Origin: an uncultured Bacillota bacterium
GTDB lineage: Bacteria; Bacillota_I; Bacilli_A; RFN20; CAG-826
Length of the DNA: 64,000 nucleotides
Reading direction: 5' to 3'
Assembly: GCA_949289845.1 (NCBI GenBank)
Contig: CASEPN010000001.1
Location: forward strand, 306,887-370,886
In this document: piece after piece, positions 1 to 64,000 of the stretch
How the letters are laid out: each line of letters starts with the position of its first letter
Numbering within the stretch: the first letter of the stretch is position 1
The notes under the pieces: generated by a model
What the model saw: only the letters and a program-made list of their open reading frames with translations
Databases searched by the model: none
Told to the model about the DNA's origin: nothing
Made by a program: the position numbers and the translations under genes

Positions 1-126
1 TGGGTCAGGCGCTACGACGGGACGGAGTTCTCGGACAGGGCGTTCCGAAAGGAGGGCGCCCCCGGGGCGAGGCGAGGCGCCCCATGCTCCTCCGGCGTTT
101 CACTTCATCTGTCAGCTAACAGTTAA
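1..126 (+). CDS. Possible 3' end of an upstream gene (truncated by window start)
   Basis: The first 41 codons of frame 1 are open and end at TAA (124-126). The first part has plausible protein composition (Trp-Val-Arg-Arg-Tyr-Asp-Gly...), but the last 20 or so codons look less convincing. I do not recognise a family. It is not the C-terminus of ribosomal protein S15, which often precedes pnp. A GC-rich inverted repeat (GGGCGCC 54-60 / GGCGCCC 76-82) lies inside the frame, so the true gene may end earlier in another frame. Apart from this and the pnp promoter, nothing else is visible in 1-224. Confidence 0.25.
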   Translation, partial: WVRRYDGTEFSDRAFRKEGAPGARRGAPCSSGVSLHLSANS

Positions 127-174
127 CCGAGCTTCATGATGCGGGTCCCTCTGCCTTCGCTTTCCTCGAGGTGC

Positions 175-180
175 TAGAAT
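175..180 (+). promoter_or_regulatory. Putative -10 box for pnp
   Basis: TAGAAT sits 44 nt before the pnp start codon. No good -35 hexamer is visible. The leader carries only a weak purine-rich ribosome site (GAAAGAGAG, about 206-214). Confidence 0.4.
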
Positions 181-224
181 TCGCCCCGTTAAGGAATAAA
201 GGATAGAAAGAGAGACAGAAACAG

Positions 225-2456
225 ATGAAGAAAGTCTATTCCCTCGATTTCGCCGGCAGGAAGCTCCAGGTCGAGCTCGGCGAGATCGCCAAGCAGGCCG
301 ACGGAGCGGCCTTCGTCCGCTTCGGCGACACGGTGGTGCTTTCCACCGCCTGCTGCAGCGACCAGCCCAAGGACGGCGACTTCTTCCCGCTGACGGTCGA
401 GTTCCTCGAGCGCCAGTACGCTATCGGGAGGATCCCGCAGGGCTTCCTCCGCCGCGAGGGCCGTCCCACCGAGCACGCCACCCTCTCCGCCCGCCTCATC
501 GACCGCCCGATCCGCCCGCTCTTCCCGGAAGGCTTCCGGAACGAGGTGCAGGTGGTGAACACCGTCATGTCCGTCGACTACGACAACGACCCGCAGATGA
601 CCGCGATGTTCGGGAGCTCGCTCGCCCTTTGCATCAGCGACATCCCCTTCGACGGCCCCGTCGCCGGGGTCTACGTCGGGCGCGTGGACGGGAAGCTTAT
701 CATTGACCCGACCGACGAGGAGATGAAGAAGAGCGACATCTCCCTTGCCGTCGCCGGCACGAAGGAGGCCATCATGATGGTCGAGGCCGGCGCCGACCAG
801 GTCCCCGAGGAGGAGATGCTGGACGCCATCATGTTCGGCTTCGAAGCCATCAAGGAGCTCTGCCTCTTCCAGGAGAGGATCGTCGCCGAGTGCGGCAAGG
901 CGAAGCGCCACATCGACCTCTACCAGCCCGACCCCGCGATCGTCCAGGACATCGACTCCCGCATCAAGGAGAGGATGGTCAAGGCCATCTCCATCTTCGA
1001 CAAGCTCGAGAGGCAGGACGCGATCGACGCCCTTAAGAAAGAGATCCAGGACGACTACGACTCCCGCGCCTACGAAAGCGAGAAGGCGCACGTCAAGACC
1101 ATGCGGATGGTGAACGACATCCTCGAGAAGATGGTCGCCGACGAGGTCCGCCGCCTCATCACCGAGGAGAAGATCCGCCCCGACGGACGGAAGGTCGACG
1201 AGATCCGCCCGCTGGACGCCCAGGTCGACCTCCTGCCCCGCGCCCATGGCTCGGCCATGTTCACCCGCGGCCAGACCCAGGTCATCTCCACGACCACCCT
1301 CGGCCCGATGTCCGACGCCCAGATCATCGACAACATCACCACCGAGACCGAGCGCCGCTTCATGCATCACTACAACTTCCCGCCCTATAGCGTCGGCGAG
1401 GTCCGGCGCATGGGAAGCGTCGGCCGCCGCGAGGTCGGCCACGGCAAGCTGGGGGAGAGGGCCCTCTCCTACGTCCTTCCCTCCGTGGAGGAGTTCCCCT
1501 ACACCATCCGCTGCGTCTCCGACGTCGTCGAGAGCAACGGCTCCTCCTCCCAGGCCTCGATCTGCGCCGCCTGCATGTCGCTCATGGCCGCCGGCGTCCC
1601 CATCAAGGGCATCGTCTCCGGCATCGCGATGGGCCTTATCTCGAGCGGCCCCCTCGACGGGAAACATCCCTACACCATCCTCACCGACATCCAGGGCCTC
1701 GAGGACCACTTCGGGGACATGGACTTCAAGTGCGCCGGCACCGAGAAGGGCATCACCGCCCTCCAGATGGACATCAAGATCCACGGGGTCACGAGGGAAG
1801 TCCTCTCCGAGGCCCTTGCCCAGGCCAGCCGCGCCCGCGCCCAGATCCGCGAGACCATGAAGGGCGCGATCCCCGAGCCCAGGAAGGAAGTGTCCGAATG
1901 GGCGCCCAAGATGGTCACCTTCCACATCGACCCGGACAAGATCCGCGACGTCATCGGCACCGGCGGCAAGGTCATCAACGGAATCATCGCCGAGTGCGAC
2001 CAGGTCAAGATCGACGTGGAGGACGACGGCTCCGTCACCATCTACCACACCCGCAAGGACATGATCGAGAAGGCCAAGGCCATCATCGACGACATCGTCC
2101 GCGAGGCGAAGGTCGGCGAGATCTACGAGGGCAAGGTCACCCGCGTCGAGGAGTACGGCGCCTTCGTGAACCTATTCGGCGACACGGACGGGCTCTGCCA
2201 CGTCTCGCGCCTCGCATGGGACTACGTGGACGACGCTACCAAGTACTGCAAGGTCGGCGACACGATGAAGGTCGTCGTCATCGGCCTCGACGAGAAGGGC
2301 AAGGTCAAGGTCAGCCACCGGGAGTTCCTCGAGAAGCCCGAGGGCTACCAGGAGCGCCCCGAGCGCCCTGTCGGCGAGAGGCGGGAGCACGGCCCCCGTC
2401 GCGAGGGCGGGCACGGGGATGGCCGCCGTGGCGGGAACCGCAGGGGACGCCGCTAG
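225..2456 (+). CDS. pnp: Polynucleotide phosphorylase
   Basis: 743-residue PNPase, a phosphorolytic 3'-to-5' exoribonuclease of cytoplasmic mRNA decay. Domains in order are RNase PH 1 (about 1-140), the all-helical linker (about 140-300), RNase PH 2 (about 310-550), a KH domain with the GxxG motif (IGTGGK, about 570-620) and an S1 domain (about 625-695). The second PH domain keeps the family's catalytic Asp pair (LTDIQG and GDMDFK), and the phosphate-binding SNGSSSQAS stretch is present. The last 40 residues are a basic Arg/Gly/Glu-rich tail. Length is close to the usual 700-740. The upstream neighbour is not recognisable as rpsO. The gene appears monocistronic, ending in a strong hairpin terminator. 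Confidence 0.98.
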   Translation: MKKVYSLDFAGRKLQVELGEIAKQADGAAFVRFGDTVVLSTACCSDQPKDGDFFPLTVEFLERQYAIGRIPQGFLRREGRPTEHATLSARLIDRPIRPLFPEGFRNEVQVVNTVMSVDYDNDPQMTAMFGSSLALCISDIPFDGPVAGVYVGRVDGKLIIDPTDEEMKKSDISLAVAGTKEAIMMVEAGADQVPEEEMLDAIMFGFEAIKELCLFQERIVAECGKAKRHIDLYQPDPAIVQDIDSRIKERMVKAISIFDKLERQDAIDALKKEIQDDYDSRAYESEKAHVKTMRMVNDILEKMVADEVRRLITEEKIRPDGRKVDEIRPLDAQVDLLPRAHGSAMFTRGQTQVISTTTLGPMSDAQIIDNITTETERRFMHHYNFPPYSVGEVRRMGSVGRREVGHGKLGERALSYVLPSVEEFPYTIRCVSDVVESNGSSSQASICAACMSLMAAGVPIKGIVSGIAMGLISSGPLDGKHPYTILTDIQGLEDHFGDMDFKCAGTEKGITALQMDIKIHGVTREVLSEALAQASRARAQIRETMKGAIPEPRKEVSEWAPKMVTFHIDPDKIRDVIGTGGKVINGIIAECDQVKIDVEDDGSVTIYHTRKDMIEKAKAIIDDIVREAKVGEIYEGKVTRVEEYGAFVNLFGDTDGLCHVSRLAWDYVDDATKYCKVGDTMKVVVIGLDEKGKVKVSHREFLEKPEGYQERPERPVGERREHGPRREGGHGDGRRGGNRRGRR

Positions 2457-2471
2457 TCGAAAAGATATCCC

Positions 2472-2500
2472 AAGAGGAGGGCGACCTCCTCTTTTCTTTC
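2472..2500 (+). terminator. Rho-independent terminator of pnp
   Basis: A perfect 9-bp stem (AAGAGGAGG / CCTCCTCTT) with a 4-nt GCGA loop is followed by a T-rich tail. It starts 15 nt after the pnp stop. Confidence 0.9.
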
Positions 2501-2545
2501 CCAAAAGCCGCCTATTTCTTCGAGTAATGGCAGGGATTCCAGGAT

Positions 2546-2596
2546 GTATAACAAGCCGTTGTTATATTCGGTTATACAAATCCTATTTGTTATATT
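2546..2596. promoter_or_regulatory. AT-rich operator-like palindromes before the ATPase/TOPRIM pair
   Basis: An AT-rich island stands out in a GC-rich genome. TATAACAA (2547-2554) and TTGTTATA (2559-2566) form a perfect 8-bp inverted repeat around GCCG. GTATAAC (2546-2552) also pairs with GTTATAC (2571-2577). TTGTTATATT occurs twice as a direct repeat (2559-2568 and 2587-2596, spaced 28 bp). The arrangement looks like tandem binding sites for a dimeric repressor or activator just upstream of the next operon's -10 box. No regulator gene is adjacent. Confidence 0.5.
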
Positions 2597-2628
2597 TCCT
2601 ACCAGGATGATACCACCTGCGGGTTTGC

Positions 2629-2634
2629 TATAGT
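2629..2634 (+). promoter_or_regulatory. -10 box for the ATPase/TOPRIM operon
   Basis: TATAGT is followed by 5 nt and then the ATG at 2640. A transcript would start at or just beside the start codon, so a leaderless mRNA is predicted. No Shine-Dalgarno sequence is present. Confidence 0.5.
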
Positions 2635-2639
2635 TAGGC

Positions 2640-3776
2640 ATGGCGCTTTATCTCAGGCCTTCCTCCCTCGAGGTCCGTTCCCTCCTGGGGCTTGGGGAAG
2701 GGAAGCTCGACTTCGGGGAGCGGAAGAGGATCCGCAAGGGGACCTTCGACCCCGCGATCCCCTCATTTTTCGGGCTCTACGGATATAACGGCTCCGGCAA
2801 GAGCGGCTTCATCAGCGCCTTCCGCATCCTCCGGGCGTTCCAGAAAGGGCAGTCCCCGGAACGGAAGGCCGGGGACTTCGTCAAGGCGGGGGAGAAGGAG
2901 TGCTCCATCCTCCTGGAATCGCTTGTCATGGAGGAGGAGCGGCCCCTCGCCTTCCTTTCCTACGAGCTTTCTTTCTTCAAGGAGGAAAGGAAAGGGAAGA
3001 AGGGCAAGGAAAGGCTCCTATATCGCCCGATCGAGGGAAATAGGCTGGGGAGACCCCTCGTCCTGCTTGCTAGGGAAGCATTCGGGGAGGGGGATGGTTC
3101 CTTCCTCGGGACGGTCGGGCACCCCTATTCCTCCCTTCTGAGGAACACCCTTCGGGACGAGCTCCTCGTCTTCCCCTTCGACGAGAGGGAGGACACCCAG
3201 TTCCTCCGCCTCCTTCGCGGAGGGTCCGTCTCTCTCGAGGAGGGGGAACGGTGCAGGGCGAGGCTTCTTTCCTCGCTCGAGGCGGTCTCCCATCTCCTTG
3301 CCTTCGAGATCGACCTCGAGGTAGGGGAGAAGGACGGCCGGGCCATCCTCCTTTCCTCCAAGGGCGAGGAGAAGATCCCCTATCTCCTCGAATCCGCGGG
3401 GACGAGGAAGCTCCTGCTCCTCCTTTCCTCCCTGGCCCCCTACCTTACGAGACGCTCCGCCTGGGCGATCCTCGACGAGGTGGACGCGGGGATCTTCGAG
3501 TATCTCTTCGGCGAGCTGATGCGCTCCCTCTACCAGAGGGGCAAGGGGTCGCTCCTTTTCACCTCCCACGACCTCCGAACCCTCGAGACGCTCCCCCACC
3601 ACCACGCGCGTTTCGCCTCCCTCCTCGCGGAAGGGCGCTTCTACGAGATCAAGGCGGCAAAGGGGGAGAACCTCCGCGACCTATATCTCCGGAGCCTCGC
3701 CCTCAGGAGCAAGTACCCCGGGGAAGACATCCCCGCGTTCATGAGGCGGGCGTCGCGCCTTGGAGGGGACGAGTGA
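2640..3776 (+). CDS. AAA15/OLD-like ABC-type ATPase, possible defence protein
   Basis: 378-residue ATPase of the AAA_15/AAA_21 type, the kind found in RloA, AriA (PARIS) and OLD-like systems. Walker A is GYNGSGKS (48-55). An ABC signature-like SAGTRK lies at about 252-257, Walker B is AWAILDEVDAG (274-284, Asp279-Glu280), and a switch His follows in FTSHD (about 310). The middle part (about 80-200) is charged and not recognisable. There is no transmembrane segment. The start has no ribosome site but a -10 box 5 nt upstream. The stop overlaps the next start (TGATG), so the two genes are translationally coupled. Family-level ATPase assignment is firm; a defence role is inferred from the pairing with a TOPRIM-like protein. 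A housekeeping RecF/SbcC-like role is less likely because long coiled coils are missing. Confidence 0.75.
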   Translation: MALYLRPSSLEVRSLLGLGEGKLDFGERKRIRKGTFDPAIPSFFGLYGYNGSGKSGFISAFRILRAFQKGQSPERKAGDFVKAGEKECSILLESLVMEEERPLAFLSYELSFFKEERKGKKGKERLLYRPIEGNRLGRPLVLLAREAFGEGDGSFLGTVGHPYSSLLRNTLRDELLVFPFDEREDTQFLRLLRGGSVSLEEGERCRARLLSSLEAVSHLLAFEIDLEVGEKDGRAILLSSKGEEKIPYLLESAGTRKLLLLLSSLAPYLTRRSAWAILDEVDAGIFEYLFGELMRSLYQRGKGSLLFTSHDLRTLETLPHHHARFASLLAEGRFYEIKAAKGENLRDLYLRSLALRSKYPGEDIPAFMRRASRLGGDE

Positions 3777-4501
3777 TGGGCGCGATCCTCTTCCTCACCG
3801 AGGGCGTCACCGACGTGATGACCCTCGAATCGCCTCTCCGCTCCCTCTTCCTGAGGGAGGGCGAGGAGCGCCCCCTCTTCTTCCACGCCGCGAACGGCGA
3901 CCTCACCTCCAAGGGATCCTCAAGGACGAAAAGCACGAGGGACTACATCAAGAAGGAAGTCATGGGCTTCCTTGCGGAGACGAAGCTCCGTCCCTCCGAC
4001 CTCGAGCTCATCGTCGAGACGACGGACCTCGACGCTTCCTTCGCAAGAAGGGACGCCTACGTGCAAAGCGAGGAGGTCTCCCGCCAGACGTACGTCCCCG
4101 AGGAAGGAAGGGCCTACGTAGAGGATGCGGAGGGGCTCTTCCAGATGAGGAAGCAGAAGGGGGAGAACCTCCTCTTCCTCGTTGAAGGGAGGACCCTCTG
4201 GCTCAAGAGGGAGAAGATTCCCCACCTCATCTGCTACTTCTCGATAAACCTGGAGCACGCCCTCTACGACGAGCCCAACTGCAGGAGCCACGAGAAGAAG
4301 GAGCTGGCGTTCCGCTTCGAGGAGAAGTACGCGGACGACCCCGATGCCTTCCTTTCCCTTCTCAAGAGGCTCGGGAAGGAGAGGGGGGACTACCTTTCCT
4401 CCTGGGGGGAGGCGCTCCTCAAGGACACCGCCTTCCAGCGCGGGAGCAACCTTTACCAAGGGGTGAGGATCCTCCTGGGCGAGGCCCCTCTTCCGGCATA
4501 G
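3776..4501 (+). CDS. TOPRIM-like protein partner of the AAA15 ATPase
   Basis: 241 residues. The N-terminus (ILFLTEGVTD; Glu9, Asp13) and a downstream hydrophobic strand ending in an acidic pair (LIVETTDLDAS; Asp84, Asp86) match the E...DxD layout of TOPRIM nucleases such as RloB, AriB (DUF4435) and the OLD C-terminal domain. A later Asn-Leu-Glu-His segment (about 158-161) lies where RloB-like proteins have another conserved acidic/aromatic motif. The start codon overlaps the ATPase stop, giving a strict two-gene operon ended by the hairpin at 4502-4531. In known ATPase-TOPRIM pairs the ATPase senses infection and holds or releases the nuclease. That this pair works so is inference. The TOPRIM call rests on short motifs only. 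Confidence 0.5.
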   Translation: MGAILFLTEGVTDVMTLESPLRSLFLREGEERPLFFHAANGDLTSKGSSRTKSTRDYIKKEVMGFLAETKLRPSDLELIVETTDLDASFARRDAYVQSEEVSRQTYVPEEGRAYVEDAEGLFQMRKQKGENLLFLVEGRTLWLKREKIPHLICYFSINLEHALYDEPNCRSHEKKELAFRFEEKYADDPDAFLSLLKRLGKERGDYLSSWGEALLKDTAFQRGSNLYQGVRILLGEAPLPA

Positions 4502-4531
4502 AAAAAAGGGCTCTTTTTTCAAAGAACCCTT
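4502..4531. terminator. Terminator between convergent genes
   Basis: AAAAAAG (4502-4508) can pair with CTTTTTT (4513-4519). Alternatively AAGGG (4506-4510) pairs with CCCTT (4527-4531) around an inner CTTT/AAAG. The A-run and T-run flanks suit termination from both sides, between the TOPRIM gene and the convergent lipoprotein gene. Confidence 0.55.
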
Positions 4532-4544
4532 GCAGAACCCTGTT

Positions 4545-6068
4545 CTAAAGAGAGGTTTTCCTAGTGAATCCGTCGAAGTTCCAGCGGATTTTCGCGACCT
4601 TCCCGTCCTCCGGGTAGGCGGAGTACTCCTCCAGGAGCCAGCCCGTTTCCTCGCTCCTCCAGACGGTCTCTTCCTTGAGGAACATGTTCGTCTCCCAGTC
4701 GTAGGAGACCTCCCTTTCGTAGATGTCGTCCTCGTTGACCGTCTCGCCGCCCCCGTATTCCTTCGCATAGTCGTAGGAGGCGGGGAGGTATTCCTCGCGG
4801 GTGAGTACGCTGCACTAGGCCCTGGTCCTGACCTGGTCGGGGGTCCCGTCGTACCAGGCGCGGGTCATGTCGCCCTGCGTGAACTCCGACATCATGTAGT
4901 CGCTGACGTAGTTGGGCGTCCCGCATCCTTCCCAGGGGGACTCCGCCCACTTGTAGATCGTGTTGATCCAGCGGTCGAAGTAGTTCATCCGCTCGTCCAC
5001 GTAGGCCCCATTGGTCCAGCCGGTCCTTTCCATGCTGATCTCGACGTCGGTGCCCTTGGAGGTGAGGTAGTGCCCGAGCTCCACGTTCTCCTCATCCTGG
5101 TAGAGGAGCCATGAGGAGCCATCCGTCAGGACCGCCTCGCAGTAGACCCCGTGCCTCCCGTTCTGGGGATCCCAGTCCCCGTCGATCTTCAGGGTGGAGA
5201 AGCCCCGGAGGAAGGAGGGGAGCTCGTCGGTCTCGCCTTCGAACTGGATGCTGATCTCCTCGTGGAGGGGAGGGTTCGGGTCGAGGTCGCTGAACTGGAT
5301 CGTGGATTCGGCGAGGCTCACGGAAAGAGGCCCTTCCAAGCTGGATCCGGTCAGGCGGTTCGTCGTCCCGAAGGTCGCGCCCCAGTCGGCCTCGATTTCC
5401 TGACCCTCCATCCGGAGGGAACGGACGAGACCTTCCGCGTCGACGTCCACCTCGAGGGATTGCCCTTCCTCCCCTACCTCGAGGCCGGCGGTGTTCATAC
5501 GGAATATGTATCCGCCCGTCTCAGGGAACTCGAGGTCTACGTAGGGGTATAGGAGCTCCGGGATCTCGTAAAGGACGAGCCCCGCCTCGACGGGGTCGGC
5601 GAGCATCCGGAGCGACTCCATCGCCCCCGACTCCTCGAGGAACCGCTCGGCGTCCTCCTTGTCCAGGAGGCCTTCGACGGAGCCTTCCTCGCCCGGCTCG
5701 CGGAGGAAGATCGTATAGCAGGACCAGTCGTAGTCCTCGCCGGGGGTCTGGGGAAGGAAGAGGGTCTCCCCGCTTTCGGGATCGACGTTATGGAGGTACT
5801 CGGGAATTCCTTCAAGGGAGTCGAAGATGACTTCCATGAGTCCTTCCTGCCCTCCGGCGGCAGCCTCGACCTTGACCCGGCCGCGCGCTTCGGCCGCGGC
5901 GATCCCGTCCTGGCCGTCGATCATCTCCTGGAGGCGGAGCACCTCCTCTTCGTTCGTCCCGTCCCCGATCTCGATGGGAGGGAGCTTGGACGTCGAGGAA
6001 TCGCCATCCCCGCAGGAGGCGAGGGAGGCGATGAGGGGAAGGAGAAGCAAGGGATTGATTTTCTTCAT
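4545..6068 (-). pseudogene. Lipoprotein gene with in-frame amber stop
   Basis: The intact N-terminal part (6068 to 4815) encodes 417 residues. It begins MKKINPLLLL and carries a type II signal peptide with lipobox LASC, then an acidic Ser/Asp-rich linker. The ATG at 6068 is preferred over the in-frame GTG at 6080 because GAGGTG lies 4 nt upstream. The frame hits TAG at 4815-4817. The same frame then stays open for another 89 codons with ordinary protein composition (for example DYAKEYGGGETVNEDD and GWLLEEYSAYPEDGK) to a TAG at 4545-4547. The simplest reading is a nonsense mutation in a roughly 506-residue lipoprotein. The extracellular part is not recognisable. A sequencing error is also possible. 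Confidence 0.6.
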
Positions 6069-6087
6069 AAGGCACCTCACCAGAGGA

Positions 6088-6093
6088 AATATA
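6088..6093 (-). promoter_or_regulatory. -10 box for the lipoprotein gene
   Basis: TATATT on the minus strand, 19 nt before the lipoprotein ATG, with GAGGTG in between. This gene appears to have a normal short leader. Confidence 0.4.
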
Positions 6094-6270
6094 CCCGCGG
6101 AAGGTTCGTTTGGGGGGGGTATGAACTTTTTTCGGATGTTTCTCCTCCCGAATGAGGATTACGGATAAAAGGGGAGGGATTTGCGGGATATCCGATTCAC
6201 GCGCTTCCGATACCCTGCCGCCTTCCTCTTCTGGAAGGCTCCGGTTGTCGCAAGGGGCGCTCCTGCCCGC

Positions 6271-6276
6271 TATAAT
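6271..6276 (+). promoter_or_regulatory. -10 box for the phosphodiesterase/RNase J operon
   Basis: TATAAT lies 25 nt before the ATG at 6302, leaving a short leader with GGAGG and AAGG purine stretches. The rest of 6094-6270 holds no gene I can support. Confidence 0.55.
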
Positions 6277-6301
6277 CCGGAGGACAGCGATAAGGCAACA
6301 T

Positions 6302-6874
6302 ATGGAACTGAACGGAAAGATTCTCTTTGCGAGCGACCTCCATGGGCGGAGGGAGCGGATGAGGCTTCTCGAGGAACGTCTCCTCGAGGAAAGGCCCGAC
6401 TGGGTGCTCCTGGGCGGGGACCTCGTCTACTATGGGCCACGGAACGGCATCCCCGAGGACAGGGACGAGGAGTACGTGAGGGAGGCGCTTTCCCGGCTCG
6501 AAAGGGAGGGGAACCTCATTTCCTGCCGCGGGAACTGCGATCGCCCCGAAGACGAGATTCCTTTCGAGCAGCCCCTCGTCTCCGAGATCCTCCTGAACGG
6601 GAAGGAGGCGGTGCTCTTCCACGGGCACGAGGATTCCCTCCTCGCCCTTTCCTCCCGCAAGTACGAGTGCTACCTCTTCGGGCACACCCACGTCCCTCTC
6701 CTCGACATGAGGGAGGGCGCCCTCTTCCTGAACCCCGGCTCCCTCGGCTTCCCGAAGGAAGGCTCCGAGCCGGGCTACCTCATCATCCACGAAGACTGGT
6801 CGATCGAACGGAAGTCCCTTGCGGAGGGGAACTCCCTCCTCAAGGCCTATCCCTTCGGAAAGGAGGCGCGCTGA
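6302..6874 (+). CDS. YfcE/MJ0936-family metallophosphoesterase
   Basis: 190-residue cytoplasmic metal-dependent phosphodiesterase. All signature motifs of the calcineurin-like fold are present in order: SDLHG, LGGD, RGNCD, FHGH and FGHTH, then the typical NPGS of the YfcE subfamily. Length is usual for the family. Substrate is unknown; YfcE enzymes hydrolyse small phosphodiesters in vitro. The first ATG after the -10 box (6302) is chosen. The stop overlaps the next start by one base, so it is co-translated with the RNase J-like gene. A second, shorter family member lies at 32919. Confidence 0.85.
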   Translation: MELNGKILFASDLHGRRERMRLLEERLLEERPDWVLLGGDLVYYGPRNGIPEDRDEEYVREALSRLEREGNLISCRGNCDRPEDEIPFEQPLVSEILLNGKEAVLFHGHEDSLLALSSRKYECYLFGHTHVPLLDMREGALFLNPGSLGFPKEGSEPGYLIIHEDWSIERKSLAEGNSLLKAYPFGKEAR

Positions 6875-8547
6875 TGGAAGAGACCGTCAAGATCCTCGCC
6901 CTCGGAGGGCTCGACGAGGCCGGGAAGGACTGCTACCTCGTCGACATCTCGGGGGAGCTCTACGTCATCGGCTGCGGGCTCCGCTACCCGGATAAGACGA
7001 TGCCAGGCGTCGACTACGTCATCCCCGACTGCACCTACCTCATCGAGAACAAGGACCGCGTCAAGGCCTACTTCCTCCTCCACGGGCATGAGGACGAGCT
7101 TGGCGGGCTCGTCTATCTCTACGAGAACGTCCCTGCCCCCGTCTACGGCTCCGACGTCACCCTTGCCATGCTCCGCCTCTTCGCGGAGAAGGTCGGGAAA
7201 GGGAACGTTTCCTTCGACCTCCGTCCCGTCGAGCCTACCTCCACCTTCAAGGTGGGGGATAGGACTTGCCACTTCTTCCAGACCGCCCACTCCATCGCCA
7301 GGAGCTCGGGGCTTGCCATCGACACGAGGCTCGGCCACGTGGTCTTCACGGGAGACTTCGTCGTCGAGAACAGCGCCGATCCCAACTACCTCCACGACAT
7401 AAACGCGATCGCGAGGCTTGCGGAGACCCCGACCCTCGTCCTCCTTTCCGAGTCCGGCTACGCGGAGAAGCCGGGCTACACCGCCCCCCGCCACCGGCTT
7501 TCCCACCACGTCGAAAGCGCGGTGAAGGACGCACCCGGGAGGACTTTCGCCGCCCTCTTCTCCAGCAACTACTTCAACATCGAGGAGCTGATCCGCATCG
7601 CCCGCGAGACGAGGAAGAAGATCATCCCCTACGACCAGGAGACATCCGCCCTCCTCAAGGCCGCCCAGGAAGTCGGCCAGCTCCAGATTCCCAAGGAGAA
7701 CTTCGCCCCCTACGAGGACCTCAACCGCCTCCGCGACCAGGACGTCCTCGTCCTTCTCCTTGGCTCGGGACGGGATCTCTTCGGCAAGATCGCCCTCCTC
7801 GCGGCCGGGACGAACGAGACCCACAAGTGCTACCTCCGCGAGAGCGACCTCTTCCTCATGGCCGCCCCCGGGAGCGACAACACCGAGATTGAGGCAACCG
7901 ACGCCCTCGACGAGCTCTACCGGAGCGGCTGCCACGTCATCTCTCTTTCCAAGAAAGACCTCCTCCGCATGCACGCCAGCGAGGAGGACCTCCGCATGAT
8001 GGCCGCCCTCCTGAAGCCCCGTTTCTACCTCCCGGTAAAAGGCTTCTACAAGGACCTTCTCGCCAACGCCCGTCTCATCAGCACGATGGGCATCGGCCTC
8101 ACCCACAGGAACATCATCATCCTCGACGACGGCATCACCGCCATCTTCGACAGGACCGGCGTCCGCACGATGGACGAGGGCGTGAAGCATGGGAACCTCC
8201 TCATCGACGGCATCGGCATCGGCGACGTCGGGAAGGAGGTCATCAAGGACCGCGAGAAGCTTTCGGGCGGAGCGATCCTCATCGGCATCACCGTCTCGAG
8301 GAAGCGGAAGGCCGTCCTCGCCGGGCCCGAGATCGAGATGCGGGGCCTTGCCTACCTCAAGGAGACGGAGCCCATCCGGCGCGAGATCGCCAAGATCGCC
8401 GAGACCGCCCTCCAGGAAGGCCTCCGGAAGAGCGTCCCCGACCTGAACGCCATCAAGGGCGAGATCTACGACAAGTCGGTCCGCTACCTCCGCGGGCGCT
8501 GCCAGATGGAGCCGATGATCCTGCCTCTCCTGGTGGAAGTCGCCTAA
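6874..8547 (+). CDS. rnjB: RNase J2-like protein with altered metal site
   Basis: 557 residues aligned end to end with the RNase J family: a beta-lactamase/beta-CASP core and a C-terminal region ending PMILPLL, as in Bacillus RNase J2. Motif II reads HGHEDELGG, where active RNase J1 has HGHEDH. The late PVHGEYR motif reads PVKGFYK, and the VSGHA motif reads LRMHA. Bacillus RNase J2 shows comparable losses (HGHDEN, PVNGEYR) and acts mainly as partner of J1. The motif III His (TAHSI) and motif IV (FTGDF) remain. I infer a non-catalytic or weakly catalytic subunit of an RNA-decay complex. No J1 gene lies in the window. The TGATG overlap with the phosphodiesterase gene sets the start. Confidence 0.85.
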   Translation: MEETVKILALGGLDEAGKDCYLVDISGELYVIGCGLRYPDKTMPGVDYVIPDCTYLIENKDRVKAYFLLHGHEDELGGLVYLYENVPAPVYGSDVTLAMLRLFAEKVGKGNVSFDLRPVEPTSTFKVGDRTCHFFQTAHSIARSSGLAIDTRLGHVVFTGDFVVENSADPNYLHDINAIARLAETPTLVLLSESGYAEKPGYTAPRHRLSHHVESAVKDAPGRTFAALFSSNYFNIEELIRIARETRKKIIPYDQETSALLKAAQEVGQLQIPKENFAPYEDLNRLRDQDVLVLLLGSGRDLFGKIALLAAGTNETHKCYLRESDLFLMAAPGSDNTEIEATDALDELYRSGCHVISLSKKDLLRMHASEEDLRMMAALLKPRFYLPVKGFYKDLLANARLISTMGIGLTHRNIIILDDGITAIFDRTGVRTMDEGVKHGNLLIDGIGIGDVGKEVIKDREKLSGGAILIGITVSRKRKAVLAGPEIEMRGLAYLKETEPIRREIAKIAETALQEGLRKSVPDLNAIKGEIYDKSVRYLRGRCQMEPMILPLLVEVA

Positions 8548-8603
8548 TCAAAAAGAAGTCCCTTTTGCGCGATTTTCCGCGCTCGGGGGAAAGATGACTA
8601 AGG

Positions 8604-8609
8604 TATAAT
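8604..8609 (+). promoter_or_regulatory. -10 box directly before ftsK (leaderless type)
   Basis: TATAAT, then 6 nt, then ATG at 8616. No Shine-Dalgarno sequence lies between. The preceding 8548-8603 shows no convincing terminator and no clear -35 hexamer. Confidence 0.65.
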
Positions 8610-8615
8610 CCGGGC

Positions 8616-11462
8616 ATGGAGAGAAAGCCCTATACCTCGGAGAGGACTAGGAAGGCGCTGGGCGCCCTCCTCGCCCTCCTTTCCTTGCTCGTCCTCCTTT
8701 CCCCGGCCTCGCGGCTCGCCCCCCTGGCCTTTCCTTTCTACTACCTCCTCGGTGCCGCGGGCATCTGGATCCTCCTTCCATGGCTGATCCTCGCCGGAGC
8801 CCTCCTTTTCGTCTTCGGCAGGCTTCCTCGCCCGTGGGCGGGGAAGACCTTCTGGATCGCCCTCCCGATCCTCGTCCTTGGGCTTTCCTCTCTCCTTGGG
8901 GTCATCGCCGAGGACATGGGGCATTTGCTCGACAGCGGCTACGACCTCTCCTACTGGAATAGCCTCGCCCTTTCCACCCTGGAGGAGGGGATGGGCGTCC
9001 TCATGTACGCGGACGCGCTCACTCAAGGCGGGCTCCTTGGCTTCGGGATCGGGAAGCTCCTCGCCCCGGCAGGGATCGCCCTTGGGATCTTCCTTTCGGT
9101 GCTCCTGCTTCTCGTCGGCCTTCTTGTCCTTGCCCTTCCTCTCATCCGCTTCCTCATGAGGAAGTCCAAAGGACGTCTCCGCTTCCAGAACATAGAGGAA
9201 GAGGAACCCTCCGCCCCCGAGGAAAAGGGCGGCGAGGCCCCGCGCCTGGTGATCGAGGAGAAGGAGGAGCCTCTCGACCCCCAGGGGGAGGAAGCCCCCG
9301 CGAGCCGCTCCGAGCTCTACTTCGACCTCCCCGAGGACGGGCTTCCCAGGGAGGCCGCGCCGAGGACCCCTTCCGAAACCCCGATCCAGGACGGGGGGCT
9401 ACGTCCCGCCGACTTCCTCGGGGCCTTCCGCCCCGGGACCTCCCCGAGGGAGGATCCGGAGCCACTGCCTCATGATGAGACCCCGGCGAAGGAACCTGTG
9501 GCTCCTCCATCTTCCCAGCCTGTCCTTCCTCCCGTCCCTCCTGTTCCCGGGCCTGAGGAGAGGAAGCCTTCCACTGTTCCCGAGATTCGCCCCATTCCGC
9601 AGGGAGAGGCGCATAGGGAGACCCTTGCGAACGCGCTTCCCTCTAAGAAGGAAGAGCCTTTCCGTGAAGAATCCCTTCCTTCCCCCTCCCTTCCTCCTGA
9701 ACCAGAAAAGCCGGCGGGAGAAAAGGGAACCGCGGGGATTTCGATGGATTCCGGGCTTGATGCGCCAGTTTTCCCCGGCATCTCCCGTTTGGAAGAGGAG
9801 CCTTCTTCCGTCCGTCCCGCCGGGTTCGGGGGAGAGGTTCCCGCTCCGACGCCCGAGCCCCCCGCCCCTCCCGAGGTCCCGATCCTCGGGCCGGCCCTGA
9901 CGCCCGAGGAGATTGCTTTGGCGAAGCTCCACCAGCCGCGGAGGAAGGAAAGGCCCCCCTACGAGCTTCCTTCCCTCGACCTTCTGAAGACCTACGGGAA
10001 CGAGGAGAAGAGCGAGGCCCTCATCGCCGAGTGCGAGGCGAGGAAGGAGGCGATCGACCAGGCCTTCCGCGACTTGAACGTCGGCGCCTCGATCGCGAGC
10101 TACACCATCGGACCCTCCGTCACGCGCTACGACATCCAGACCGAGCGAAACGTCTCCGTTTCCACGATCGGGCGCTACATCGCCGACCTCTCGGTGCGCC
10201 TGGGAGGGGTGGCGACGCGCTACGAGCCCATCGTCATGGGTTCTTCCTACTCCGGTCTCGAGATCGCCAACGAAGAGACGACGACCGTCGGGCTCCGCGA
10301 GATGATCGAGGCGATGCCCCCGCGCGAGAAGCGGCCCTTCTCCATTCCCTTCGGGAAGTCCATCTCGGGGAAGTGCCTGAACGGGAATCTCGCCGAGTTC
10401 CCCCACATGCTCGTCGCCGGCACCTCGGGCTCCGGGAAGTCGATCTTCATGCACGGGCTCATCATGTCGCTCATCATCCGCAACAGGCCGGAGGACCTGA
10501 AGCTCGTCATCATCGACCCGAAGCAGGTGGAGATGAGCAAGTACCGCGACATCCCCCATCTCCTTTGCCCGATCATCACGGACGCCCACCAGGCGAAGGC
10601 GTGCCTCGAGCGCCTCATCGAGGAGATGAACCGGCGCTACGACCTCCTTTCCCTCGCCGAGGTGAGCAAGATCAGCGAGTTCAACGAGGACTACGCCGAG
10701 GAGCACGGGGTGGAGCCCCTTCCCGAGATCGTCTGCATCATCGACGAGTACGCGGACCTTTCCGACTCCTGCAAGGACATCGGGGCGCCCCTCCTCACCC
10801 TCGCCCAGAAGGCCAGGGCGGCGGGGATCAACCTGGTCGTCGCCACCCAGCGCCCTTCGGTCAACGTTATCACCGGCACCATCAAGGCGAACCTCCTCGT
10901 CCGCGTCGCCCTCGCCGTCACGAGCTCCGTCGACTCCGGAACCATCCTCGACCAGGGGGGCGCCGAGAACCTCATCGGCAAGGGCGACATGCTCGTCAGC
11001 TGCACCGAGCTCTCGCGCACCGGGCTCGTCCGCGCCCAGGGGTGCTACGTCAGCAACCGCGAGATCAAGGCGGTCTGCGACTTCATCCGCGGGCAGATGG
11101 GCCCGGACTACGACCCGCGCTTCCTCCATCTCGACGAGGGAGGGGAGGACGCCTCCGGGGCTACGGGCCTCCAGCCTAGCCCCGAGCCCAAGCACCCCCG
11201 TCCTGCGCCTGGGATGGGGGACGAGGACCTCTACCAGGAGATCCGCCGCTCCGTGATGGCGCTCGACTACTGCTCCGTCTCCTGGCTCAGGAGGAACTAC
11301 GGCCTCGGCTTCCCCAAGGCCGGCTCGATCATGGACCGCCTGAAGAAGGAGGGAATCGTCGCCGAGCTCGGGCAGAACGCCACCTCCTCCAAGGGGAGCA
11401 AGGTGCTCATCCATTCTTTGGAGGAGCTCGAGGGGGCACCTGCCCCGGAGGAGACTTCGTGA
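8616..11462 (+). CDS. ftsK: DNA translocase FtsK/SpoIIIE
   Basis: 948-residue septal DNA pump that clears chromosomal DNA during division. The N-terminus (about 1-190) has four or so membrane segments. A long Pro/Glu-rich linker (about 190-440) is followed by the RecA-like motor with Walker A GTSGSGKS (about 601-608) and Walker B IVCIIDEYAD (about 704-713). The C-terminal winged-helix gamma domain (about 875-935) would read polar DNA motifs (KOPS/SRS type). Length is at the upper end for Bacilli because of the linker. The stop overlaps the acpS start. The predicted transcript is leaderless. Confidence 0.97.
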   Translation: MERKPYTSERTRKALGALLALLSLLVLLSPASRLAPLAFPFYYLLGAAGIWILLPWLILAGALLFVFGRLPRPWAGKTFWIALPILVLGLSSLLGVIAEDMGHLLDSGYDLSYWNSLALSTLEEGMGVLMYADALTQGGLLGFGIGKLLAPAGIALGIFLSVLLLLVGLLVLALPLIRFLMRKSKGRLRFQNIEEEEPSAPEEKGGEAPRLVIEEKEEPLDPQGEEAPASRSELYFDLPEDGLPREAAPRTPSETPIQDGGLRPADFLGAFRPGTSPREDPEPLPHDETPAKEPVAPPSSQPVLPPVPPVPGPEERKPSTVPEIRPIPQGEAHRETLANALPSKKEEPFREESLPSPSLPPEPEKPAGEKGTAGISMDSGLDAPVFPGISRLEEEPSSVRPAGFGGEVPAPTPEPPAPPEVPILGPALTPEEIALAKLHQPRRKERPPYELPSLDLLKTYGNEEKSEALIAECEARKEAIDQAFRDLNVGASIASYTIGPSVTRYDIQTERNVSVSTIGRYIADLSVRLGGVATRYEPIVMGSSYSGLEIANEETTTVGLREMIEAMPPREKRPFSIPFGKSISGKCLNGNLAEFPHMLVAGTSGSGKSIFMHGLIMSLIIRNRPEDLKLVIIDPKQVEMSKYRDIPHLLCPIITDAHQAKACLERLIEEMNRRYDLLSLAEVSKISEFNEDYAEEHGVEPLPEIVCIIDEYADLSDSCKDIGAPLLTLAQKARAAGINLVVATQRPSVNVITGTIKANLLVRVALAVTSSVDSGTILDQGGAENLIGKGDMLVSCTELSRTGLVRAQGCYVSNREIKAVCDFIRGQMGPDYDPRFLHLDEGGEDASGATGLQPSPEPKHPRPAPGMGDEDLYQEIRRSVMALDYCSVSWLRRNYGLGFPKAGSIMDRLKKEGIVAELGQNATSSKGSKVLIHSLEELEGAPAPEETS

Positions 11463-11779
11463 GGGTCGGGACGGACATCGTCGAGATCCAGCGCCTCAAG
11501 GCGCCTTCCCGGCGCTTCCTCGAGGAGATCCTCGCCGAAAATGAGCGCGCCGACTATGATTCCCGTGGCGGCTCCCCGGAGTTCCTCGCCGGGCTCTGGG
11601 CGGCCAAGGAGGCCTACCTCAAGGCGACGGGGGAGGGGCTCGGGTCCCTCGCCCTCAAGGAAATCCAGGTGCTCCACGAGGAAGGGGGGAGGCCCTACCT
11701 CCTCGTGAAGGGAACGCGCCACGAGGTATCGATCGCCCATGACGGAGGCTACGCGATCGCCGTAGTGATCATCCCATGA
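11459..11779 (+). CDS. acpS: Holo-acyl-carrier-protein synthase
   Basis: 106-residue phosphopantetheinyl transferase that loads the 4'-phosphopantetheine arm on ACP. The family motifs GTDIVEI (about 4-10, Mg-binding Asp) and the WAAKEAYLKA helix (about 57-66) are intact. It starts with GTG overlapping the ftsK stop, and its own stop overlaps the pullulanase ATG (ATGA). A plausible additional client in this window is the carrier domain of the AMP-ligase fusion at 33710-35707. Confidence 0.95.
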   Translation: MRVGTDIVEIQRLKAPSRRFLEEILAENERADYDSRGGSPEFLAGLWAAKEAYLKATGEGLGSLALKEIQVLHEEGGRPYLLVKGTRHEVSIAHDGGYAIAVVIIP

Positions 11780-13923
11780 AAGACACTTTCCTCTCTGCCA
11801 GGCTCGTCGAGCCCGACCTAATCCGCCTCGTCCTCTTCAGTTCGCTTGCCTACGAGCCTTTCGAGGCGCTCCTCCTCGTCGACAAGAACGCCTACGTCCC
11901 CCTCCGGGCGAGCAGGGTGAACAGCACCTCGAACGTCCTCATCGCCGACTACCACCTGAAGGAGCCCCTGGAGCTCGGGCATAGCTACGCGCTTTCGATC
12001 TACAACTACCCGACCGTTCCTCTCGACGTGAGCGAGGCGACCTCCTTCCCCGACTTCGACCAGCGCTACTACTACCCGGGGAACGACCTCGGCGCCACCT
12101 ACCGCCCCGAGCATACCGACTGGGCGCTCTGGGCCCCCTTGGCAAGCGCGGTCACCCTCAAGGTGAAAAGGAGGGACAACCAGACCGGAAGGTGGCACTA
12201 CCGCCCGATGGAACGGGGCGAGCGCGGGGTCTGGCGCATCCGCCTCAAAGGGGACTACGCGCTGGCAAGCTATCTCTTCGTCGTCACCAACAGCGAGGTC
12301 GAGAGCGAGTCCATCGACCCCTATGCGAAGGCCTCGGGGCCGAACGGCGAGTGCTCGATCGTCCTTGACGAAGGCGCCCTCCCCTCCCTCGACATGTCCG
12401 GGAAGGACCTTCCCCAGATGGAAGGGCCCGGGAGCGCCATCGTCTACGAGACCTCGATCAGGGACCTCACCGTCAACAAGGAGAGCGACATCTTCCGGAA
12501 GGCCCAGTACCTCGGCTTCGTCGAGGAGGGGCGGAAGACCCCGGGTGGGAACCCCGCGGGCTTCGACTACCTTAGGGGACTGGGTGTCACCCACGTCCAG
12601 ATCCTTCCTTTCTATGACTTCTCCACCGTCGACGAGCGCCATCCCCTGGCCTCCTATAACTGGGGCTACGACCCGAAGCAGTACTTCGTCCCCGACGGCA
12701 GCTTCTGCTCGGACGTGGAGGACCCCCTTTCTCGCATCCGCGAGTGCCGGGCGATGATCCACGCCCTCCATGAGGCGGGGATCCGCGTCGTCATGGACGC
12801 GGTCTATAACCACGTCTACGAGTACCAGAGGAGCTCCTTCGAGAAAATCGTCCCCAACTACTACTTCCGGCGGCGGAGGGACGGGAGGATGGCCAACACC
12901 TCCTACTGCGGGGATGACGTCGCCTCCGAGCGCCCGATGGCGCGGAAGCTTATCGTCGACTCGGCGAAGCGCTGGATCGACTTCTATGGGGTGAACGGGT
13001 TTCGTTTCGACCTCATGGGGATCATCGACTGCGAGACGCTCCGGGCGATCGAGCGCTACGGGAAGAGCAAGGACCCCTCCTTCCTCGTCTACGGCGAGGG
13101 CTGGAACATGGGAGGGGAGTGCAAGGAGCCCCTCGGCCACATGGACAACTACCGCCTTCTCCCTGGCTTCGGCTTCTTCAACGACTACTTCCGCGAGAAC
13201 GTGAAAAAGTTCCTCGCCTGCGACATGGGGGTGAAGGACCAGGTCAAGTACGTCTACCTCGGCTCCTCCTCGCCCTACTCCTGGATCGGGCCGAAGTTCC
13301 TCGACGCCGGGCAGTCGGTGAACTACATCGAGTGCCACGACGACAAGACGTTCTTCGACTGGCTATCGGACGCAAGAGGCGACCTTTCCGCGAAGGAGAA
13401 GCTCGACCTCGCGAAACTAGGCGTCGCCTTCGTCCTCCTCTCCTTCGGGATGCCCTTCCTCCACATGGGCCAGGAGCTCGGGCTCACGAAGTTCGGGAAG
13501 CCGAACACATACAATTCGCCGGACATCTACAACCAGATGCCATATCGCCTCCTCGACGAGCGGAAGGAGATGTATTCTTACTGCCGCTCCCTCATCGCCT
13601 TCCGCAAGAGGATCCCCGCCTTCCGCGAGGTGGAGCCCGGGAAGATCGCTCCCAAGGTTTCCTTCGAGGACCGCGGGGCGGCGCTCGTGGTCCATCTTAC
13701 GGGGGAAGGGCTCGGCGACTGGGAGGAGCTGGACCTCTTCTTCAATCCCGCGCGGGAAGGGCTCGTCCACGAGTACCAGGAGGACCGTGTCCTCGTCCTC
13801 GACCGGACGGGGATGGTGATGGACGCCGGCTTCAAGGCCAGGCGCCTCCAAGTGCCGGGGGAGTCCCTCGTCGCCGCCGGGCTGAAGAAGAGATCCACCA
13901 GGAAGGGCGGCCAAGGCCGCTAG
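11776..13923 (+). CDS. pulA: Type I pullulanase (GH13)
   Basis: 715-residue alpha-1,6-debranching enzyme for pullulan or glycogen-like glucans. The type I signature YNWGYDP is at about 293-299. GH13 motifs follow: DAVYNH, GFRFDLMG (nucleophile Asp about 411), YGEGW (acid/base Glu about 439) and ECHDDKT. An N-terminal beta-rich region (about 1-110) precedes the catalytic barrel, as in intracellular Firmicute pullulanases. There is no signal peptide, so it acts in the cytoplasm. It is coupled to acpS by an ATGA overlap, an odd pairing that looks like operon packing rather than shared function. A perfect GGGCCC/GGGCCC dyad lies just after the stop. Confidence 0.95.
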   Translation: MKDTFLSARLVEPDLIRLVLFSSLAYEPFEALLLVDKNAYVPLRASRVNSTSNVLIADYHLKEPLELGHSYALSIYNYPTVPLDVSEATSFPDFDQRYYYPGNDLGATYRPEHTDWALWAPLASAVTLKVKRRDNQTGRWHYRPMERGERGVWRIRLKGDYALASYLFVVTNSEVESESIDPYAKASGPNGECSIVLDEGALPSLDMSGKDLPQMEGPGSAIVYETSIRDLTVNKESDIFRKAQYLGFVEEGRKTPGGNPAGFDYLRGLGVTHVQILPFYDFSTVDERHPLASYNWGYDPKQYFVPDGSFCSDVEDPLSRIRECRAMIHALHEAGIRVVMDAVYNHVYEYQRSSFEKIVPNYYFRRRRDGRMANTSYCGDDVASERPMARKLIVDSAKRWIDFYGVNGFRFDLMGIIDCETLRAIERYGKSKDPSFLVYGEGWNMGGECKEPLGHMDNYRLLPGFGFFNDYFRENVKKFLACDMGVKDQVKYVYLGSSSPYSWIGPKFLDAGQSVNYIECHDDKTFFDWLSDARGDLSAKEKLDLAKLGVAFVLLSFGMPFLHMGQELGLTKFGKPNTYNSPDIYNQMPYRLLDERKEMYSYCRSLIAFRKRIPAFREVEPGKIAPKVSFEDRGAALVVHLTGEGLGDWEELDLFFNPAREGLVHEYQEDRVLVLDRTGMVMDAGFKARRLQVPGESLVAAGLKKRSTRKGGQGR

Positions 13924-13924
13924 A

Positions 13925-13938
13925 GGGCCCGCGGGCCC
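13925..13938. repeat. Short GC palindrome after pulA
   Basis: GGGCCC-GC-GGGCCC forms a 6-bp stem with a tiny loop between pulA and the next gene's ribosome site (AAAGGAGGAGAG). There is no T-tract, so it is more likely an mRNA-stabilising or attenuating hairpin than a terminator. Confidence 0.4.
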
Positions 13939-13954
13939 CGGAAAGGAGGAGAGG

Positions 13955-14245
13955 ATGCTCTCCAGCGTTTTTCTCACGGGCCGGCTCGGCGAGAAGCTCG
14001 ACGACAAGGTCCGCTACGTCGAGGTGGACCGGGTCATTCCAGGCCCTACGGGCAAGTTCCTGACGGACAAGATCCCCTGTCGCGGGCTCTATGGGCCGAG
14101 GGGACGATTCATGAGCGCTCCGGCCGGCTCCTTCATCGCCCTCAAGGGCCGGATCGAGATGGACGAGCGCCACGGGCTCATCATCGTCGCCGAGATCGAC
14201 GAAATGCATCGCCCTAGGAAAGAGGAGCCCTCGCCCTCGCTATAA
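13955..14245 (+). CDS. Small OB-fold (SSB-like) protein
   Basis: 96 residues. The pattern FLTGRLG near the N-terminus, a central CRG strand and IALKGRIEMDE...IVAEID near the C-terminus follow the order of beta strands in single-stranded-DNA-binding proteins, but it is shorter and lacks the acidic C-terminal tip of replicative SSB. A good ribosome site (AAAGGAGG) precedes the ATG. The stop codon TAA is embedded in the TATAAT box of plsC. A role in DNA or RNA binding is inferred from the fold guess only. Confidence 0.45.
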   Translation: MLSSVFLTGRLGEKLDDKVRYVEVDRVIPGPTGKFLTDKIPCRGLYGPRGRFMSAPAGSFIALKGRIEMDERHGLIIVAEIDEMHRPRKEEPSPSL

Positions 14246-14246
14246 T
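14241..14246 (+). promoter_or_regulatory. -10 box before plsC (leaderless type)
   Basis: TATAAT, then 6 nt, then ATG at 14253. The box overlaps the TAA stop (14243-14245) of the preceding small gene. Confidence 0.6.
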
Positions 14247-14252
14247 GGCGGC

Positions 14253-15056
14253 ATGCTGAAGTACCTTCGCCTCATCTTCGGGATCGTCCCGATGCTCCTC
14301 CTGGAATGGCCGCGCTTCGTCTGGTACGCCCGCCATCCGGAACGGACGCCCCTCGAAGTCCGCTACAGGAGGATCCGGCGGCTCGTCCTCCGGCTCATCC
14401 GCCTCCTCCATCCCGACTTCCATATCGAGGGGCGCGAGCTCTTCCGCAGGATGCTCGAAGGGGAGCGGAGCTTCCTCCTCGTCTCCGACCACGTCTCGCT
14501 CCTCGACCCGGTCATCCTCATCTTCCTGTCCGAGAGGCCCCTCAGCTTCGTCGCGAAGAAGGAGGTCATGTCCTACCCCCTCGTCAGCCCGATCCTCCGC
14601 GCCCTGGGCGGGCTTTCGCTCGACCGCGAGGATCTCAAGGGCTCCGTCCGCGTCGTCCTCGAGCTCAGGAAGGGCCTTGAGAAGGACGAGGCGGCCTGGG
14701 GCATCTTCCCCGAGGGGACGAGGAGGAAGGATCTCGAGGGCCCCGTCCTTCCCTTCCACCCCGGCTCCTTCAAGGCGGCGCTCAGTGCGAAGAGGGACGT
14801 CCTCCTCCTGGCGATGGAGGGCGAGGAGCGCCTCCTTTCCTTCACTAGCTGGAGCCGCTACCCGATCGGTGTGCGCTTCCTCGAGAGGATGTCGATGGAG
14901 GATGCCGCCAAGGAAGGGAAGACTACCGTTGAGATCGCCGAGCATGCGGAGAAGGTCGTCCAGGAAGGGGTCGCCCGCATCCACGAGGAGAACGAGGACT
15001 ACGTGACCAGGGGGCTCCACAAGCTTCCCTGGCGAGGCGGGGCGAAGGTTCGCTAG
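14253..15056 (+). CDS. plsC: 1-acyl-sn-glycerol-3-phosphate acyltransferase
   Basis: 267-residue membrane-associated acyltransferase that makes phosphatidic acid. The catalytic H(x4)D motif is SDHVSLLD (about 79-86), and the substrate-binding FPEGTRR is at about 151-157. An N-terminal hydrophobic stretch with WPRF could anchor it. The length matches PlsC of Bacilli. The predicted mRNA is leaderless. It ends at a terminator shared with the convergent rsmF gene. Confidence 0.9.
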   Translation: MLKYLRLIFGIVPMLLLEWPRFVWYARHPERTPLEVRYRRIRRLVLRLIRLLHPDFHIEGRELFRRMLEGERSFLLVSDHVSLLDPVILIFLSERPLSFVAKKEVMSYPLVSPILRALGGLSLDREDLKGSVRVVLELRKGLEKDEAAWGIFPEGTRRKDLEGPVLPFHPGSFKAALSAKRDVLLLAMEGEERLLSFTSWSRYPIGVRFLERMSMEDAAKEGKTTVEIAEHAEKVVQEGVARIHEENEDYVTRGLHKLPWRGGAKVR

Positions 15057-15064
15057 AGCGAAGT

Positions 15065-15100
15065 AAAAGAGGCGGAACCTTGCAGGAACCGCCTCTTTTT
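15065..15100. terminator. Bidirectional terminator plsC / rsmF
   Basis: An 11-bp perfect stem (AAAAGAGGCGG 15065-15075 / CCGCCTCTTTT 15089-15099) with a 13-nt loop has A- and T-runs on the two sides. It can serve both convergent genes. Confidence 0.9.
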
Positions 15101-15108
15101 CTTGCCTT

Positions 15109-16458
15109 CTACTTCGCGATGTCGAGCTCCGGATCCCATTCGGGACGGCGGAGGCCCTTGGGGTAGTGGTTCTTCGCGACTCCCTTCACGACCTTGACGA
15201 ACCCGAGGTTCAGCCCCATGTAGCTGATGATCGCGAATCCGTCCATCCTGTGGAGGGGGAAGGTGAGCCCCTGGATGTAGCACTTGGCCTCCTCCTTCCC
15301 GACGGGGATGGAATGTTCCGGCCCGAGGTAGGCGGCCAAATGATGGTCGGGGATGTAGATCTGGCTCGAGCGCATCTCGAGGAGCTTCACCCCGTAGCGG
15401 AGCAGGTTCATGTGGCTGACGTCGAAGGACCTTTCCAAGGAATAGAACTTCTCGCGGTGGAACTCGTTGCTCCGTCCCTCGAGACCGTAGTGGCGGACGA
15501 AGTCCCGGTACTTCGAGTAGGGGGCGAGCTCGATGACCGACCTCGGGGTGGGGACGAGCTCCCCGGGCTTCTCGATGAGGCAGACGAACTGGCCTTCTCC
15601 CTGGTAGCGGTGGGGGAAGAGATAGACGGCCTCGGGGACGTCCGCGGGGTGGAAGAATCTCTCTCCTTCCGGGAGGGGGACGAGCCGTGCCTCCCTTCTC
15701 GTGCGGAGGAACTCGAGGATGGTGCCCTCGTTCTCCTCATAGGAGAAGGAGCAGGTGCTGTAGGCGATCCGTCCGCCGGGCTTCAGCATCTCGTAGGCGT
15801 AGCTGAGGAGCTCGACCTGGCGGGCGTGGTTCACCATGACCTTGCGCTCGCTCCAGTCGGCGAGGACCTCGGGGTCCTTCCGGAACATCGCCGAGCCGCT
15901 GCAGGGAGCGTCGACGAGGATCTTGTCGAAGCACTCGGGGTAGGACTCGTGGTTGAAGGAGACGTCGTTGGAGGTGACCACCATGTTCCCGCGGCCCATC
16001 CTCTCGACGTTCTGGGAAAGGCTATGGGCGCGAGGGAAGCTGACGTCGTTGGCGACGAGCACGCCCTTGTCCTCCATGAGGAGGGAGGAGGCAAGGGCCT
16101 TCCCTCCGGGGGCGGCGCACATGTCGTAGACGACCTCCTCGGCCCTGGGGGCGAGGAAATAGGCGGGCATCATCGCCGCGGCATCCTCGATCGAATAGAC
16201 CCCGGCATCGTAAAGGATGCTCTTCCCGAACTCGTAGTCGGACTTCCTGTAAAGGAAGGCGTGGGGGACGTCCGGGTGGGGGACGACCTTGGGGAAACGG
16301 GCGAGGAAATCCCCGTCGCCCATCTTCTTCGTGTTCAGGATGAGGGCGTAGGTCCTCTCGCCCTCCTCGACGCTTGCCCGGAGTGGGGCTACCTCCTCTT
16401 CGGGAAGATGCTTCCGTAGGGAGTCCCAGAAGCCGGAGGGTGCTGACGCTTGGCTCAT
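15109..16458 (-). CDS. rsmF: RsmF/YebU-type rRNA (cytosine-C5) methyltransferase
   Basis: 449-residue SAM-dependent RNA m5C methyltransferase. Visible are the SAM loop MCAAPGGK (about 114-121), the catalytic VDAPCSGSAMF (about 184-194) and the second Cys motif STCSF (about 246-250). A C-terminal region of about 160 residues fits the RsmF-type RNA-binding extension. The substrate, a cytosine in 16S rRNA, is assigned by family only. The start is the ATG whose upstream TATAAT is 6 nt away on the minus strand. Confidence 0.88.
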   Translation of the reverse strand: MSQASAPSGFWDSLRKHLPEEEVAPLRASVEEGERTYALILNTKKMGDGDFLARFPKVVPHPDVPHAFLYRKSDYEFGKSILYDAGVYSIEDAAAMMPAYFLAPRAEEVVYDMCAAPGGKALASSLLMEDKGVLVANDVSFPRAHSLSQNVERMGRGNMVVTSNDVSFNHESYPECFDKILVDAPCSGSAMFRKDPEVLADWSERKVMVNHARQVELLSYAYEMLKPGGRIAYSTCSFSYEENEGTILEFLRTRREARLVPLPEGERFFHPADVPEAVYLFPHRYQGEGQFVCLIEKPGELVPTPRSVIELAPYSKYRDFVRHYGLEGRSNEFHREKFYSLERSFDVSHMNLLRYGVKLLEMRSSQIYIPDHHLAAYLGPEHSIPVGKEEAKCYIQGLTFPLHRMDGFAIISYMGLNLGFVKVVKGVAKNHYPKGLRRPEWDPELDIAK

Positions 16459-16464
16459 AGGGCG

Positions 16465-16470
16465 ATTATA
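16465..16470 (-). promoter_or_regulatory. -10 box before rsmF (leaderless type)
   Basis: TATAAT on the minus strand, then 6 nt, then ATG at 16458. The 49-bp gap to the divergent pdp gene (16508) also holds AT-rich sequence that could serve pdp, but I see no clear plus-strand hexamers. Confidence 0.6.
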
Positions 16471-16507
16471 CTTGAAGTCAAGGAAAAATTAATCGGGGGA
16501 GCGTTCT

Positions 16508-17817
<1,310 letters not shown>

Positions 17818-17821
<4 letters not shown>

Positions 17822-18279
17822 AGGTCGTCCTCACGAGGGTCCGTTCCGCCTCGGTCTCGATTGCCGGGGAAGTCGTCGGCGCGATCGGGCAGGGCTATCT
17901 CCTCCTCTCGGGCTTTGCCCCGGGGGACACGGAGCAAACCGTCTCCCGCATGGCGGAGAAGATCCATAAGCTCCGGATCTTCGAGGACGAAGGCGGGAAG
18001 ACGAACCTTTCCATCGATTCCGTCCGCGGGAACGTCCTTTCCATCAGCCAGTTCACCCTGTACGGGGATTTGACCGGAGGGAACCGCCCTTCCTTCTTCA
18101 AGGCGATGGATCCCCATGAGGCGGAGCGGCTCTACCTTCGCTTCAACGATGCGCTCCGGTCGTATTTTCCCAGCCTCCAGGAAGGTCGCTTCGGCGCCGA
18201 CATGGAAGTCAGCTCGCTCAACGACGGGCCCTTCACCCTCGTCCTCGATTCCGAGGAACTTTTCGGAGGGAAGCGATGA
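17818..18279 (+). CDS. dtd: D-aminoacyl-tRNA deacylase
   Basis: 153-residue DTD that hydrolyses D-aminoacyl-tRNA (and Gly-tRNA(Ala)). The active-site SQFTLYG (about 78-84) and the Gly-cisPro loop NDGPFT (about 138-143) are both present. The ATG overlaps the pdp stop and its stop overlaps the mnmA start, giving a tight pdp-dtd-mnmA operon. Confidence 0.95.
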
Positions 18280-19409
18280 AGGTCCTCCTCGGTTTCTCAG
18301 GCGGGGTGGACTCCGCGATTTCCGCCTATCTTCTCAAGAAGGAAGGGCACGAAGTGACCGGCGCCTTCATGCGGAACTGGGACGCGCTCCTTAATAACGA
18401 CTATCTCGGGAACCCGACCGCCGGCGACTCCCAGTGCCCGCAGGAGAAGGACTACCAGGACGCTCTTTCCCTTGCGCGGAAGATCGGGATTCCCCTCGCC
18501 CGCATTGACTTCGTGAAGGAGTACTGGGACGAGGTGTTCTCCCTTTTCCTTGAGGAATACAAGAGAGGAAGGACCCCGAACCCCGACATCCTTTGCAACA
18601 GCAAGATCAAGTTCGGGCCGTTCCTGGACTACGCGAAGGAGCATGGCTTCGAAAGGATCGCGATGGGCCACTATGCGCGGAAGGCCGTCCTTGACGGGCT
18701 TGCCCATGTCGCCGTCCCGAAGGACAAGGACAAGGACCAGACCTATTTCCTCGCCGATCTGAAGGAATGCCAGATCGCCCCGTGCCTTTTCCCGATGGAA
18801 GGGATCCTCAAGACGGAGGCAAGGGAGCTCGCGAGGTCGCTTGGCCTTAGCGAGTGCGCCGACAAGCATGGCTCCACGGGGATCTGCTTCATCGGAGAAA
18901 GGAACTTCCGCCCGTTCCTTGAGAACTATCTTCCAGCCAATCCCGGCAAGATCGTCGACGGGGACACCGGCGAGGCCATCGGGATGCACGAAGGAGTCCT
19001 TTTCTATACCCTAGGCCAGCGAAAGGGCCTCGGGATCGGCGGCGTCAGCGGCCGCGGGGAGGGGCGCTGGTACGTCTACCGGAAGGACGTGAAGGAAAAC
19101 ATCCTCTATGTCGCTCAGGGCGAGGGCGACGAGAGGCTCTTGAGCGATGAGTCGGAGATCGAGTCCCTCAACTGGATCGGTCCTTTGCCGGAAAAGGAGA
19201 GGGAGGTAGTCGCGCGGTTCCGCTATAGGATGGAAGGGGTGCCTTGCCTTTTCTCCGCCAGGGGAGAGGGAAGGGCGAGGCTCCACCATCTCGGACCGGT
19301 CAAGGCCGCCACCCCGGGGCAGTGGGCCGCAATATACAATCGGGATGGAGTGCTCCTTGGGGGAGGCATCATCGATAAGGTCTGGAGAAAAGGGAAACTT
19401 ATTTCCTAA
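18276..19409 (+). CDS. mnmA: tRNA-uridine 2-sulfurtransferase MnmA
   Basis: 377 residues. It makes the 2-thio group at U34 of Lys, Glu and Gln tRNAs. The PP-loop is GFSGGVDSA (about 6-14). The two catalytic cysteines lie in NPDILCNSKIKF (about 107) and STGICFIG (about 208). The length is normal. It is the last gene of the pdp-dtd-mnmA operon. No good terminator follows. Confidence 0.97.
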   Translation: MKVLLGFSGGVDSAISAYLLKKEGHEVTGAFMRNWDALLNNDYLGNPTAGDSQCPQEKDYQDALSLARKIGIPLARIDFVKEYWDEVFSLFLEEYKRGRTPNPDILCNSKIKFGPFLDYAKEHGFERIAMGHYARKAVLDGLAHVAVPKDKDKDQTYFLADLKECQIAPCLFPMEGILKTEARELARSLGLSECADKHGSTGICFIGERNFRPFLENYLPANPGKIVDGDTGEAIGMHEGVLFYTLGQRKGLGIGGVSGRGEGRWYVYRKDVKENILYVAQGEGDERLLSDESEIESLNWIGPLPEKEREVVARFRYRMEGVPCLFSARGEGRARLHHLGPVKAATPGQWAAIYNRDGVLLGGGIIDKVWRKGKLIS

Positions 19410-19447
19410 ACCCTGCAATTCCTTAGTGAAATGCTCGAAAATTGCGC

Positions 19448-19453
19448 TACTCT
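19448..19453 (+). promoter_or_regulatory. Possible -10 box before the secreted hydrolase (leaderless type)
   Basis: TACTCT, then 6 nt, then ATG at 19460. It is a weaker match than other boxes, but the spacing is the same and there is no Shine-Dalgarno sequence. Confidence 0.4.
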
Positions 19454-19459
19454 TTAATC

Positions 19460-20683
19460 ATGGCAAAGCGTAAGAAACCCTCTAAGAAGAAACTCGTTGG
19501 ATTCCTCGTCTCCCTCCTTATCGTCCTCATCCTCGCCTTAGTCGGCTACTGCGCCTACGAATTCGTTTTGAAGGACCGTCTCGCCGGCTCATCCTCGGAC
19601 AGCTCCTCCAGCGAGATTTCCTCGAGCCAGTCCTCAGGAAGTCTTCCTGAGGGTGGCTACGACCCTATCTCCTTCCATTTCCTTGACCTCAAGATCCGCT
19701 ATACGGGCGATTGCACCTACATCAAGGCGGGCGAGAACGACATCCTCATCGACGCCGGGGCGCGGCAGGCTTCCGCAGTCGTCATCGATGAATACCTCAG
19801 CCAGCATGTCGAAGACGGCAAGCTCGAATACGTGATCGCGACCCACGCCCACCAGGACCATATAGCAGGATTCGTCGGGAACGCCGACGACTCCCTCCCT
19901 GGAGGCCGCACGGGGATCCTCTACCAGTACAAGGTGGATACCTTGATCGACTTCCCCCTCACCGACGCGACCACGAACATCTACAAGAACTACAAGATTG
20001 CCGTGGAGCATGCGGTCGAGGAGGGGGCGACCCACTACACTGCCCTCCAGTGCGTGAAGGAGGAAGCCGGGGCGAAGAAGGTCTATGAGCTAGGGCAGGG
20101 GCTTACGATGGAAGTCCTCTACAACTACTTCTACGACCATGACAAGAGCGACTTCAAGAAGGACTTCCCCGAGATGGGCGGCTCCTTCAGCGAGGAGAAC
20201 GACTTCTCCGTCTCCCTCCTCTTCCGCCAGGGGGAGAAGGCGATGCTCTTCACGGGGGACTCGGAGGAATGGAGCGAGCACTCCCTCGTGACCCAGAACG
20301 ACCTTCCCGAGAACGTCGTTCTCTATAAGGGCGGTCACCACGGGTCATACACCGCGAACGGAGAGGAACTTCTAAAGGCGACGAGCCCCGATGCGATCGT
20401 CTTCGAATGCACCGCAGGGAACGACGAGTACGCCTCGACTCCCGAGCATTCCTTCCCGGCCCAGGAGACGATCGACCGCCTCGCCCCTTACACCGAAAGG
20501 GTCTACGTGACCCAGCAGGGGGACTGGGAGGATGCTTCGCATTTCGAACCCATGAACGGGACGGTCGTCGCATCCTATGACTCCGCGGGGAAGGAATCCT
20601 TCTCTTTCACCGGGAGCGAGCTTCCTCTCAAGGACAGCGAGTGGTTCCTCGAGAACCGGACGATGCCCGAGGCCTGGCGCTAG
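19460..20683 (+). CDS. Membrane-anchored ComEC-like metallo-beta-lactamase-fold protein
   Basis: 407 residues. A basic N-terminus and one membrane helix (about 13-36) are followed by a Ser-rich linker (about 44-65). The extracellular domain resembles the hydrolase domain of ComEC: an early GDCTYIKAGEND strand, the metal motif THAHQDH (about 131-137), a TGDSEE motif (about 263-268) and KGGHHGSY (about 285-292). In competence systems this domain is proposed to degrade the non-transported DNA strand; a free-standing exported version would act outside the cell. It is directly followed by two secreted nucleases, which supports a role in nucleic-acid breakdown. Phosphodiesterase activity is inferred. 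Confidence 0.75.
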   Translation: MAKRKKPSKKKLVGFLVSLLIVLILALVGYCAYEFVLKDRLAGSSSDSSSSEISSSQSSGSLPEGGYDPISFHFLDLKIRYTGDCTYIKAGENDILIDAGARQASAVVIDEYLSQHVEDGKLEYVIATHAHQDHIAGFVGNADDSLPGGRTGILYQYKVDTLIDFPLTDATTNIYKNYKIAVEHAVEEGATHYTALQCVKEEAGAKKVYELGQGLTMEVLYNYFYDHDKSDFKKDFPEMGGSFSEENDFSVSLLFRQGEKAMLFTGDSEEWSEHSLVTQNDLPENVVLYKGGHHGSYTANGEELLKATSPDAIVFECTAGNDEYASTPEHSFPAQETIDRLAPYTERVYVTQQGDWEDASHFEPMNGTVVASYDSAGKESFSFTGSELPLKDSEWFLENRTMPEAWR

Positions 20684-20686
20684 CCC

Positions 20687-20715
20687 TTGCCCTCTTCCTT
20701 CCCCTCCTTGATAAT
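20687..20715 (+). promoter_or_regulatory. Promoter of the first endonuclease gene (leaderless type)
   Basis: TTGCCC (20687-20692), a 17-bp spacer and GATAAT (20710-20715), then 6 nt to ATG at 20722. There is no ribosome site. Confidence 0.55.
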
Positions 20716-20721
20716 CCGTCC

Positions 20722-22122
20722 ATGAAGAGACGTTATCTTTTGTTCGCAGGGATCGCCCTCCTTGGGTCCTTGGCCCTCGGGCTCGCGGTTGCGCCTTCCT
20801 TGGGGAACGCCCTTGCCATTGGCGCGAGGATGGAACCCGCAAGGCTATGCGCGGACATAACGTTCGGGACGGGAAAATACACGGAATCCGATGGTTTTTC
20901 GGGGAAGGTCATCCCTGTTACCAACATCGGTGACGTTTCGGTGGAGGCGACCAAAGCCTTCTGGGGAGCGGAGGGCGACGCAGTCCGCTTGGGAAGCGGC
21001 AGCGCAGCCGGTTCCCTTACGATCAACTTCTCCGAGCCCCTCCTCATCGAAGAAATCAAGGTGCTTTGCTACCTATACGACAGTTCTGGCTCCCTTACTC
21101 TCGAGACGGACCAAGGGCGAGGAGATACTCTGGCTGTCACATCCACCGTCGCACCGTCCATCTCGGACGACTCCACTGACCCAGGATATGTCTTCTCCGA
21201 CCTCGGAGGACTGGATGGCGTTTCGACCGAATCGATCTCTTTGTCTAACGTGAAGGGCAAGAGAATCTGTCTATGCAAGGTCGTCATCGCCCACTACGGG
21301 GAAGGTTCCTCCGCCGGGACGGAGAGCTCCTCCTCGACCTCCTCTTCCAGGCCGGACACCTCGATTGATACCTCGATTCCCGATGGTTTGCCTGCTTATT
21401 ACAAGGATATCGACTGGACTCTCAAAGGGGTGGACTTGATGGACGAGCTCTCCTACCTCATCAACCCCCACACGAAATTGTCGTACGCGAAGCTTTGGGA
21501 CGCCTTCTACGAGGTCGACGCGGACGAGGACGGCAGGCTCATCGACATCTATAGCGACAACCGCTGGACAAAGGACCATCAGCAAGGCACCGGGGGCGCC
21601 AGCGCGGAAGGCCAGTATTACAACCGGGAGCACTCCGTCCCCAAGAGCTGGTTCGGCTCCCGGGAAAGCCATCCCACCTACACGGACCTCCACCACCTTT
21701 TCCCGACGGACAGCTACGTGAACAGCAGGAGGAGCAACAATCCCTTGGGCGAGGTCGGCTCCGCCACCTACACGAGCGGGAACGGCTCGAAGCTCGGGAA
21801 GTCCTCCTACCCCGGCTATACCGGCACCGTCTTCGAGCCGATCGACGAATACAAGGGCGACCTCGCCCGCGTCTACTTCTACTTCGTCACCTGCTACCGG
21901 GACGATGCCACGAACTGGCAGGACGGGACCGAGCAAAACATCGACCCGACCGAGGAATTCCGCCTGAAGCCCTGGTCGCTCGACATGTTCCTCGAGTGGG
22001 CGGAGATGGATCCCGTCTCCCAGAAGGAGATCGACCGGAACGAGGCGATTCATCGCGTCCAGGGGAACCGGAATCCCTTCGTCGACTATCCCGAGGCGGT
22101 TTCCCTCGTCTTCGGCGCCTAG
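20722..22122 (+). CDS. Secreted endonuclease I (EndA/Endonuclease_1 family), long form
   Basis: 466 residues. A signal peptide or anchor (about 1-35) is followed by a beta-rich domain of about 150 residues, a Ser/Thr-rich linker (about 195-215) and the nuclease domain. The nuclease signature NREHSVPKSWFG (about 303-314), then DLHHLFPTD and NSRRSNNPLGEV, is that of the His-Me finger endonuclease I family, which cuts DNA without sequence preference. The N-terminal domain could bind a surface ligand but is not recognised. The C-terminal domain is closely similar to the next gene's, including a 47-bp identical stretch. Confidence 0.85.
   Translation: MKRRYLLFAGIALLGSLALGLAVAPSLGNALAIGARMEPARLCADITFGTGKYTESDGFSGKVIPVTNIGDVSVEATKAFWGAEGDAVRLGSGSAAGSLTINFSEPLLIEEIKVLCYLYDSSGSLTLETDQGRGDTLAVTSTVAPSISDDSTDPGYVFSDLGGLDGVSTESISLSNVKGKRICLCKVVIAHYGEGSSAGTESSSSTSSSRPDTSIDTSIPDGLPAYYKDIDWTLKGVDLMDELSYLINPHTKLSYAKLWDAFYEVDADEDGRLIDIYSDNRWTKDHQQGTGGASAEGQYYNREHSVPKSWFGSRESHPTYTDLHHLFPTDSYVNSRRSNNPLGEVGSATYTSGNGSKLGKSSYPGYTGTVFEPIDEYKGDLARVYFYFVTCYRDDATNWQDGTEQNIDPTEEFRLKPWSLDMFLEWAEMDPVSQKEIDRNEAIHRVQGNRNPFVDYPEAVSLVFGA
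21763..21809 (+). repeat. 47-bp repeat, copy 1, shared by the two endonuclease genes
   Basis: Identical to 22763-22809, exactly 1000 bp downstream, in the segment coding ATYTSGNGSKLGKSS. Flanking codons differ at synonymous sites, so this patch is more conserved than the rest, as after gene conversion. Confidence 0.85.
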
Positions 22123-22134
22123 CCTTGTTTCCGA

Positions 22135-22163
22135 TTGTCCTTCCGGGAAGACGGGCGGATAAT
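22135..22163 (+). promoter_or_regulatory. Promoter of the second endonuclease gene
   Basis: TTGTCC (22135-22140), a 17-bp spacer and GATAAT (22158-22163), then 8 nt to ATG at 22172. A near-leaderless transcript is predicted. Confidence 0.55.
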
Positions 22164-22171
22164 CCGGGCAA

Positions 22172-23116
22172 ATGAAGACACGAACGTTTTTCCTCTCCCT
22201 GCTTCTCGTAGGAGCAAGCGCGCTCGGCGGCATCGCCCTTTCCTCCTGCGTCGAGGAATCCTCCTCGGACGGGACCGTCGGTTCTTCCTCTTCCGCCGAG
22301 GGGAGCTCTTCCTCGGATGGGATGGGAGCGGATTCCTCCTCCTCTTCCTCCTTGGAGGAAGGCGGGGAAGGCGATCTTCCCGACTGGGACACGGAGGTGG
22401 AGCGCTACTACGAGGACGTGGATTGGACGAAAGTGGGAAGCGACCTCATGAAGGACCTCACCGACGCGATCCGGCCGCACGACACGCTTTCCTACAGCTC
22501 CCTTTGGTCGGCCTACCGCACGACCGACGTCCGCGAGGACGGGACTCTCTGGGACATGTATAGCGACATCCATTGGAAGCCCGGGCAGAAGCAGTGCGGG
22601 AACTACAAGAAGGAAGGGGACTGCTACAACAGGGAGCACTCCGTCCCCAAGAGCTGGTTCGGCGACAAGAGCCCGATGAACACGGACCTCCACCACATCG
22701 TCCCTACGGACGGATGGGTGAACAACAAGAGAGGCAACAATCCCCTGGGAGAAGTGGGAAGCGCCACCTACACGAGCGGGAACGGCTCGAAGCTCGGGAA
22801 GTCCTCCTATCCCGGCTTTAGCGGCACCGTCTTCGAGCCCGTCGACGAGTACAAGGGGGACTTCGCCCGCATCTACTTCTATTTCGTGACCTGCTACGCC
22901 TCCACGAGGTCGAGTTGGGAGACCGGGAGCACCAACCTCAGCAATTCCGGGCTCGGGCTCAACTCCTGGAGCAGGGAGATGTTCCTGGAGTGGGCGGAGA
23001 TGGATCCCATCTCCCAGAAGGAGATCGACCGGAACGATGCGGTCTACGAGACCCAGGGGAACCGCAATCCGTACGTGGACAACCCCAATGCCGCGGAGCT
23101 CGTCTTCGGAGACTGA
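22172..23116 (+). CDS. Endonuclease I-family lipoprotein
   Basis: 314 residues. The signal peptide ends in lipobox LSSC, so it should be lipid-anchored outside the membrane, and a long Ser/Glu linker (about 30-70) holds the nuclease away from the surface. The motifs NREHSVPKSWFG, DLHHIVPTD and NNKRGNNPLGEV match the upstream paralogue and the endonuclease I family. It is likely non-specific DNA degradation for nutrient or phosphate release. Paralogy plus the shared 47-bp block indicates tandem duplication. Only one base separates its stop from the RNase gene. Confidence 0.88.
   Translation: MKTRTFFLSLLLVGASALGGIALSSCVEESSSDGTVGSSSSAEGSSSSDGMGADSSSSSSLEEGGEGDLPDWDTEVERYYEDVDWTKVGSDLMKDLTDAIRPHDTLSYSSLWSAYRTTDVREDGTLWDMYSDIHWKPGQKQCGNYKKEGDCYNREHSVPKSWFGDKSPMNTDLHHIVPTDGWVNNKRGNNPLGEVGSATYTSGNGSKLGKSSYPGFSGTVFEPVDEYKGDFARIYFYFVTCYASTRSSWETGSTNLSNSGLGLNSWSREMFLEWAEMDPISQKEIDRNDAVYETQGNRNPYVDNPNAAELVFGD
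22763..22809 (+). repeat. 47-bp repeat, copy 2
   Basis: Second copy of the identical 47-bp segment (see 21763-21809). Confidence 0.85.
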
Positions 23117-23117
23117 C

Positions 23118-23828
23118 ATGAGAAAGAAAGCGTTCGGCATCCTTCTTCTCGCGCCACTTCTATGCGCGTGCGTAGAGAATCCCTCCTCTGTCTCGTCCTC
23201 CCTCTCTTCCTCTTCTTCCGCGGGAGGGGAGTCGCTCTCCTCTTCGATCGCCGAGACGTACGAGGACGTCCCTTTCCGGGTCGCCCCCCAGGTCTCGGAG
23301 GACGGGAGGAGCGCTGACATCTATTCCTACTCCGTCGAGGATGGGGCGCTTGTGAGAACCTACGAGATCACCCTGGAAAAAGGGGAGAGTTACGTGGACT
23401 TCCAGGAGGTCGCCCTCTACTACCTCGCCTTCGGTGAGGCGCCCGCGAACTACTTCTGGGAGAAGAGACTCGCCCAGGCCTACGGCTCGGAAGGACGCTA
23501 CATGCAAAGCTTCCGGCTCGGGGACTACGACGGGCCCAACTCCTATACGGAGGCCCTGGGCGACTTCAATAAGTCCCGCGGCACCTACCTAGAGCTCGAC
23601 ATCGACGTTGACGGGAGCTACCGTCCTCAGGGGAACCGCGGGGTAGGGCGCCTCGTGATCGTCGTGGACGGGATCGAGGACTACGGGGCGGACCCCGTCG
23701 TCTACCAGACCGAGGACCACTACGACTCCTTCTCCGAGTTCTATAACTACCTGGGAGGATGGAGCGATCCCTTCGACGGGACCGGCTATGGCCTTGGGCC
23801 AAGGGAAGCGGTCCCGACCTACCGCTAG
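23118..23828 (+). CDS. Barnase-like ribonuclease lipoprotein
   Basis: 236 residues. The lipobox is LLCAC, followed by a Ser-rich linker to about residue 50. The C-terminal half follows barnase from end to end: a VALYYLAFGEAP helix, a Lys in the second helix (WEKRLAQAYG), FNKSRGTYLELDID (catalytic Glu, barnase Glu73), GNRGVGRLVIV (Arg83/Arg87 region), and YQTEDHYDSF (catalytic His102). It should be a guanyl-preferring extracellular RNase. No barstar-like inhibitor lies near it, which is tolerable for an exported enzyme. It sits with two DNases, so it likely works in nucleic-acid scavenging. Antagonism toward neighbours is an alternative. The stop overlaps the ribosome site of the sucrase gene. 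Confidence 0.78.
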   Translation: MRKKAFGILLLAPLLCACVENPSSVSSSLSSSSSAGGESLSSSIAETYEDVPFRVAPQVSEDGRSADIYSYSVEDGALVRTYEITLEKGESYVDFQEVALYYLAFGEAPANYFWEKRLAQAYGSEGRYMQSFRLGDYDGPNSYTEALGDFNKSRGTYLELDIDVDGSYRPQGNRGVGRLVIVVDGIEDYGADPVVYQTEDHYDSFSEFYNYLGGWSDPFDGTGYGLGPREAVPTYR

Positions 23829-23836
23829 GAGAACAT

Positions 23837-25192
23837 ATGGCACGCTACCGCCCTGAGATCCATCTTGCGCCTACGAAAGGCTGGATGAACGACCCGAACG
23901 GCTTTTCCCTACGTCCTGGAGGGGGCTACCGCCTTTTCTACCAGCATCACGACGCCCTCGAGGGCGAAGTCCTCATCGACTGGGCGCTTGCGGAGAGCGA
24001 GGACCTTGTCCGTTTCGAGGACAAGGGGACGTCCCTCGTCCCCACGATGCCCGAAGAGGGCGTCGGGAAGGAACCTCTTTGGGGCGGCTGCTGGAGCGGG
24101 TCCGCCTTCGAGCACGAGGGAAGGACCCATCTCCTTTACACCGCCTGCAGCAGGGACGGGGAACGGCAGGCCATCGCCATCCGTTCCGGCGACGGCCTTT
24201 TCCGGATGGATCCCTCCCTCGGCCTTCTCAAGGAACCTGAGGGAATCCCAACGGAGTTTTTCCGCGACCCCTTCGCCTTCTCTTACGGGAACAAGGACTT
24301 CGTCCTCGTCGGCGCTAGGCTTTCCGACGGGACGGGAGGGATACTCCTCTACCGGAGGGAGGGGACTTCCCTTTCCTTCATGGATACCTTCTTCCGTCTC
24401 CCTGGAAGCCACATGATCGAATGCCCGGGAATCTTCTTCCTCGAAAGCAAGGCGATCCTCGTCCTCTCGCCCATGGGGCTCGACGAGAAGGAGTGGGGCC
24501 CCCATCCTTCCTGCTATCTCGTCGGTAGGCTCGAGGAGGGGATGCGTTTCGTCCCGGAGGGGGGGCTCGCCCTTCTCGATCGCGGATACGACTACTACGC
24601 CGCGCAGCCCCTACAGGAGGGGAAGAGCGCCCACCTCGCCGCCTGGCTTTCCCTCTGGGACAAGGACCTTGGGAGGATTCCGAGCAAGGAGGAGGGTTTC
24701 ATCGGGACGATGGGGCTGGTCCGGAAGGTTTCTTTGAAAGACGGTGCCCTTTTCCAGGAATGGGAGCCTTCTTTGCTTGGATATTTTGAAAAAGAAGCGC
24801 GTTTCGAAAAGGATTTCCTGAGATTTGAGGATGCCGCCGTCTCGATGTTCTCCCTTTCTTCCGACGTTTCCTTCGAAGCGAGGCTCTTGGGCGGGGAGAA
24901 GGACGGGCTCCGCCTTTCCTATGAGGCTTCCTCGGGAATCCTCCGGATGGACGCCCACGATTCGGAGCATGTCCGCGCCGGATTGAACCTCGTCTATCCC
25001 GGGGTTCGTGAGGCTAAGGCGCTCCCAAGGGAGGAAATCCGCGTCTTCGTCGACCATTCGGTCGTCGAGGTCGTCCTTGGGGGAGGGCGGACCTGGATGA
25101 GCTCGCTCTTCTATCCTTCGACGGATCATCCGGTCCATGAGTTCCAGGGAGAGGGGCTCTCCCTTTCCTTCGCGAAAGGGAAGGCCAGCTAG
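23837..25192 (+). CDS. GH32 sucrose/fructan hydrolase
   Basis: 451 residues without signal peptide. GH32 motifs are WMNDPNGF (nucleophile Asp, about 16-23), FRDPFAF (transition-state Asp) and ECPGIFF (acid/base Glu, about 195-201). A C-terminal beta-sandwich (about 310-450) contains the typical VFVDHSVVEV strand. It is probably a sucrose-6-phosphate hydrolase or a cytoplasmic invertase. No PTS or permease lies beside it. AGGAG 5 nt before the ATG supports this start. It follows the nuclease genes closely and may be in the same transcript. Confidence 0.9.
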   Translation: MARYRPEIHLAPTKGWMNDPNGFSLRPGGGYRLFYQHHDALEGEVLIDWALAESEDLVRFEDKGTSLVPTMPEEGVGKEPLWGGCWSGSAFEHEGRTHLLYTACSRDGERQAIAIRSGDGLFRMDPSLGLLKEPEGIPTEFFRDPFAFSYGNKDFVLVGARLSDGTGGILLYRREGTSLSFMDTFFRLPGSHMIECPGIFFLESKAILVLSPMGLDEKEWGPHPSCYLVGRLEEGMRFVPEGGLALLDRGYDYYAAQPLQEGKSAHLAAWLSLWDKDLGRIPSKEEGFIGTMGLVRKVSLKDGALFQEWEPSLLGYFEKEARFEKDFLRFEDAAVSMFSLSSDVSFEARLLGGEKDGLRLSYEASSGILRMDAHDSEHVRAGLNLVYPGVREAKALPREEIRVFVDHSVVEVVLGGGRTWMSSLFYPSTDHPVHEFQGEGLSLSFAKGKAS

Positions 25193-25221
25193 TTTCTTCC
25201 CTAAACCTCTCACGCGCACGC

Positions 25222-25227
25222 TATACT
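25222..25227 (+). promoter_or_regulatory. -10 box for the alaS T-box leader
   Basis: TATACT lies about 170 nt before alaS, just upstream of the structured leader. Transcription should start near 25234. Confidence 0.55.
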
Positions 25228-25233
25228 ACGCGC

Positions 25234-25385
25234 GGCCGGGAAGAAGCCCTCGGGCGAGCCACCCCGGCGTCACGCGGGCAATGCCGCCGTTCCCGGCGTT
25301 AACGGGGAATCAAGCGCGCCTCTTGGCGAAGAAGGATGGTACCGCGCCCTCTCGGGGCGTTCCTTCGTGAGGGGCCTTTTTTCTG
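25234..25385 (+). ncRNA. T-box riboswitch controlling alaS
   Basis: The leader holds the conserved T-box sequence AAGGATGGTACCGCG (25332-25346). The antiterminator forms from GAAGGA (25331-25336) with TCCTTC (25361-25366), a TGGTACC bulge, and GCGCCC (25344-25349) with GGGCGT (25355-25360). The bulge's TGGT would pair with a tRNA acceptor end carrying discriminator A, as in tRNA-Ala. The competing terminator uses GCCCTC (25346-25351) with GAGGGGC (25369-25375), followed by six T. Upstream GC-rich hairpins (25240-25320) would be stem I. I could not fix the specifier codon, expected to be GCN. Uncharged tRNA-Ala should allow read-through into alaS. Confidence 0.85.
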
Positions 25386-25400
25386 CCCTGGGAGGTCATT

Positions 25401-28013
25401 ATGGAAAAACTGTCCGGACGGGAGATCCGCGACCGCTGGATCCGCTTCTTCGAAAGCAAGGGCCATCGCTATATCCCCGGGGTGAGCCTCATCCCCCAGG
25501 GCGACAAGTCGCTCCTTTGGGTGAACGCCGGGGTCACCGGGCTCAAGAAGTACTTCGACGGGACCGAGGTCCCTCCTTGCCGGAGGATCGTGAACGTCCA
25601 GAAGTCCATCCGCACGAACGACATCGATAACGTAGGCCACACGGCGAGGCACCACACCGTCTTCGAGATGCTGGGGAACTTCTCCATCGGCGACTACTTC
25701 CGGAAGGAGGTCATCGCCTGGGCCTACGAGATCCTCACGGACGAGGAGAAGGGCTTCGGGATGGACCCCCGGAGGCTCTACTGCACGTATAACCCCGCGG
25801 ACAAGGAAGCTTTCGAACTCTGGAAGGCGCAGGGGATCCAGGAAAGCCATCTCATCCCCCTGGAAGGGAACTTCTGGCAGATCGGCGAGGGCCCCTGCGG
25901 GCCGAACACCGAGGTGTTCTACGACCGTGGGGAAGCCTACGATCCCGAGGGCAAGGGGGTCGAGATGCTCCAAAACGAGGAGGAGAACGACCGCTACATC
26001 GAGATATGGGGCATCGTCTTCAGCCAATATAACGCGGTCAACGGCGTTCCAAGGAGCGAGTACAAGGAGCTCCCGAGCAAGAACATCGACACCGGCGCCG
26101 GCCTGGAGAGGATCGCCTGCATTCTCCAAGGGGCGGAGACGAACTTCGAGACCGACCTCTTCCTCCCGATCATCCATGAGGTTGAAAGGATCTCGGGAAA
26201 GAAATATGAGGAGAGGACCCACCTTCCCTTCCGCGTGATCGCCGACCACGCGCGCTGCCTCGCCTTCGCCCTTTCCGACGGGGCGAGCTTCTCCAACGAA
26301 GGGCGGGGCTACGTCCTCCGCCGGCTCATCCGCCGGGCGATGCGCCATGGACGGAAGCTCGGGCTCGAGAGGCCCTTCGTCCACCTTCTGATGGACGTGG
26401 TCGCCAGGGAGTACGGCGATTTCTATCCGAACCTCAGGACCGAGCTCCCCAAGGTCAGGGAAAGCGTCCGGAAGGAGGAGGAGCGCTTCCTCCGCACCCT
26501 CCTTGCGGGGGAGGAGATGCTCTCCGCGATCCTCGATAAGGGCGAGCCTCTCGACGGGGAGACGGTGTTCCGCCTCTATGACACCTATGGCTTCCCCGCG
26601 AGCCTGACCAAGGAAATCGCCGAGGAGAAGGGAATTTCCGTCGACATGGAGGGCTTCGAGAGGCTGATGGAGCGCCAGAAGGAGCTCGCGCGCTCCTCCC
26701 GGGGCGAGATCGAGAGCTTCCATAGCCAGAGCGCCGACCTCCTGGCCTTCTCCGCTCCCTCGGAGTTCTCCTACGAAGAGCTTTCCCTTTCCTCCGAGAT
26801 CACCGGGATCTTCAAGGACGGGAAGAGGGTCTCTTTCCTTTCCGAGGGCGAGGAAGGGGAGATCGCCTTCCTCAGGACGCCTTTCTATGTCGAGAAGGGC
26901 GGCCAGGTGTCTGACACGGGCTGGATCGAGGGAAAAGGGGTCCGCCTCGAGGTGGGCGGGATGAGGAGCGCTCCCCGCGGGCAGTCGCTCCATCATGTCC
27001 TCGTGAAGGAAGGGGAAGCGAAGGAAGGAGACACCCTTCTTCTCCATGTCGACGAGAGCAGGAGGAAGGCCATCGAGCGCCACCATAGCGCCACCCACCT
27101 CCTCCACGCCGCCCTTTCCGAGGTCCTCGGGGAGCACGTGGAGCAGAAGGGTAGCTTCGTTGGCCCGGATTACCTCCGCTTCGACTTCACCCACGGGAGC
27201 CGGCTGAGCGAGGAGGAGATCCGCGCCGTCGAGAGCAAGGTCGCCTCCATGATTGAGCGCGCCCTTCCCGAGAAGACCGAGGTGATGAGCCTTGAGGAAG
27301 CGAGGGGGAGCGGCGCCGAGATGGAGTTCGAGGGGAAGTACGGGGACACCGTCCGCGTCGTCTCCTTCGGCGAGGAAAGCAAGGAGCTATGCGGGGGAAC
27401 CCACGTGAGGAACGCCTCCGAGCTCATGCCCTTCCTCATCGTCTCCGAGGAGGCGATCGGCTCGGGGCTCCGGCGCATCACCGCGAAGGCGGGCGTGCCC
27501 GCCTACGAGGAGCTAAGCGCCTCCCGCCGTATCGTCCAGGGCATCTCCCGGGAGCTCGGCGTCAAGGAAGGCGAGCTTCCTATGGCCCTCCGCCAGATGG
27601 AGGAGGGACTCCGCGAGGCGAAGAAGCGCGCCCGCTCGCTCGAGGAGGAGCTCCGGAAGGGCGAGGCGCTCCGCCAGGCCTCGAAGCTCGAGCGCGTCGG
27701 GGGCGTCGACGTCCTTCTTCTCTTCCAGGAAGGCGCGAGCAGGGAGGAGCTCCTCTCGCTTGGCGACCATCTGAAGGCCAACAGGCCGGACCACCTCTTC
27801 GTCCTCGTCGGCGGGAAGGAGGGGGCGAAGCCTGTCGTCATCCTCGCCGGTGGGAAGGCTCTCCAGAAGGTCGAGGCAGGCTCCCTCATGAAGGATCTCG
27901 CCCAGACTCTCGGTGGCAAGGGCGGCGGTCGCAAGGAAAGCGCGGCGGGAGCCATCCTCTCCGTCGAGGGCTTCCCCGAGTGGTGCCACTCCTTGAAGGA
28001 GCGTCTCCTTTGA
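25401..28013 (+). CDS. alaS: Alanyl-tRNA synthetase
   Basis: 870 residues. The class II core (about 1-240) includes RRIVNVQKSIRTNDID and the TARHHTVFEMLGNFS stretch. The editing domain carries HHSATHLLH (about 555-563) and CGGTHV (about 659-664). The C-terminal region (about 720-870) has the coiled segment and DHHA1-like oligomer domain. The length is usual. A strong GGGAGG site precedes the ATG. It is controlled by the T-box. The stop overlaps the ruvX start. The alaS-ruvX-DUF1292 order is conserved in Bacilli. Confidence 0.98.
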   Translation: MEKLSGREIRDRWIRFFESKGHRYIPGVSLIPQGDKSLLWVNAGVTGLKKYFDGTEVPPCRRIVNVQKSIRTNDIDNVGHTARHHTVFEMLGNFSIGDYFRKEVIAWAYEILTDEEKGFGMDPRRLYCTYNPADKEAFELWKAQGIQESHLIPLEGNFWQIGEGPCGPNTEVFYDRGEAYDPEGKGVEMLQNEEENDRYIEIWGIVFSQYNAVNGVPRSEYKELPSKNIDTGAGLERIACILQGAETNFETDLFLPIIHEVERISGKKYEERTHLPFRVIADHARCLAFALSDGASFSNEGRGYVLRRLIRRAMRHGRKLGLERPFVHLLMDVVAREYGDFYPNLRTELPKVRESVRKEEERFLRTLLAGEEMLSAILDKGEPLDGETVFRLYDTYGFPASLTKEIAEEKGISVDMEGFERLMERQKELARSSRGEIESFHSQSADLLAFSAPSEFSYEELSLSSEITGIFKDGKRVSFLSEGEEGEIAFLRTPFYVEKGGQVSDTGWIEGKGVRLEVGGMRSAPRGQSLHHVLVKEGEAKEGDTLLLHVDESRRKAIERHHSATHLLHAALSEVLGEHVEQKGSFVGPDYLRFDFTHGSRLSEEEIRAVESKVASMIERALPEKTEVMSLEEARGSGAEMEFEGKYGDTVRVVSFGEESKELCGGTHVRNASELMPFLIVSEEAIGSGLRRITAKAGVPAYEELSASRRIVQGISRELGVKEGELPMALRQMEEGLREAKKRARSLEEELRKGEALRQASKLERVGGVDVLLLFQEGASREELLSLGDHLKANRPDHLFVLVGGKEGAKPVVILAGGKALQKVEAGSLMKDLAQTLGGKGGGRKESAAGAILSVEGFPEWCHSLKERLL

Positions 28014-28444
28014 GGCGCTACGTCGGGCTCGACCTCGGGACGAGGAGCCTCGGGATCGCCGTCTCCGACGTCGTCGGGATCGTGCACGCGCGGGAGGAGT
28101 CCCTCTTCCCGAAGCATCACTACCGGCTCGCCGTGGAGAGGGTGATCGCCCTCCTTGACGAGGAGAAGATCGAGGACGTCGTCCTCGGCTACCCCCTCAA
28201 CATGGACGGGTCCTTGAGCGAGGGGACCCTCCGGAGCGAGCGCTTTAAGGATGCGTTATTGAAAGAAAGGCCTGGGATCCACGTATATTTCCAGGACGAG
28301 AGGCTAAGCACTCTCTCGGCGGACGAGATCATGCGGGAGCATGGGGTCGCCCGGAAGGAGAGGGGGCAGAGGATCGACAGGGCCGCCGCCGCCCTCATCC
28401 TCGAGGACTTCATGGCTGCCAAGGAACGGGAGGAAAGTGAATGA
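28010..28444 (+). CDS. ruvX: RuvX/YqgF Holliday-junction resolvase-like RNase H-fold protein
   Basis: 144 residues from a TTG codon that overlaps the alaS stop (TTGA), with GAAGGAG about 9 nt upstream. No better start exists. The RNase H-fold motifs are GLDLGTRSLGIAVSD (N-terminal Asp), VLGYPLNMDGS, DERLST and IDRAAAALIL. The family is implicated in 16S rRNA 5'-end maturation and/or recombination. Confidence 0.93.
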   Translation: MRRYVGLDLGTRSLGIAVSDVVGIVHAREESLFPKHHYRLAVERVIALLDEEKIEDVVLGYPLNMDGSLSEGTLRSERFKDALLKERPGIHVYFQDERLSTLSADEIMREHGVARKERGQRIDRAAAALILEDFMAAKEREESE

Positions 28445-28704
28445 TCGAAGCGAAGGACAACGACATGGTCATCACCCGCGAGGACGGGACGGAGGACCTT
28501 TGGAAGATCTACTTCTATTACGTGGAGGAGGAAAGCGGGAAGACGTTCTACTTCCTTTATAAGGAAGAGGATCCCGACTCCCTCATCGTGATGGCGAGCC
28601 TCGACGGGAAGGAGCTTTCCCCCGTGAGCGAGGAGGAGCTCGCGCGCGCCGAGGAGGTGCTCGCCGCCTACGAGGAGGACCCCGCCATCCAGGAGTCGAA
28701 GTGA
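28441..28704 (+). CDS. DUF1292 family protein (YrzB-like)
   Basis: 87-residue acidic protein with the DUF1292 pattern of alternating aromatic strands (LWKIYFYYVEEESGKTFYF) and an acidic helical tail. Function is unknown. It is almost always found behind ruvX in Bacillota, as here, with an ATGA overlap. It is the last gene before the separate greA promoter. Confidence 0.85.
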   Translation: MIEAKDNDMVITREDGTEDLWKIYFYYVEEESGKTFYFLYKEEDPDSLIVMASLDGKELSPVSEEELARAEEVLAAYEEDPAIQESK

Positions 28705-28728
28705 GCGCATCGCCTCTCTTCACTGCGA

Positions 28729-28734
28729 TATAAT
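28729..28734 (+). promoter_or_regulatory. -10 box for greA
   Basis: TATAAT is 24 nt before the greA ATG. The short leader contains AAGGAG, so this gene is conventionally translated. Confidence 0.6.
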
Positions 28735-28758
28735 CCGGAAGTCTCAAGGAGAAAGAAC

Positions 28759-29229
28759 ATGACCGAAACGATTCTCATGACCCAGGCGGGCCTCGACGAG
28801 CTCCGCCGGGAGAAGCGCCGCCTCCTCGACGAGGAGCAGCCGCGCGTCAAGGAAGCCCTCAAGGCCGCCCGCGACCAGGGCGACCTCAGCGAGAACGCCG
28901 ACTACGATGCCGCCAGGACCCTCCAGGCCCAGATCGAGGCCCGCATCGCTGAGATCGAGCATATCGAGGAGAACGCGAGGGTCGTCGAGCCCGGCGCGAC
29001 CATCAGCATCGGCTACCAGGTCCACTACCGCGAGGTCGAGACCGGGGAGGAGCACCAGATCCTCTTCGTCGGCTCTGTTGAGAGCGACCCCTTGGCCGAG
29101 CCCTTCCCCAAGATCAGCAGCGAGTCGCCGCTCGGGAAGGCCCTTGCCGGCCATAAGGACGGGGACGTCGTCCTTGTCGAAAGCGCCAGGCCCTACAAGA
29201 TCGAGATCCTCGCCGCCGCGGCGAAGTAG
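28759..29229 (+). CDS. greA: Transcription elongation factor GreA
   Basis: 156 residues. The N-terminal coiled-coil (about 8-75) has the Asp/Glu tip residues in GDLSENADYDAA that stimulate RNA polymerase cleavage of backtracked transcripts. The C-terminal FKBP-like domain ends with SPLGKALAGHKDGD. It has its own promoter and a strong terminator, so it is monocistronic. Confidence 0.97.
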   Translation: MTETILMTQAGLDELRREKRRLLDEEQPRVKEALKAARDQGDLSENADYDAARTLQAQIEARIAEIEHIEENARVVEPGATISIGYQVHYREVETGEEHQILFVGSVESDPLAEPFPKISSESPLGKALAGHKDGDVVLVESARPYKIEILAAAAK

Positions 29230-29245
29230 GCTCCTTCATGTCCCT

Positions 29246-29270
29246 AAGATCCCTTCGGGGATCTTTTTTC
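29246..29270 (+). terminator. Rho-independent terminator of greA
   Basis: An 8-bp stem AAGATCCC / GGGATCTT with a TTCG tetraloop is followed by a run of T. Confidence 0.92.
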
Positions 29271-29327
29271 TCTTCGGAAGGGCATATTTCTCAATTTGCC
29301 TCCTAAAAGAGGGTGGAGGTGAGAACC

Positions 29328-29870
29328 ATGATAAAAATCATCATCGGGGTGGTCATCGCCACCATCATCGGCCTCGTCGTCCTGGGCGCCGTGGAAAGCG
29401 GGCAGACGGACAGCGGGGGACTCCTCGCGGACGGCCTTGTCGTCGAGGACGGGGAGACCGTCCAGGTTTCCATCGCGGGCGAGGTGAACCGCGAGGGGAC
29501 CTACCTCATCGACTCGGGGTCCACCCTCGGGGACCTCATCCTCGCGGCGGGCTCCGCCACGGGGAACGCCGACCCCAGCGCCTACGACGTCAACTGCCCG
29601 ATCGGAGAGAGGCGGAGCTTCTACATCGCCCCTCTTTACGACAACAGCGACATCTGCGCGACCGAGCCCATCGAGAAGACGTGCATCAACACGGACGACA
29701 AGGGAAGGCTCCGCGAGATCGTGAGCGCCTTCAGCGACACCGTCGCCCAGGAGATCGTCGACTACAGGAACGCCAACGGCGACTTCCAGTGCATCGAGGA
29801 GCTGGACGATGTCAAGGGCATCGGGCCGGCCACCTTCGAGAAGTGCAAGGATCTCGTGACGCTTCGCTAG
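29328..29870 (+). CDS. comEA: Competence protein ComEA
   Basis: 180-residue DNA receptor of the uptake machinery. There is one N-terminal membrane helix (about 2-24), a SLBB-like domain (about 45-110) and a C-terminal helix-hairpin-helix pair (about 120-178, with ELDDVKGIGPATF). The ATG at 29328 is chosen over the GTG at 29313 because GGAGGTGAG lies just upstream. It overlaps comEC by 28 nt if the GTG start of that gene is right. ComEA presents double-stranded DNA to ComEC. Confidence 0.92.
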   Translation: MIKIIIGVVIATIIGLVVLGAVESGQTDSGGLLADGLVVEDGETVQVSIAGEVNREGTYLIDSGSTLGDLILAAGSATGNADPSAYDVNCPIGERRSFYIAPLYDNSDICATEPIEKTCINTDDKGRLREIVSAFSDTVAQEIVDYRNANGDFQCIEELDDVKGIGPATFEKCKDLVTLR

Positions 29871-31921
29871 CCTCTTTTCCCAGGGGAAGAGGGCGAGCCT
29901 GGCTGCCCTCGCCCCTTCCTCTCTTCCTCGCCCTCTTCCTCACGCTGAACTTCCTGCTCCTTTTTCCGGGGGCGGACTCCATCGCCCCCGGGACCGCCAT
30001 CGTCCTTCTCTTCGCCCTCTTCCTGAGGAAGGGAAAGAAATTCCTTCTCTCCTTCCTCCTCGGGGCGGGGCTTTCCCTTTTCATCCTGCTATTTCTTCTC
30101 CTGCCCCCTTGGGAAGGAGGGGAGTCCATCGGGATTATCGTCCGCGCGAAGGAAGGCTACTTCCTTGTCCAGACGGGCTTCACGAGGCTCTATGTCTCGG
30201 AGGAGGGATGCCTCCGGGAGATCGGGGACATCGTCCGCCTGGAAGGGAAGGCGGAGCCGCTCGTCATGGCGGAATACGAGAGCAGGTTCTCGTTCCGGGA
30301 ATATCTGATCGAGCGGGGCGTCAGAGGAGAGTTCGTCGGTGAGGCGGTCCCTCTTTTTTCCTTCCCCCTCCGCCTCAGGGAGTGGGCCCAGGGGTCGCTC
30401 TCCAAGGTCGGGGAGGAGGCGCGCCCGCTTCTGGATAGTCTCCTCTTTGATCGGAAGGACTACGAGGCCCTCTCGCTGTTCGAAGGCGCCGGGCTCCTAT
30501 ACTGCCTATCCGCCTCAGGACTTATCTTCGGAACCGGCCTTCGCTTCATGGACTGGTGCCTTGCCCTCTTCCTCAAGGAAAGGCCCAGGAGGATCCTCGG
30601 TTGCCTGCTTTCCATCGTTCCGATGCTGTTCCTGCTCCATAAGGCTGGCGTCTGGCGTATCTTCCTCGTCTGGAACATACGCTCCATATGTGCCCTCAAA
30701 GGGAAGAAGGCGCCTTCCGGAGCGGTCCTGAACCCTCTTCTAGGAATCGCCTTCATCGCACTGGACCCATGGCTGGTCCTAGACACTGGCTTTCGCCTCA
30801 GCTATTTCCTCGCCCTGTTCATGGGGTTCTCGAGGGAGATCACCAATCTCGCGCCCAGGAGATGGCGCCCTTTGCTTTCAAAGGCGTTGCTCCTCGCGCT
30901 TCTCTTCCCCACCTTCCCGGATGGGAACGAACTAAGCCTCCTCGCACCGTTTCGGACGATGCTCTTTCTGCCCTTCGTACTGCCATTCCTTGGAATTGGC
31001 GTTCTTGGTCTGTTCCTTCCCCTTTCTTCCGCCTTAGATGGGTATGCCCGCTTCCTAATGGATCTAGCCCGCCTTTGGGAACGGTTCGACATCAGCATCA
31101 CTTGCCCTTATCCGGACGAGCTCTTCCTTGGCCACTACTTGATTCTTGGATGCCTCTTGCTCCTCTTCTCCATAGGGCTTCGAAAACCAGCCCTTTTCCT
31201 AGGATCTGCCTATGTCGCTCCCTTTCTCTTCCTTGCTCTCCCCTTGCCCGGGGCTTTCTCCTCGCAGGTGTCGTTCATCAACGTGGGGCAAGGGGACGCT
31301 ATCCTCATCCGCGAAGGGGAGACCGCTGTCCTCGTCGATACGGGAGGGAACATGTCCGTCGACATCGCCGAGGAGGTCCTCATTCCCTTCTTCAGGAAGG
31401 AAGGCGTCCGTGATTTGGACGCGGTCATCATCTCCCATGGCGACATGGACCACGATGGGGCCCTCCCTTCCCTATACGACAACTTCGCGATAGGGGAAAT
31501 CGTCAGGGAAACCTCGCAATTCCCGTTTGAAATCGGGAATTTCATTTTTGAAAACCTCAATGATTATGGGCTTTCCGGAGAAAATGAGTCCTCTTTGGTC
31601 CTATTCCTTGGAGATTTTCTCGGGAAGGATTGGCTTTTGATGGGGGATGCCCCTTCCGAGGTAGAGGCGAAGATTATTGAAGACCATCCAGAACTTCAGG
31701 CGGATGTCCTCAAGGTCGGTCATCATGGTTCCTCGACCTCTTCCTCCCTCCCCTTTCTTCAGCAGGTCCGTCCTGAGGAGGCGATCGTCTCCGTGGGCGC
31801 CGGGAACCGCTATGGGCATCCCGATGCGGAGGTCCTCCGGCGCCTGGAGGAAGTCGGCGCGAAGGTGAGAAGGACGGATCAGGAGGGCACAATCACCTAC
31901 CGGGGCTGGGGGACACGCTAG
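29843..31921 (+). CDS. comEC: Competence DNA channel ComEC
   Basis: 692 residues from the GTG at 29843. The N-terminus has several membrane helices and a short OB-like segment (about 85-135). A central competence-channel domain (about 180-460) has many helices. The C-terminal metallo-beta-lactamase domain (about 470-692) carries FINVGQGDAILI, VDTGG, SHGDMDHDG and VGHHGSS. It moves single-stranded DNA into the cytoplasm. The start is uncertain: no ATG or TTG precedes the first hydrophobic helix in frame. The GTG inside comEA is the only standard codon, and an unusual CTG near 29901 is the alternative. The middle part is less GC-rich than its surroundings. Confidence 0.9.
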   Translation: MQGSRDASLASFPRGRGRAWLPSPLPLFLALFLTLNFLLLFPGADSIAPGTAIVLLFALFLRKGKKFLLSFLLGAGLSLFILLFLLLPPWEGGESIGIIVRAKEGYFLVQTGFTRLYVSEEGCLREIGDIVRLEGKAEPLVMAEYESRFSFREYLIERGVRGEFVGEAVPLFSFPLRLREWAQGSLSKVGEEARPLLDSLLFDRKDYEALSLFEGAGLLYCLSASGLIFGTGLRFMDWCLALFLKERPRRILGCLLSIVPMLFLLHKAGVWRIFLVWNIRSICALKGKKAPSGAVLNPLLGIAFIALDPWLVLDTGFRLSYFLALFMGFSREITNLAPRRWRPLLSKALLLALLFPTFPDGNELSLLAPFRTMLFLPFVLPFLGIGVLGLFLPLSSALDGYARFLMDLARLWERFDISITCPYPDELFLGHYLILGCLLLLFSIGLRKPALFLGSAYVAPFLFLALPLPGAFSSQVSFINVGQGDAILIREGETAVLVDTGGNMSVDIAEEVLIPFFRKEGVRDLDAVIISHGDMDHDGALPSLYDNFAIGEIVRETSQFPFEIGNFIFENLNDYGLSGENESSLVLFLGDFLGKDWLLMGDAPSEVEAKIIEDHPELQADVLKVGHHGSSTSSSLPFLQQVRPEEAIVSVGAGNRYGHPDAEVLRRLEEVGAKVRRTDQEGTITYRGWGTR

Positions 31922-31929
31922 GCGCGTTT

Positions 31930-31935
31930 TATAAT
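31930..31935 (+). promoter_or_regulatory. -10 box before holA (leaderless type)
   Basis: TATAAT, then 6 nt, then the GTG start at 31942. There is no ribosome site. Confidence 0.6.
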
Positions 31936-31941
31936 CCCACC

Positions 31942-32922
31942 GTGGTTACAGCGATTTTCCATCCCCAGGCGATGATGGTCCGGAGCGCCCTTAACGCCGA
32001 TCTTAAGAAAAAGGGCTTCGAGAGGGACCCGCTTTCCGAACGCTGGCTCGACATGGCGAAGGAAACGCTGCTCACCCTGGCGGACGAATGCTCCTTTCTA
32101 CCCCTAGGCTGCGACAAGAAGCTTGTCGTAGCAGAGAACTTCCGCTTCCTTTCTAGCGGCAAGGCTGCCAAAGACCTCCTGAAGGGGGATGACGATGGTC
32201 CTTTCCTTGAATTCCTCCGCCATCCCGATCCTGCGATCGAAGTCTATTTGCTAACCTACTCCTCCGAGCTCGACGAGAAGGGGGAGTTCTTCCGCGCCCT
32301 TATCGAAGGCGGAGGACGCCATGTCAGGGTCAAGGAATTCGACGCCGCCTCCTGGGGCGACTACATGGACCGCTATTTCCGGAAGCGCGGGGGGAGAATC
32401 GCCCCCGATGCCAGGGACGAGCTTCTTCGGCGCATCAATGGGGATTTCGCCGCTTTCCAGAACGAGGCGGCGAAGCTCCTCGCCCATTCCGACGGAAGGG
32501 AGACGACCGTCGATGATGTCCGGGAACTGACCCCGGAGCCGCTCGAAAGCTCGACGCTCGCCATCAAGGACGCCCTCTTCGAGAACCGGACGGGAGACGC
32601 CCTCCACATATTCCGTGACCTCCGGGTGCAGGGGGTGGACGTCGTGAGGATGATCCATTCCCTGGGAACCCAGATGGTCGTCCAGTCCGCGGCGAACCAC
32701 TTATTCGCCCGAGGGGCGGACAAATGGGAGGTGAGCAAGTCGCTCGGGATTTCCCCGGGCTACGCCGGGCAGCTCCTCTACCGGGCGCGCTCCCTGGACG
32801 AGGAGGCCTTCGGGAAGGAAATCCTCCGCCTTTATGAGTGCGAGAGAGCGATCTTTTTCGACGGGAGGGATGGCGACGAGGCGTTTGAGGACTTCCTCTT
32901 GAACTTCGGGGGAGCCTTGTGA
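31942..32922 (+). CDS. holA: DNA polymerase III delta subunit
   Basis: 326-residue clamp-loader delta subunit, which opens the beta sliding clamp. The layout fits HolA: a degenerate N-terminal AAA domain without Walker A, a middle domain with RINGDFAAFQNEAAKL, and a C-terminal collar with DALFENRTGDAL and PGYAGQLLYRARSL. Its position between comEC and rpsT is the same as in Bacillus. The GTG start is fixed by the promoter spacing. The stop overlaps the next gene. Confidence 0.92.
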   Translation: MVTAIFHPQAMMVRSALNADLKKKGFERDPLSERWLDMAKETLLTLADECSFLPLGCDKKLVVAENFRFLSSGKAAKDLLKGDDDGPFLEFLRHPDPAIEVYLLTYSSELDEKGEFFRALIEGGGRHVRVKEFDAASWGDYMDRYFRKRGGRIAPDARDELLRRINGDFAAFQNEAAKLLAHSDGRETTVDDVRELTPEPLESSTLAIKDALFENRTGDALHIFRDLRVQGVDVVRMIHSLGTQMVVQSAANHLFARGADKWEVSKSLGISPGYAGQLLYRARSLDEEAFGKEILRLYECERAIFFDGRDGDEAFEDFLLNFGGAL

Positions 32923-33359
32923 AGATCGTCGTCTGCTCCGACACTCACGGGGATTTCGGTCCGCTCAGGACGATTCTTCTTCGTGAAAGCTATGCGGACT
33001 GCTACCTCCATCTGGGAGACATCGGCGGCCCCTTGGAAGAGATCCGCCCGTTCGCCGCTGTCCGCGGGAACTGCGACATGTTCCGAGCGGGGCTTCCCCT
33101 TTGGCGGGAGGTCATGACCCCGATGGGGAAGATCTGCTGTCATCATCGCCCGGTGGACGAGCATGGCCTTCGCGACCTCGCGGAGGACGGATATGCCCTC
33201 TTCCTCCATGGGCATACCCATCGGAAGGAGGAGGACCTTTCTGGAGAGATCCCTTCCCTTTGCCCTGGGTCCTGCTCGTTTCCGCGAGACGGGACGGCCT
33301 CCTACCTCGTTCTGACAATCGAGAAGGACGGCTACAAGGCGGAGTTCAGGCTCATATAG
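32919..33359 (+). CDS. YfcE-family metallophosphoesterase, short form
   Basis: 146 residues from a GTG that overlaps the holA stop. Motifs SDTHGD, HLGDIGG, RGNCD and LHGHTH place it in the same calcineurin-like family as the protein at 6302, but the central histidine motif reads CCHHR instead of FHGH and the chain is shorter. It is probably a small phosphodiesterase. The substrate is unknown. Confidence 0.82.
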   Translation: MKIVVCSDTHGDFGPLRTILLRESYADCYLHLGDIGGPLEEIRPFAAVRGNCDMFRAGLPLWREVMTPMGKICCHHRPVDEHGLRDLAEDGYALFLHGHTHRKEEDLSGEIPSLCPGSCSFPRDGTASYLVLTIEKDGYKAEFRLI

Positions 33360-33361
33360 CA

Positions 33362-33390
33362 CGAAAAAAGAGGGCTGAGCCCTCTTTCGA
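33362..33390. terminator. Bidirectional terminator holA operon / rpsT
   Basis: Perfect stem AAAGAGGG (33367-33374) / CCCTCTTT (33380-33387) with a 5-nt loop. A-run and T-run flanks suit both convergent transcripts. Confidence 0.88.
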
Positions 33391-33404
33391 ACGTGCTTCC
33401 TTCC

Positions 33405-33668
33405 TTAGGCGATGGAGGCGACGAGGCGCTCGAGGTGAGCCTTGCTGTGGTCCATCTTGGCCTTGGAGTAGATCTTGCTCTGCGCGGCCTTGTCGCAAAG
33501 GGAGATGGCCTCTCGCATGGCGGCGACGGCCTCTTCCTTCTTGCCCTGGGCGACGAGCCCCTCGACCTTCTTGATCGCGGTGCGGACCGCCTTGCGGGCG
33601 GCGCTGTTGATGGCGCCCTGCTTCTCGTTGAGGGCGGCGCGCTTGATCTGCTTCTTGATGTTCGGCAT
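33405..33668 (-). CDS. rpsT: 30S ribosomal protein S20
   Basis: 87-residue three-helix protein bS20 with the family start MPNIKKQIKR and helical Lys/Ala-rich body. GAGG lies upstream of the ATG. Its location next to holA is conserved in Bacilli, although here it is convergent to holA. Confidence 0.97.
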   Translation of the reverse strand: MPNIKKQIKRAALNEKQGAINSAARKAVRTAIKKVEGLVAQGKKEEAVAAMREAISLCDKAAQSKIYSKAKMDHSKAHLERLVASIA

Positions 33669-33706
33669 GTGTGTTCCTCTTCTATCTGGCTTTCTATGCG
33701 GGGCGC

Positions 33707-33712
33707 ATTCTA
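33707..33712 (-). promoter_or_regulatory. -10 box for rpsT, overlapping a stop codon
   Basis: TAGAAT on the minus strand, whose TAG is also the stop codon of the preceding AMP-ligase gene. It leaves a leader of roughly 30 nt for rpsT. Confidence 0.45.
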
Positions 33713-35707
33713 CTCTTGCTTGTCCTCGTGGGCAACGGGGGCAGGGCTCCCATGGCGAAGCTGGAGGAGAAGGAGCGCGAATCCGCGCACCGTCCCGACC
33801 TTCCCGTAGGATTCGCGAGGGATGTCGAGGCCCGTCTTCTCGTCAAGGTCGGCGATCATGCTGACGTAGGACATCGAGTCGCCGCCGAGCTCCTGGTTCC
33901 ATATGTCGTCGTCCCCGATCCTGGAGGCGGGAAGGCTTAGGTTTTCCGCGAAGCAGTCCCGGACAAGGCCGAGCATTTCCTTGACCTCGTCCTCTGGGAA
34001 CCCATCGAAGGAGACCGTTTTCCGCGGGGCTATCCTCCTGCCGTCGAAGTATAGGAATTTCTCGGGATGTGCGAGATAGTCTTCCTTGACGGCCCCGCGC
34101 TTCACCTTCATCGAGTTCGCGAGAGGGAGAGGATCGATGGCGACTGCCATCTCGCTGACCTTGCGGCTGCCCTCGAGCCCCTGGTTGATTTCCTCGAGAG
34201 CCTTGCCTAGCGACTCTAGGCCCTCCTCGTCAGGCTGGACGTCGGTCTCGACGATAAGGACGATCTTTTCTCTGTTGCCCTCCTCTGCCCCGAAGGCGAC
34301 CGCGTTCCGAACATGGGGGACGTCCTTGAAGTAGTGCTCGATCTCGTCGGGGTACACGTTCTCCCCGTCGCTGCTGATGATGACGTCCTTGCTCCTCCCG
34401 CGAATGTACCAGCGGCCTTCATGCTCCTCGGCGATGTCGCCCGTCCTATAGAACAGAGAAGGATCGTTTTCCTCCGCTTTCCCGCCGACGATCCGGGCGA
34501 TGTGGGCGGAAGGCGCCTGGACGAGGAGCTCTTTCCCGTCCAGCTTGTAGCTGACCCCGTTAAGGGGGTGTCCGATCGAACCGAGGATACGGACCTTCGG
34601 GTCTGGGGAGAGCTCGACGGAGGTTACTCCGAGCTCGGTCATCCCGTAGCCGTTGGAAAGGGAGTAGCCGAGCCCGTTGATGAGGCGGAGCGTTTCCTCG
34701 GAGACATATCCTCCTCCCGTGATGCAGAAGCGAGGGGAGTTTCCGAGCACCTTCGCACGGATAATTCTTTGGAACAGGCGGAAGCGGGCGATCCCGGCTT
34801 CCTTGGCAGGGATTTCCCCGAGGTTATAGGACACCATTGCGTTCATGAGCCTTTCCATCCTCTCGCCCTTCATGCGTAAGGTGCGGCGGATGGTCTGGGC
34901 GACCCCGTCCCAGAGGAGGGGGACGCTGAAGACATGGGTGCAGCGGCCCTTCTTGATCGCATAGAGGAGGTCCTTCGTCGCCATCGAGCTCGGGTAGACG
35001 AGCGTCTTCCCCAGCGCGGTGAACCAAAGGAAGACGGCGACGAAGCCGAAGATATGGTGGAAGGGAATCATCGCGAAATTGCGGATCGGCCCGTTGTAGA
35101 CAAGCTCCTGGGTTTCGGAGGGGATGTCCTTCGCGCTATCGATCTGGGCGAAGGCGCGTTCGCCGTCGTAGATGACGATCTTGGCGGCCCCCGTGGTTCC
35201 CGAGGAGCAGAAGAGGACCTTGTCCGCCCAGGCCCCCTTCGCTCCGGGCCTCGCCTTCCTCAGGTCCGCGAGGCGGTAGGAGGGGACAGAGAAGGGCTCG
35301 CTCTCGTTGGTGAGGATCGCGACGGCCCCTGCCTGCTTCAGGAGGTTCTCGGCGTTCGCCTTGGGGAGCCTCGCGTCGAGAAGAAGGACGGGATGCCCGC
35401 TGGCAAGGATGGCGTAAAAAAGGGAAGGCCACTCGGGGGAGTTCCTGTACTTGAGGGCCACCGGGGATTCCTCCCCGTTTTTTCCAAGGAGATTTCGGAG
35501 CCGGGAGCCAAGGTCGCGGGCAAGCGCGGCCATCTCGCCGTAGCTCTGGTGGATCTTTTTCCCGTCCTCGTCGAAGGAGATGGCGTAGCGGTCCCTTCCA
35601 TAGTGTTCCCCGATATAGCTGAGAAGCGCCTCGAATGTGTGGGGGATCCTCCTGATTCCCGCAAGAACGCCTCCGACGTAGGCGATCGTCTTTTCCCTTT
35701 TGTCCAT
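33710..35707 (-). CDS. AMP-forming acyl/amino-acid ligase fused to an acyl-carrier domain
   Basis: 665 residues. The ANL adenylation domain (about 1-530) has the P-loop SSGTTGAAK, NGYGMTELG, YRTGDIAEE, the RSKDVI hinge and a C-terminal Lys (MKVKRG). A carrier domain follows (about 580-650) with the phosphopantetheine site LGGDSMSY. The protein would adenylate an acid and load it on its own carrier arm. There is no thioesterase or reductase domain. A fatty-acid:ACP ligase is the most likely guess; a D-alanine-type or small peptide-synthetase module is possible. AcpS at 11459 could prime it. It has its own promoter and GGAGG site, divergent from fmt. Confidence 0.85.
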   Translation of the reverse strand: MDKREKTIAYVGGVLAGIRRIPHTFEALLSYIGEHYGRDRYAISFDEDGKKIHQSYGEMAALARDLGSRLRNLLGKNGEESPVALKYRNSPEWPSLFYAILASGHPVLLLDARLPKANAENLLKQAGAVAILTNESEPFSVPSYRLADLRKARPGAKGAWADKVLFCSSGTTGAAKIVIYDGERAFAQIDSAKDIPSETQELVYNGPIRNFAMIPFHHIFGFVAVFLWFTALGKTLVYPSSMATKDLLYAIKKGRCTHVFSVPLLWDGVAQTIRRTLRMKGERMERLMNAMVSYNLGEIPAKEAGIARFRLFQRIIRAKVLGNSPRFCITGGGYVSEETLRLINGLGYSLSNGYGMTELGVTSVELSPDPKVRILGSIGHPLNGVSYKLDGKELLVQAPSAHIARIVGGKAEENDPSLFYRTGDIAEEHEGRWYIRGRSKDVIISSDGENVYPDEIEHYFKDVPHVRNAVAFGAEEGNREKIVLIVETDVQPDEEGLESLGKALEEINQGLEGSRKVSEMAVAIDPLPLANSMKVKRGAVKEDYLAHPEKFLYFDGRRIAPRKTVSFDGFPEDEVKEMLGLVRDCFAENLSLPASRIGDDDIWNQELGGDSMSYVSMIADLDEKTGLDIPRESYGKVGTVRGFALLLLQLRHGSPAPVAHEDKQE

Positions 35708-35726
35708 GGATGTCCTCCGGGCGGCG

Positions 35727-35732
35727 AGTATA
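35727..35732 (-). promoter_or_regulatory. -10 box for the ligase-carrier gene
   Basis: TATACT on the minus strand, 19 nt before the ATG, with GGAGG between. It is divergent from the fmt promoter. Confidence 0.5.
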
Positions 35733-35767
35733 GCGCCCCGAGGGGAGGAAAGGCCTCGGGGGAGCGC

Positions 35768-35773
35768 TATAAT
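35768..35773 (+). promoter_or_regulatory. -10 box for fmt
   Basis: TATAAT is 25 nt before the fmt ATG. The leader has AAAAGGAGA close to the start. Confidence 0.6.
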
Positions 35774-35798
35774 TCGGAGGCTGGAAAAGGAGAATCGG

Positions 35799-36749
35799 AT
35801 GGGAGTGTTGCTGGAAGGCTATCGGGGGCTCTATATGGGGACGCCGGAGATGTCGGCGGACCTTCTTTCCCGCCTCATCGAGGACGGGGTTTCCTTTTCC
35901 GGGGTCGTGACGAACCCCGACCGTCCCGTCGGGAGGAAGGGGATCCTCACTCCCTCCCCCGTGAAGTCCGTCGCCCTTCTTCATGGCATTCCGGTGTTCC
36001 AGCCGGAAAGGATCCGCAAGGATTTCGCCTGGGCGGACATTATTTCCTTTGACTTCGTGCTTACCTTCTCATACGGACAGATCGTCCCGATGGCGCTTCT
36101 TTCCAAGGCCAGGCTCGGGGCCTACAACGTCCATGGATCGCTCCTCCCCGAATACCGAGGGGCCGCCCCCATCCAGCGAGCGATCATGGATGGGCACGAG
36201 GAGCTAGGCGCCTCGCTCATGGAGATGGTTCAGGGCATGGACGCGGGGAGAGTGTATGGCATGCGTTCTTTCCGTCTTCCCCTTGAGGAGAACTACGGGG
36301 ACGCCTGCCGCAAGATGGTGGACGCGGGGCTATCCCTTGTCCGGGAGGTTCTTCCCGGCGTCCTCCAGGCCAGGGAACAAGGCGAGATCCCCGGCGTCGA
36401 GCAGGACGAGTCCCTGGTGACCTTCGCTCCCAAGATTCTCCCGGAAGAGGAAAGGATCCCCTTCGAAGGATCTGCGAGGAAGGCGCTCGACCACGTGCGG
36501 GCCCTTGCCCCGAGGCCCGGGGCGCACGTCCTTTTCCGTGGGGCCGCCTTGAAGGTGTACCGCGCCTCCCTTGCCGAAGGGGCTGGGATTCCAGCGGGCC
36601 ATCTTTACGCCGGGAAGGGAAAACTTCTCCTTTCCTGCGCGGACGGCTCGCTTTCTCTTGAGACCGTGCAGCTTGCAGGGAAGAAGGAGACCACGGGCCG
36701 CGACTTCCTGAACGGCGCCCGCCTCCTCGTCCCGGAGAAGGTCCAGTAG
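35799..36749 (+). CDS. fmt: Methionyl-tRNA formyltransferase
   Basis: 316 residues. It formylates initiator Met-tRNA using 10-formyl-tetrahydrofolate. The catalytic region NVHGSLLPEYRGAAPIQ (about 110-126) with the conserved Asn/His is followed by the Asp motif DAGRVYG. The C-terminal OB domain (about 215-316) is present. The ATG after AAAAGGAG is chosen. The usual partner gene def is not adjacent. The helicase gene starts 3 nt after the stop. Confidence 0.95.
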   Translation: MGVLLEGYRGLYMGTPEMSADLLSRLIEDGVSFSGVVTNPDRPVGRKGILTPSPVKSVALLHGIPVFQPERIRKDFAWADIISFDFVLTFSYGQIVPMALLSKARLGAYNVHGSLLPEYRGAAPIQRAIMDGHEELGASLMEMVQGMDAGRVYGMRSFRLPLEENYGDACRKMVDAGLSLVREVLPGVLQAREQGEIPGVEQDESLVTFAPKILPEEERIPFEGSARKALDHVRALAPRPGAHVLFRGAALKVYRASLAEGAGIPAGHLYAGKGKLLLSCADGSLSLETVQLAGKKETTGRDFLNGARLLVPEKVQ

Positions 36750-36751
36750 GG

Positions 36752-39124
36752 ATGGGAGAACCTGTCCGCCTTTCCGTCCACGGGCTCGTCGACCTCCTCC
36801 TCAGGGAAGGGGACATCGACAACCGCATCTATAACGCCGATACGATGGAGATGGGCTCCATCCTCCACCGGCTCCACCAGAGCAGCCAGAAAGGGGACTA
36901 TATCGGGGAGGTTTCCCTCTCCCGCCTTTTCCACGTCAAAGGGAAAGATGTCCTCCTCGAAGGACGGGCGGACGGGGTCATCCTAGGGAGAGGGATCCCA
37001 GTCCTTGAGGAAATCAAGACCTCGGTGATCGCCCCGGAGCGCTTCCATGATGAACAGAGGGAGTGGCATCTCGGTCAGGCCCGCTGCTACGCCCTCATGT
37101 ACCTCATGGCGCACGGGGGAGAGGAAATCCGCATCCGCCTCACCTACATTAATCAGAAAGACTTCAAGGACATCTTCGTCGAAGAGCTCGTCGAGGACCG
37201 CGAGTCTCTGGAGAAGGAAGTCATCTCCCTCATCGAGGAATACCTTTCGCTTCTCGAGGGCGAGTTCGCGCACCTGGAGGAGAAGGATCGTTCCCTCGAG
37301 GGCCTGCCTTTCCCTTACGAAAGCTACCGCGCCGGCCAGCGCGACATGATGCGCTATGTATACGGCGCCATCCAGAAGGGGCTCCCCCTCTTCCTCGAGG
37401 CCCCGACGGGCATCGGCAAGACGATGAGCGCCCTTTTCCCGGCGCTCCATGCGATGCGCGGGTCGCGGAAAGGGAAGATCTTCTATCTCACCGCGAAGAC
37501 ATCGGGCGCCCATTCGGCCAGCGACGCGCTCGCGCTCCTCTATGAGAAGGGCCTCCGCGCAAGGGACGCCCATCTCGTCGCCAAGGAACGGATCTGTCCG
37601 AATCCCTGGCTTTCCTGCAATCCCGTGGAATGCCCCTTGGCCAAGGGCTACTACGGCAAAATGAGGAAGGCGCTCCGCGATGCCTCAAGGGAACTTGGCC
37701 ACTTCGGCACCGGAAGGATCCGGTCCATCGCAAAGGAGCTTTCGACCTGCCCCTTCGAACTCTCGCTCGACCTTTCCCTCCTCGCCGACGTGATCGTGGC
37801 CGACTACAACTACGTCTTCGATCCTTTCGCGAGGCTGGAGCGCTACTTCGGAGGCGAGGCGGAGAAAGGCATCCACGTAGCCCTGGTCGACGAGGCCCAT
37901 AACCTCATCGAGCGGGGAAGGGAATGCTACGGGGCCGAGCTCACCTCTGGCGACCTGGAAGAAGCCCGGCGGTCCCTCAAAGGGAAGGGCAAGAGCCTTG
38001 GGGCGATCTCCCGCTCCCTCCTCGCCCTGAACAAGGAGGTCCTCATGCGCCTTCCAATGGTGGGGGAGGACCCCGTGCGCATGGAGGCGGTCCCGCCCGA
38101 GATCCTCAAGCGACTCGACAAGACGGAAGAAAAAAGGAACGCCCTCCTGCGCGAGGAATTCCCGCCCCATCTGCCTTCCCCCTGCAAGGATTTTTCCCGC
38201 GAGATCCACCGTTTCCGGAAGATTAACGAGGAATATGCAACGGAAACGATCCCTTGCCTTGAAAGACATGGGGATAAGGGGTGGCGCCTCCGCCTCTTCT
38301 GCCCGGACGCGAGCCGGATGCTCCAGGAAAGCGTGCGCTGCCTTCGCTCCGCCATCTTCTTCTCCGGCACGCTCTCGCCCGGGGACTACTACATGGAGGC
38401 GCTCGCGGGGAGCAAGGACGTTCCCGGGGTTTCTCTCCCCTCGCCTTTCCCGAAGGAGAACCTCCGGCTCATCCTTACGCCGGGGATCTCGACGCGTTAT
38501 CGGGACAGAGAGAGGACGCTTCCCGTCGTCGCGGGCTACCTTTCCTCATTCGTCCAGGCGCGTCCGGGGAACTACCTTCTGTTCCTCCCTTCCTTCAATT
38601 ACCTCGAGAAGATCCTCCCGCTGCTTTCCATCGCCACGGAGGAACTGATTGTCCAGAGACAGGACATGGACGAGGAGGCTAAGGAGGAGTTCCTTCTTTC
38701 CTTCCGCCCAGAGGAAGGGAAGAGGAAGGTCGGCCTCGCGGTCATCGGGGGATCCCTCGCCGAGGGGATCGACCTTTCCGGCGACCGGCTCATCGGGGTC
38801 GCGATCGTCGGCGTCGGGCTCCCCACGCCAAGCTACGAGCGGGAGCTCCTCCGCGACCACTTCGAGAGGAAGCTCGGCCAGGGCTTCGCCTACGCCTACC
38901 GGAACCCCGGGCTCAACAAGGTGATGCAGGCCCTCGGGCGCCTCATCCGGAGCGAGCGCGATGTCGGTGCCGCCCTCCTCATCGACGACCGCTACCTGAA
39001 GGGCCCCTACTTCCCGCTCCTCCAGCGGAAGGACCCCGCCCTTTCCTTCGCCTATAGCAAGGAGGACGCCCGTGCGATCGCCGCCTCTTTCTTCGAAGGA
39101 AAAGAGCGGGAGGGAAGGCTATAA
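36752..39124 (+). CDS. RecB/Cas4-like nuclease fused to an XPD/DinG-type Fe-S helicase
   Basis: 790 residues. The N-terminus (about 20-180) has a PD-(D/E)XK pattern: His in [21 protein letters not shown] and [10 protein letters not shown], as in RecB/Cas4 nucleases. The helicase part has Walker A APTGIGKT (about 217-224) and DEAH (about 379-382). Between them four cysteines (in [17 protein letters not shown] and STCPFEL) fit the XPD/DinG iron-sulfur cluster. Late motifs are FFSGTLS and QALGRLIRS. Substrates would be branched or damaged DNA. The last codons (CTA TAA) overlap the lepA -10 box. The family is common in Firmicutes; an exact name is not assigned. Confidence 0.85.
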
Positions 39125-39125
39125 T
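39120..39125 (+). promoter_or_regulatory. -10 box before lepA (leaderless type)
   Basis: TATAAT, then 6 nt, then ATG at 39132. The TAA stop of the helicase gene (39122-39124) lies inside the box. Confidence 0.6.
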
Positions 39126-39131
39126 CCGCCC

Positions 39132-40946
39132 ATGCCTTTCGACCAGAAGCACATCCGCAATTTCTCCGTGATCGCCCACATCGACCATGGGAAGAGCACC
39201 CTATGCGACCGCATCCTTGAGCGCACGGGCGCCGTCGAGGCCAGGCAGCTCCGCGCCCAGATGCTGGACGACATGGAACTGGAGCGCGAGCGGGGGATTA
39301 CGATCAAGCTGAACGCCGTCACCCTTTCCTACAAGGCGAAGGACGGCGAGGAATACATGATCAACCTCATCGACACCCCGGGGCACGTCGATTTCTCCTA
39401 TGAGGTGAGCCGTTCCCTGGCGGCGTGCGAGGGGGCGCTCCTCCTCGTGGACGCCACCCAGGGCGTCGAGGCCCAGACCCTCGCCAACGTCTACCTCGCG
39501 ATCGACAACGACCTCATGGTCATCCCCGTTATCAACAAGATCGACCTTCCTTCCGCGGACGTCGAGATGTCCAAGAGGGAGATTTCCGAACGTATTGGCC
39601 TTTCCACGGAGGACTGCTGCCTCGTGTCCGCCAAGACGGGCGCCGGGGTGGAGGAGATGCTCGAGAAGGCGATCGAACTCATTCCCGCGCCTGATGGGGA
39701 CGCCTCCCTTCCTCTTCAGGCCCTCGTCTTCGACAGCTACTACGACCCTTACCGCGGGGTCATCCTCCTCCTCCGGGTGCGGAACGGCGAGGTCAGGAAG
39801 GGGGACGAGATTCTCCTCATGGCATCTGGGAAGCGCTACGTGGTCACCGAGGTCGGCGTCAGGACTCCCAAGGAGATTCCGGTGGAGTCGCTCCGCGCGG
39901 GGGAAGTCGGCTACCTCGCCGCCACGATCCGCGACATCCATGACGTGAGCCCGGGCGACACCCTCACCCTGGCAAGCCGCCCTGCCTCAAGCCCCCTTCC
40001 TGGATACCGGCGCATCAACCCGATGGTCTACTGCGGCATCTATCCCGTCGACTCCAGGCGCTATCCCGACCTCAAGGACGCCCTCGAGAAGCTTTCCCTC
40101 AACGACGCCGCCCTTCTATTCGAACCCGAGAGCAGCGAGGCCCTGGGCTTCGGCTTCCGCGCCGGCTTCCTCGGCCTCCTCCACATGGACGTCGTCCAGG
40201 AGCGCCTCGAGCGCGAGTACGGCCTCGACCTCATCCTCACCGCTCCGAGCGTGCGCTACAAGGCGGAGCTGACCGACGGGAGCGAGGTTTCTTTCGACAA
40301 CCCCTGCCGGATGCCCCCCGCCCAGAGGATCAGGAAGATGATGGAGCCCTACGTGACCGCCTCCATCATGACCCCGGGGGAGTACGTGGGCGCGGTCATG
40401 CGCCTTTGCCAGGAAAGGAGGGGCATCTACCTGGACCTCGTCTATTTCGACGACACGCGCCAGGTCGTGAAGTACCTCCTGCCCCTCAGCGAGGTCGTCT
40501 ACAACTTCTTCGACCGCCTCAAGTCGATGAGCAAGGGCTACGCCTCGCTTGACTACGAGCTGGAGGGCTATCGCGAGAGCGACCTTGCGAAGATGGACAT
40601 CCTCCTCAATGGCGATGTCATCGACGCCCTGAGCTCCATCGTATATCGGCCCGACGCCTACCGGAGGGGGAACCTTATCGTCCGCCGCCTCAAGGAAATC
40701 ATCCCGAAGCAGCAGTTCGAGGTGCCCGTCCAGGCGGCGATCGGGGGCAAGGTCATCGCCCGTGCCGACATCAAGAGCGTCCGCAAGGACGTCCTCGCCA
40801 AGTGCTACGGCGGGGACATCTCCCGCAAGAAGAAGCTCCTCGAGAAGCAGCGCGAGGGGAAGAAGCGCATGAAGGAGATCGGGTCCGTGGAGGTCCCGCA
40901 GGAGGCTTTCATGGCAGTCCTGTCGCTCGACGAGGACGATGATTGA
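39132..40946 (+). CDS. lepA: Elongation factor 4 (LepA)
   Basis: 604-residue ribosome-associated GTPase. The G motifs [16 protein letters not shown] and NKIDLP are followed by domain II, EF-G-like domains III and V, and the LepA-specific C-terminal domain (about 500-600, with [15 protein letters not shown]). It is close to the usual 600. The start is the ATG set by the leaderless promoter. The lepA-to-hrcA neighbourhood is conserved in Bacilli, with two extra genes inserted here. Confidence 0.98.
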
Positions 40947-40966
40947 GGAAAATTCCCTGTAAGCGG

Positions 40967-40994
40967 TTGCAAGAAGCCACCGCCTGCGCATAAT
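40967..40994 (+). promoter_or_regulatory. Promoter of the four-helix membrane protein gene
   Basis: TTGCAA (40967-40972), a 16-bp spacer and CATAAT (40989-40994), 28 nt before ATG at 41023. A GAGG stretch in the leader may be the ribosome site. Confidence 0.5.
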
Positions 40995-41022
40995 AGCCGG
41001 CAGAGAAACGAGGTTGTTCAGC

Positions 41023-41757
41023 ATGGAAAGAACCCCTATGAAGGTCAGCAAGCCGGTTGACGAGACGGAACTTTCGAACTTCAAGCGCACCGAGCGGATC
41101 ACTCTCATCTTCTGGATCTGCTTCGGGGTCGCCGCCCTGGCGATTGCCTGCCTCTACTTCGCCTTCATCGCCCTCCCGAGTTTCCTGACCGTCACCATCG
41201 GGGAGTGGAACGTGACGAACCCCGCTTGGAGCCTTCCCGAAGGCTTCGACTGGAACGGGACGGTCGCCGGGACCTACACCTTCTCGATGATCGATCTCGT
41301 GAACGGCGGCTGGAGCATCCCCGTGACCTACCTCAACACCCTCGCGAACGGGAACGTCCAGACGATGAACGTCACCTATTCCCTCGGCCAGACCCAGATG
41401 GTCGCAGCCTCTTTCTATCTCCAGATCGTCAGCATCGCCATCTTCGTCCTCGCCCTCGTCGGGGGAGCGGTCGCCTACTTCTCCAAGAAGAAACTCTCCG
41501 CCCTGCCCGTTGGCCTCGCCCTCCTGAGCATGATGATCTCGATGCTCGGGCTCGGCTATCTCCTCCTGGGCTCGACTTCCATCATCTGCCGCCCGTCCAA
41601 CCCGATCACCCCGGACGTCATCTACGGCGGGATCTACTGGTACCAGATCGCCGTTCTCTGCGTCTTCTACGTCCTTGGCGTCACCTTCGTCGCCATCAGC
41701 CCCTACGTCATCGACCACAGGGCGAGCGCCCTCTACGATCTCGGTCTTAAGCACTAA
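41023..41757 (+). CDS. Four-helix membrane protein, unknown function
   Basis: 244 residues with about four membrane helices (about 29-52, 128-152, 160-180, 205-230). A polar extracellular loop of about 75 residues lies between helices 1 and 2 (rich in Asn, Thr, Gly). The N- and C-termini are likely cytoplasmic. There is no recognisable family motif. It sits alone between lepA and the Fic-like gene with its own promoter and strong terminator, which suggests independent control. Confidence 0.7.
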   Translation: MERTPMKVSKPVDETELSNFKRTERITLIFWICFGVAALAIACLYFAFIALPSFLTVTIGEWNVTNPAWSLPEGFDWNGTVAGTYTFSMIDLVNGGWSIPVTYLNTLANGNVQTMNVTYSLGQTQMVAASFYLQIVSIAIFVLALVGGAVAYFSKKKLSALPVGLALLSMMISMLGLGYLLLGSTSIICRPSNPITPDVIYGGIYWYQIAVLCVFYVLGVTFVAISPYVIDHRASALYDLGLKH

Positions 41758-41765
41758 GTCCACGA

Positions 41766-41791
41766 AAGTCGCGTTGCAACGCGACTTTTTT
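41766..41791 (+). terminator. Rho-independent terminator
   Basis: A perfect 10-bp stem AAGTCGCGTT / AACGCGACTT with a 2-nt spacer (effective 4-nt loop) is followed by TTTT. Confidence 0.92.
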
Positions 41792-41827
41792 CATATTCTG
41801 GACGTCTCTTCTAGTAGATTTCCGGTA

Positions 41828-41856
41828 TTTAATCTGTTTCTTCCCCGGTCTATAAT
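41828..41856 (+). promoter_or_regulatory. Promoter of the Fic-like gene (leaderless type)
   Basis: TTTAAT (41828-41833), a 17-bp spacer and TATAAT (41851-41856), then 6 nt to ATG at 41863. TAATCTGTTT occurs twice here (41830-41839 and 41853-41862), a direct repeat that could be an operator over the promoter. Confidence 0.55.
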
Positions 41857-41862
41857 CTGTTT

Positions 41863-43344
41863 ATGGCAATAGAGCCCGTCGTATATCGCGTCACCGACGC
41901 ACGCTATCTGAACGAGCTTCTCTTCCGCATGGAGATGCGGATGGTAGGCTCCGACGCCGTCTGGAAGAAGGTCCTCCAGTACCGGGCCTCCCACAGGCTC
42001 TCCCTCGCCCCTCTGGAGACGCTCCTCCGGGCGCCCTGCTACTTCACGTTGACCGAGGCGATCGCCCAGAAGGTTGAGCAGGGGGAGAGGACGCTCCGCC
42101 GCCTCGCCGAGTCCCTGGAGACCGGGAGCGAGGAGCTCCGGAGGCACGCCCTCCAGCGCTCGCTTTCCGCCGTCAACGACCTCGAGGAGTGCGAGATGAG
42201 CCCCCTCACCGTCAAGAGCGTCCTCAACGGCACCTACCGTGGGAACGAGGACTTCCATGAGCCGCTCCTCCGCTACCACGCCTACTTGCGGGAACTTTTC
42301 TCCTCAAGAGGCGAGGAATCGCTTCCGGACGAGGACTTCCTCGCCGAGGCCCTTTCCCGGATGGAGGGCGTGGAGGAGCTCAGCTCCTACTACCGCTCCC
42401 GCGACTTCGACCAGCGCGCCAGCAGGCTCTGGCGCTTCTCCCCGAGCGCCGACTTCGACTACTGTCCGATGGACAGGATCGAGGAGTCGATGGGGAACCT
42501 CTTCCAGTCGCTCCGGGTCGAGAGCCCGCTTCTCGTGAAGGTGCTCTCGCTCCTCTTCTTCGTCAGCTGGCTCCAGCCCTTTGACTCCCATAACGAGTGC
42601 CTGGCCGCCCTCTCCGCGAAGAGGCTCCTCGCCTCCGAGCTTGGCCCGGGCGCCTACCTCCTTCCCATCGAGCCCTTCCTCCAGGACCTGAGGCTCGACT
42701 CCAACCGTACGAACGTCCTCCTCGAGACGAGGCGCTCCGGCGACCTCACCTACCTCCTCGAGCCCTTCCTCCAGCGCCTCTCGCGTGAGGCGAAGGACTT
42801 TGAGGCGCTGGAGAGGAGCCTTGCCAGGGAAGCGCGGGAAGAGCCTGCTCCCCCTGAGGAAATCTCTCCCGAGGAGCCTTCCTTCCAAGAGGAGGAAGCC
42901 CCCTCAGAGGAGCTAGGCGAGGTTCCGGCGGAAAGGGAGGAGGAAGAGGAGGTGCCCGTCCTTGAGGACGAGGACGAGGAGATCCTTCCTGTCCCGGCGA
43001 AGGAAGTCCCTCCCTCGCCAAGGAAAGAGCCTCTTCCCGAGCCTAAGAGGAGCGCCCCTCTACCCACCGCAAAGCCCCGGCTCAGCGAGAAGGAGACCCG
43101 CGAGTACGCCCAGTACCTGATGGAGACGGACCCTGAGCTCAGCAGGAAGCAGGCGAGCTTCCTTGCCTCCCACCTCGAGGAAGGCCACCACTACACCATC
43201 CAGCAGTTCAAGAAGTTCGCCCGCTGCAGCTATGAGACAGCCCGCACCTCGATGGACCGCCTCGCCCGCGCCGGCTACTACCGCAAGGGCCAGGTGAAGA
43301 ACAAGTTCGTCTACACGCCGATCGCGAAAGGAGAACGCCAATGA
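41863..43344 (+). CDS. Degenerate Fic-fold protein with C-terminal winged-helix
   Basis: 493 residues. The region about 190-285 resembles a Fic core: PLLVKVLSLLFFVSWLQPFDSHNE sits where Fic enzymes have the helix leading to HPFxDGNGR. The catalytic His is Gln and the GNGR loop is His-Asn-Glu-Cys, so AMP transfer is unlikely. A very acidic Pro/Glu linker (about 320-400) leads to a C-terminal domain (about 410-493) whose FKKFARCSYETARTSMDRLARAGYY looks like a winged-helix recognition unit, as in Fic-wHTH regulators. A DNA-binding regulator is inferred. It is coupled to the next gene by ATGA. Confidence 0.55.
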   Translation: MAIEPVVYRVTDARYLNELLFRMEMRMVGSDAVWKKVLQYRASHRLSLAPLETLLRAPCYFTLTEAIAQKVEQGERTLRRLAESLETGSEELRRHALQRSLSAVNDLEECEMSPLTVKSVLNGTYRGNEDFHEPLLRYHAYLRELFSSRGEESLPDEDFLAEALSRMEGVEELSSYYRSRDFDQRASRLWRFSPSADFDYCPMDRIEESMGNLFQSLRVESPLLVKVLSLLFFVSWLQPFDSHNECLAALSAKRLLASELGPGAYLLPIEPFLQDLRLDSNRTNVLLETRRSGDLTYLLEPFLQRLSREAKDFEALERSLAREAREEPAPPEEISPEEPSFQEEEAPSEELGEVPAEREEEEEVPVLEDEDEEILPVPAKEVPPSPRKEPLPEPKRSAPLPTAKPRLSEKETREYAQYLMETDPELSRKQASFLASHLEEGHHYTIQQFKKFARCSYETARTSMDRLARAGYYRKGQVKNKFVYTPIAKGERQ

Positions 43345-43700
43345 CCTTCCTCCCTGTCCTTGCCGACTTCTGGAGCAACCCCGGAGTCATCCTCGTCCTT
43401 ATCCTCATCGTCTTCGCGCTCGTCGCGCTCCTGGTCTTCCTCCTCAGGAAGTACCTGCCTTTCTTCAAGAACGAGGAGAAGGAGAAGACTCCCGAGGAGG
43501 TCGCCGAGGAGGAGATCCGCCGCCTCGTCGTCGATCCTGAGGAGACGAACGAGGGGAAGGAGGCTGAGGAGGCCCGCGAGGAGGAAGACTCCCAGGACGA
43601 CACCTTGGAGCGCATCCTCGAGCCCGTCGAGGAAGAGGAGGCGAAGCGCGAGATGGACGAGGAGCGCCGCTCCAGCGAGGAAGGCGAAGGGGACAAGTGA
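43341..43700 (+). CDS. Single-pass membrane protein with acidic tail
   Basis: 119 residues. One N-terminal membrane helix (about 14-38) is followed by an extremely Glu-rich cytoplasmic tail, probably helical. Function is unknown. It is sandwiched between the Fic-like gene and hemW with 4-nt overlaps on both sides, so the three are co-translated. It could be an anchor for the Fic-like protein, which is only inferred from coupling. Confidence 0.65.
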   Translation: MTFLPVLADFWSNPGVILVLILIVFALVALLVFLLRKYLPFFKNEEKEKTPEEVAEEEIRRLVVDPEETNEGKEAEEAREEEDSQDDTLERILEPVEEEEAKREMDEERRSSEEGEGDK

Positions 43701-44791
43701 TCCCTCCCTATCTCTACGTCCATATCCCGTTCTGCAAGTCGATCTGCCACTACTGCGACTTCCCGAAGATCATCCATAGCCCCCGGTGGGAGAGGGAGTA
43801 CGTCCCTTGTCTCCTCCGGGAGCTTTCTTCGTTTTCCCCGGAAAAGGGCTCCTTCAGAACCATCTACCTCGGGGGCGGGACCCCTACCTCCTTGGGCGAG
43901 GAAGGGACAAGGCTCCTTCTCGGAAGCCTTCGCCCTTTCCTCAGGGAAGGCGGGGAGTTCACCGTCGAGGCGAATCCCGAGAGCCTCGATGATGCGCGGG
44001 CGCGCCTCCTATTCTCCTTAGGCGCCAACCGTCTTTCCCTGGGCGCGGAGAGCTTCCGCCCGGAGTTCCTCAAGAGGATGGGGAGGAAGCATACGCCCGA
44101 GGACATAAGAACGGCCGTGAGGGCCGCCCGGGAGGCAGGATTCCGGAACATCTCGCTCGACCTCATCTACGGACTTCCGGGAGAAGGGCTCCCTGAGCTC
44201 AAGGGCGACGTGGAGCGTCTCCTTTCCCTCCGCCCGGAGCACCTCTCCTGCTACTCCCTGTCCGTCCTCCCGGGGACGAAGTTCCATCTCGAGGGGGTCA
44301 GCGAGCAAGAGGACGGCTCCCTTCGCGAGCAGTACGACTGGCTCAGGGGAAGGCTCGGCGAAGAAGGGTACGAGCGCTACGAGGTCAGCAGTTTCTCTCT
44401 TCCCGGCTATAGGAGCCGCCATAACCTCGCATACTGGATGGACGAGGACTACCTCGGGATCGGGATGGGGGCCGCCGGGTGCATAGGAGGAAGGCACTAC
44501 CGGAACTCCCTGAGCCTTTCCCGCTACCTTTCGGGGGAAGGGAGGGAATGGGAGGAGCCGCCTCAGGAGAAGGACAGGCTCGAGTACTATTTCCTGACCA
44601 GGCTCCGGCTTCGGGAAGGCTTCCCCCTCCAGGAGTTCGAAAGGAAGTTCGGCTTCCCCTTCCTCTCCCGGTACGGGGAGAAGGCGAAGGATCTCGAAAG
44701 GAAGGGCCTCGCCGTCCTGGAGGACGGGAGCTTCCGCGCCAGCGAGGAAGGGCTCTACCTCCTCGACCGCGTCCTCCTCGCCCTTTTCTAA
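43697..44791 (+). CDS. hemW: HemW-type radical SAM heme chaperone
   Basis: 364 residues from a GTG overlapping the preceding stop. The radical SAM cluster motif is FCKSICHYCDF (CxxxCxxC), followed by GGGTPT and a C-terminal HemN_C-like wing (about 300-360). HemW, not the oxidase HemN, is indicated by the missing extra N-terminal region. Its position between lepA and hrcA is conserved in Bacilli. Confidence 0.92.
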   Translation: MIPPYLYVHIPFCKSICHYCDFPKIIHSPRWEREYVPCLLRELSSFSPEKGSFRTIYLGGGTPTSLGEEGTRLLLGSLRPFLREGGEFTVEANPESLDDARARLLFSLGANRLSLGAESFRPEFLKRMGRKHTPEDIRTAVRAAREAGFRNISLDLIYGLPGEGLPELKGDVERLLSLRPEHLSCYSLSVLPGTKFHLEGVSEQEDGSLREQYDWLRGRLGEEGYERYEVSSFSLPGYRSRHNLAYWMDEDYLGIGMGAAGCIGGRHYRNSLSLSRYLSGEGREWEEPPQEKDRLEYYFLTRLRLREGFPLQEFERKFGFPFLSRYGEKAKDLERKGLAVLEDGSFRASEEGLYLLDRVLLALF

Positions 44792-44810
44792 AAGTTTTGG
44801 CACTTCTACG

Positions 44811-44838
44811 TTGACTCTGCTAAGTCGTTTCCTATAAT
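44811..44838 (+). promoter_or_regulatory. hrcA operon promoter
   Basis: TTGACT (44811-44816), a 16-bp spacer and TATAAT (44833-44838). One of the best sigma-A-type promoters in the window. The start point should fall at the beginning of the CIRCE-like element. Confidence 0.75.
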
Positions 44839-44843
44839 TGCGC

Positions 44844-44870
44844 TTGGCAGTCGGAAGAACCGATTGCCAG
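44844..44870 (+). promoter_or_regulatory. CIRCE-like HrcA operator
   Basis: TTGGCAGTC-N9-GATTGCCAG has the 9-9-9 layout of CIRCE (TTAGCACTC-N9-GAGTGCTAA) with 7/9 and 6/9 matches to the consensus arms, and 7 of 9 arm positions are complementary. It begins 5 nt after the -10 box, so repressor bound there would block hrcA transcription. A weaker similar dyad (TTGGCACTT 44797-44805, CTCTGCTAA 44815-44823) overlaps the -35. Confidence 0.65.
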
Positions 44871-44882
44871 GAAGGCGGAAGG

Positions 44883-45941
44883 ATGACAAGGAGAGACGAG
44901 ATCCTCAAGCTCATCGTGGAGCACTACATCCGGACGGCCGAGCCCGTCTCGAGCAAGACGCTCCAGGAGGAGTACGGCCTCGAGGTGTCCACCGCCACCA
45001 TCCGCAACGACATGAACGCCCTGGAGAAGGACGGGCTCCTGGAGAAGAACTTCGCCTCCAGCGGACGCGTCCCCAGCGAGCAGGGCTACCGCTACTACGT
45101 CCAGAACCTCCGCTCCGGCGAGGTCGACGGCTCCGCCAAGCGCGCCCTCCAGACGATCCTCTCGACGAAGACGAAGTCGGTGGAGGAGGTGCTCCGGGAA
45201 TCCTGCGAGATCCTCTCGAGCATGACTTCCCTCGCCTCCGTCGTCCTCGGGAAGAAGGCCGAGGAGGAGCGCCTGGCCTCGATGAGCGTCGTGCCCATCA
45301 ACGGCCATAGCGCAACAGCGATCTTCGTCACGGACCGGGGCTACGTGGAGAACAAGACGTTCCTCATCGACGAGGCCCTGAAGGTGGAGGAGGTGGTGCG
45401 CGCCGTGAGGCTCCTCAACGACCGCCTCGCGGGCACCCCCATCTCCCTCATCTGCCAGAAGATGGAGTCGCTCCGCCCCATCCTCCATGAGTACATGGTG
45501 GGGCAGGAGCTCATCTACGAGGCGATCCTCGGGGCCTTCGCCCGCTTCGCCACGGAGCGGATGAATTCCTACGGGAAGGAGGAGCTGCTCTCGCAGCCCG
45601 AGTTCCGGAACGACGCCGCGAGGGTCCGCGAGATCCTCGCCCTCCTCGACGACCCGGGGCGCCTCAAGGCGGCCCTCCAGGGCGGGGGGACGAGCGTCGA
45701 GGGGGTGAGCGTCCGCATCGCCAGGAAAGGCGAGGGGCAGCCCGACGTCGCCATCGTCTCCGCCGAGGTCGCCCTCCCGGGGGACCAGGACGCCGCCCTC
45801 ACCCTCGTCGGCCCGACGAGGATGGACTACGACAAGGCCGTGAGCACGCTCCGGTACTTCGCAGACGCCCTCGACCGCTACTTCCGCGGCGAAGGGGCAA
45901 AGGAAGGAGAGGACGATGTGGGGCAGAAAGAAGGGAACTAG
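44883..45941 (+). CDS. hrcA: Heat-inducible transcription repressor HrcA
   Basis: 352 residues. An N-terminal winged helix (about 1-70, with SSKTLQEEYGLEVSTATIRNDM split over the recognition helix) and the GRVPSEQGYRYYV motif are typical. A GAF-like dimerisation domain follows. It represses its own operon through the operator upstream and is titrated by chaperone availability. The ATG at 44883 is downstream of the operator, which excludes earlier in-frame starts. It overlaps grpE by 26 nt. Confidence 0.96.
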   Translation: MTRRDEILKLIVEHYIRTAEPVSSKTLQEEYGLEVSTATIRNDMNALEKDGLLEKNFASSGRVPSEQGYRYYVQNLRSGEVDGSAKRALQTILSTKTKSVEEVLRESCEILSSMTSLASVVLGKKAEEERLASMSVVPINGHSATAIFVTDRGYVENKTFLIDEALKVEEVVRAVRLLNDRLAGTPISLICQKMESLRPILHEYMVGQELIYEAILGAFARFATERMNSYGKEELLSQPEFRNDAARVREILALLDDPGRLKAALQGGGTSVEGVSVRIARKGEGQPDVAIVSAEVALPGDQDAALTLVGPTRMDYDKAVSTLRYFADALDRYFRGEGAKEGEDDVGQKEGN

Positions 45942-46518
45942 CAAGGTGGAAGAAGAGAAGAAGGACAGCCCTCCCGAAGAAACGGAGGGCGAAGGGAAGA
46001 AGGAGACCCTCGAGGAGGAGCGTGACCGCTGGAAGAACCTCTACTACGAGGCCTACGCGGACACCCAGAACCTCCGGAAGTCCCTGGAGGAGGACCACCG
46101 CCAGGCGGTGCGCTACCGCTCCCAGGGCTTCCTCGAGAAGCTCATCCCCTCCCTCGACTGCCTCTACATCGCCCTCCAGGGCGAGTGCCAGGGGGACGAG
46201 GCGAGGAACTACCGCGAGGGCTTCCGCTTCATCTACCGCCAGCTCGAGGAAGCGCTCCTCTCCGAGGGGGTCAGCTACGTCGAGCCGAAGAAGGGGGACC
46301 TGTTCGACCCCCGCCTCATGGAGGCGATCGAGACGGTGGAGGGCCAGGGCGAGCCCGGGCACGTGGTCCGGCTCCTCAGCAAGGGCTACCTCCTCCACGA
46401 CCGCCTCGTGCGGGCCGCCCGCGTGGTCGTCGAGGCCGCGCGGAAGGAAGCGCCCGCGGAAGAAGGAAAGAAAGAAGAGAACGCTCCCGCGGAAGGGAGC
46501 AAGGCCGAGGAGGCCTAG
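45916..46518 (+). CDS. grpE: Nucleotide exchange factor GrpE
   Basis: 200 residues. An acidic N-terminal tail and long coiled-coil (about 30-95) precede the C-terminal beta domain (about 125-180, with [19 protein letters not shown] as the conserved DnaK contact). It releases ADP from DnaK. Poly-Glu/Ala tails at both ends are longer than usual. It is part of the hrcA-grpE-dnaK-dnaJ operon. Confidence 0.95.
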
Positions 46519-46535
46519 GAAAGGAGAACATCCAT

Positions 46536-48359
46536 ATGGCAAAGGAAATCATCGTCGGGATCGATCTCGGCACCACCAACTCCGTCATCTCCTACATGCA
46601 GGCCGACGGGAAGGTCAAGGTCATCCCGAACCCCGAGGGCACCAACACCACGCCCTCCATCGTCGCCTTCAAGGGAACGGGCGAGGAAATCGTCGGCAAC
46701 AGCGCCAAGCGCCAGGCCATCACCAACCCCGACACCGTGAGGAGCGCCAAGCGCCTCATGGGCACGAGCGAGAAGTTCCATATCGCCTCGCTCGACAAGG
46801 ACTTCACCCCGCAAGAGATCAGCGCCAAGGTGCTCTCCTACATGAAGTCCTATGCCGAGAAGGCCATCGGCCAGCCCGTCAAGAAGGCGGTCATCACCGT
46901 GCCCGCCTACTTCAACGACGCCCAGCGGCAGGCCACCAAGGACGCCGGGACCATCGCCGGGCTCGACGTCGTCCGCATCATCAACGAGCCGACCGCGAGC
47001 TGCCTCGCCTACGGGCTCGACACCAACAAGAGCGAGCGCGTCCTCGTCTTCGACCTCGGGGGCGGCACCCTCGACGTCTCGATCCTCGACATCGGGGACG
47101 GCACCTTCCAGGTCCTGAGCACCTCGGGCGACACGAGGCTCGGGGGCGACGACTGGGACAACGTCGTCGCCGACTGGATCCGGAGCGAGATCCAGCGCGA
47201 GTTCGGCATCAACCTCACCGACAAGATGGCCGAGCAGCGCTTCATCGACGCCGCCGAGAAGGCGAAGATCGAGCTCTCGAGCTCCCTCACCGCGACCATC
47301 TCCCTCCCCTTCATCGGCATGGGAAAGGCCGGCCCCATCAACTACGAGGGCACCCTCACCCGGGCCAAGTTCCAGGATCTGACCCGCCACCTCCTCGAGC
47401 GCTGCAAGGCCCCGATGGAGAAGGCGATGAAGGACGCCGGGCTGAGCTATAGCGACCTCGGGGACGTCCTCATGATCGGCGGCTCCACCAGGATGCCCGC
47501 CGTCCAGGAGATGGTGAGCAGCATCACCGGCCATAAGCTCAACATGTCCGTCAACCCGGACGAGGCCGTCTCCATGGGCGCCGCCATCCAAGGCGCGATC
47601 ATCGCCGGCGACGTGAAGGACGTCGTCCTCCTGGACGTCACGCCCCTTTCCCTCGGCATCGAGACCCTCGGCCAGGTCATGACCGTCCTCATCCCGAGGA
47701 ACACCACGATTCCGACCACCAAGAGCCAGATCTTCAGCACGGCGCAGGACAACCAGCCCGCGGTCGACATCATGGTCTACCAGGGCGAGCGCCCGATGGC
47801 CCACGACAACAAGCTCCTCGGCCACTTCTCCCTCTCCGGCATCCGTCCCGCCAGGCGCGGGCAGCCCCGGATCGAGGTCACCTTCTCCATCGACGTCAAC
47901 GGCATCGTCAAGGTTTCCGCCAAGGACCTCGACACCCAGAAGTCCCAGGACATCACCATCAGCGGCTCGAACGGCCTTTCCAAGGAAGACATCGACCGCA
48001 TGGTGAGGGAGGCCGAGGAGAACAGGGCCGCTGACGAGAAGAGGAAGGGCGACATCGAGGTGAAGAACCGCGCCCAGACCTACGTGGACGACATCAACCA
48101 GGCCCTCGTCGAGCAGGGCGACAAGCTGAGCGAGGAGCAGAAGGAGCAGCTCACCAAGCTCCGGGACGAGGCGCAGGGCGCCCTCCAGAGCGAGGACATG
48201 GACAAGCTCCGCGAGATCGTCGGGCGGCTCGAGGACGCGGCGAGGATGGCCGCCTCCCAGGCCGGGGCGGGGAACCCCGCGGGGGATGGCTCCGACGGAG
48301 GCTCCTCCTCCGGGGACGGCCCCATCGACGCCGACTTCACCGACGGGCAGAACAACTAG
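46536..48359 (+). CDS. dnaK: Chaperone DnaK (Hsp70)
   Basis: 607 residues. The ATPase domain (about 1-370) has [18 protein letters not shown] and [12 protein letters not shown] hydrophobic linker ([12 protein letters not shown]) leads to the substrate-binding domain and an acidic Gly/Asp-rich tail. The Firmicute-type N-terminal deletion in the ATPase domain is consistent with the length. AAGGAG lies upstream of the ATG. Confidence 0.98.
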
Positions 48360-48373
48360 CTGACGGCATCCAA

Positions 48374-48398
48374 GGGAGGCCCTCCGGGGCCTCCCCTT
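48374..48398 (+). terminator. Hairpin between dnaK and dnaJ
   Basis: A 9-bp GC stem (GGGAGGCCC 48374-48382 / GGGCCTCCC 48387-48395) with a TCCG loop is followed by only a weak T-rich stretch (CTTTCTCC). It may partly terminate or process the mRNA to set the DnaK:DnaJ ratio. Confidence 0.5.
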
Positions 48399-48417
48399 TC
48401 TCCTAAGGAGCGAGGGC

Positions 48418-49551
48418 ATGGCAGAAAAACGCGATTACTACGAAGTCCTCGGGCTTTCCAAGGACGCGACGAAGGACCAGATCCGGAGCGCATACCGGAA
48501 GCTGGCCAAGGAATACCACCCAGACATCAACAAGTCCCCGGACGCTCCCAAGAAGTTCCAGGAGGTCCAGGAGGCTTATGACGTCCTCTCCGACGATGCG
48601 AAGAGGGCGCAGTACGACCGCTTCGGCATGGCGGCCTTCTCCCAGGGCTCCTCCACAGGTGGGGCCGGGAACCCCTTCCAGCAGGGGGGCTTCGGCGGCT
48701 TCGGGGCCGAGGGCTTCGGCGACGTCGACCTCGGCGACATCTTCTCGAGCTTCTTCGGCGGCGGCCAGAGGAGGAGGGGCCCTCAGGGCCCCCAGAAGGG
48801 GAACGACAGGATCCTCCGGGTCCAGATCTCTTTCATGGACGCGATCAAGGGGCGCGAGATCGAGATTCCGATCGATTATGAGAAGCCCTGCACCCACTGT
48901 CACGGGAGCGGGGCTGAGCGGCCGGACGCCTTCAGAACCTGCCCCGAGTGCAACGGGCGGGGGCGCGTGGTCCGCGAGATGCAAACCATCTTCGGCGTCA
49001 CCAGGACCGAGAGCGTCTGCCCGCGCTGCGGGGGTCGGGGGAAGATCGTCTCCGAGAAGTGCCACGAATGCGGCGGGGAAGGCTATTCCCGCCAGAAGAC
49101 GCGCCTCAAGGTGCAGGTTCCTGCCGGCATCAATAGCGGCCGCCAGCTCAAGATCCCCGGCTACGGGGAGCGGGGGTCGGCGGGAGGCCCGAACGGCGAC
49201 CTCTACGTCGAGGTCCTCGTCAAGAAGGATCCCTACTTCGAGCGCGAGGGGAACGACATCCACGTCAAGGTGAACGTCGGGATGGCCGAGTGCGCGCTCG
49301 GGACGAAGATCCGCGTCAGGACAGTCTACGGCGAGGAAGAGGTCGAGGTCCCCGCGGGCACCCAGCCCGGGGCGATCCTCCGGCTCCGGGGGAAAGGCGT
49401 CCGCGAGGGCGCCCTCCGCACGGGGGACGAGTACGTCCACCTCGCGATCGAGGTCCCGCGGGACCTGACCGCCCGCCAGAAGGAGCTCCTTCGCGAGTTC
49501 CTGAAGGAAGGCGGGGCGAAGCGCCCCTTCTTCGATCGGAAGAAGGGCTAG
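48418..49551 (+). CDS. dnaJ: Co-chaperone DnaJ (Hsp40)
   Basis: 377 residues, class I. The J domain has HPD in YHPDIN (about 33-38). A Gly/Phe region (about 75-115) is followed by four zinc-finger CxxCxGxG repeats (CTHCHGSG, CPECNGRG, CPRCGGRG, CHECGGEG) and the C-terminal peptide-binding domains. A strong AAGGAG site precedes the ATG. It is the last gene of the heat-shock operon. Confidence 0.98.
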   Translation: MAEKRDYYEVLGLSKDATKDQIRSAYRKLAKEYHPDINKSPDAPKKFQEVQEAYDVLSDDAKRAQYDRFGMAAFSQGSSTGGAGNPFQQGGFGGFGAEGFGDVDLGDIFSSFFGGGQRRRGPQGPQKGNDRILRVQISFMDAIKGREIEIPIDYEKPCTHCHGSGAERPDAFRTCPECNGRGRVVREMQTIFGVTRTESVCPRCGGRGKIVSEKCHECGGEGYSRQKTRLKVQVPAGINSGRQLKIPGYGERGSAGGPNGDLYVEVLVKKDPYFEREGNDIHVKVNVGMAECALGTKIRVRTVYGEEEVEVPAGTQPGAILRLRGKGVREGALRTGDEYVHLAIEVPRDLTARQKELLREFLKEGGAKRPFFDRKKG

Positions 49552-49572
49552 GGAGGCCCGGCCTCCCTTTTT
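49550..49572 (+). terminator. Terminator of the heat-shock operon
   Basis: Stem AGGGAGGC / GCCTCCCT with a 3-nt loop is followed by TTTT. It overlaps the dnaJ stop codon. Confidence 0.88.
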
Positions 49573-49590
49573 CCGAAGGGAGAGGGGACT

Positions 49591-49596
49591 TATACT
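49591..49596 (+). promoter_or_regulatory. -10 box for the guaD-mtaB operon
   Basis: TATACT is 20 nt before the guaD ATG. The leader contains GGGGGT as a possible weak ribosome site. Confidence 0.5.
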
Positions 49597-49616
49597 AGGA
49601 AATCGGGGGTAACCGT

Positions 49617-50084
49617 ATGGAAAAGAAGGACTTTATGGCGCTTGCCGTCGAAGAGGCGAGGAAAGGCATCAAGGAAGGCCACGGCGGCCCCTTCGGCGCG
49701 ATCATCGTCAAGGACGGGGAGGTCGTCGGGAGGGGGCATAACGAGGTGCTCCATACGCAGGATGCCACCGCGCACGGCGAGGTCATGGCCATCCACGACG
49801 CGAGCAGGAGGCTCGGCACCTTCGACCTTTCCGGATGCGAGCTATACACGACCGGCTACCCCTGCCCGATGTGCCTGGGGGCGATCCTCTGGAGCAACAT
49901 CGGGAAGGTCTACTACGGCTGCACGGCGAATGACACCGAGGAAGTGATCAACTTCCGCGACAGCGCCTTCTATGAGCTCCTAAGGGATGAGAAGCGGCTC
50001 GGGGAGTTCTGTCAGGAGCTCTCGCGCGAGGAATGCCTCGCCCTTTACGAGGAGTACCGGGCGATGGAGGCGCTGCGCTACTAG
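49617..50084 (+). CDS. guaD: Guanine deaminase-like nucleobase deaminase
   Basis: 155 residues of the cytidine/guanine deaminase fold. Zinc motifs are TAHGEVMA (His and catalytic Glu, about 53-60) and PCPMCLGAI (about 83-91). The start GGPFGAIIVKDG and the C-terminal INFRDSAFYELL segment fit Bacillus GuaD better than tRNA adenosine deaminase TadA. HGE replaces the more common HAE. It probably converts guanine to xanthine in purine salvage. The next gene starts at the base after the stop. Confidence 0.75.
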   Translation: MEKKDFMALAVEEARKGIKEGHGGPFGAIIVKDGEVVGRGHNEVLHTQDATAHGEVMAIHDASRRLGTFDLSGCELYTTGYPCPMCLGAILWSNIGKVYYGCTANDTEEVINFRDSAFYELLRDEKRLGEFCQELSREECLALYEEYRAMEALRY

Positions 50085-50519
50085 ATGCCGACCTGCCGGA
50101 ACTGCGGGCGCGAGATCACGCGCTTCGATCAGGACATCTGCCCCCACTGCGGCGCGAAGCGCCCCATCGAGCCCGGCTACGAGACGATGGACATGACGGG
50201 CTTCATCGACCGCATGGGCGGGGGCGTGGAGGAGCTCCGTCCCGCGCGGAAGGAAAAGACATACAGGATCCTCCTCTTCCTCCTCGGCTTTCTAGGCGTC
50301 GATCTCTTCTACCTCGGGAAGTGGGAAAGGGGCCTTGCCGTCCTCTTCGGAGGGATCCTCATCGCGGGGATTCTGGCCGCGGGGCTTTATTTCGTCCCTG
50401 GCATCGGCTTCTGGGGGATCCTCATCGCCTGTTTGCTCCTGATTCTCGGGAACCTCGTCCGCGCCTTCCTTTCCCTCGGGCGCGAGATCCGCGACCGCGA
50501 CGGGGAGGCCCTCCTCTAG
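50085..50519 (+). CDS. Zinc-ribbon and TM2-domain membrane protein
   Basis: 144 residues. An N-terminal zinc ribbon (CRNCG...CPHCG, about 4-22) precedes two or three membrane helices with the TM2 pattern (RILLFLLGFLGVDLFYLGKW, about 62-81). Function is unknown; such proteins are common small membrane proteins in Bacilli. It has zero spacing to both neighbours (ATG directly after TAG on each side), so it is translated as part of the guaD-mtaB operon. Confidence 0.8.
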   Translation: MPTCRNCGREITRFDQDICPHCGAKRPIEPGYETMDMTGFIDRMGGGVEELRPARKEKTYRILLFLLGFLGVDLFYLGKWERGLAVLFGGILIAGILAAGLYFVPGIGFWGILIACLLLILGNLVRAFLSLGREIRDRDGEALL

Positions 50520-51230
50520 ATGCGTCGACTCTTCCCGATCGGGCTTGAGAAAGGGACGTTCCTTCTCGCAGAGGAGGACCGCCACCACCTTTTCCACGTC
50601 CTCAGGACCAGAGAGGGGGAGCGCTTCCTTCTTTCCTACGATGGGAAGGAGTACCTGGGGGAGGCCCTTCCCGAGACGGAAGGAATCCGCCTCCTCGAGA
50701 AGATCCCCCCTAGGAAGGAAGGGAGGAGGCTCGTCCTCCACTTCCCGCTCCTGAAGAACGGGAACGACGAGCTCCTCGTCCAGAAGGGGACCGAGCTCGG
50801 GGTCTTCTCCTTCGCCCCCTTCCTCTCCGAAAGGACCATCCGCCGGCCGAAGGGGGACGCGCTCAAGAAGACCTTGGAAAGATTCCGCAAGATCGCGCGC
50901 GAAGCCTCCTCCCAGTGCGGGGCCCCGAGGATCCCCGAAGTGAGGGAAATCCTACCCTTTCCCCAGTCTTTCCCCGGATTTCCCTTCTTATTTGCCGACG
51001 AGAGGCTCCAGGGGGAGCCGATCTCATTGAAGGGTGCCCTCTCCTCCCTTGAGGGGGATGAGGTCCACGCCTGCCTCGGCCCGGAAGGAGGCTTCACCGA
51101 CTCGGAAAGGAAGCTCGCCCGGGAGGCGGGGGCGATCCCCCTTTCCCTCGGGCCCAGGATCCTTCGCGCGGAGACCGCGGGGATCTTCCTTTCCTCCCTT
51201 GCCCTCTGGATGGAGGAAGGCGCCCTATGA
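50520..51230 (+). CDS. rsmE: 16S rRNA (uracil-1498-N3)-methyltransferase
   Basis: 236-residue SPOUT-fold methyltransferase. The knot motifs GPEGGFTDSE (about 181-190) and LGPRILRAETA (about 205-215) are intact, after an N-terminal PUA-like domain (about 1-70). The order dnaJ-(prmA)-rsmE-mtaB is conserved in Bacilli. prmA is absent here and replaced by guaD and the TM2 gene. Confidence 0.95.
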   Translation: MRRLFPIGLEKGTFLLAEEDRHHLFHVLRTREGERFLLSYDGKEYLGEALPETEGIRLLEKIPPRKEGRRLVLHFPLLKNGNDELLVQKGTELGVFSFAPFLSERTIRRPKGDALKKTLERFRKIAREASSQCGAPRIPEVREILPFPQSFPGFPFLFADERLQGEPISLKGALSSLEGDEVHACLGPEGGFTDSERKLAREAGAIPLSLGPRILRAETAGIFLSSLALWMEEGAL

Positions 51231-52027
51231 GCCTCTTCTCCTACCTCGAGGGCGTGAAAAGAAAGACCGCCTTCGACAGGGGGAGCGAGGCTCTCTTCTT
51301 CGGCGAGAACTCCTATCTCCTGAGCAGCCACGAGCCCTTCCAGCCCTACCTCCACCCGAAGACCCCCTTCCAGGTAGCGAGGAGCAACATCCTCATCCGT
51401 GCGATCGTGAACAAGCGCGTCATCGAGCGACTCTATCTTTCGCGGGCCATCCTCGCCGAGAAGGAAGGGAGGCTCGGGAAGGAGGAGTTTATGAAGGAGG
51501 CCGTCCTCGAGCTTCCCTTCCTTCTCCTCGAGAACGGGGAGAAGGTTTACGTCCCCTTCTTCTCTCGTGCGCTGAACCGCATCTACGCGGGGGACTACGG
51601 GAAGATGGAGAGGATGCCCTACAAGAGGATCCTCGGGGAGTTCGACTCGATCGTCGTCGACCCCTTCGACTACTGGGGGAGCGCCCTCTTCGACTCCCAC
51701 TTCACGCGCCTGGTCAAGGTCGCAGGGAAGGACGGGGCGCTCGCCATGTACGACTACGACGCCGAGCGGCTCCACTTCATCGCCCCCGAGGGCAGGCTCG
51801 AGGCGACCCTCCCCCTCTTCGACCGCTTCCTCCATAACCCCGCGAGGACCCACCTCATGAGGCGTCTGGAGGACGTCGGGGCGGCCTACTTCGCAAACGA
51901 CAGGGAAGGCTTCTACAAGGCCCTGTACGAAGGAAGGCTCCTTTCCCGGGAGGCGCTCCTGCGCTACCGGAAGATCGCCCTCCGCGAAGGGAAGGAAGGC
52001 CCGCCCCTCCTCTGGGAGGAACGATGA
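51227..52027 (+). CDS. Unrecognised protein between rsmE and mtaB
   Basis: 266 residues, mixed alpha/beta composition, no signal peptide or membrane helix. It has 4-nt overlaps with both rsmE and mtaB, so it is firmly part of the operon. There is a high content of aromatic and charged residues (for example DYWGSALFDSHFTRLVKV and AMYDYDAERLHFIAPEG), but I see no catalytic signature I can name. The neighbours modify RNA, so a translation- or RNA-linked role is a guess from context. Confidence 0.8.
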   Translation: MSLFSYLEGVKRKTAFDRGSEALFFGENSYLLSSHEPFQPYLHPKTPFQVARSNILIRAIVNKRVIERLYLSRAILAEKEGRLGKEEFMKEAVLELPFLLLENGEKVYVPFFSRALNRIYAGDYGKMERMPYKRILGEFDSIVVDPFDYWGSALFDSHFTRLVKVAGKDGALAMYDYDAERLHFIAPEGRLEATLPLFDRFLHNPARTHLMRRLEDVGAAYFANDREGFYKALYEGRLLSREALLRYRKIALREGKEGPPLLWEER

Positions 52028-53301
52028 GGAAGGCCTACGCCCGCTCCCTCGGCTGCAAGGTGAACGCCTACGAGGCAAGGGCGCTCCTCCGCGAGGCCTT
52101 CGCGCATGGCTTCATCGAGACGGACCGGCCCGAGGAGGCGGACCTCATCATCCTCAACACCTGCGCGGTGACCTCCCTATCCGCGAGAAAGTCGCGTCAG
52201 GCGCTCCGCCATCTGAGGCGCCTTTCCCCGAAGGCGAGGATCCTTCTCATGGGGTGCGCCTCCGAGGAGGACCCTTCTTCTTTTCCAGACGCCGACCTCG
52301 TCCTCGGCACCTCGGGAAGGAAGGATGCCCTCGAGGCGCTCCTTTCCCTCAAGGAAGGGGGGAAGTCCTCCCTTCCCATCGTCCCCTACCGCGAGAAGGA
52401 GTACGAGGAGATCGGAGACGGAGTCCCAGGAGGCGGGGCCAGGGCGAACCTCAAGATCGAGGACGGGTGCCAGAACTTCTGCTCCTACTGCCTCATCGCC
52501 TCCCTCAGGGGGCGTCCCCGCTCCCGGAAGCCCCGGAACGTTTTGGACGAGGCGAGGCGCCTTCTTTCCTCCGGGACGAAGGAGTTCGTCCTCACGGGCA
52601 CCCACATCGGCTTCTACGGCCACGACCTCGGGGAAGGGGAGGACCTTCCTTCCCTCATCAGGTCGCTTCTTGAGATCCTTCCCGAGGAGGGGAGGATCCG
52701 CCTCGGCTCCCTTGAGGAAAGCGAGGTCGGGGAGGAGATGCTCCGCCTCTTTCACGAGGAGAGGAGGCTCTGCCCCCACCTCCACCTTCCCCTCCAAAGC
52801 GGATCCCCCTCCGTGCTCAAGAGGATGGGGAGGAAGTACGGGAGGGAGGAGTACCTCCGTTCCGTTCGCCTCCTTCGCGAGGCCCGCCCGGACATCGCCC
52901 TCACCACCGACCTCATCGTCGGCTTCCCGGAGGAGTCGGAGGAGGAGCACCTTGAGAGCATGGACTTCCTTCGTGAGGTCGGCTTCGCCCGCGTCCACGT
53001 CTTCCCCTACAGCAGGCGCCCGGGGACGAAGGCCGCCCTCCTTAAGGATCTCCCCCCTTCCTTGAAGAAAAGAAGGACGAGGGAGGCCCTCCTCCTTGCC
53101 GAGGAGCTGGAGGAGAGGCACCTCCAGGCGATGGAGGGGAAGGAGGGGACCCTCCTCGTCGAGAAGGTGGAGGGAGGGAAGGCCTATGGCCATACGGAGG
53201 GGTATCTTGCTCTCGCCCTTCCCGAAGAAGGGCTCCGCCCGGGGGACCTGAAGAGGGTGATTCTCCGTCGGGAATGGATGGTCCGTTCGGACGATGAATA
53301 G
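52024..53301 (+). CDS. mtaB: tRNA t6A37 methylthiotransferase MtaB
   Basis: 425 residues. The N-terminal UPF0004 domain has its three cysteines (GCKVNAYE, NTCAVTS, MGCASE). The radical SAM core carries CQNFCSYC (about 157-164). A C-terminal TRAM-like domain (about 365-420) follows. It adds a methylthio group to t6A37 of ANN-decoding tRNAs. GCKVNAYE distinguishes MtaB from MiaB. It is the last gene of the operon. Confidence 0.95.
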   Translation: MRKAYARSLGCKVNAYEARALLREAFAHGFIETDRPEEADLIILNTCAVTSLSARKSRQALRHLRRLSPKARILLMGCASEEDPSSFPDADLVLGTSGRKDALEALLSLKEGGKSSLPIVPYREKEYEEIGDGVPGGGARANLKIEDGCQNFCSYCLIASLRGRPRSRKPRNVLDEARRLLSSGTKEFVLTGTHIGFYGHDLGEGEDLPSLIRSLLEILPEEGRIRLGSLEESEVGEEMLRLFHEERRLCPHLHLPLQSGSPSVLKRMGRKYGREEYLRSVRLLREARPDIALTTDLIVGFPEESEEEHLESMDFLREVGFARVHVFPYSRRPGTKAALLKDLPPSLKKRRTREALLLAEELEERHLQAMEGKEGTLLVEKVEGGKAYGHTEGYLALALPEEGLRPGDLKRVILRREWMVRSDDE

Positions 53302-53350
53302 GAAGCATCGTGCATTTCCTATCCATAACTTGACATTGTCTAAGTAATCG

Positions 53351-53378
53351 TTGAACCTTGCCCCTCGCTTCCTATAAT
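53351..53378 (+). promoter_or_regulatory. rpmF promoter
   Basis: TTGAAC (53351-53356), a 16-bp spacer and TATAAT (53373-53378). A short dyad (GACA-T-TGTC, around 53333-53341) lies just upstream. Confidence 0.65.
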
Positions 53379-53407
53379 CGCCCCAGCAAGAAGGAAAGGA
53401 GCATAGG

Positions 53408-53596
53408 ATGGCAGTACCTCAGAGAAGGACCAGCAAGACCGCGAAGAGGCTCCGCCGCGGGCACTTCAAGCTCGCGCCGGTATCCCTCGTCGCCTGCCCC
53501 CGCTGCGGGGCGCTCGTCCGCCCGCACCACGTCTGCGGCGCGTGCGGCTACTACAAGGGGAAGGATATCCTCCGCCTCAAGAAGGACGAGGACTAA
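53408..53596 (+). CDS. rpmF: 50S ribosomal protein L32
   Basis: 62 residues with the bL32 start [14 protein letters not shown] and a complete zinc ribbon (CPRCG...CGACG). AAAGGAG lies upstream. The usual yceD neighbour is absent. It has its own promoter and terminator. Confidence 0.97.
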
Positions 53597-53606
53597 GGCC
53601 CAGGGG

Positions 53607-53631
53607 GGGGACGGGGATCCGTCCCCTTTTT
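53607..53631 (+). terminator. rpmF terminator
   Basis: Perfect 8-bp stem GGGGACGG / CCGTCCCC with a GGAT loop followed by TTTTT. Confidence 0.92.
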
Positions 53632-53659
53632 CCATAGGGGCGGACCCCTTGCCATCGTG

Positions 53660-53665
53660 TATCAT
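53660..53665 (+). promoter_or_regulatory. Putative -10 box for deoC
   Basis: TATCAT is 26 nt before the deoC ATG, with TTGGAGGA as ribosome site in the leader. No clear -35. Confidence 0.4.
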
Positions 53666-53691
53666 TAGAAAAGCATCCTTGGAGGAACCCC

Positions 53692-54366
53692 ATGAGATTC
53701 AGCAAGTACTTCGACCACACCGACCTCAGGCCCGACGCGCGGCTCGAGGACATCACGAGGCTTTGCCTCGAGGCGATGCGCTACCGCTTCATGAGCGTCT
53801 GCGTGAACCCCTTCTACGTGCCCGTGGCCGCCCGCCTCCTCAAGGGAAGCGACGTGAAGGTGTGCACCGTGGTCGGCTTCCCCCTGGGGCAGACGACCCC
53901 CAAGGAGAAGGCGAGGGAGGCCGTGGAGGCCGCCCTTGCTGGCGCGGACGAAATCGACATGGTCATGAACGCGGGGATGGCGTGCTCCGGGGAGTGGAAG
54001 TTCGTCGAGGCCGAGATCCGCGGGGTCCGCGAAGCCCTCGATTCCGTCCCCGGGGAAAGAAGGCTCCTCAAGGTCATCCTCGAGACCTGCCTCCTCGATA
54101 GGAAGGAGATCATCCAGGCCTCCCTTGCCGCGAAGCGCGGCGGGGCCGACTACGTGAAGACCTCGACCGGCTTCGGGAAGTGGGGGGCGAAGGCCAAGGA
54201 CGTCGCCCTCATGCGGAACGCCGTGGGGGAAAGCATGGGCGTCAAGGCCAGCGGAGGAATCCGCACCCTCGAGGACTGCTACAGGATGATCGACGCCGGG
54301 GCGAGCCGCATCGGCTCGAGCCGCTCTGTCGAGATCATGGAAGAGCTCCTCGCCTCCAGGCGATGA
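53692..54366 (+). CDS. deoC: Deoxyribose-phosphate aldolase
   Basis: 224-residue class I aldolase that splits 2-deoxyribose-5-phosphate to acetaldehyde and glyceraldehyde-3-phosphate. The Schiff-base Lys lies in the VKTSTGF motif and the second active-site Lys in KASGGIR. The Asp motif ADEIDMVMN is intact. It links DNA-derived nucleosides (via Pdp) to central metabolism. It overlaps the glycosyltransferase gene by 4 nt, an unexpected operon partner. Confidence 0.96.
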   Translation: MRFSKYFDHTDLRPDARLEDITRLCLEAMRYRFMSVCVNPFYVPVAARLLKGSDVKVCTVVGFPLGQTTPKEKAREAVEAALAGADEIDMVMNAGMACSGEWKFVEAEIRGVREALDSVPGERRLLKVILETCLLDRKEIIQASLAAKRGGADYVKTSTGFGKWGAKAKDVALMRNAVGESMGVKASGGIRTLEDCYRMIDAGASRIGSSRSVEIMEELLASRR

Positions 54367-55376
54367 AGGTCCTCGTCTACTTCGAGGGGCAGGAGAAGAT
54401 CGCCCGCTCGGGGATCGGGCGCGCGATGGAGCACCAGCTCCGGGCGCTCGAGTCCGCGGGAGTGGATACCGTTACGGACCCCGAAGGCTGGGACTTCGAC
54501 CTCGCCCACATCAACACCTACTGGCCGAAGAGCCAGCATGTCCTCCGGGGAGCGAAGGCGCGGGGAATCCCCGTCATCGTCCACGGGCACTCGACCTACG
54601 AGGACTTCCGCGAGAGCTTCCGCCTATGGAAGCTCGCCTATCCTTTCTACAAGGGCTTCCTCCGCTCGATGTACCGCCGGGCGGACATGGTGATCGCGCC
54701 GACGGAATACGCCGCCGACCTCATCCGCGGGCATGGCTTCTGCAATAACGTCTTCGCCGTCTCCAACGGCATCTCCCTTTCCGACTACGCCCCCTCCCCG
54801 GAGGCGCGGAAGGAGTTCCGTCGCCTCTTTGGGCTGGGGGAGAAGGATCCCTACGTTATGGGGGTCGGCTTCCCCTTCGTGAGGAAGGGGATCCTCGAGT
54901 TCATCGAGACCGCGCGCCTCATGCCGGACGTCAGGTTCCTCTGGTTCGGGTCGCTTGAGAGGATATTGACCCAGGCTAAGGTGCTCCGCGCGATAAAAAA
55001 CGCGCCAGATAACTGCCTCTTTCCGGGATATCTCAAGGGTGAGATCCTCCGTGGGGGCTACCAGGGGGCGACCGGCCTCCTCTTCCCGACCCACGAGGAG
55101 ACGGAAGGGATCGTCGCCCTCGAGGCCTTGGCCTCCTCCACGCCCCTGATCGTGCGGAACATCCCCGTCTTTCGGGGCTGGCTCAAGGGAGGGGAAAGCT
55201 GCCTCCAGGGCGAAACCCCCGCGGAGTTCGCCTCGATCATCCGGAATCTCATCGAGAAGGGCCCTCCGGAGGGGCTTCTTGAAAACGGGCGCCGGATCGC
55301 CGAGGAACGGGACCTCCCCCTCATCGGGATGAGGCTCCGGGAGTGCTACCTGAGACTCCTCGGGTCCTCCATATAG
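54363..55376 (+). CDS. GT4 glycosyltransferase, CpoA-like (glycolipid synthesis)
   Basis: 337 residues. The N-terminus (YFEGQEKIARSGIGRAMEHQ) and DLAHINTYWPKS are the pattern of Gram-positive GT4 enzymes that extend glucosyl-diacylglycerol, such as streptococcal CpoA. The retaining GT4 donor site ETEGIVALEALAS (about 241-253) is present. There is no membrane helix; such enzymes bind the membrane peripherally. The acceptor and sugar are inferred. The end overlaps the convergent GT2 gene by 31 nt. Confidence 0.82.
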   Translation: MKVLVYFEGQEKIARSGIGRAMEHQLRALESAGVDTVTDPEGWDFDLAHINTYWPKSQHVLRGAKARGIPVIVHGHSTYEDFRESFRLWKLAYPFYKGFLRSMYRRADMVIAPTEYAADLIRGHGFCNNVFAVSNGISLSDYAPSPEARKEFRRLFGLGEKDPYVMGVGFPFVRKGILEFIETARLMPDVRFLWFGSLERILTQAKVLRAIKNAPDNCLFPGYLKGEILRGGYQGATGLLFPTHEETEGIVALEALASSTPLIVRNIPVFRGWLKGGESCLQGETPAEFASIIRNLIEKGPPEGLLENGRRIAEERDLPLIGMRLRECYLRLLGSSI

Positions 55377-56308
55377 CGGCTTTCCAGGAAAAGGGCTTCC
55401 CCGAGGTCGCGGCCGAGGAGAGGCTCTTTTTCCATGAGGATCCCGAAGAGGTCTTCCGCGCGGCGGAGCTCCTCTTCCGAGGCGCCTGCGCGCCTGTCCC
55501 TCCTGAGGTCGTAGGAAAGGGAGAGGGCATGCCTCCAGCGGTAGCGGAGGAAGAGGGAGACGAGGTCCTCCCTCCCCATCTTCTCGAGGGAAAGGCGGAG
55601 CGCCATGAGGGCGCGGACGTGCCAGAGGGAGCGGTCCTTCCTCGGGGTCTCCGTTGAGGATCCAGGGCGGAGGCGGTAGCGCACGAGCGGCCTCGGGACG
55701 AGCGCCAGCGAGCCGAGCCTCGCGAGGTAGGTTCCTGTCGAGGCGACGTCCTCGAAGAGGTCCCCGACCGTCCCGAAATGGTAGACGGGCGTCGAGAGGA
55801 GGAGCTCCCGCGGGAGAAGTTTCCCCCAGAGGAAGGAACGGACCGAGAAGTCGCGGAAGAGTGCGCCCATGATTCTCTCGCCCCTGAGAGTCCCATGGGG
55901 GAGAAGGAGGCTCGGCCTGACCTTTCCTTCGACGTAGCGGGAGTAGCCGCAGGCGCTTGCCTCGGCCCTTCCCTCGAGGACAGGCGCGAGAAGCCTTCTC
56001 CCAGCATCCTTCTCCAGCGCGTCGTCCCCGTCGAGGAAGAGGACGTATTTCCCTTTCGCTTCCTGGAGGGCGAGGATCCTCGCCCGTGCTTGCGCGGTCC
56101 TCGCGGGGAAGGCGATGACCTTGAGCTCGGGATGCTCCTCCTGGACCCTTCCGACCTCTTCCTCCGTCCCGTCCCCAGAGGGGGACATCCCGAGGATGAC
56201 CTCGAAGGGGAGGGAAAGGTCCTGGAGGAGGGCGCTCAGGAGCGCCTCCCTGATGTCCCTCCCGTTCCGGTAGGTCAGGACGAGGATCGAAAGGACGGGC
56301 TCTTCCAT
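55346..56308 (-). CDS. GT2-family glycosyltransferase
   Basis: 320 residues. A GT-A fold with SILVLTYRNG at the start, then the metal-binding FLDGDDALEKDAG (DxD equivalent) and a C-terminal helical region. There is no membrane helix. It probably adds sugar to a cell-surface glycan or teichoic-type polymer. The donor is unknown. The predicted start is set by a -10 box 6 nt upstream. It overlaps the convergent GT4 gene at its 3' end, so the two transcripts are antisense there. Confidence 0.85.
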   Translation of the reverse strand: MEEPVLSILVLTYRNGRDIREALLSALLQDLSLPFEVILGMSPSGDGTEEEVGRVQEEHPELKVIAFPARTAQARARILALQEAKGKYVLFLDGDDALEKDAGRRLLAPVLEGRAEASACGYSRYVEGKVRPSLLLPHGTLRGERIMGALFRDFSVRSFLWGKLLPRELLLSTPVYHFGTVGDLFEDVASTGTYLARLGSLALVPRPLVRYRLRPGSSTETPRKDRSLWHVRALMALRLSLEKMGREDLVSLFLRYRWRHALSLSYDLRRDRRAGASEEELRRAEDLFGILMEKEPLLGRDLGEALFLESRYMEDPRSLR

Positions 56309-56314
56309 GGCCCA

Positions 56315-56320
56315 ATCCTA
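56315..56320 (-). promoter_or_regulatory. Possible -10 box before the GT2 gene (leaderless type)
   Basis: TAGGAT on the minus strand, then 6 nt, then ATG at 56308. The match is weaker but the spacing is the same as the other cases. Confidence 0.4.
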
Positions 56321-56413
56321 CCAAGGAAGAGACTGGGGATAAACCGGACGTCTTTTCGCAGGGATCGGATACAGGGAGCGCCTCCGGTATGGTCTTCATA
56401 AGGAAAAGAACAA

Positions 56414-56986
56414 ATGGGAAGGACGAGGAAGGAAGATGGAGCGAGGCTCGCTTCCTTTTTGGACGCGTTCCTCCTTTCGCTCGCCCTTTCCTCCTGCGGA
56501 GAGGGCGGGACGCCTCTTTCGCGGCTTCTTAGAAAGGCGCATCAGGAGAACGAGGAAGCCCTTGCGAAAGGCGACCCCTATCTCTGATCCCACGCGGTCG
56601 CCGGGGAGGAGGGGGACGGGACCCTCGTCTTCTTCGCGAACTACGGGAATCCGCCCAAGGACCTCGGCGACCTCGGGGAAGTGAGGGCGAGCCTTTATCC
56701 GAACATCTATTTCTCGAACCTTTATTTCGAGAGCGAGACGGGGCAGAGGCAGGGCTCCTACTTCCTGGACGTCCGGGGAGAGGCCCGCTGGGAAGGGGAA
56801 TCCTTTTTCGCGGACCCCGAGGGAAGGAACATCCCCCCGGAGGAAATCGCGGAAGGGGACGTCTTCCTCATCCGGAGGAGCGAGCCCTTCGACTATCTCC
56901 TGCCCGCCCACCTATCCATCACGGAGGCCATCCTCATCGGTTCCCTCGGCGAGCTACCCTTCGAACGCGTCCCCGCCGCGCATTAG
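56414..56986 (+). pseudogene. Small lipoprotein gene with in-frame TGA
   Basis: From ATG 56414 the frame encodes a 57-residue start with a hydrophobic segment and lipobox ALSSC, then TGA at 56585-56587. The same frame continues for 132 codons with clear protein character (TLVFFANYGNPPKDLG, YPNIYFSNLYFESETG) to TAG at 56984. Read through, the product would be about 190 residues; TGG to TGA is the simplest mutation. AAGGA is upstream. The mature domain is not recognised. Elsewhere in the window TGA clearly functions as stop, so this is a broken gene or a sequence error, not a recoded codon. Confidence 0.55.
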
Positions 56987-57035
56987 AAATCCCGGTTTCT
57001 CTCCTTTCGCCCTTCCTTTTTCCCTCACCTTCCTC

Positions 57036-57041
57036 TATTAT
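57036..57041 (+). promoter_or_regulatory. -10 box for rpsU
   Basis: TATTAT is 33 nt before the rpsU ATG. The leader ends with the strong site GGAAGGAGGTGAG. Confidence 0.5.
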
Positions 57042-57074
57042 TCCCGCCGTTTCCGGGAAGGAGGTGAGTCCTCG

Positions 57075-57251
57075 ATGGCTGTGAAAGTCGTGATCCGTCC
57101 GGACGAGACGGTCGACGAAGGGATGCGCCGCTTCAAGCGCGCCGTCAACAAGTCGGGCATCGTCATGGAGAAGAGGAAGCGCGAGTACTACCTCAAGACC
57201 GCCCTCCGCCGCAAGCAGAAGAGCGAGATGGCGCGCCGCAAGAAGTGGTAG
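57075..57251 (+). CDS. rpsU: 30S ribosomal protein S21
   Basis: 58 residues. The start AVKVVIRPDETVDE and the Arg/Lys-rich C-terminus (ALRRKQKSEMARRKKW) are typical of bS21. The ribosome site AAGGAGGTGAG is near-perfect. In Bacilli rpsU follows mtaB; here rpmF, deoC and three surface-related genes intervene. Confidence 0.95.
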   Translation: MAVKVVIRPDETVDEGMRRFKRAVNKSGIVMEKRKREYYLKTALRRKQKSEMARRKKW

Positions 57252-57256
57252 CCCCC

Positions 57257-57280
57257 GGGGACCGGAAGGTCCTCTTTTTC
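57257..57280 (+). terminator. rpsU terminator
   Basis: GGGACC (57258-57263) / GGTCCT (57268-57273) with a GGAA loop, extended by a G-T pair, is followed by TTTTT. Confidence 0.82.
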
Positions 57281-57334
57281 ATAGCGACCATGGGGACGCC
57301 CTCCGTTCCTGCCCCTACCTTTCCGAACCTATGT

Positions 57335-57340
57335 TACAAT
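57335..57340 (+). promoter_or_regulatory. -10 box (extended) for the Hint/C39 cluster
   Basis: TACAAT preceded by TGT (extended -10). The first in-frame ATG (57339) lies inside the box, so translation must begin later (57372). The rest of 57281-57334 shows nothing further. Confidence 0.5.
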
Positions 57341-57371
57341 GCGCCACAGGCAGGGGACTGCCGTTTTGAAG

Positions 57372-57965
57372 ATGGGCAAGAGGCGCTTCGGAAATAGGAT
57401 TCGGGGGGGGTTCTTCCTAGGGCTCCTCGCCCTTAGTTCCCTATCCCTTGGCTTTGCCGCTTGGGTCGTCCCGATCCAGGGGGTCGCCCAGGACGTCGGG
57501 CTCGAGGCCTCCTTCGGGGCGACGAGCACCCTCAGCTTCCTGAGGTTCGGTACGCCCGAGGTCCCCTACGTATACCAGGACTCCTCTTCCTCCTGCTTCG
57601 TCATCAAGGAGGATTCCTTCGAAGAATCCTCCCTGATCCGCGTCCCTTTCGTCATCGACCACCGCCTGGCGCACGCCGGGGGATACGTGGACGAGGAGAA
57701 CGCGGTGAGGCTCCGCTTTTCCTTGGAGGGGCCTACCTCCTTGGAAGGGATTGATAATCCTCCCGTGGCGCGCTCCAACGTCTCGACGTACCTCTTTTCC
57801 GCGTCTTCCTTTGGCGAGAACGCTCTTGTTTCCGAAGGATCAGTCAGCCTTCTGAGCGACCAGGCGGCAGGGGAAAGCAGTTACGCTCTGGAATACACCG
57901 TCCATGACGAGGCTGCGCGGATCCTCCTTGAAGGAGGGATTTCCCTCGAGGCATACGCCCTATGA
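57372..57965 (+). CDS. Small exported protein at the head of the Hint cluster
   Basis: 197 residues from ATG 57372 (a TTG at 57366 is possible). A basic start (GKRRFGNRIRGG) and one hydrophobic helix (about 12-32) form a signal or anchor that ends near AAWVVPIQG. The rest is predicted beta-rich and acidic (SSCFVIKEDSFEESS, ARILLEGGISLEAYAL), somewhat like small surface or fibre subunits of Gram-positives. No named family. The stop overlaps the start of the Hint protein (ATGA), so the two are made together. A companion or assembly subunit of the large surface protein is inferred. Confidence 0.65.
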   Translation: MGKRRFGNRIRGGFFLGLLALSSLSLGFAAWVVPIQGVAQDVGLEASFGATSTLSFLRFGTPEVPYVYQDSSSSCFVIKEDSFEESSLIRVPFVIDHRLAHAGGYVDEENAVRLRFSLEGPTSLEGIDNPPVARSNVSTYLFSASSFGENALVSEGSVSLLSDQAAGESSYALEYTVHDEAARILLEGGISLEAYAL

Positions 57966-60900
57966 GGAAGCGTTCGAAGATTCCCTTCCTGGTCATGAGC
58001 GGGGCGGCGCTCCTTGCCCTTAGCTTCACGGCGTACTCCACCTACCTCCTCGTGAACGGAGAGGCATCCTCTTCCTTTCCTGTTCCCAAGAAGAAGGAAA
58101 GGGTCTGCTACATCACGAGCGACGGCGGCGCGACGAAGACCTACTACACGGACATCGGCAAGGCCATCTCCGTCTCCAGGAGCGGCGAGACGATCGTCGT
58201 TCTTCCTCATGTCGACAAGGACGGGACCTACGACATGGTCATCGACGGGCAATATGCCTCGAACGGGAAGCTCACGATCCCAGAGGGAGTAACCTTGTCC
58301 CTTCCCTACCAGGTTTCCTCCGACGGGCTGGACACCCCGGTGGCGAATTCGAAAGTGGCGGCAAAGAAGACTTCCACCCACGCCTTCCGCGACACCACCG
58401 GGAAACTCATGAAAAGCCTCGTCGAGATTGCCGAGGGCATCACCTTGGAGAACCGCGGCACGATTGAGATCGGAGGACTTCTTGGCGCCGGTGGCGGAGG
58501 CGAGACCAGCGGAGCGACATACGCGGACTATGCGGCGATTTCCCTCGGGAAGGGGGCAAGCCTCGTGTCCTATGGCCTTATCAACGCCTACGGGCTCATC
58601 ACCGAGAAGACGGAGGGGACCGCGGCGGTCGTCCTCGAGCCAACTGCCGATCTCTGGCTCCCCATGTGCTGGAACGACTTCGGGGGAGGCTCTGCCCTTA
58701 CCGGAATCTACAAGGGCATCGAGAGCCACGACACCCAGTGCCTTCCCTTGGACGACTTCTATTTCGAGAACGTCGAGCCGCTTATCCGAATAAAGGGAGG
58801 GGCCGAGGTCAGCTCCTGGGTCAACATCTACATCACGTTGCTCCAGAAATTCGACGCTTCCCCCTTCGCGGAGTATGACATGAAGATCATCGGGGCCCAG
58901 GGGGACAGCTCCGCGATCGTCTCGATCCCGGAGGGCAGCTACCTTGAGTCCGACTATTCCTACGAGAAGAGGACCTACCAGCAGGCCGCCGTGGACGGGG
59001 TCACGCCCCTTCCGGTGGAAGGAAGCGTCCCCGATCCCAGGCATGAGCTAGATTTCTATGGGGACGCCACGTTCAACGCCCTCGCGATCAACGTCGAGCA
59101 GGCGGCCCACGACGCCGGAGCGGGCGATCTTTATAACATCGGCGCGCCAATCGTCGGCATTCCGGAAGTCGTGTCCACCGACGAGGGATATTTCCCCATC
59201 TCGCATGTCTTCCACATTTCGCTGAACCCGCTCCCTGGGAGTGCCTCCGCTCGTTTCGACGGGAGCGACACAAGGTACAAGCTCATGTCGGGATCCTCCC
59301 TGGAGATTGCCGAGGGCGCTACGCTCGAGGCGCTGTCTCTCGTCGCCTACGACGGCACCGACTACCTGACCGAGAGGAATGGTTCCGTCCTTGGCACGAA
59401 TGGCGCGGTCATGGCGAAGAGCGGAGACTGGAAGAACTGGGTGAAGGTCCCGGCGGTGGCTATCGTGAACGGCGCTCTCAGCGCAGGCACTGTCGCAGGA
59501 TCCTTCGAGACCACGACAACCGGGGCTAGGCTATCCGCCCTTTCCTCCACGAACGTGACGATGCAGGAGCCGCTTTCCGTGGATTCCAACGAAGTCACGA
59601 TTCCAGTAGTTGGCATAACCATCCCTAGGCCTGAACTGGCGTCTTCCAAGCCAATGCCGCTGAATCTGAAGCTAAGGGAATCGAGCATGTCCTTTACCGA
59701 CCGTGGAGCTGGAGGCTACGACTCCTTCTATCTTCCGGGATATGAGCATGGCTTCTGGCCGGATCCCCTGGTCGTTTCTTGTTCGGGCGGCAACAAGACC
59801 GCCCCTGGCTCTTCGGGAACCTTCTCCTTGAGCGCGACTTCCGGTTTCGACGGCATGGTTCCCGTGGGAGCGAGCCTTCGCTACGAATGGGATGCTCCCG
59901 AGGGCTGCTCCGTTGTCTCTTCCGGCGCAAGGGGGGAGACAGCATCCCTCACCATTCCGGCGAACTTCTTTTCCGGATCGGACCTTTCCTACACGATCTC
60001 TTGCCGGGCGGTTCTTTCTTCCGAGGAAGGGGCGATCAGCCTTTCCGGCACCTATGATCTCCTCTCGGCGCCTGTCGAGGTCAAGGTTGCCTATGACCCT
60101 GCGAATACCGATCCTAGAGAGTCCGAACCTTCTTGGAGTCTAGGGACCAATTGGAACTATGACGTCTCGGATTGGAATTCCTTCGCGTCGTCCTCCGGTG
60201 TTTCCGGAGAACTCGAGGATTATGCCAGCTATGCATGGAAGCATAAGGACAATAGTGGGGTGAGTACTAATTGGAATGTAGCCTTCAGCGACGCAAGCTC
60301 GCCGACGCCAACCCTTTCGATGAAGAGGGGAACTGCGAATATATCCACTGACGTCAGCGCCTCTATCACCATCAATATCCCGAGTAAGCCATCCTTCTCC
60401 CTCGCCACCGATACGGTCACGTTCCGCGCCAGCGGGTGCCTTGGCGGAGACACGGTCATCTACATGGCCGACGGGGAACGGAAACGGCTCCGGGACATCC
60501 GCAAGGGCGATAAGGCGCTGTCCTTCGACCATGAGAGGGGTAGGCTGGTCGAACGCACCGTCATCCTCCTCATCCGGCGGCACGCACAGGTCGACCGCCT
60601 TGTCATGGAGTTCGAGGACGGGACGCGGATCGTCGCCTTGCAGTCGCATGCCCTATTCGACCTGGACAAGTCCAAATACGCCTATATCAGCTCCGAAAAC
60701 GGAACGGCCCTCGTCGGCCATCGTTTCGCTGCCCTCAGGAATGGTTCCCTTGTTCCCTTGAGGATGGTTTCCTTCCGAGCGGAGAGATCGGCGGAAGACC
60801 TCTACGACATCGTCACGGAGGAGACGCTGAACTATTTCGCCGAGGGGGTGCTCTCGATCACGAGCGACCTTGCCATCACCCAGAATGCGTTCCGCTTCCG

Positions 60901-61099
60901 CGAAGGGACCGCCTGCTTCGACACGGAAGCACGGGCGGAGGACATCAGGTGCCATGGCCTATGGCGGGCTGAGGAGTGGTCTTCCCTTATCGATAAAGAA
61001 TGCTTCGCCGCTTTCGCGATCGCCTACATGAAGGTGGGTGCCTCGAAGGGGCTATACCCAAGGTCCTTCATCGAGGGCCTGATCGACGACTTTGTTTGA
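57962..61099 (+). CDS. Large exported protein with C-terminal Hint autoprocessing domain
   Basis: 1045 residues. A signal or anchor helix (about 8-32) is followed by a long beta-rich region (about 45-600) with EIAEGATLE-type repeats typical of beta-solenoid or adhesin domains, then an Ig/PKD-like segment (about 600-720) with RYEWDAPEG. A Hint domain starts at Cys826 (SGCLGGDTVIYMADG, then RDIRKGDKALSFD), has the conserved His in LQSHALF (about 899-905) and ends near about 966 (LYDIVTEETLNYFAEGVL). About 80 residues follow, with several Cys/Trp. The intein-type C-terminal Asn is missing, so hedgehog-like cleavage at the Gly-Cys bond is expected, not splicing. The part at 60070-60420 is less GC-rich than its neighbours. 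Confidence 0.8.
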   Translation: MRKRSKIPFLVMSGAALLALSFTAYSTYLLVNGEASSSFPVPKKKERVCYITSDGGATKTYYTDIGKAISVSRSGETIVVLPHVDKDGTYDMVIDGQYASNGKLTIPEGVTLSLPYQVSSDGLDTPVANSKVAAKKTSTHAFRDTTGKLMKSLVEIAEGITLENRGTIEIGGLLGAGGGGETSGATYADYAAISLGKGASLVSYGLINAYGLITEKTEGTAAVVLEPTADLWLPMCWNDFGGGSALTGIYKGIESHDTQCLPLDDFYFENVEPLIRIKGGAEVSSWVNIYITLLQKFDASPFAEYDMKIIGAQGDSSAIVSIPEGSYLESDYSYEKRTYQQAAVDGVTPLPVEGSVPDPRHELDFYGDATFNALAINVEQAAHDAGAGDLYNIGAPIVGIPEVVSTDEGYFPISHVFHISLNPLPGSASARFDGSDTRYKLMSGSSLEIAEGATLEALSLVAYDGTDYLTERNGSVLGTNGAVMAKSGDWKNWVKVPAVAIVNGALSAGTVAGSFETTTTGARLSALSSTNVTMQEPLSVDSNEVTIPVVGITIPRPELASSKPMPLNLKLRESSMSFTDRGAGGYDSFYLPGYEHGFWPDPLVVSCSGGNKTAPGSSGTFSLSATSGFDGMVPVGASLRYEWDAPEGCSVVSSGARGETASLTIPANFFSGSDLSYTISCRAVLSSEEGAISLSGTYDLLSAPVEVKVAYDPANTDPRESEPSWSLGTNWNYDVSDWNSFASSSGVSGELEDYASYAWKHKDNSGVSTNWNVAFSDASSPTPTLSMKRGTANISTDVSASITINIPSKPSFSLATDTVTFRASGCLGGDTVIYMADGERKRLRDIRKGDKALSFDHERGRLVERTVILLIRRHAQVDRLVMEFEDGTRIVALQSHALFDLDKSKYAYISSENGTALVGHRFAALRNGSLVPLRMVSFRAERSAEDLYDIVTEETLNYFAEGVLSITSDLAITQNAFRFREGTACFDTEARAEDIRCHGLWRAEEWSSLIDKECFAAFAIAYMKVGASKGLYPRSFIEGLIDDFV

Positions 61100-61206
61100 T
61101 GCCGTCTCCCAGGATGGGTGAGTACAAGTTCGAGCGGTTTCCCAAGGACTTGGTCAGTATTTTCGCGTTTCAAGGGCACTATTGCGTTCTCCTTCCCTAT
61201 AACTAG
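61099..61206 (+). CDS. Possible 35-residue peptide between Hint and C39 genes
   Basis: The ATG overlaps the stop of the Hint gene (TGATG). A second in-frame ATG at 61114 would give 30 residues. The product is amphipathic with one Cys (ends HYCVLLPYN). The stop is TAG at 61204-61206, just after the next gene's -10 box. It could be a substrate or pheromone-like partner of the peptidase, but there is no double-glycine leader and chance cannot be excluded. Confidence 0.3.
   Translation: MPSPRMGEYKFERFPKDLVSIFAFQGHYCVLLPYN
61198..61203 (+). promoter_or_regulatory. -10 box before the C39 gene (leaderless type)
   Basis: TATAAC, then 6 nt, then ATG at 61210. This gives the peptidase its own predicted leaderless transcript. 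Confidence 0.5.
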
Positions 61207-61209
61207 GTC

Positions 61210-62391
61210 ATGGATGCCACGGTCTACCAGCACGGGGAGGGGGAGTGCGGCTATGCCGCCCTCCGTTCCTTCCTCATCCTCCTGACGGGAAGAGGGGGGT
61301 GGAAGTATCTCCCCCGTCCCAAGGAAGGGCCTCTTGACCTCGAGTGCCTTTCCCGCATGGCCGCGGAGGCCGGGGTGTCCCTCGTCTGGAAGAAGGCTCA
61401 CTACAAGGGCGCTCTCCTCGAGAATCCCCGCCTTCCGCTCCTCCTTCTCCTTGAGGAGGGAAGCCGTGGCCATCTCATCGTCCTCCGGAAGAAGAAAGGG
61501 GACCGTTTCCTCGTGGAAGACCCCGCGAAGGGCAGGTCATGGGTTAGAGGGAAGGACCTGCTTTCCTCCTGGAACCTCGTCTTCGGGGAAGGGGAGCTTC
61601 TCGAGGAAAGGGAACCGCCCAGGAGAAGAAGGCTCCAGGACCCCTTCGAGATGCCGTTGCTCCTGGCGATGCTCACCCTCGAGCTCGCCCTGCTGATGCC
61701 AGGACTTTATTTCCTTCAGGAGGACCCGCGCCTCTTCTACGCGATCCTCTTCCTCTCGCTTTCGCTTTTCGCCCATCTCCTCCGGGAGGGGCTCTCCCAT
61801 TATTTCCTCCTTCGCTTCGACAGGAGGAACCTCCCGCTTCTCAGGAAAGGCTCCCCTCCGGAGGACTTCCTGTTGTACCAGAAGGCCAAGTCCTCCCTGA
61901 CAAGAGGGCCGATGCATCTTCTTTCCTCGATCCTCGTCGCGCTCGTCCTTTATCTATATCTCGCCCTGGATTCCCCGGGCTTCGCCCTTGCCGGAGGGAT
62001 TGTCCTTGTCCTGGAGGGGCTTTATCTTCCCGTCGCCGCCCTTCTCCGGAAAGAGGAAAGGAAGCTCGAGGAAGTAGAGCTCCCTCTTCTCCGGAAGCCC
62101 TATGACCCCGGGCGCGGGAAGAAGGCGTCCGTGATGGCGCACTCCCTCGCCCTTAAGTTCCGCCTCCTCGGGGCCCTTTCCTACGTACCGCTCCTCCCCC
62201 TTTCCTTCCTCTCCCTATGGGGCTATGAGGAAGGGGGATTCCCGCTCCTTGTCTCTTCCTTCCTCTCCCTCTTCCTTCTGGCCCGTTCCTTCCGCCCCGC
62301 GCTCCGCTTTCCCTTCTATAAGGAAGAGAGGAGGCGCCTTCTCGACGCCTTCCACGAGCGCTTCCTCTCCCTTCCTTCCCGGGATTGGTAG
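61210..62391 (+). CDS. C39-type peptidase with membrane domain, no ABC ATPase
   Basis: 393 residues. The N-terminal domain (about 1-125) has the full peptidase C39 layout: Gln7 (oxyanion), Cys13 in GECGYAALRS, His88 in GHLIVL and Asp104 in VEDPAKG. Five or six membrane helices follow (about 150-360). Unlike bacteriocin exporters, the chain ends without Walker motifs, and the next gene is ybeY. C39 domains normally cut after Gly-Gly in secreted leader peptides. Here it lies beside a Hint protein, so it may trim that protein or a partner at the membrane. An ATPase encoded elsewhere could complete a transporter. Confidence 0.75.
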   Translation: MDATVYQHGEGECGYAALRSFLILLTGRGGWKYLPRPKEGPLDLECLSRMAAEAGVSLVWKKAHYKGALLENPRLPLLLLLEEGSRGHLIVLRKKKGDRFLVEDPAKGRSWVRGKDLLSSWNLVFGEGELLEEREPPRRRRLQDPFEMPLLLAMLTLELALLMPGLYFLQEDPRLFYAILFLSLSLFAHLLREGLSHYFLLRFDRRNLPLLRKGSPPEDFLLYQKAKSSLTRGPMHLLSSILVALVLYLYLALDSPGFALAGGIVLVLEGLYLPVAALLRKEERKLEEVELPLLRKPYDPGRGKKASVMAHSLALKFRLLGALSYVPLLPLSFLSLWGYEEGGFPLLVSSFLSLFLLARSFRPALRFPFYKEERRRLLDAFHERFLSLPSRDW

Positions 62392-62394
62392 AAT
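62389..62394 (+). promoter_or_regulatory. -10 box before ybeY
   Basis: TAGAAT, overlapping the stop codon of the C39 gene, then 8 nt and ATG at 62403. A near-leaderless start is predicted. Confidence 0.45.
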
Positions 62395-62402
62395 GTCCTT
62401 GG

Positions 62403-62876
62403 ATGGAAATCGAATTCGCAAGCCCCTTCGGGGAAGAGTACGAGGCCCTCTTGCCCCGCTACAGGAAGATCGCCGAGGAGGCCTTCCGCCTCCTTGGGAC
62501 GCCTTCCGACTACGAGATCGACGTCTCGCTCGTCGACGAGGAAAGGATCCGGGAGATCAACCGCGACTACCGCGGCAAGGACAGCGTCACCGACGTCATC
62601 TCCTTCGCCTTCGACGAAGGGGAGGACCCCGTCTCGGACACCTATCTCCCCGGGGCCGTCCAGATGCTCGGCGAGATCCTCATCTGCCTTCCCCGCGCGA
62701 AGGAGCAGGCCCTTGAGATCGGGAACTCCCTCGGGAGGGAACTCTGCTTCCTCTTCGCCCACGGGCTCCTCCACCTCCTCGGGTTCGACCATATGGAAGA
62801 GGAGGAGGCGAAGGAGATGTTCGCCATGCAGGAGAAGGTCCTCGCGGTCCTAGGAGGTGACTATGGAACCTATTGA
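62403..62876 (+). CDS. ybeY: Endoribonuclease YbeY
   Basis: 157 residues. It is needed for 16S rRNA 3'-end maturation and ribosome quality control. The zinc motif HGLLHLLGFDH (H3xH5xH) is complete near the C-terminus, and NRDYRGKDSVTDVISF is conserved. The ATG at 62403 is preferred to 62385, which lies within the upstream gene and ahead of the -10 box. It overlaps cdd. Confidence 0.95.
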   Translation: MEIEFASPFGEEYEALLPRYRKIAEEAFRLLGTPSDYEIDVSLVDEERIREINRDYRGKDSVTDVISFAFDEGEDPVSDTYLPGAVQMLGEILICLPRAKEQALEIGNSLGRELCFLFAHGLLHLLGFDHMEEEEAKEMFAMQEKVLAVLGGDYGTY

Positions 62877-63261
62877 GCTCATGAAGAAGGCCAGGGAGGC
62901 GCGCTCCCTTTCGCATTCGCCCTATAGCAACTTCGCCGTCGGCGCGGCGCTCCTTTGCAAGGACGGGACGGTGTATTTCGGGGCGAACGTGGAGAACGCC
63001 AGCTACCCCCTCTCCATGTGCGCGGAGAGGAACGCCCTCTACCACGCCCTCATGGAGGGAAGGAGGAAGGAGGAGTTCCTTGCCCTGGCCGTCTGCGCGA
63101 AGGGGCGGCCGGTGAGCCCCTGCGGGGCCTGCCGCCAGGTCCTGACGGAGTTCTTGCCGCCCGAGGCCCCTGTTTATCTCGGAAACCTCGAGCTCGAGAT
63201 CAAGGAGACGACGGTGGGAGACCTCTTGCCCTACGCCTTCGAGGAGAAGGACCTCGGATGA
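62863..63261 (+). CDS. cdd: Cytidine deaminase
   Basis: 132-residue homotetrameric deaminase converting (deoxy)cytidine to (deoxy)uridine. The zinc motifs are CAERNALYHAL (catalytic Glu) and SPCGACRQVLTEF. AGGAGGTG sits just before the ATG at 62863, which is preferred over the GTG at 62857. The ybeY-cdd-era order is conserved; dgkA, usual between ybeY and cdd, is missing. Confidence 0.96.
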   Translation: MEPIELMKKAREARSLSHSPYSNFAVGAALLCKDGTVYFGANVENASYPLSMCAERNALYHALMEGRRKEEFLALAVCAKGRPVSPCGACRQVLTEFLPPEAPVYLGNLELEIKETTVGDLLPYAFEEKDLG

Positions 63262-64000
63262 AGGTCGGCACCGTCGCCCTCCTTGGGCTTCCGAACGCCG
63301 GGAAGAGCACCTATCTCAACGCCGCCCTCTCCAGGAAGGTCGCGATCGTCACCCCCAAGGCCCAGACGACCCGGGAGGACATCCTCGGGGTGTACCGCGA
63401 CTCGAAGTGCGAGATCGCCTTCCTCGACACTCCTGGTCTCCTCGAGGGGAAGAACGCCCTCGAGAAAGGGATGATGAAGGAAAGCCGGCGCTCCCTCTCG
63501 GGCGCGGACGCCGTCTTCTTCCTCGTGGACGTGACCGTCCCGCTCAAGAAGGCCGCGGAGGCCTTCCGGAAGATCCGGACGGACGCCCCCGTCCTCGTCC
63601 TCCTCAACAAGATCGACCTCATGAGAGCGCCCGACATGGAGAGGCTCCGCGAGGAGGCGAGATCCCTCTTCTCTCCCCACGAGACGATGGAGTGTTCCTT
63701 CAAGGAAGGATTCGGGCTCAAGGAAAGCAGGGAGTGGCTCCTTTCGCGCCTCCCGGAAGGGGAGCCCATGTACGGGGAGGACTTCCTGAGCGACCGCACC
63801 CTTTCCTTCGACATCCGCGAGGTCGTCCGCGAGAAGCTCCTCCATTTCCTCCATGACGAGGTGCCCCACCAGGCGGCGGTCCTCCTCGATTCTCTCGAGG
63901 AAGGGGAGCGCTCCTTCCGCGCGAAGGCGCGGATCCTCCTTGAGAAGGAATCCCAGAAAGGGATCGTCGTCGGACGAGGCGGGGAGATGATCGGCAAGAT
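63258..64000 (+). CDS. era: GTPase Era (cut by window end)
   Basis: 247 residues visible. G1 is GLPNAGKST, G3 is LDTPGLL and G4 is NKID. The KH domain begins near the end of the window (GIVVGRGGEMIG). Era binds the 3' end of 16S rRNA and couples 30S assembly to the cell cycle. About 50 residues are missing at the C-terminus. The ATG overlaps the cdd stop. Confidence 0.95.
   Translation, partial: MKVGTVALLGLPNAGKSTYLNAALSRKVAIVTPKAQTTREDILGVYRDSKCEIAFLDTPGLLEGKNALEKGMMKESRRSLSGADAVFFLVDVTVPLKKAAEAFRKIRTDAPVLVLLNKIDLMRAPDMERLREEARSLFSPHETMECSFKEGFGLKESREWLLSRLPEGEPMYGEDFLSDRTLSFDIREVVREKLLHFLHDEVPHQAAVLLDSLEEGERSFRAKARILLEKESQKGIVVGRGGEMIGK

Follow-up and report, generated by a model that had tools for sequence, protein, structure and literature searches.

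A two-gene ABC ATPase and Toprim-fold module beside pnp in an uncultured Bacillota bacterium, probably an antivirus system related to but outside the named ones

The window, the whole stretch of 64,000 nucleotides that was analysed, corresponds to C1:306887-370886 of a 1.30-Mb assembly in four contigs. Two genes lie after pnp on its plus strand. Gene A (2640-3776) codes for a 378-aa ABC-type ATPase, and gene B (3776-4501) codes for a 241-aa Toprim-fold protein, a predicted metal-dependent nuclease. Both open reading frames lie where the preliminary description had placed them and, as it had noted, they overlap by TGATG, whose A is common to the two; a good Shine-Dalgarno sequence, GGAGGGG, precedes the ATG of gene B. 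The window is GC-rich, and other open frames overlap those of A and B. Measured against two sister genomes, G018 and G026, dN/dS is 0.16 and 0.14 for gene A and 0.05 and 0.13 for gene B, close to the 0.08 and 0.09 of pnp against the same sisters, and the reading frames and the A-B order are kept in homologues down to about 22-28% identity. These low values and the two-gene order kept in distant homologues show that A and B are real genes and not high-GC open frames, and the two evolve together under purifying selection. Both proteins had been called smaller than typical; this holds for A, since most relatives have about 445-513 aa, but not for B, which is of normal size in its own family.

A terminator-like hairpin, AAGAGGAGG-gcga-CCTCCTCTT followed by a T-rich stretch, lies between pnp and gene A on the plus strand (2472-2493); it is a consensus match only, and three such hairpins were found versus 3.3 expected in shuffled sequences. 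Just 5' of gene A there is a possible promoter on the same strand, ATGATA-16-TATAGT, TG-extended (2607-2634), for which one found versus 0.2 expected in shuffles is no evidence of function. Given the hairpin that separates it from pnp, the pair is probably transcribed from a promoter of its own. On the 3' side of gene B a further terminator-like hairpin (4506-4531) has its T-run on the minus strand, and it therefore more clearly serves the adjoining gene that converges on gene B and codes for a predicted lipoprotein of 421 aa (4818-6080, minus strand), in which no Pfam match was found.

Protein A belongs to the ABC-type AAA_21 ATPases, of the same kind as Rad50, PtuA, AbiLi and AriA, in agreement with the earlier reading of it as an AAA15-type ATPase. 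It matches Pfam AAA_21 at 38.2 bits (E=2e-9), above the gathering cut-off of 27; its best PADLOC model is AbiLi (PDLC02335, E=2.3e-15), followed by AriA (1e-10), and both models match 39/39 homologues at E <= 1e-5, the best AbiLi match reaching 7e-35. The Walker A motif is GYNGSGKS (around residues 47-54), the signature is a degenerate ESAGTRK (251-257), the Walker B and D-loop read ILDEVDAG, and the H-loop histidine is H310. Across 39 diverse homologues Y47, G48, N50, G51, G53 and K54 of Walker A are invariant, as are S252 and G254 of the signature, D279, E280 and D282 of the Walker B/D-loop, and H310. The AlphaFold2 model (pLDDT 88.8) is nearest to Rad50 heads and to PtuA of retron and Septu systems, with Z about 19 (18-19 for PtuA).

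Protein B is named by no model in Pfam, NCBIfam, PADLOC or PHROGs. Among 40 members of its family there are weak Pfam matches to Toprim in nine (best 2e-4), to OLD-like_TOPRIM in five (best 0.003) and to DUF4276 in five (best 0.002), and with so few and such weak matches DUF4276/HEC-01B was rejected as its family; a genome search with PF14103 gave no match anywhere and carries no weight either way. The call of a TOPRIM protein, which had rested on short motifs, was upheld by structure prediction, so that the finding that could have overturned it, a second protein lacking this fold, did not occur. AlphaFold2, run on an alignment of 40 sequences, gave a model with pLDDT 95.2 and pTM 0.91, and VIA-align placed first the Toprim domain of the Thermus scotoductus OLD protein (6p74, Z 8.8, 153 residues, rmsd 4.0) and second the Burkholderia OLD protein (6nk8, Z 7.2), with the next unrelated row, the background, at about 6.3. 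Foldseek alone returned nothing at E <= 0.001, and the OLD proteins came out on top only in the second look with VIA. A fold search of BFVD gave nothing significant, its most convincing row being an RloB-like phage protein (TM 0.44/0.49, probability 0.93, E 0.05), and a search of PDB sequences with the B profile gave chance matches only (best E 0.15). With hhalign, B aligned to the OLD Toprim over the first motif only (E about 2e-4, probability 31-48%), and profile-profile comparisons with OLD Toprim and RloB alignments found little beyond that motif (E 2e-4 to 0.05); consequently, sequence cannot place B within either group.

The conserved acidic residues of B are of the OLD type. The metal ligands of TsOLD are E377, D381, D431, D433, S478 and E480, plus R487, and E377/D381...D431/D433 are needed for cleavage (PMC7049728). 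In B, D84, D86, S156, N158 and K174 are invariant among 40 diverse homologues and E9 and D13 nearly so; K128, W210, R222 and N225 are also invariant or near-invariant. The series E9, D13, D84, D86, S156-x-N158 and K174 runs in the same order as the TsOLD ligands, and the E-x3-D and D-x-D spacings are equal in the two proteins. The VIA alignment starts at residue 3 of B and residue 371 of OLD, a register that would put E9 on E377. At the likely places of the metal-B motif, S-x-E in OLD, and of the catalytic Arg/Lys, B has the invariant S156-x-N158 and K174, and an invariant asparagine appears to stand where OLD has its second metal-B residue, E480. From the model, B is predicted to be a metal-dependent Toprim nuclease.

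The family of B is found in 7/37 genomes of the genus, 20/222 of the order and 21/391 of the class. Its 59 named loci are mostly in Clostridia and Bacilli, with others in metagenome-assembled genomes labelled Treponema and Deltaproteobacteria. This patchy presence at each level makes the pair an accessory module scattered in Firmicutes, and the universal conservation expected of a housekeeping function, which would have spoken against defence, was not seen. Gene A is directly 5' of gene B in nearly all loci with upstream DNA, and in 17/17 neighbourhoods checked by BLAST. Furthermore, the trees of A and B agree (Mantel r = 0.87, with 0/2000 permutations as high), an agreement to which shared ancestry contributes. 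A and B thus co-evolve, and the pair is obligate. Such a distribution bears on whether the pair could be a host nuclease for DNA repair or genome maintenance, SbcCD/RecN-like or Cran1-like, that is often lost. The fold of A, nearest to Rad50 and PtuA, would suit that role, and there is a precedent in the archaeal OLD protein Cran1, which is essential and not antiviral (PMC12796447). The pair is, however, present in about 5-10% of related genomes, on mobile elements and beside defence genes, and most close relatives lack it, several of them with an intact pnp-glpO junction; we regard a repair function as improbable.

Within the genus, the pair follows pnp in the genome of the window (G000) and in G018, G022, G011 and G029, and in G026 the contig that carries it is too short to include pnp. 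It forms a clean insert, pnp-A-B-glpO, in G022 and G029, and in seven sister genomes (G004, G005, G007, G017, G023, G028 and G030) pnp is directly followed by glpO with no pair between them. Four other sisters have an ADP-ribosylglycohydrolase gene after pnp: G012, G002, G035 (L167, L169, L170) and G019 (L192), with glpO confirmed as the next gene in the first three. With this gene in place of the pair, the position next to pnp resembles a hotspot for cargo genes. One further genome of the genus, G034, has a divergent pair at another site, not after pnp. The preliminary description had the pair standing alone beside pnp and away from any obvious defence island; this is so in the window, but elsewhere its relatives sit among defence genes. 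The setting among core genes, outside any defence island, counts against an immune role, and the fact that several species of the genus have kept the pair in the same place would fit a domesticated host function as well. Another reading is an RNA-metabolism accessory tied to pnp and RNase J: in the window the pair has pnp on one side and an RNase J gene on the other, and in another family it immediately precedes def and an RNase J gene. Yet pnp and RNase J genes can lie near each other without the pair, the pair occupies other places in G034 and in most other genomes, and a terminator-like hairpin separates pnp from gene A, all of which makes a tie to RNA metabolism very improbable.

Outside this site the pair is found on mobile DNA. 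It is carried by four plasmids, of Ruminococcus, Lysinibacillus, Paenibacillus and the fusobacterium Cetobacterium, and by a 132-kb Clostridioides phage record, pCD1602_4, in which the genes around it resemble virion and antirepressor genes. In Sporosalibacterium and Alkaliphilus it lies within a 14.3-kb stretch of 95.5% identity, a shared transfer element of at least 14 kb to which stretches in Fusibacter, Petromonas and Anaerovirgula are related; the gene just 3' of the pair on this element matches VirB4/TraG-type P-loop ATPases, with Tad-like and recombinase-like genes nearby. Relatives in viral collections are few, which counts against an immune module: one phage record carries one, and IMG/VR scans with alignments centred on the window found none, while one contig emerged when the alignment was centred on a typical member. 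On this contig (L212, 3400-5160) the A gene is accompanied by a B that looks broken, and the two adjoin a PD-(D/E)XK-like ATPase gene, a SocA-like/PemK-like gene pair and an integrase.

The neighbours of the pair were also compared with PADLOC. The 117 neighbour proteins of 17 loci matched 108 models at E <= 1e-10, against five models for 116 proteins from 12 arbitrary stretches of 12 of the same genomes, where these counts are of models, which are redundant, and not of genes. The matches near the pair include AbiEi, AbiD, an AbiLi-type ATPase, type I and II methyltransferases and a type II endonuclease, and none of the five control models is from those systems. With names given partly by sequence reading, the pair adjoins a Dcm-type methylase and a nuclease in G129, HsdM- and HsdR-like genes in G243, AbiEi in G467 and an AbiD-like gene in G097. 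From its mobility and its neighbourhoods we infer that the pair probably acts in phage defence.

Further ATPase genes were seen around some of these loci. G038, a genome of the same order as that of the window, has split ATPase-Toprim systems of two kinds on a single contig: within about 22 kb it carries a separate OLD-like Toprim open reading frame of 200 aa (L138 8053-8652), just after it an ATPase-RloB/AbiLii pair (L138 8821-10682, C7:38821-40682), and pair A-B (L097 7701-9784, C7:57700-59783). In G063 (L103 9314-11231) a second AAA_21 ATPase of 464 aa is directly 3' of the pair, and next comes a protein of 174 aa for which Pfam gave no match; these two are possibly another two-gene defence module in tandem. 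In G243 remnants of a second A-type ATPase gene (L198 12968-13984) lie near the intact pair and the HsdM- and HsdR-like genes.

A compact operon with overlapping genes, carried by plasmids, by a phage and by a transfer element, is also what would be expected of a toxin-antitoxin or addiction pair, in which A neutralises a toxic nuclease B and the pair mainly stabilises plasmids, integrative elements (ICEs) or prophages, with defence as a side effect or absent; moreover, AAA:TOPRIM pairs neutralise in E. coli (PMC10440598). Several observations oppose this. The PARIS pair is no toxin-antitoxin system, as deletion of either gene is harmless (PMC9122126). In the genus, the pair shows long retention at a chromosomal site and strong purifying selection. 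Protein A is a full ABC ATPase that keeps every catalytic motif, beyond the needs of a plain antitoxin, and the A-then-B order is kept without a DNA-binding autoregulator. Addiction is thus an unlikely main role, although it is less unlikely than a function in repair or RNA metabolism.

We consider it likely that A and B together make up an immune module of two proteins, an ATPase sensor or gate with a Toprim nuclease effector, of a split OLD/PARIS/AbiL-like kind. Several lines of evidence lead to this reading. The Toprim model of B is nearest to OLD nucleases, with ligand spacing equal to that of TsOLD; across Firmicutes both proteins keep their catalytic residues with little or no variation; and among named models A fits best the ATPase of AbiL, a phage-exclusion system. 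The pair is obligate and patchily distributed, with agreeing trees; plasmids, a phage and a transfer element carry it, and empty pnp-glpO sites occur in the genus. It has AbiE, AbiD and type I and II restriction-modification neighbours, which the 12 control regions lack. Related pairs give further support: PARIS defence needs both genes and both active sites (PMC9122126), and the AAA:TOPRIM pairs of C. algidicarnis and S. agalactiae behaved as neutraliser:toxin in E. coli (PMC10440598). Counting against an immune module, the profile of B resembles that of OLD Toprim domains at the first motif only, and E480 appears to be replaced by an invariant Asn.

AriB of PARIS is a two-metal tRNase (PMC12409363), and AbiLii is the toxic effector in L. 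lactis. By analogy with these systems, A would assemble with B and, in an ATP-dependent state, would keep it inactive, sense a sign of infection, or both. A trigger would then release or activate B, whose two-metal active site would cut nucleic acid, either tRNA or DNA, and phage replication would be stopped by cell shutdown, as in abortive infection, or by degradation of the phage genome. A tRNase, as AriB is, is slightly favoured over a DNase for B, only by analogy with split systems.

ATPase/Toprim pairs are among the largest groups of prokaryotic immune effectors. To our knowledge, split forms are identified only by a match to DUF4435 or RloB. With a third effector family that is coherent, counts dozens of intact members in Firmicutes and is modelled in none of Pfam, PADLOC and NCBIfam, defence catalogues would gain a further system that can be detected. 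As a small effector (about 230 aa, predicted pLDDT 95), B would offer a system for how ABC ATPases gate Toprim nucleases, and its family could help to ask how the choice between a tRNA and a DNA target is made. The literature searched, in which bioRxiv preprints were outside the scope, held no description of this Toprim family.

Compared with known systems, the pair has the architecture of split ATPase/Toprim defence systems, as the preliminary description had proposed: an ABC ATPase, intact by motifs and fold, and an adjacent Toprim-fold partner with E...DxD ligands that VIA-align finds most similar to OLD nucleases. Membership of one of the named systems was not borne out. When the proposed check against PADLOC and other profiles was run, A matched AbiLi, AriA and AAA_21 and no model claimed B, whose family matched neither DUF4435 nor AbiLii and gave a single weak match to RloB. 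AbiL (AbiLi and AbiLii of Lactococcus) and RloA-RloB resemble the pair in having an ABC ATPase followed by a Toprim-type partner. Among 40 B-family members none matched the PADLOC model of AbiLii (PDLC02337) at E <= 0.1 and one matched RloB (PF13707) at E 0.053, and genome searches with PDLC02337 found RloB loci and no B-family locus. AbiLii/RloB in related genomes is a protein separate from B, and G038 has both kinds. The pair thus has the AbiLi-type ATPase without an AbiLii/RloB-type partner, and its assignment to AbiL or RloAB was rejected.

PARIS (AriA and AriB) likewise has split ATPase and Toprim genes, and protein A passes the published AAA_21 threshold, with 38.2 bits against 27; the detection rule also requires DUF4435 at 27 bits or more (PMC9122126). 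DUF4435 (PF14491) was found in 0/40 B-family members at E <= 0.1, and with an AriA-type ATPase and no DUF4435 partner the pair was not assigned to PARIS. OLD proteins of classes 1 and 2 (P2 Old, TsOLD and GajA of Gabija) share with B the Toprim fold and the metal-ligand spacing, but in OLD and GajA the ATPase and Toprim domains form one protein, whereas A and B are separate open reading frames in the window and in its relatives. No UvrD-like, GajB-type neighbour of the pair was seen, and in the absence of both this neighbour and the fusion, OLD and Gabija were ruled out. PtuA of Septu and retron systems resembles A in fold, but its partner is an HNH nuclease, whereas that of A is a Toprim protein.

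The pair is therefore probably an uncatalogued antivirus system, related to PARIS, AbiL and OLD but outside them, and current annotation tools miss it because there is no model for its effector. We more tentatively suggest that it represents a distinct, unnamed, Firmicutes-centred class of split OLD type, carried on plasmids, ICE-like elements and phages, with an S-x-N variant effector and probably with its own trigger and substrate. Another two-gene AAA and Toprim system from a Firmicute is the NetFlax pair AAA(D29):TOPRIM_OLD(D60) of Streptococcus agalactiae 2603V/R, which has been assayed as toxin and neutraliser (PMC10440598). Compared by description only, its D60 toxin could belong to the B family, and if it does, one member of the family has already been assayed for toxicity.

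Follow-up and report, generated by a model that had tools for sequence, protein, structure and literature searches.

Four consecutive genes in an uncultured gut member of the Bacilli probably encode a surface nucleic-acid digestion set that feeds a nucleotide-auxotrophic cell. They lie in a 64,000-nucleotide stretch of DNA, i.e., the window, on whose forward strand (+) all features given here with window coordinates are located. Their products are a ComEC-type metallo-beta-lactamase (MBL), two paralogous endonuclease I proteins (EndA1 and EndA2), and a barnase-family lipoprotein. The first-pass annotation had proposed that environmental DNA and RNA are digested at the cell surface as a source of nucleosides; this proposal is largely supported, as 0 of 12 de novo nucleotide synthesis genes were matched in the genome and the four genes are co-conserved downstream of pdp.

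Organization of the locus

The locus is preceded by a conserved run of three genes, which opens with pdp, encoding pyrimidine-nucleoside phosphorylase (16508..17821; TIGR02644, E 5.6e-170), and continues with its syntenic neighbour dtd, encoding D-aminoacyl-tRNA deacylase (17818..18279; TIGR00256, E 4.2e-45), and mnmA, encoding tRNA 2-thiouridine synthase (18276..19409; TIGR00420, E 1.4e-111). By synteny, mnmA forms the left border of a slot whose right border is alaS (25401..28013), the gene that served as the synteny marker. The slot is filled by the genes for the MBL (19460..20683, 407 aa), EndA1 (20722..22122, 466 aa), EndA2 (22172..23116, 314 aa), and the barnase-family lipoprotein (23118..23828, 236 aa), which are spaced by 1-49 nt. 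A sucrose-6-phosphate hydrolase-like gene (23837..25192; TIGR01322, E 5.6e-60, below the cut-off), present between the barnase gene and alaS in the window's own genome (G000) and in the relative G018, is probably outside the system. Purifying selection maintains all four slot genes, with dN/dS values of 0.05-0.23 against two close relatives (G018 and G026).

The family matches and export signals place four consecutive exported proteins at 19460-23828, as the first-pass annotation had it, with an export signal in 4/4 proteins, as judged from motifs only. Its description of them as mostly lipid- or membrane-anchored also holds: the MBL has a transmembrane helix, while EndA2 (LSSC) and the barnase-family protein (LCAC) carry lipoboxes, making two lipoproteins, and EndA1 has a signal peptide without a lipobox. 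The Ser-rich stalk attributed to each of the four was found on the MBL, EndA2, and the barnase-family protein but not on EndA1, which has no N-terminal Ser stalk. Among the salvage and competence genes reported for the same window, Pdp, DeoC, and Cdd were recovered, whereas GuaD is uncertain, as the candidate is a deaminase-family protein that fits every named model poorly. A comEC-like gene is clear, although it falls below the family cut-off (28781..31921, given as a stop-to-stop frame in which the start codon is not fixed; ComEC_Rec2, E 9.5e-44, 149.6 bits against 190), and it encodes an MBL domain of its own with the motif HGDMDH.

Candidate leaderless-type promoters, each with a GATAAT box, precede both endA genes, at 20710..20724 (with a spacing of 6 nt to the start codon of endA1) and at 22158..22174 (8 nt for endA2). 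No Shine-Dalgarno sequence was found before endA1 or endA2, and an AT-rich -10 box upstream of EndA is kept in relatives. By chance, GATAAT boxes of such spacing are not rare (two in the window against 0.39 expected), but TATAAT-N5-9-ATG is seen at five further gene starts, where 0.05 would be expected. The locus is therefore likely to comprise two or three leaderless units and not one operon, with the barnase gene likely coupled to endA2, from which it is 1 nt apart.

Endonuclease I and barnase-family proteins

Both EndA proteins match the endonuclease I family PF04231 over the whole domain and exceed its gathering cut-off of 25 bits (E 8.9e-68 for EndA1 and 2e-73 for EndA2). EndA1 consists of a signal peptide, an N-terminal domain of ~170 residues without a recognised family, a Ser-rich linker, and the endonuclease I domain, such that the Ser-rich stretch joins the N-terminal domain to the nuclease, whereas EndA2 is a Ser-stalked lipoprotein. 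Enzymes of the endonuclease I family often cleave RNA besides DNA.

The barnase-family protein, also Ser-stalked, scores 23.2 bits against PF00545, for which the cut-off is 24 bits (E 1.1e-4). A profile built from 25 of its relatives matches solved barnases in the PDB (E 2.9e-4), and the residues E71, R86, R90, and H113, which are invariant in the 25 sequences, correspond to E73, R83, R87, and H102 of barnase, i.e., the catalytic Glu, the two catalytic Arg, and the catalytic His. A structure model of the protein, made from four sequences, is of low confidence (mean pLDDT 42). The window's genome encodes a second barnase lipoprotein (L264:1958-4213), and matches to the barnase-like protein occur in 47 of 97 genomes, although a few of these matches cover just the signal and stalk.

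A modular slot downstream of pdp

Comparison with relatives (designated by G-numbers) revealed a syntenic slot, pdp-dtd-mnmA-[MBL/EndA/barnase]-alaS, which holds 4, 3, 2, 1, or 0 genes of the same three families across the genus. The order MBL-EndA-EndA-barnase is found in G000, G018, and G026, and MBL-EndA-barnase in G011 and G022; MBL-EndA-(EndA)-barnase is thus present in 5 genomes, and subsets occupy the same slot in 15 more. These comprise MBL-EndA (G029), MBL-barnase (G014, G017, G033), MBL alone (G002, G012, G035), two or three MBLs (G004, G005, G007, G030), EndA alone (G028), and barnase alone (G027, G034, G036); one slot border is removed by a contig end in G017 and in G026. The slot lacks any MBL, EndA, or barnase gene in G003, G006, G009, G010, G019, G020, and G032. 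Five of these (G006, G009, G010, G020, G032), all genomes with de novo nucleotide synthesis and with enough upstream sequence, also lack pdp from its place, while G019 keeps pdp beside an empty slot. The three genomes with barnase alone likewise have de novo synthesis and retain pdp.

Members of the three families also adjoin one another elsewhere. A barnase protein of 788-801 aa is adjacent to a distant MBL in G002, G031, and G035; MBL-MBL-EndA-barnase with large proteins occurs in G015 and G025; EndA-barnase occurs in G087, a member of the order from a different family; and G082 and G093 carry a divergent EndA/barnase pair. By a rough estimate, such neighbours were found at about 4-5 of 17-18 places outside the slot against about 0.2-0.4 expected. 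Assuming a chance of 1-2% for such neighbours per gene, the Poisson p is about 1e-6 to 4e-4, a value that is indicative only since the places were collapsed by eye. The co-conservation of DNase, RNase, and ComEC-type domain, which the first-pass annotation raised as a point to check, is thus borne out, but its wording of a single unit is too strict, as the slot content is modular, not fixed, and the EndA genes have separate promoter-like sites.

The ComEC-type MBL protein

From its Lys-rich N-terminus, the MBL runs through a single transmembrane segment and a Ser stalk to an MBL domain of the ComEC type (PF00753, E 8.9e-9) with the motifs HAHQDH, FTGD, and HHGS. It matches the ComEC_Rec2 model over the MBL part (E 1.3e-11), and the top matches in a PDB search are solved ComEC proteins (E 0.009). 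No competence channel or OB domain was recognised in its 407 aa, which include a single, N-terminal hydrophobic segment; this architecture, together with a score of 43 bits against an equivalog cut-off of 190, identifies it as a protein with a ComEC-type domain and not as a ComEC. PADLOC matches of the MBL to the defence proteins LmuA and Avs1a were partial and probably reflect a shared MBL fold.

The MBL domain of ComEC/Rec2 has DNA-degrading activity outside the membrane (PMC5031224, PMC12455585), and the window MBL shares with it the TGD and HHGS motifs and an H-x-[HD]-x-D-H site. However, the window MBL is a free-standing protein that has a Ser stalk and a single transmembrane segment. Its site reads HxHxDH where that of ComEC reads HxDxDH, and both forms exist among its free relatives.

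Its predicted nucleic-acid substrate makes the MBL the least certain part of the mechanism. The first-pass annotation had counted a free ComEC-type enzyme among the digestive enzymes; the ComEC-type MBL domain stands, whereas cleavage of nucleic acids by it exceeds the evidence. A competing explanation, unlikely yet the most serious of those considered, is that the EndA and barnase-family proteins feed the cell while the MBL, which would share the slot only as a site for exported proteins, acts as a phosphodiesterase on teichoic acid or another part of the cell wall. It is consistent with the finding that the MBL domain of ComEC is structurally closest to Pce, a teichoic-acid phosphorylcholine esterase (PMC12455585), with the unrelated lipoprotein that occupies the slot in G010, and with the Clostridia relatives of the window MBL, which are unlinked to nucleases, no EndA or barnase gene being found within the 8 kb searched. 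The MBL domain of ComEC, however, is a proven Mn-dependent DNase (PMC12455585), and at the sites outside the slot in G002/G031/G035 and G015/G025, the MBLs that adjoin barnase or EndA belong to clearly different subfamilies, which speaks against this alternative.

Nucleotide synthesis and salvage

The window's genome is small and 98.3% complete. A query of joined pieces of E. coli PurF, PurD, PurM, PurC, PurH, PurA, CarB, PyrB, PyrE, PyrF, ThyA, and Upp gave no match to any of the 12 proteins in this genome, while it gave 9-17 matches each in four congeners serving as positive controls (G001, G003, G006, G008), where most of the genes were found, and 12 in G062. A second search, across 97 genomes, again found PurD, PurM, and PyrB absent from the window's genome. 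De novo synthesis is thus not complete in this organism, as the surface-feeding proposal had anticipated.

Across the genus, strong EndA matches (E < 1e-50) occur in 0/14 genomes with de novo synthesis and in 20/23 others, and barnases in 3/14 and 19/23, respectively. Although the Fisher test for auxotrophy against strong EndA gives p 1e-7, a single supported branch (99/98) separates the genomes with de novo synthesis from the rest in an AlaS tree covering 30 members of the genus. As this amounts to one change of de novo synthesis on the tree, leaving a single independent pair, the correlation between auxotrophy and nucleases is not independent evidence.

Salvage capacity is represented by Udk, PyrG, DeoB, and a divergent NrdD, in addition to the enzymes encoded in the window, and a 633-aa Ser-stalked lipoprotein with a lipobox and Metallophos and 5_nucleotid_C domains is a 5'-nucleotidase encoded elsewhere in the genome (G000:C3, L263:3220-5121). 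Searches of the genome with E. coli queries and without a positive-control genome returned no match for Hpt, Apt, GuaB, or Tdk, nor was a Bmp nucleoside-binding lipoprotein or a dNK-family kinase matched in it. Should these genes indeed be missing, the cell would depend on nucleosides or nucleotides and not on bases, in keeping with digestion at the surface.

It is rather improbable that the set serves mainly phosphate, nitrogen, or carbon nutrition, or clears extracellular DNA that traps cells, instead of supplying nucleotides. DeoC, DeoB, and Pdp would permit the use of the sugar, and the retention of barnase and pdp in G027, G034, and G036 is compatible with such a role in genomes that have de novo synthesis; in the window's genome, however, no de novo synthesis is detectable, and a supply of precursors is necessary.

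Proposed mechanism and alternative roles

Barnase and HNH-like domains are frequent warheads of toxins, and in this order large exported lipoproteins with several domains also carry a barnase-like domain at their C-terminus. An antibacterial role of the exported RNase and DNases, as toxins instead of feeding enzymes, is nevertheless very improbable. The absence of barstar from the window's genome (it was found in 1 of the 97 genomes searched) speaks against a toxin-immunity pair, gaps of 1-49 nt leave no space for an immunity gene between the genes, and the lipobox anchors would keep EndA2 and the barnase-family protein attached to the cell that makes them; the association with pdp and the missing nucleotide synthesis also argue against it. 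Equally remote is the idea that the set processes DNA, not as food but for natural transformation through the ComEC ~8 kb downstream. The ComEC type of the MBL and the nearby comEC-like sequence, which several relatives share with the window, would fit this idea, but most relatives have ComEC-type matches whether or not their slot contains nucleases, and an RNase is useless for DNA uptake.

For the preferred interpretation, i.e., feeding on nucleic acids, the following mechanism is proposed. EndA1 and EndA2 would cut DNA, and possibly RNA, outside the membrane, while the barnase-family lipoprotein would cleave RNA just beyond it. The membrane-anchored MBL would probably trim or hydrolyse the resulting nucleic-acid fragments, and the Ser-stalked 5'-nucleotidase lipoprotein would remove the phosphates. 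The nucleosides could then be imported via a putative transporter, after which Pdp, Cdd, DeoC, DeoB, Udk, and PyrG would channel them into nucleotides and into sugar-phosphate catabolism. Purine entry, with its presumed activation route, is the main gap in this account. A more far-reaching version, in which the free ComEC-type MBL is a nuclease acting with endonuclease I and barnase, and cassettes of these genes are swapped in a genus-wide slot by pdp, replacing de novo synthesis across a large gut-dwelling group of Bacilli, is tentative and, on balance, somewhat doubtful.

Relation to known systems

In mycoplasmas, it is established that surface nucleases supply nucleotide-dependent cells (PMC12115388, PMC9740415, PMC11729948); membrane-bound nucleases (MnuA and others) and 5'-nucleotidase lipoproteins provide precursors to cells of limited metabolism (PMC12115388, PMC11729948), as proposed here. 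However, the mycoplasma nucleases have SNase or other folds, in contrast to the endonuclease I, barnase, and MBL of the window, and some of their genes are in operons with ABC transporter genes, whereas the slot in the window has no adjoining transporter genes.

A second parallel is offered by the Izemoplasmatales, for which nucleic-acid degradation loci are described in Xianfuyuplasma coldseepsis zrk13 (PMC8397711), Hujiaoplasma nucleasis zrk29 (PMC10470597), marine sediment DNA degraders (PMC8289736), and Ca. Bathyoplasma (PMC7761423). They are wall-less or reduced relatives of the Bacilli with extracellular degradation of DNA and/or RNA, clustered nuclease genes, 5'-nucleotidases, and nucleoside salvage, and in some of them de novo synthesis is reduced. 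Their reported clusters contain an EddB-like DNase, thermonuclease, NrnA, an extracellular ribonuclease, and ABC transporters, and the descriptions consulted do not mention the features of the window, namely a free ComEC-type MBL, a set of endonuclease I and barnase, and the mnmA-alaS slot.

Barnase and binase of the RNase N1 family resemble the window protein in the fold-level profile match and in the invariant catalytic equivalents; unlike them, it is a Ser-stalked lipoprotein with long insertions, in a genome without a barstar partner. Among open-licence papers, nothing relevant was found on the combination of MBL, endonuclease I, and barnase. The surface-feeding strategy is already known; its apparent novelty here is in the set of genes, in the modular slot next to pdp, and in the lineage of gut Bacilli.

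If the proposed interpretation is true, uncultured gut Bacilli of this group live off the nucleic acids of digesta or of dying cells. This would account in part for the small size of their genomes, and media supplemented with nucleosides, or with RNA and DNA, suggest themselves for their cultivation. Moreover, the free-standing ComEC-type MBL proteins, which are found in Bacilli and Clostridia, would have here a natural setting in which they could be tested as nucleases.

Nucleotide genes and further nuclease genes

Besides the genes of de novo nucleotide synthesis, PurA, Upp and ThyA were not detected in G000, the window's own genome, nor was dNK; GuaB, Hpt and Apt were likewise not detected there using E. 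coli queries, a search that had no positive control genome. The same genome carries two further endonuclease I genes, at L265:2681-3300 (contig C1, about 16700) and L266:3149-3945 (C1, about 290200), both seemingly broken across reading frames, which appear to be decayed copies or assembly frameshifts. At L264:1958-4213 (C1, about 157000-159200) lies the gene for a second barnase-family lipoprotein (751 aa), whose N-terminal region is long; it is preceded by another Ser-rich lipoprotein (511 aa), for which Pfam comparison returned no match.

Putative exported proteins and the mnmA-alaS slot

Within the window, an exported-looking 1045-aa protein with a Hint/intein-like domain (57962-61099) adjoins a C39-family peptidase protein (61210-62391). 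In the congener G010, which has de novo synthesis genes, the mnmA-alaS slot (L213:9375-10832) is occupied by a 356-aa lipoprotein whose motif VMSGQSNMEG is reminiscent of sialate O-acetylesterases; the slot may therefore accommodate genes for exported proteins in general.

Promoter-like boxes at start codons

GATAAT boxes at 20710-20724 and 22158-22174 precede the start codons of endA1 and endA2, and TATAAT or GATAAT boxes at 8604-8618, 14241-14255, 16456-16470 (reverse strand), 39120-39134 and 41851-41865 likewise precede start codons, in every case with 6-8 nt spacing and no Shine-Dalgarno sequence. The pattern TATAAT-N5-9-ATG occurs five times in the window, against 0.05 expected. These boxes suggest that leaderless transcription is widespread in this organism.

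What the first reader, a model, noticed from the sequence alone, without database searches (positions are those of the whole stretch)
57372..62391. Three-gene surface module: exported subunit, Hint autoprocessing protein, ATPase-less C39 membrane peptidase
A small exported protein, a 1045-residue exported protein ending in a hedgehog-type Hint domain (Cys826, late His, no C-terminal splice Asn) and a C39 peptidase joined to membrane helices but not to an ABC ATPase lie side by side. The first two are translationally coupled. Two different self- or leader-cleaving activities in one locus suggest staged maturation of a surface or released effector: Hint cleavage could free or lipid-modify the large N-terminal part, and C39 could process a partner. 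I know of no described system with this exact composition.
Basis: partly seen in the sequence, partly recalled or inferred. Interest (0 to 1): 0.85.

Follow-up and report, generated by a model that had tools for sequence, protein, structure and literature searches.

The report
Switchable surface operon with self-cleaving tail
In an uncultured gut bacterium, two adjacent genes for exported proteins, one ending in a predicted self-cleaving Hint domain, carry a run of G bases that probably switches them on and off at random; the neighbouring C39 peptidase gene is an unrelated core gene that merely sits next door.

Summary
The sequence observation holds: a small exported protein (57372-57965), a 1045-aa exported protein ending in a Hint domain (Cys826) and an ATPase-less C39 peptidase (61210-62391). 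The "three-gene module" does not. The C39-membrane gene is core in this order (236 of 279 genomes), lies upstream of (ybeY-)cdd-era in all 28 relatives inspected, and adjoins this operon in only three genomes. The real unit is the first two genes, a start/stop-overlapping pair recurring in many genera. Two features were missed. (1) A run of 8-11 G lies in gene 1's signal-peptide codons in 13 pairs (G8 here, in frame; 10 of 12 relatives out of frame or truncated) and in the promoter spacer in two more: 15 runs in 45 pairs against 0.22 expected (P 8e-23), the signature of a phase-variable contingency locus. (2) The Hint carries a conserved ~75-residue helical C-terminal module and lacks the His-Asn splice motif; an 86%-identical relative ends just before the Cys826 position. 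Most likely this is a phase-variable exported protein pair whose large member sheds its C-terminal fifth by Hint thioester chemistry. Switching, cleavage and function are inferred, not shown.

The parts
57372..57965 (+). Gene 1 (P0001, 197 aa): signal peptide (helix 11-29, ...SLGFAAW) and a predicted beta-rich domain (residues 52-197)
   Evidence: fold matches only weak (Z <= 7.3)
57403..57410 (+). Poly-G tract G8 inside the signal-peptide codons of gene 1; in frame (ON) at this length
   Evidence: same position G8-G11 in 12 relatives; P 8e-23 over 45 pairs
57962..61099 (+). Gene 2 (P0002, 1045 aa): large exported protein; start overlaps gene 1 stop by 4 nt
57962..58033 (+). Signal/membrane segment of P0002 (residues 1-24)
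   Evidence: sequence; predicted helix 8-24
58094..59371 (+). Conserved beta-rich region of P0002 (residues about 45-470), shared by Hint-bearing and Hint-less family members; right-handed beta-helix inferred
   Evidence: beta-helix is inference from strand pattern and sequence, not from a fold match
60437..60871 (+). Hint domain, residues 826-970; Cys826 codon 60437-60439, His896 codon 60647-60649
   Evidence: Cys 86/86, His 82/86
60872..61096 (+). Conserved helical C-terminal module, residues 971-1045 (N.F...YD..DI.KYGL.TYE....YLKV..GKGL.T.E.I); position like the ARR/SRR of Hog proteins
   Evidence: Gly999 86/86; no Pfam family
61210..62391 (+). Neighbour, not part of the module: C39 peptidase fused to an ABC-exporter-type membrane domain without ATPase; order-wide core gene

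Best explanation
Genes 1 and 2 (57372-61099) form a phase-variable two-gene operon for exported proteins. Step 1 (strong comparative evidence, switching itself not observed): slippage in the G8 tract shifts the frame of gene 1 inside its signal peptide, so gene 1 is made only at some tract lengths; gene 2, whose start overlaps gene 1's stop, is switched with it by translational coupling (inferred). Step 2 (inferred from fold and conserved residues): after export the Hint domain of the large protein makes a thioester at Gly825-Cys826; attack by water or another nucleophile releases residues 1-825 as the mature surface or secreted protein and discards the Hint plus its helical C-terminal module. 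It does not splice. Step 3 (open): whether the new C-terminus is left free or joined to an acceptor through the helical module. The C39 gene next door is an independent core gene of the lineage.
For: Pair conserved: a small exported protein just upstream (gap mostly -26 to +11 nt, often ATGA) of the large protein in most of about 45 loci across several families of the order. Tract: 13 pairs with G8-G11 at the same place in the signal-peptide codons, 2 with the tract between TTGACA and TATAAT/TATATT. Of the 13, in frame with a full gene 1: window, L035, L123; out of frame or truncated: 10. 15 tracts in 14.4 kb against 0.22 expected, P 8e-23; 0 in the matching region of gene 2. Tract-bearing loci span 25-63% G+C. 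Only 9 G>=8 runs exist in the whole 1.3-Mb genome, others being in DNA methyltransferase genes and promoter spacers. Hint: Cys1 86/86, block-B His 82/86; fold Z 18-20 to Hint structures. The G026 ortholog (86% identical) ends ...TVTFKAG*, just before the Cys position; three further family members end after a final strand with no Hint.
Against: No within-population tract-length variation could be examined; the genomes are mostly MAGs, and out-of-frame tracts could in part be consensus errors or decay. 30 of 45 pairs have no tract, so phase variation is frequent, not universal. The block-B Thr of inteins/hedgehog is not conserved (Leu893 here). Gene 2 has its own signal and could start independently, so coupling is not certain. 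Surface location, cleavage and function are unproven. The gene 1 fold is uncertain (pLDDT 74).
Confidence: 0.68

Rival explanations
1. Polymorphic-toxin type: the Hint domain acts as a pre-toxin protease that frees a C-terminal effector, as proposed for some MafB proteins of Neisseria.
For: Some MafB proteins place a Hint domain before a C-terminal toxic domain (PMC7738311).
Against: The part after the Hint is a conserved ~75-aa module in 86 distinct sequences, not a variable toxin; no conserved immunity-like gene follows in the loci listed; some family members simply lack it.
Confidence: 0.08
2. Three-gene module as proposed: C39 and Hint proteins process each other or a common partner.
For: The three genes are adjacent here and in G018 and G026; the C39 triad is intact.
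Against: C39-membrane gene in 236/279 genomes and upstream of (ybeY-)cdd-era, mostly without a Hint gene nearby; 5 Hint-bearing genomes have no C39 match.
Confidence: 0.04
3. The operon is decaying: frameshifts at G runs are pseudogene mutations or assembly errors, and the Hint is a relic.
For: 10 of 13 tract-bearing copies are out of frame or truncated; a Hint remnant with stops exists in G022 (L070).
Against: Lesions sit at one site, beside an otherwise long open frame; about 2/3 out of frame is what random tract length gives; tracts occur in AT-rich genomes and also in promoter spacers of the same operon; Hint Cys is 86/86.
Confidence: 0.1
4. Bacterial Hog-like ligase: the helical module presents an acceptor (lipid, wall polymer, amine, or the gene 1 product) to the thioester, anchoring the protein covalently.
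For: Hint followed by a conserved 75-aa helical module in the position of the SRR/ARR (PMC2362128, PMC7242414); Asp/Glu at Hint position 46 in 47/86; no anchor motif or membrane segment apparent at the C-terminus of P0002.
Against: The window protein has Ile, not Asp, at the aligned position 46; Hint-less members exist; no acceptor known; P0002 could be held by an uncleaved N-terminal segment.
Confidence: 0.2

Closest known systems
B-type bacterial intein-like (BIL) domains
   Same: Hint fold, N-terminal cleavage chemistry, C-terminal splice motif missing, found in variable non-conserved bacterial proteins (PMC7765530)
   Different: Here followed by a conserved helical module and located at the extreme C-terminus in most members; part of a two-gene phase-variable operon
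Hog domain (Hint + SRR/ARR) of hedgehog and nematode hedgehog-related proteins
   Same: Hint followed by a helical region of similar size at the C-terminus of an exported protein; fold Z 18.8 to 1at0
   Different: No detected sequence relation of the helical module; position-46 Asp not kept in this protein; acceptor unknown
BIL2 domain of Tetrahymena BUBL1 (6y75/6tmm)
   Same: Closest solved relative by profile (4e-12) and fold (Z 20.2)
   Different: 6y75 is an N143A mutant, so the native domain has a C-terminal Asn; different protein context
Poly-G phase-variable surface genes of Neisseria and Campylobacter
   Same: Homopolymeric G tract within the ORF giving reversible on/off switching (PMC3786947 for HmbR/HpuAB); tracts in promoter spacers are known too (own knowledge)
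   Different: Different phylum and different proteins; the tract sits in the signal-peptide codons of the first gene of an overlapping pair
PCAT peptidase-containing ABC transporters (PCAT1, ComA)
   Same: C39 domain and, by profile, part of the transmembrane domain
   Different: No ATPase domain in the members aligned or inspected (about 390-450 aa)

Membership tests
Hint superfamily | Residue-1 Cys and Hint fold | tested here: met
   Cys826, 86/86; Z 18.8-20.2 to hedgehog and BIL structures
Hint superfamily | Block-B TxxH motif | tested here: inconclusive
   His896 conserved 82/86; Thr position is Leu here and mostly Ile/Val
Intein (splicing) | C-terminal His-Asn followed by Cys/Ser/Thr | tested here: not met
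   Block F/G end lacks His-Asn
BIL type A | C-terminal His-Asn | tested here: not met
BIL type B | Intein N-terminal motifs kept, C-terminal motif absent, in variable proteins | tested here: met
BIL type B | N-terminal self-cleavage | not testable with these tools
   needs expression
Hog domain (hedgehog type) | Asp (or His) at Hint position 46 | tested here: not met
   Ile871 aligned at 46 in the window protein; Asp 33 and Glu 14 of 86 in the family
Hog domain (hedgehog type) | C-terminal adduct/sterol recognition region | tested here: inconclusive
   A conserved helical 75-aa module is in that place; no homology or acceptor shown
Phase-variable contingency locus | Unstable repeat at the 5' end of the ORF or in the promoter, beyond chance | tested here: met
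   15 tracts vs 0.22 expected, P 8e-23; frame states differ between relatives
Phase-variable contingency locus | Tract length varies within a population | not testable with these tools
   one genome per species, no reads
PCAT transporter | C39 with catalytic residues | tested here: met
   C13/H88/D104 invariant, Q7 nearly so
PCAT transporter | ABC ATPase domain in the same chain | tested here: not met
   ORFs about 390-450 aa, no nucleotide-binding domain matched
SipW/TasA-type export | SipW-type signal peptide and SipW-like peptidase | tested here: inconclusive
   SipW-like peptidase (TIGR02228) in the genome; GFSSW-type signals by eye; no NCBIfam signal model matched
Polymorphic toxin (MafB-like) | Variable toxin domain after the Hint | tested here: not met
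   C-terminal module conserved in 86 sequences

The most novel reading that the evidence does not exclude
A bacterial Hog-like system: the Hint thioester is resolved onto a cell-surface acceptor recruited by the helical module, giving sortase-independent covalent attachment of a large surface protein, and the whole pair is switched by a poly-G tract in the signal peptide of its partner.
Probability: 0.2. Interest if true: 0.9.

Novelty: new variant of a known kind. Interest (0 to 1): 0.62.

Why it matters
Poly-G phase variation is best known from Neisseria, Campylobacter and similar pathogens. Here the same logic appears in uncultured gut Bacilli with genomes near 1.3 Mb, on an operon whose large protein carries a Hint tail. 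The Hint plus helical module recurs in many gut Firmicutes, including the named strain Pumilibacter muris CLA-AA-M08, so both the switching and the fate of the Hint thioester can be tested. If the helical module passes the thioester to an acceptor, it would be a bacterial counterpart of hedgehog autoprocessing and a new anchoring route. It also removes a false lead: the C39 gene is a neighbour, and an order-wide ATPase-less C39-membrane protein is an open question of its own.

Tried and rejected
C39 as a module member: rejected by synteny and distribution. Double-glycine leader in gene 1 as a C39 substrate: the Gly-Gly comes from the poly-G tract and is missing in tract-less relatives, and no typical leader motif is seen. 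Prepilin-type signal: the residue pattern after the Gly does not fit. Toxin release: the C-terminus is conserved. Known family for gene 1: none in Pfam or NCBIfam; fold search gave only common beta-sandwich matches (CBM3, pilin domains, diphtheria toxin receptor domain; Z <= 7.3), not significant. Beta-helix of P0002: no fold match listed, as Hint hits filled the list, so it stays an inference. First genome-contig query with alignment A1 failed and was redone with A3. Literature searches found no account of poly-G phase variation with Hint proteins of this kind.

Full report
What is there. Gene 1 (57372-57965) encodes a 197-aa exported protein, gene 2 (57962-61099) a 1045-aa exported protein, and 61210-62391 a 393-aa C39 peptidase with membrane helices. 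Upstream lies an S21-like ribosomal protein gene (57075-57251, identified by eye) and downstream ybeY, cdd and era. Pfam finds Hint at residues 819-904 of gene 2 (5e-7) and C39 in the third protein (1.5e-6).

The C39 gene is a neighbour. A profile of its family finds it in 236 of 279 genomes of the order, 43 of 56 genera, as one ORF of about 390-450 aa in most matches listed. In all 28 relatives inspected it stands upstream of (ybeY-)cdd-era, usually directly. The catalytic residues are kept, and the profile aligns to the C39 and transmembrane parts of PCAT1 structures but no ATPase follows. It adjoins this operon only in this genome and in G018 and G026; in G030 a Hint gene lies about 6 kb away. 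Of 48 Hint-bearing genomes, 43 have it, close to the 85% seen overall. So it is an ATPase-less relative of peptidase-containing transporters with its own conserved job, not part of this unit.

The real unit is the gene pair. The large protein belongs to a family with a conserved N-terminal part and, usually, the Hint. Its genes lie directly behind a small exported gene, often with the ATGA overlap, at many sites in several families of the order. A second pair exists in the same genome (L034:3474-7225). Gene 1 proteins share a signal ending in GFSSW-like residues and then a fast-evolving beta-rich domain. A SipW-like signal peptidase is encoded in the genome.

The G tract. In several relatives gene 1 looked cut short, and the break was always at a run of G in the signal-peptide codons. 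The window has G8 at 57403-57410, in frame. The same place holds G8-G11 in 12 relatives. In frame with a full-length gene 1: window, L035, L123. Out of frame: L046, L050, L055, L058, L060, L067, L119, L120 (pair at 2957), L134. L054 also carries a further stop and is counted as truncated. In two relatives of other families the run lies between promoter boxes: L051, TTGACA and TATAAT; L063, TTGACA-aaatac-G11-TATATT. In 45 pairs the 5' region holds 15 runs against 0.22 expected from base composition, P 8e-23, and the matching region of gene 2 holds none. Tract-bearing loci range from 25% to 63% G+C. The whole genome has only nine runs of G8 or more; others lie in cytosine methyltransferase genes (L109, L111) and in TTGAAA...TAYTCT spacers before a restriction-helicase-like gene (L107) and another gene (L104). 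One such promoter has G10 here and G8 in relative G018 (L040). This is the pattern of a phase-variation system, though switching was not observed.

The Hint and its tail. The predicted Hint (826-970) has pLDDT about 95 and superposes on BIL2 of Tetrahymena (Z 20.2), hedgehog (Z 18.8) and a clostridial BIL (Z 18.2). Over 86 distinct sequences Cys1 is invariant, the block-B His is kept in 82, the Thr is not, and the C-terminal His-Asn is missing. The domain can therefore be expected to cleave at its N-terminus but not to splice, like B-type BIL domains (PMC7765530). Behind it comes a conserved helical module of about 75 residues with Gly999 invariant and no Pfam name. Its place matches the SRR/ARR of Hog proteins (PMC2362128; SRR length 50-100 residues, PMC7242414). 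Position 46, the Asp used by hedgehog (own knowledge; 6tyy is the D46H mutant), is Ile here and Asp or Glu in 47 of 86.

A natural comparison. In G026, 86% identical, the large protein stops at ...TVTFKAG, just before the Cys826 position, and C39 follows 126 bp later. L047, L065 and L071 also end after a final strand without a Hint. The N-terminal part is evidently a complete protein without the Hint, provided these Hint-less genes are functional. In G018, flanking DNA is 84-93% identical while the large protein is only 42% identical, so parts of the gene are exchanged or diverge fast.

Spread. The Hint plus helical module occurs in 48 of 279 genomes of the order and in many Clostridia MAGs, Anaeroplasma and Pumilibacter muris, there mostly in other architectures. 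The P. muris copy also has a G9 run in a promoter spacer (L165).

Verdict. Best reading: a phase-variable two-gene operon for exported proteins whose large member is matured by Hint cleavage. Shown: pair conservation, tract enrichment and frame states, Hint fold (predicted) and conserved residues. Inferred: switching, coupling, cleavage, surface location. Open: what attacks the thioester, and what the proteins bind.

Noticed in passing
61210-62391; loci L195-L214: Order-wide core gene: C39 peptidase plus ABC-exporter-type membrane domain without ATPase, upstream of (ybeY-)cdd-era in all 28 relatives inspected; function unknown.
   Followed up: partly
L109:1501-1509, L111:1501-1508, L039:1127-1135: Runs of 8-9 G/C inside cytosine DNA methyltransferase genes, suggesting phase-variable methylation.
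   Followed up: partly
L104:1501-1510, L107:1501-1509, L040:10215-10222: Poly-G in promoter spacers (TTGAAA-N5-6-Gn-TAYTCT) before a restriction-helicase-like gene (L107) and others; a related promoter has G10 in this genome and G8 in G018.
   Followed up: partly
window 6112-6119: G8 run upstream of a calcineurin-like phosphoesterase gene; may be another promoter tract.
   Followed up: partly
window 53603-53610: G8 run just after a small ribosomal-protein-like gene; looks like part of a terminator stem, not a switch.
   Followed up: partly
L165 about 4475 (Pumilibacter muris): G9 between TTGACA and TATAAT just before a 732-aa Hint protein gene with no evident signal peptide.
   Followed up: no
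L070:6383-6793 (G022): Degenerate Hint remnant with stop codons, a decayed copy.
   Followed up: no
L116 (G000:C2 about 81.9 kb): G8 upstream of tandem exported proteins with GFSAW/GFSTW signals, with a weak SipW-like hit about 4 kb away.
   Followed up: partly
L035:6108-9182 against window 57962-61099: Large-protein genes in near-identical surroundings (84-93% DNA) are only 42% identical, pointing to allele replacement.
   Followed up: partly
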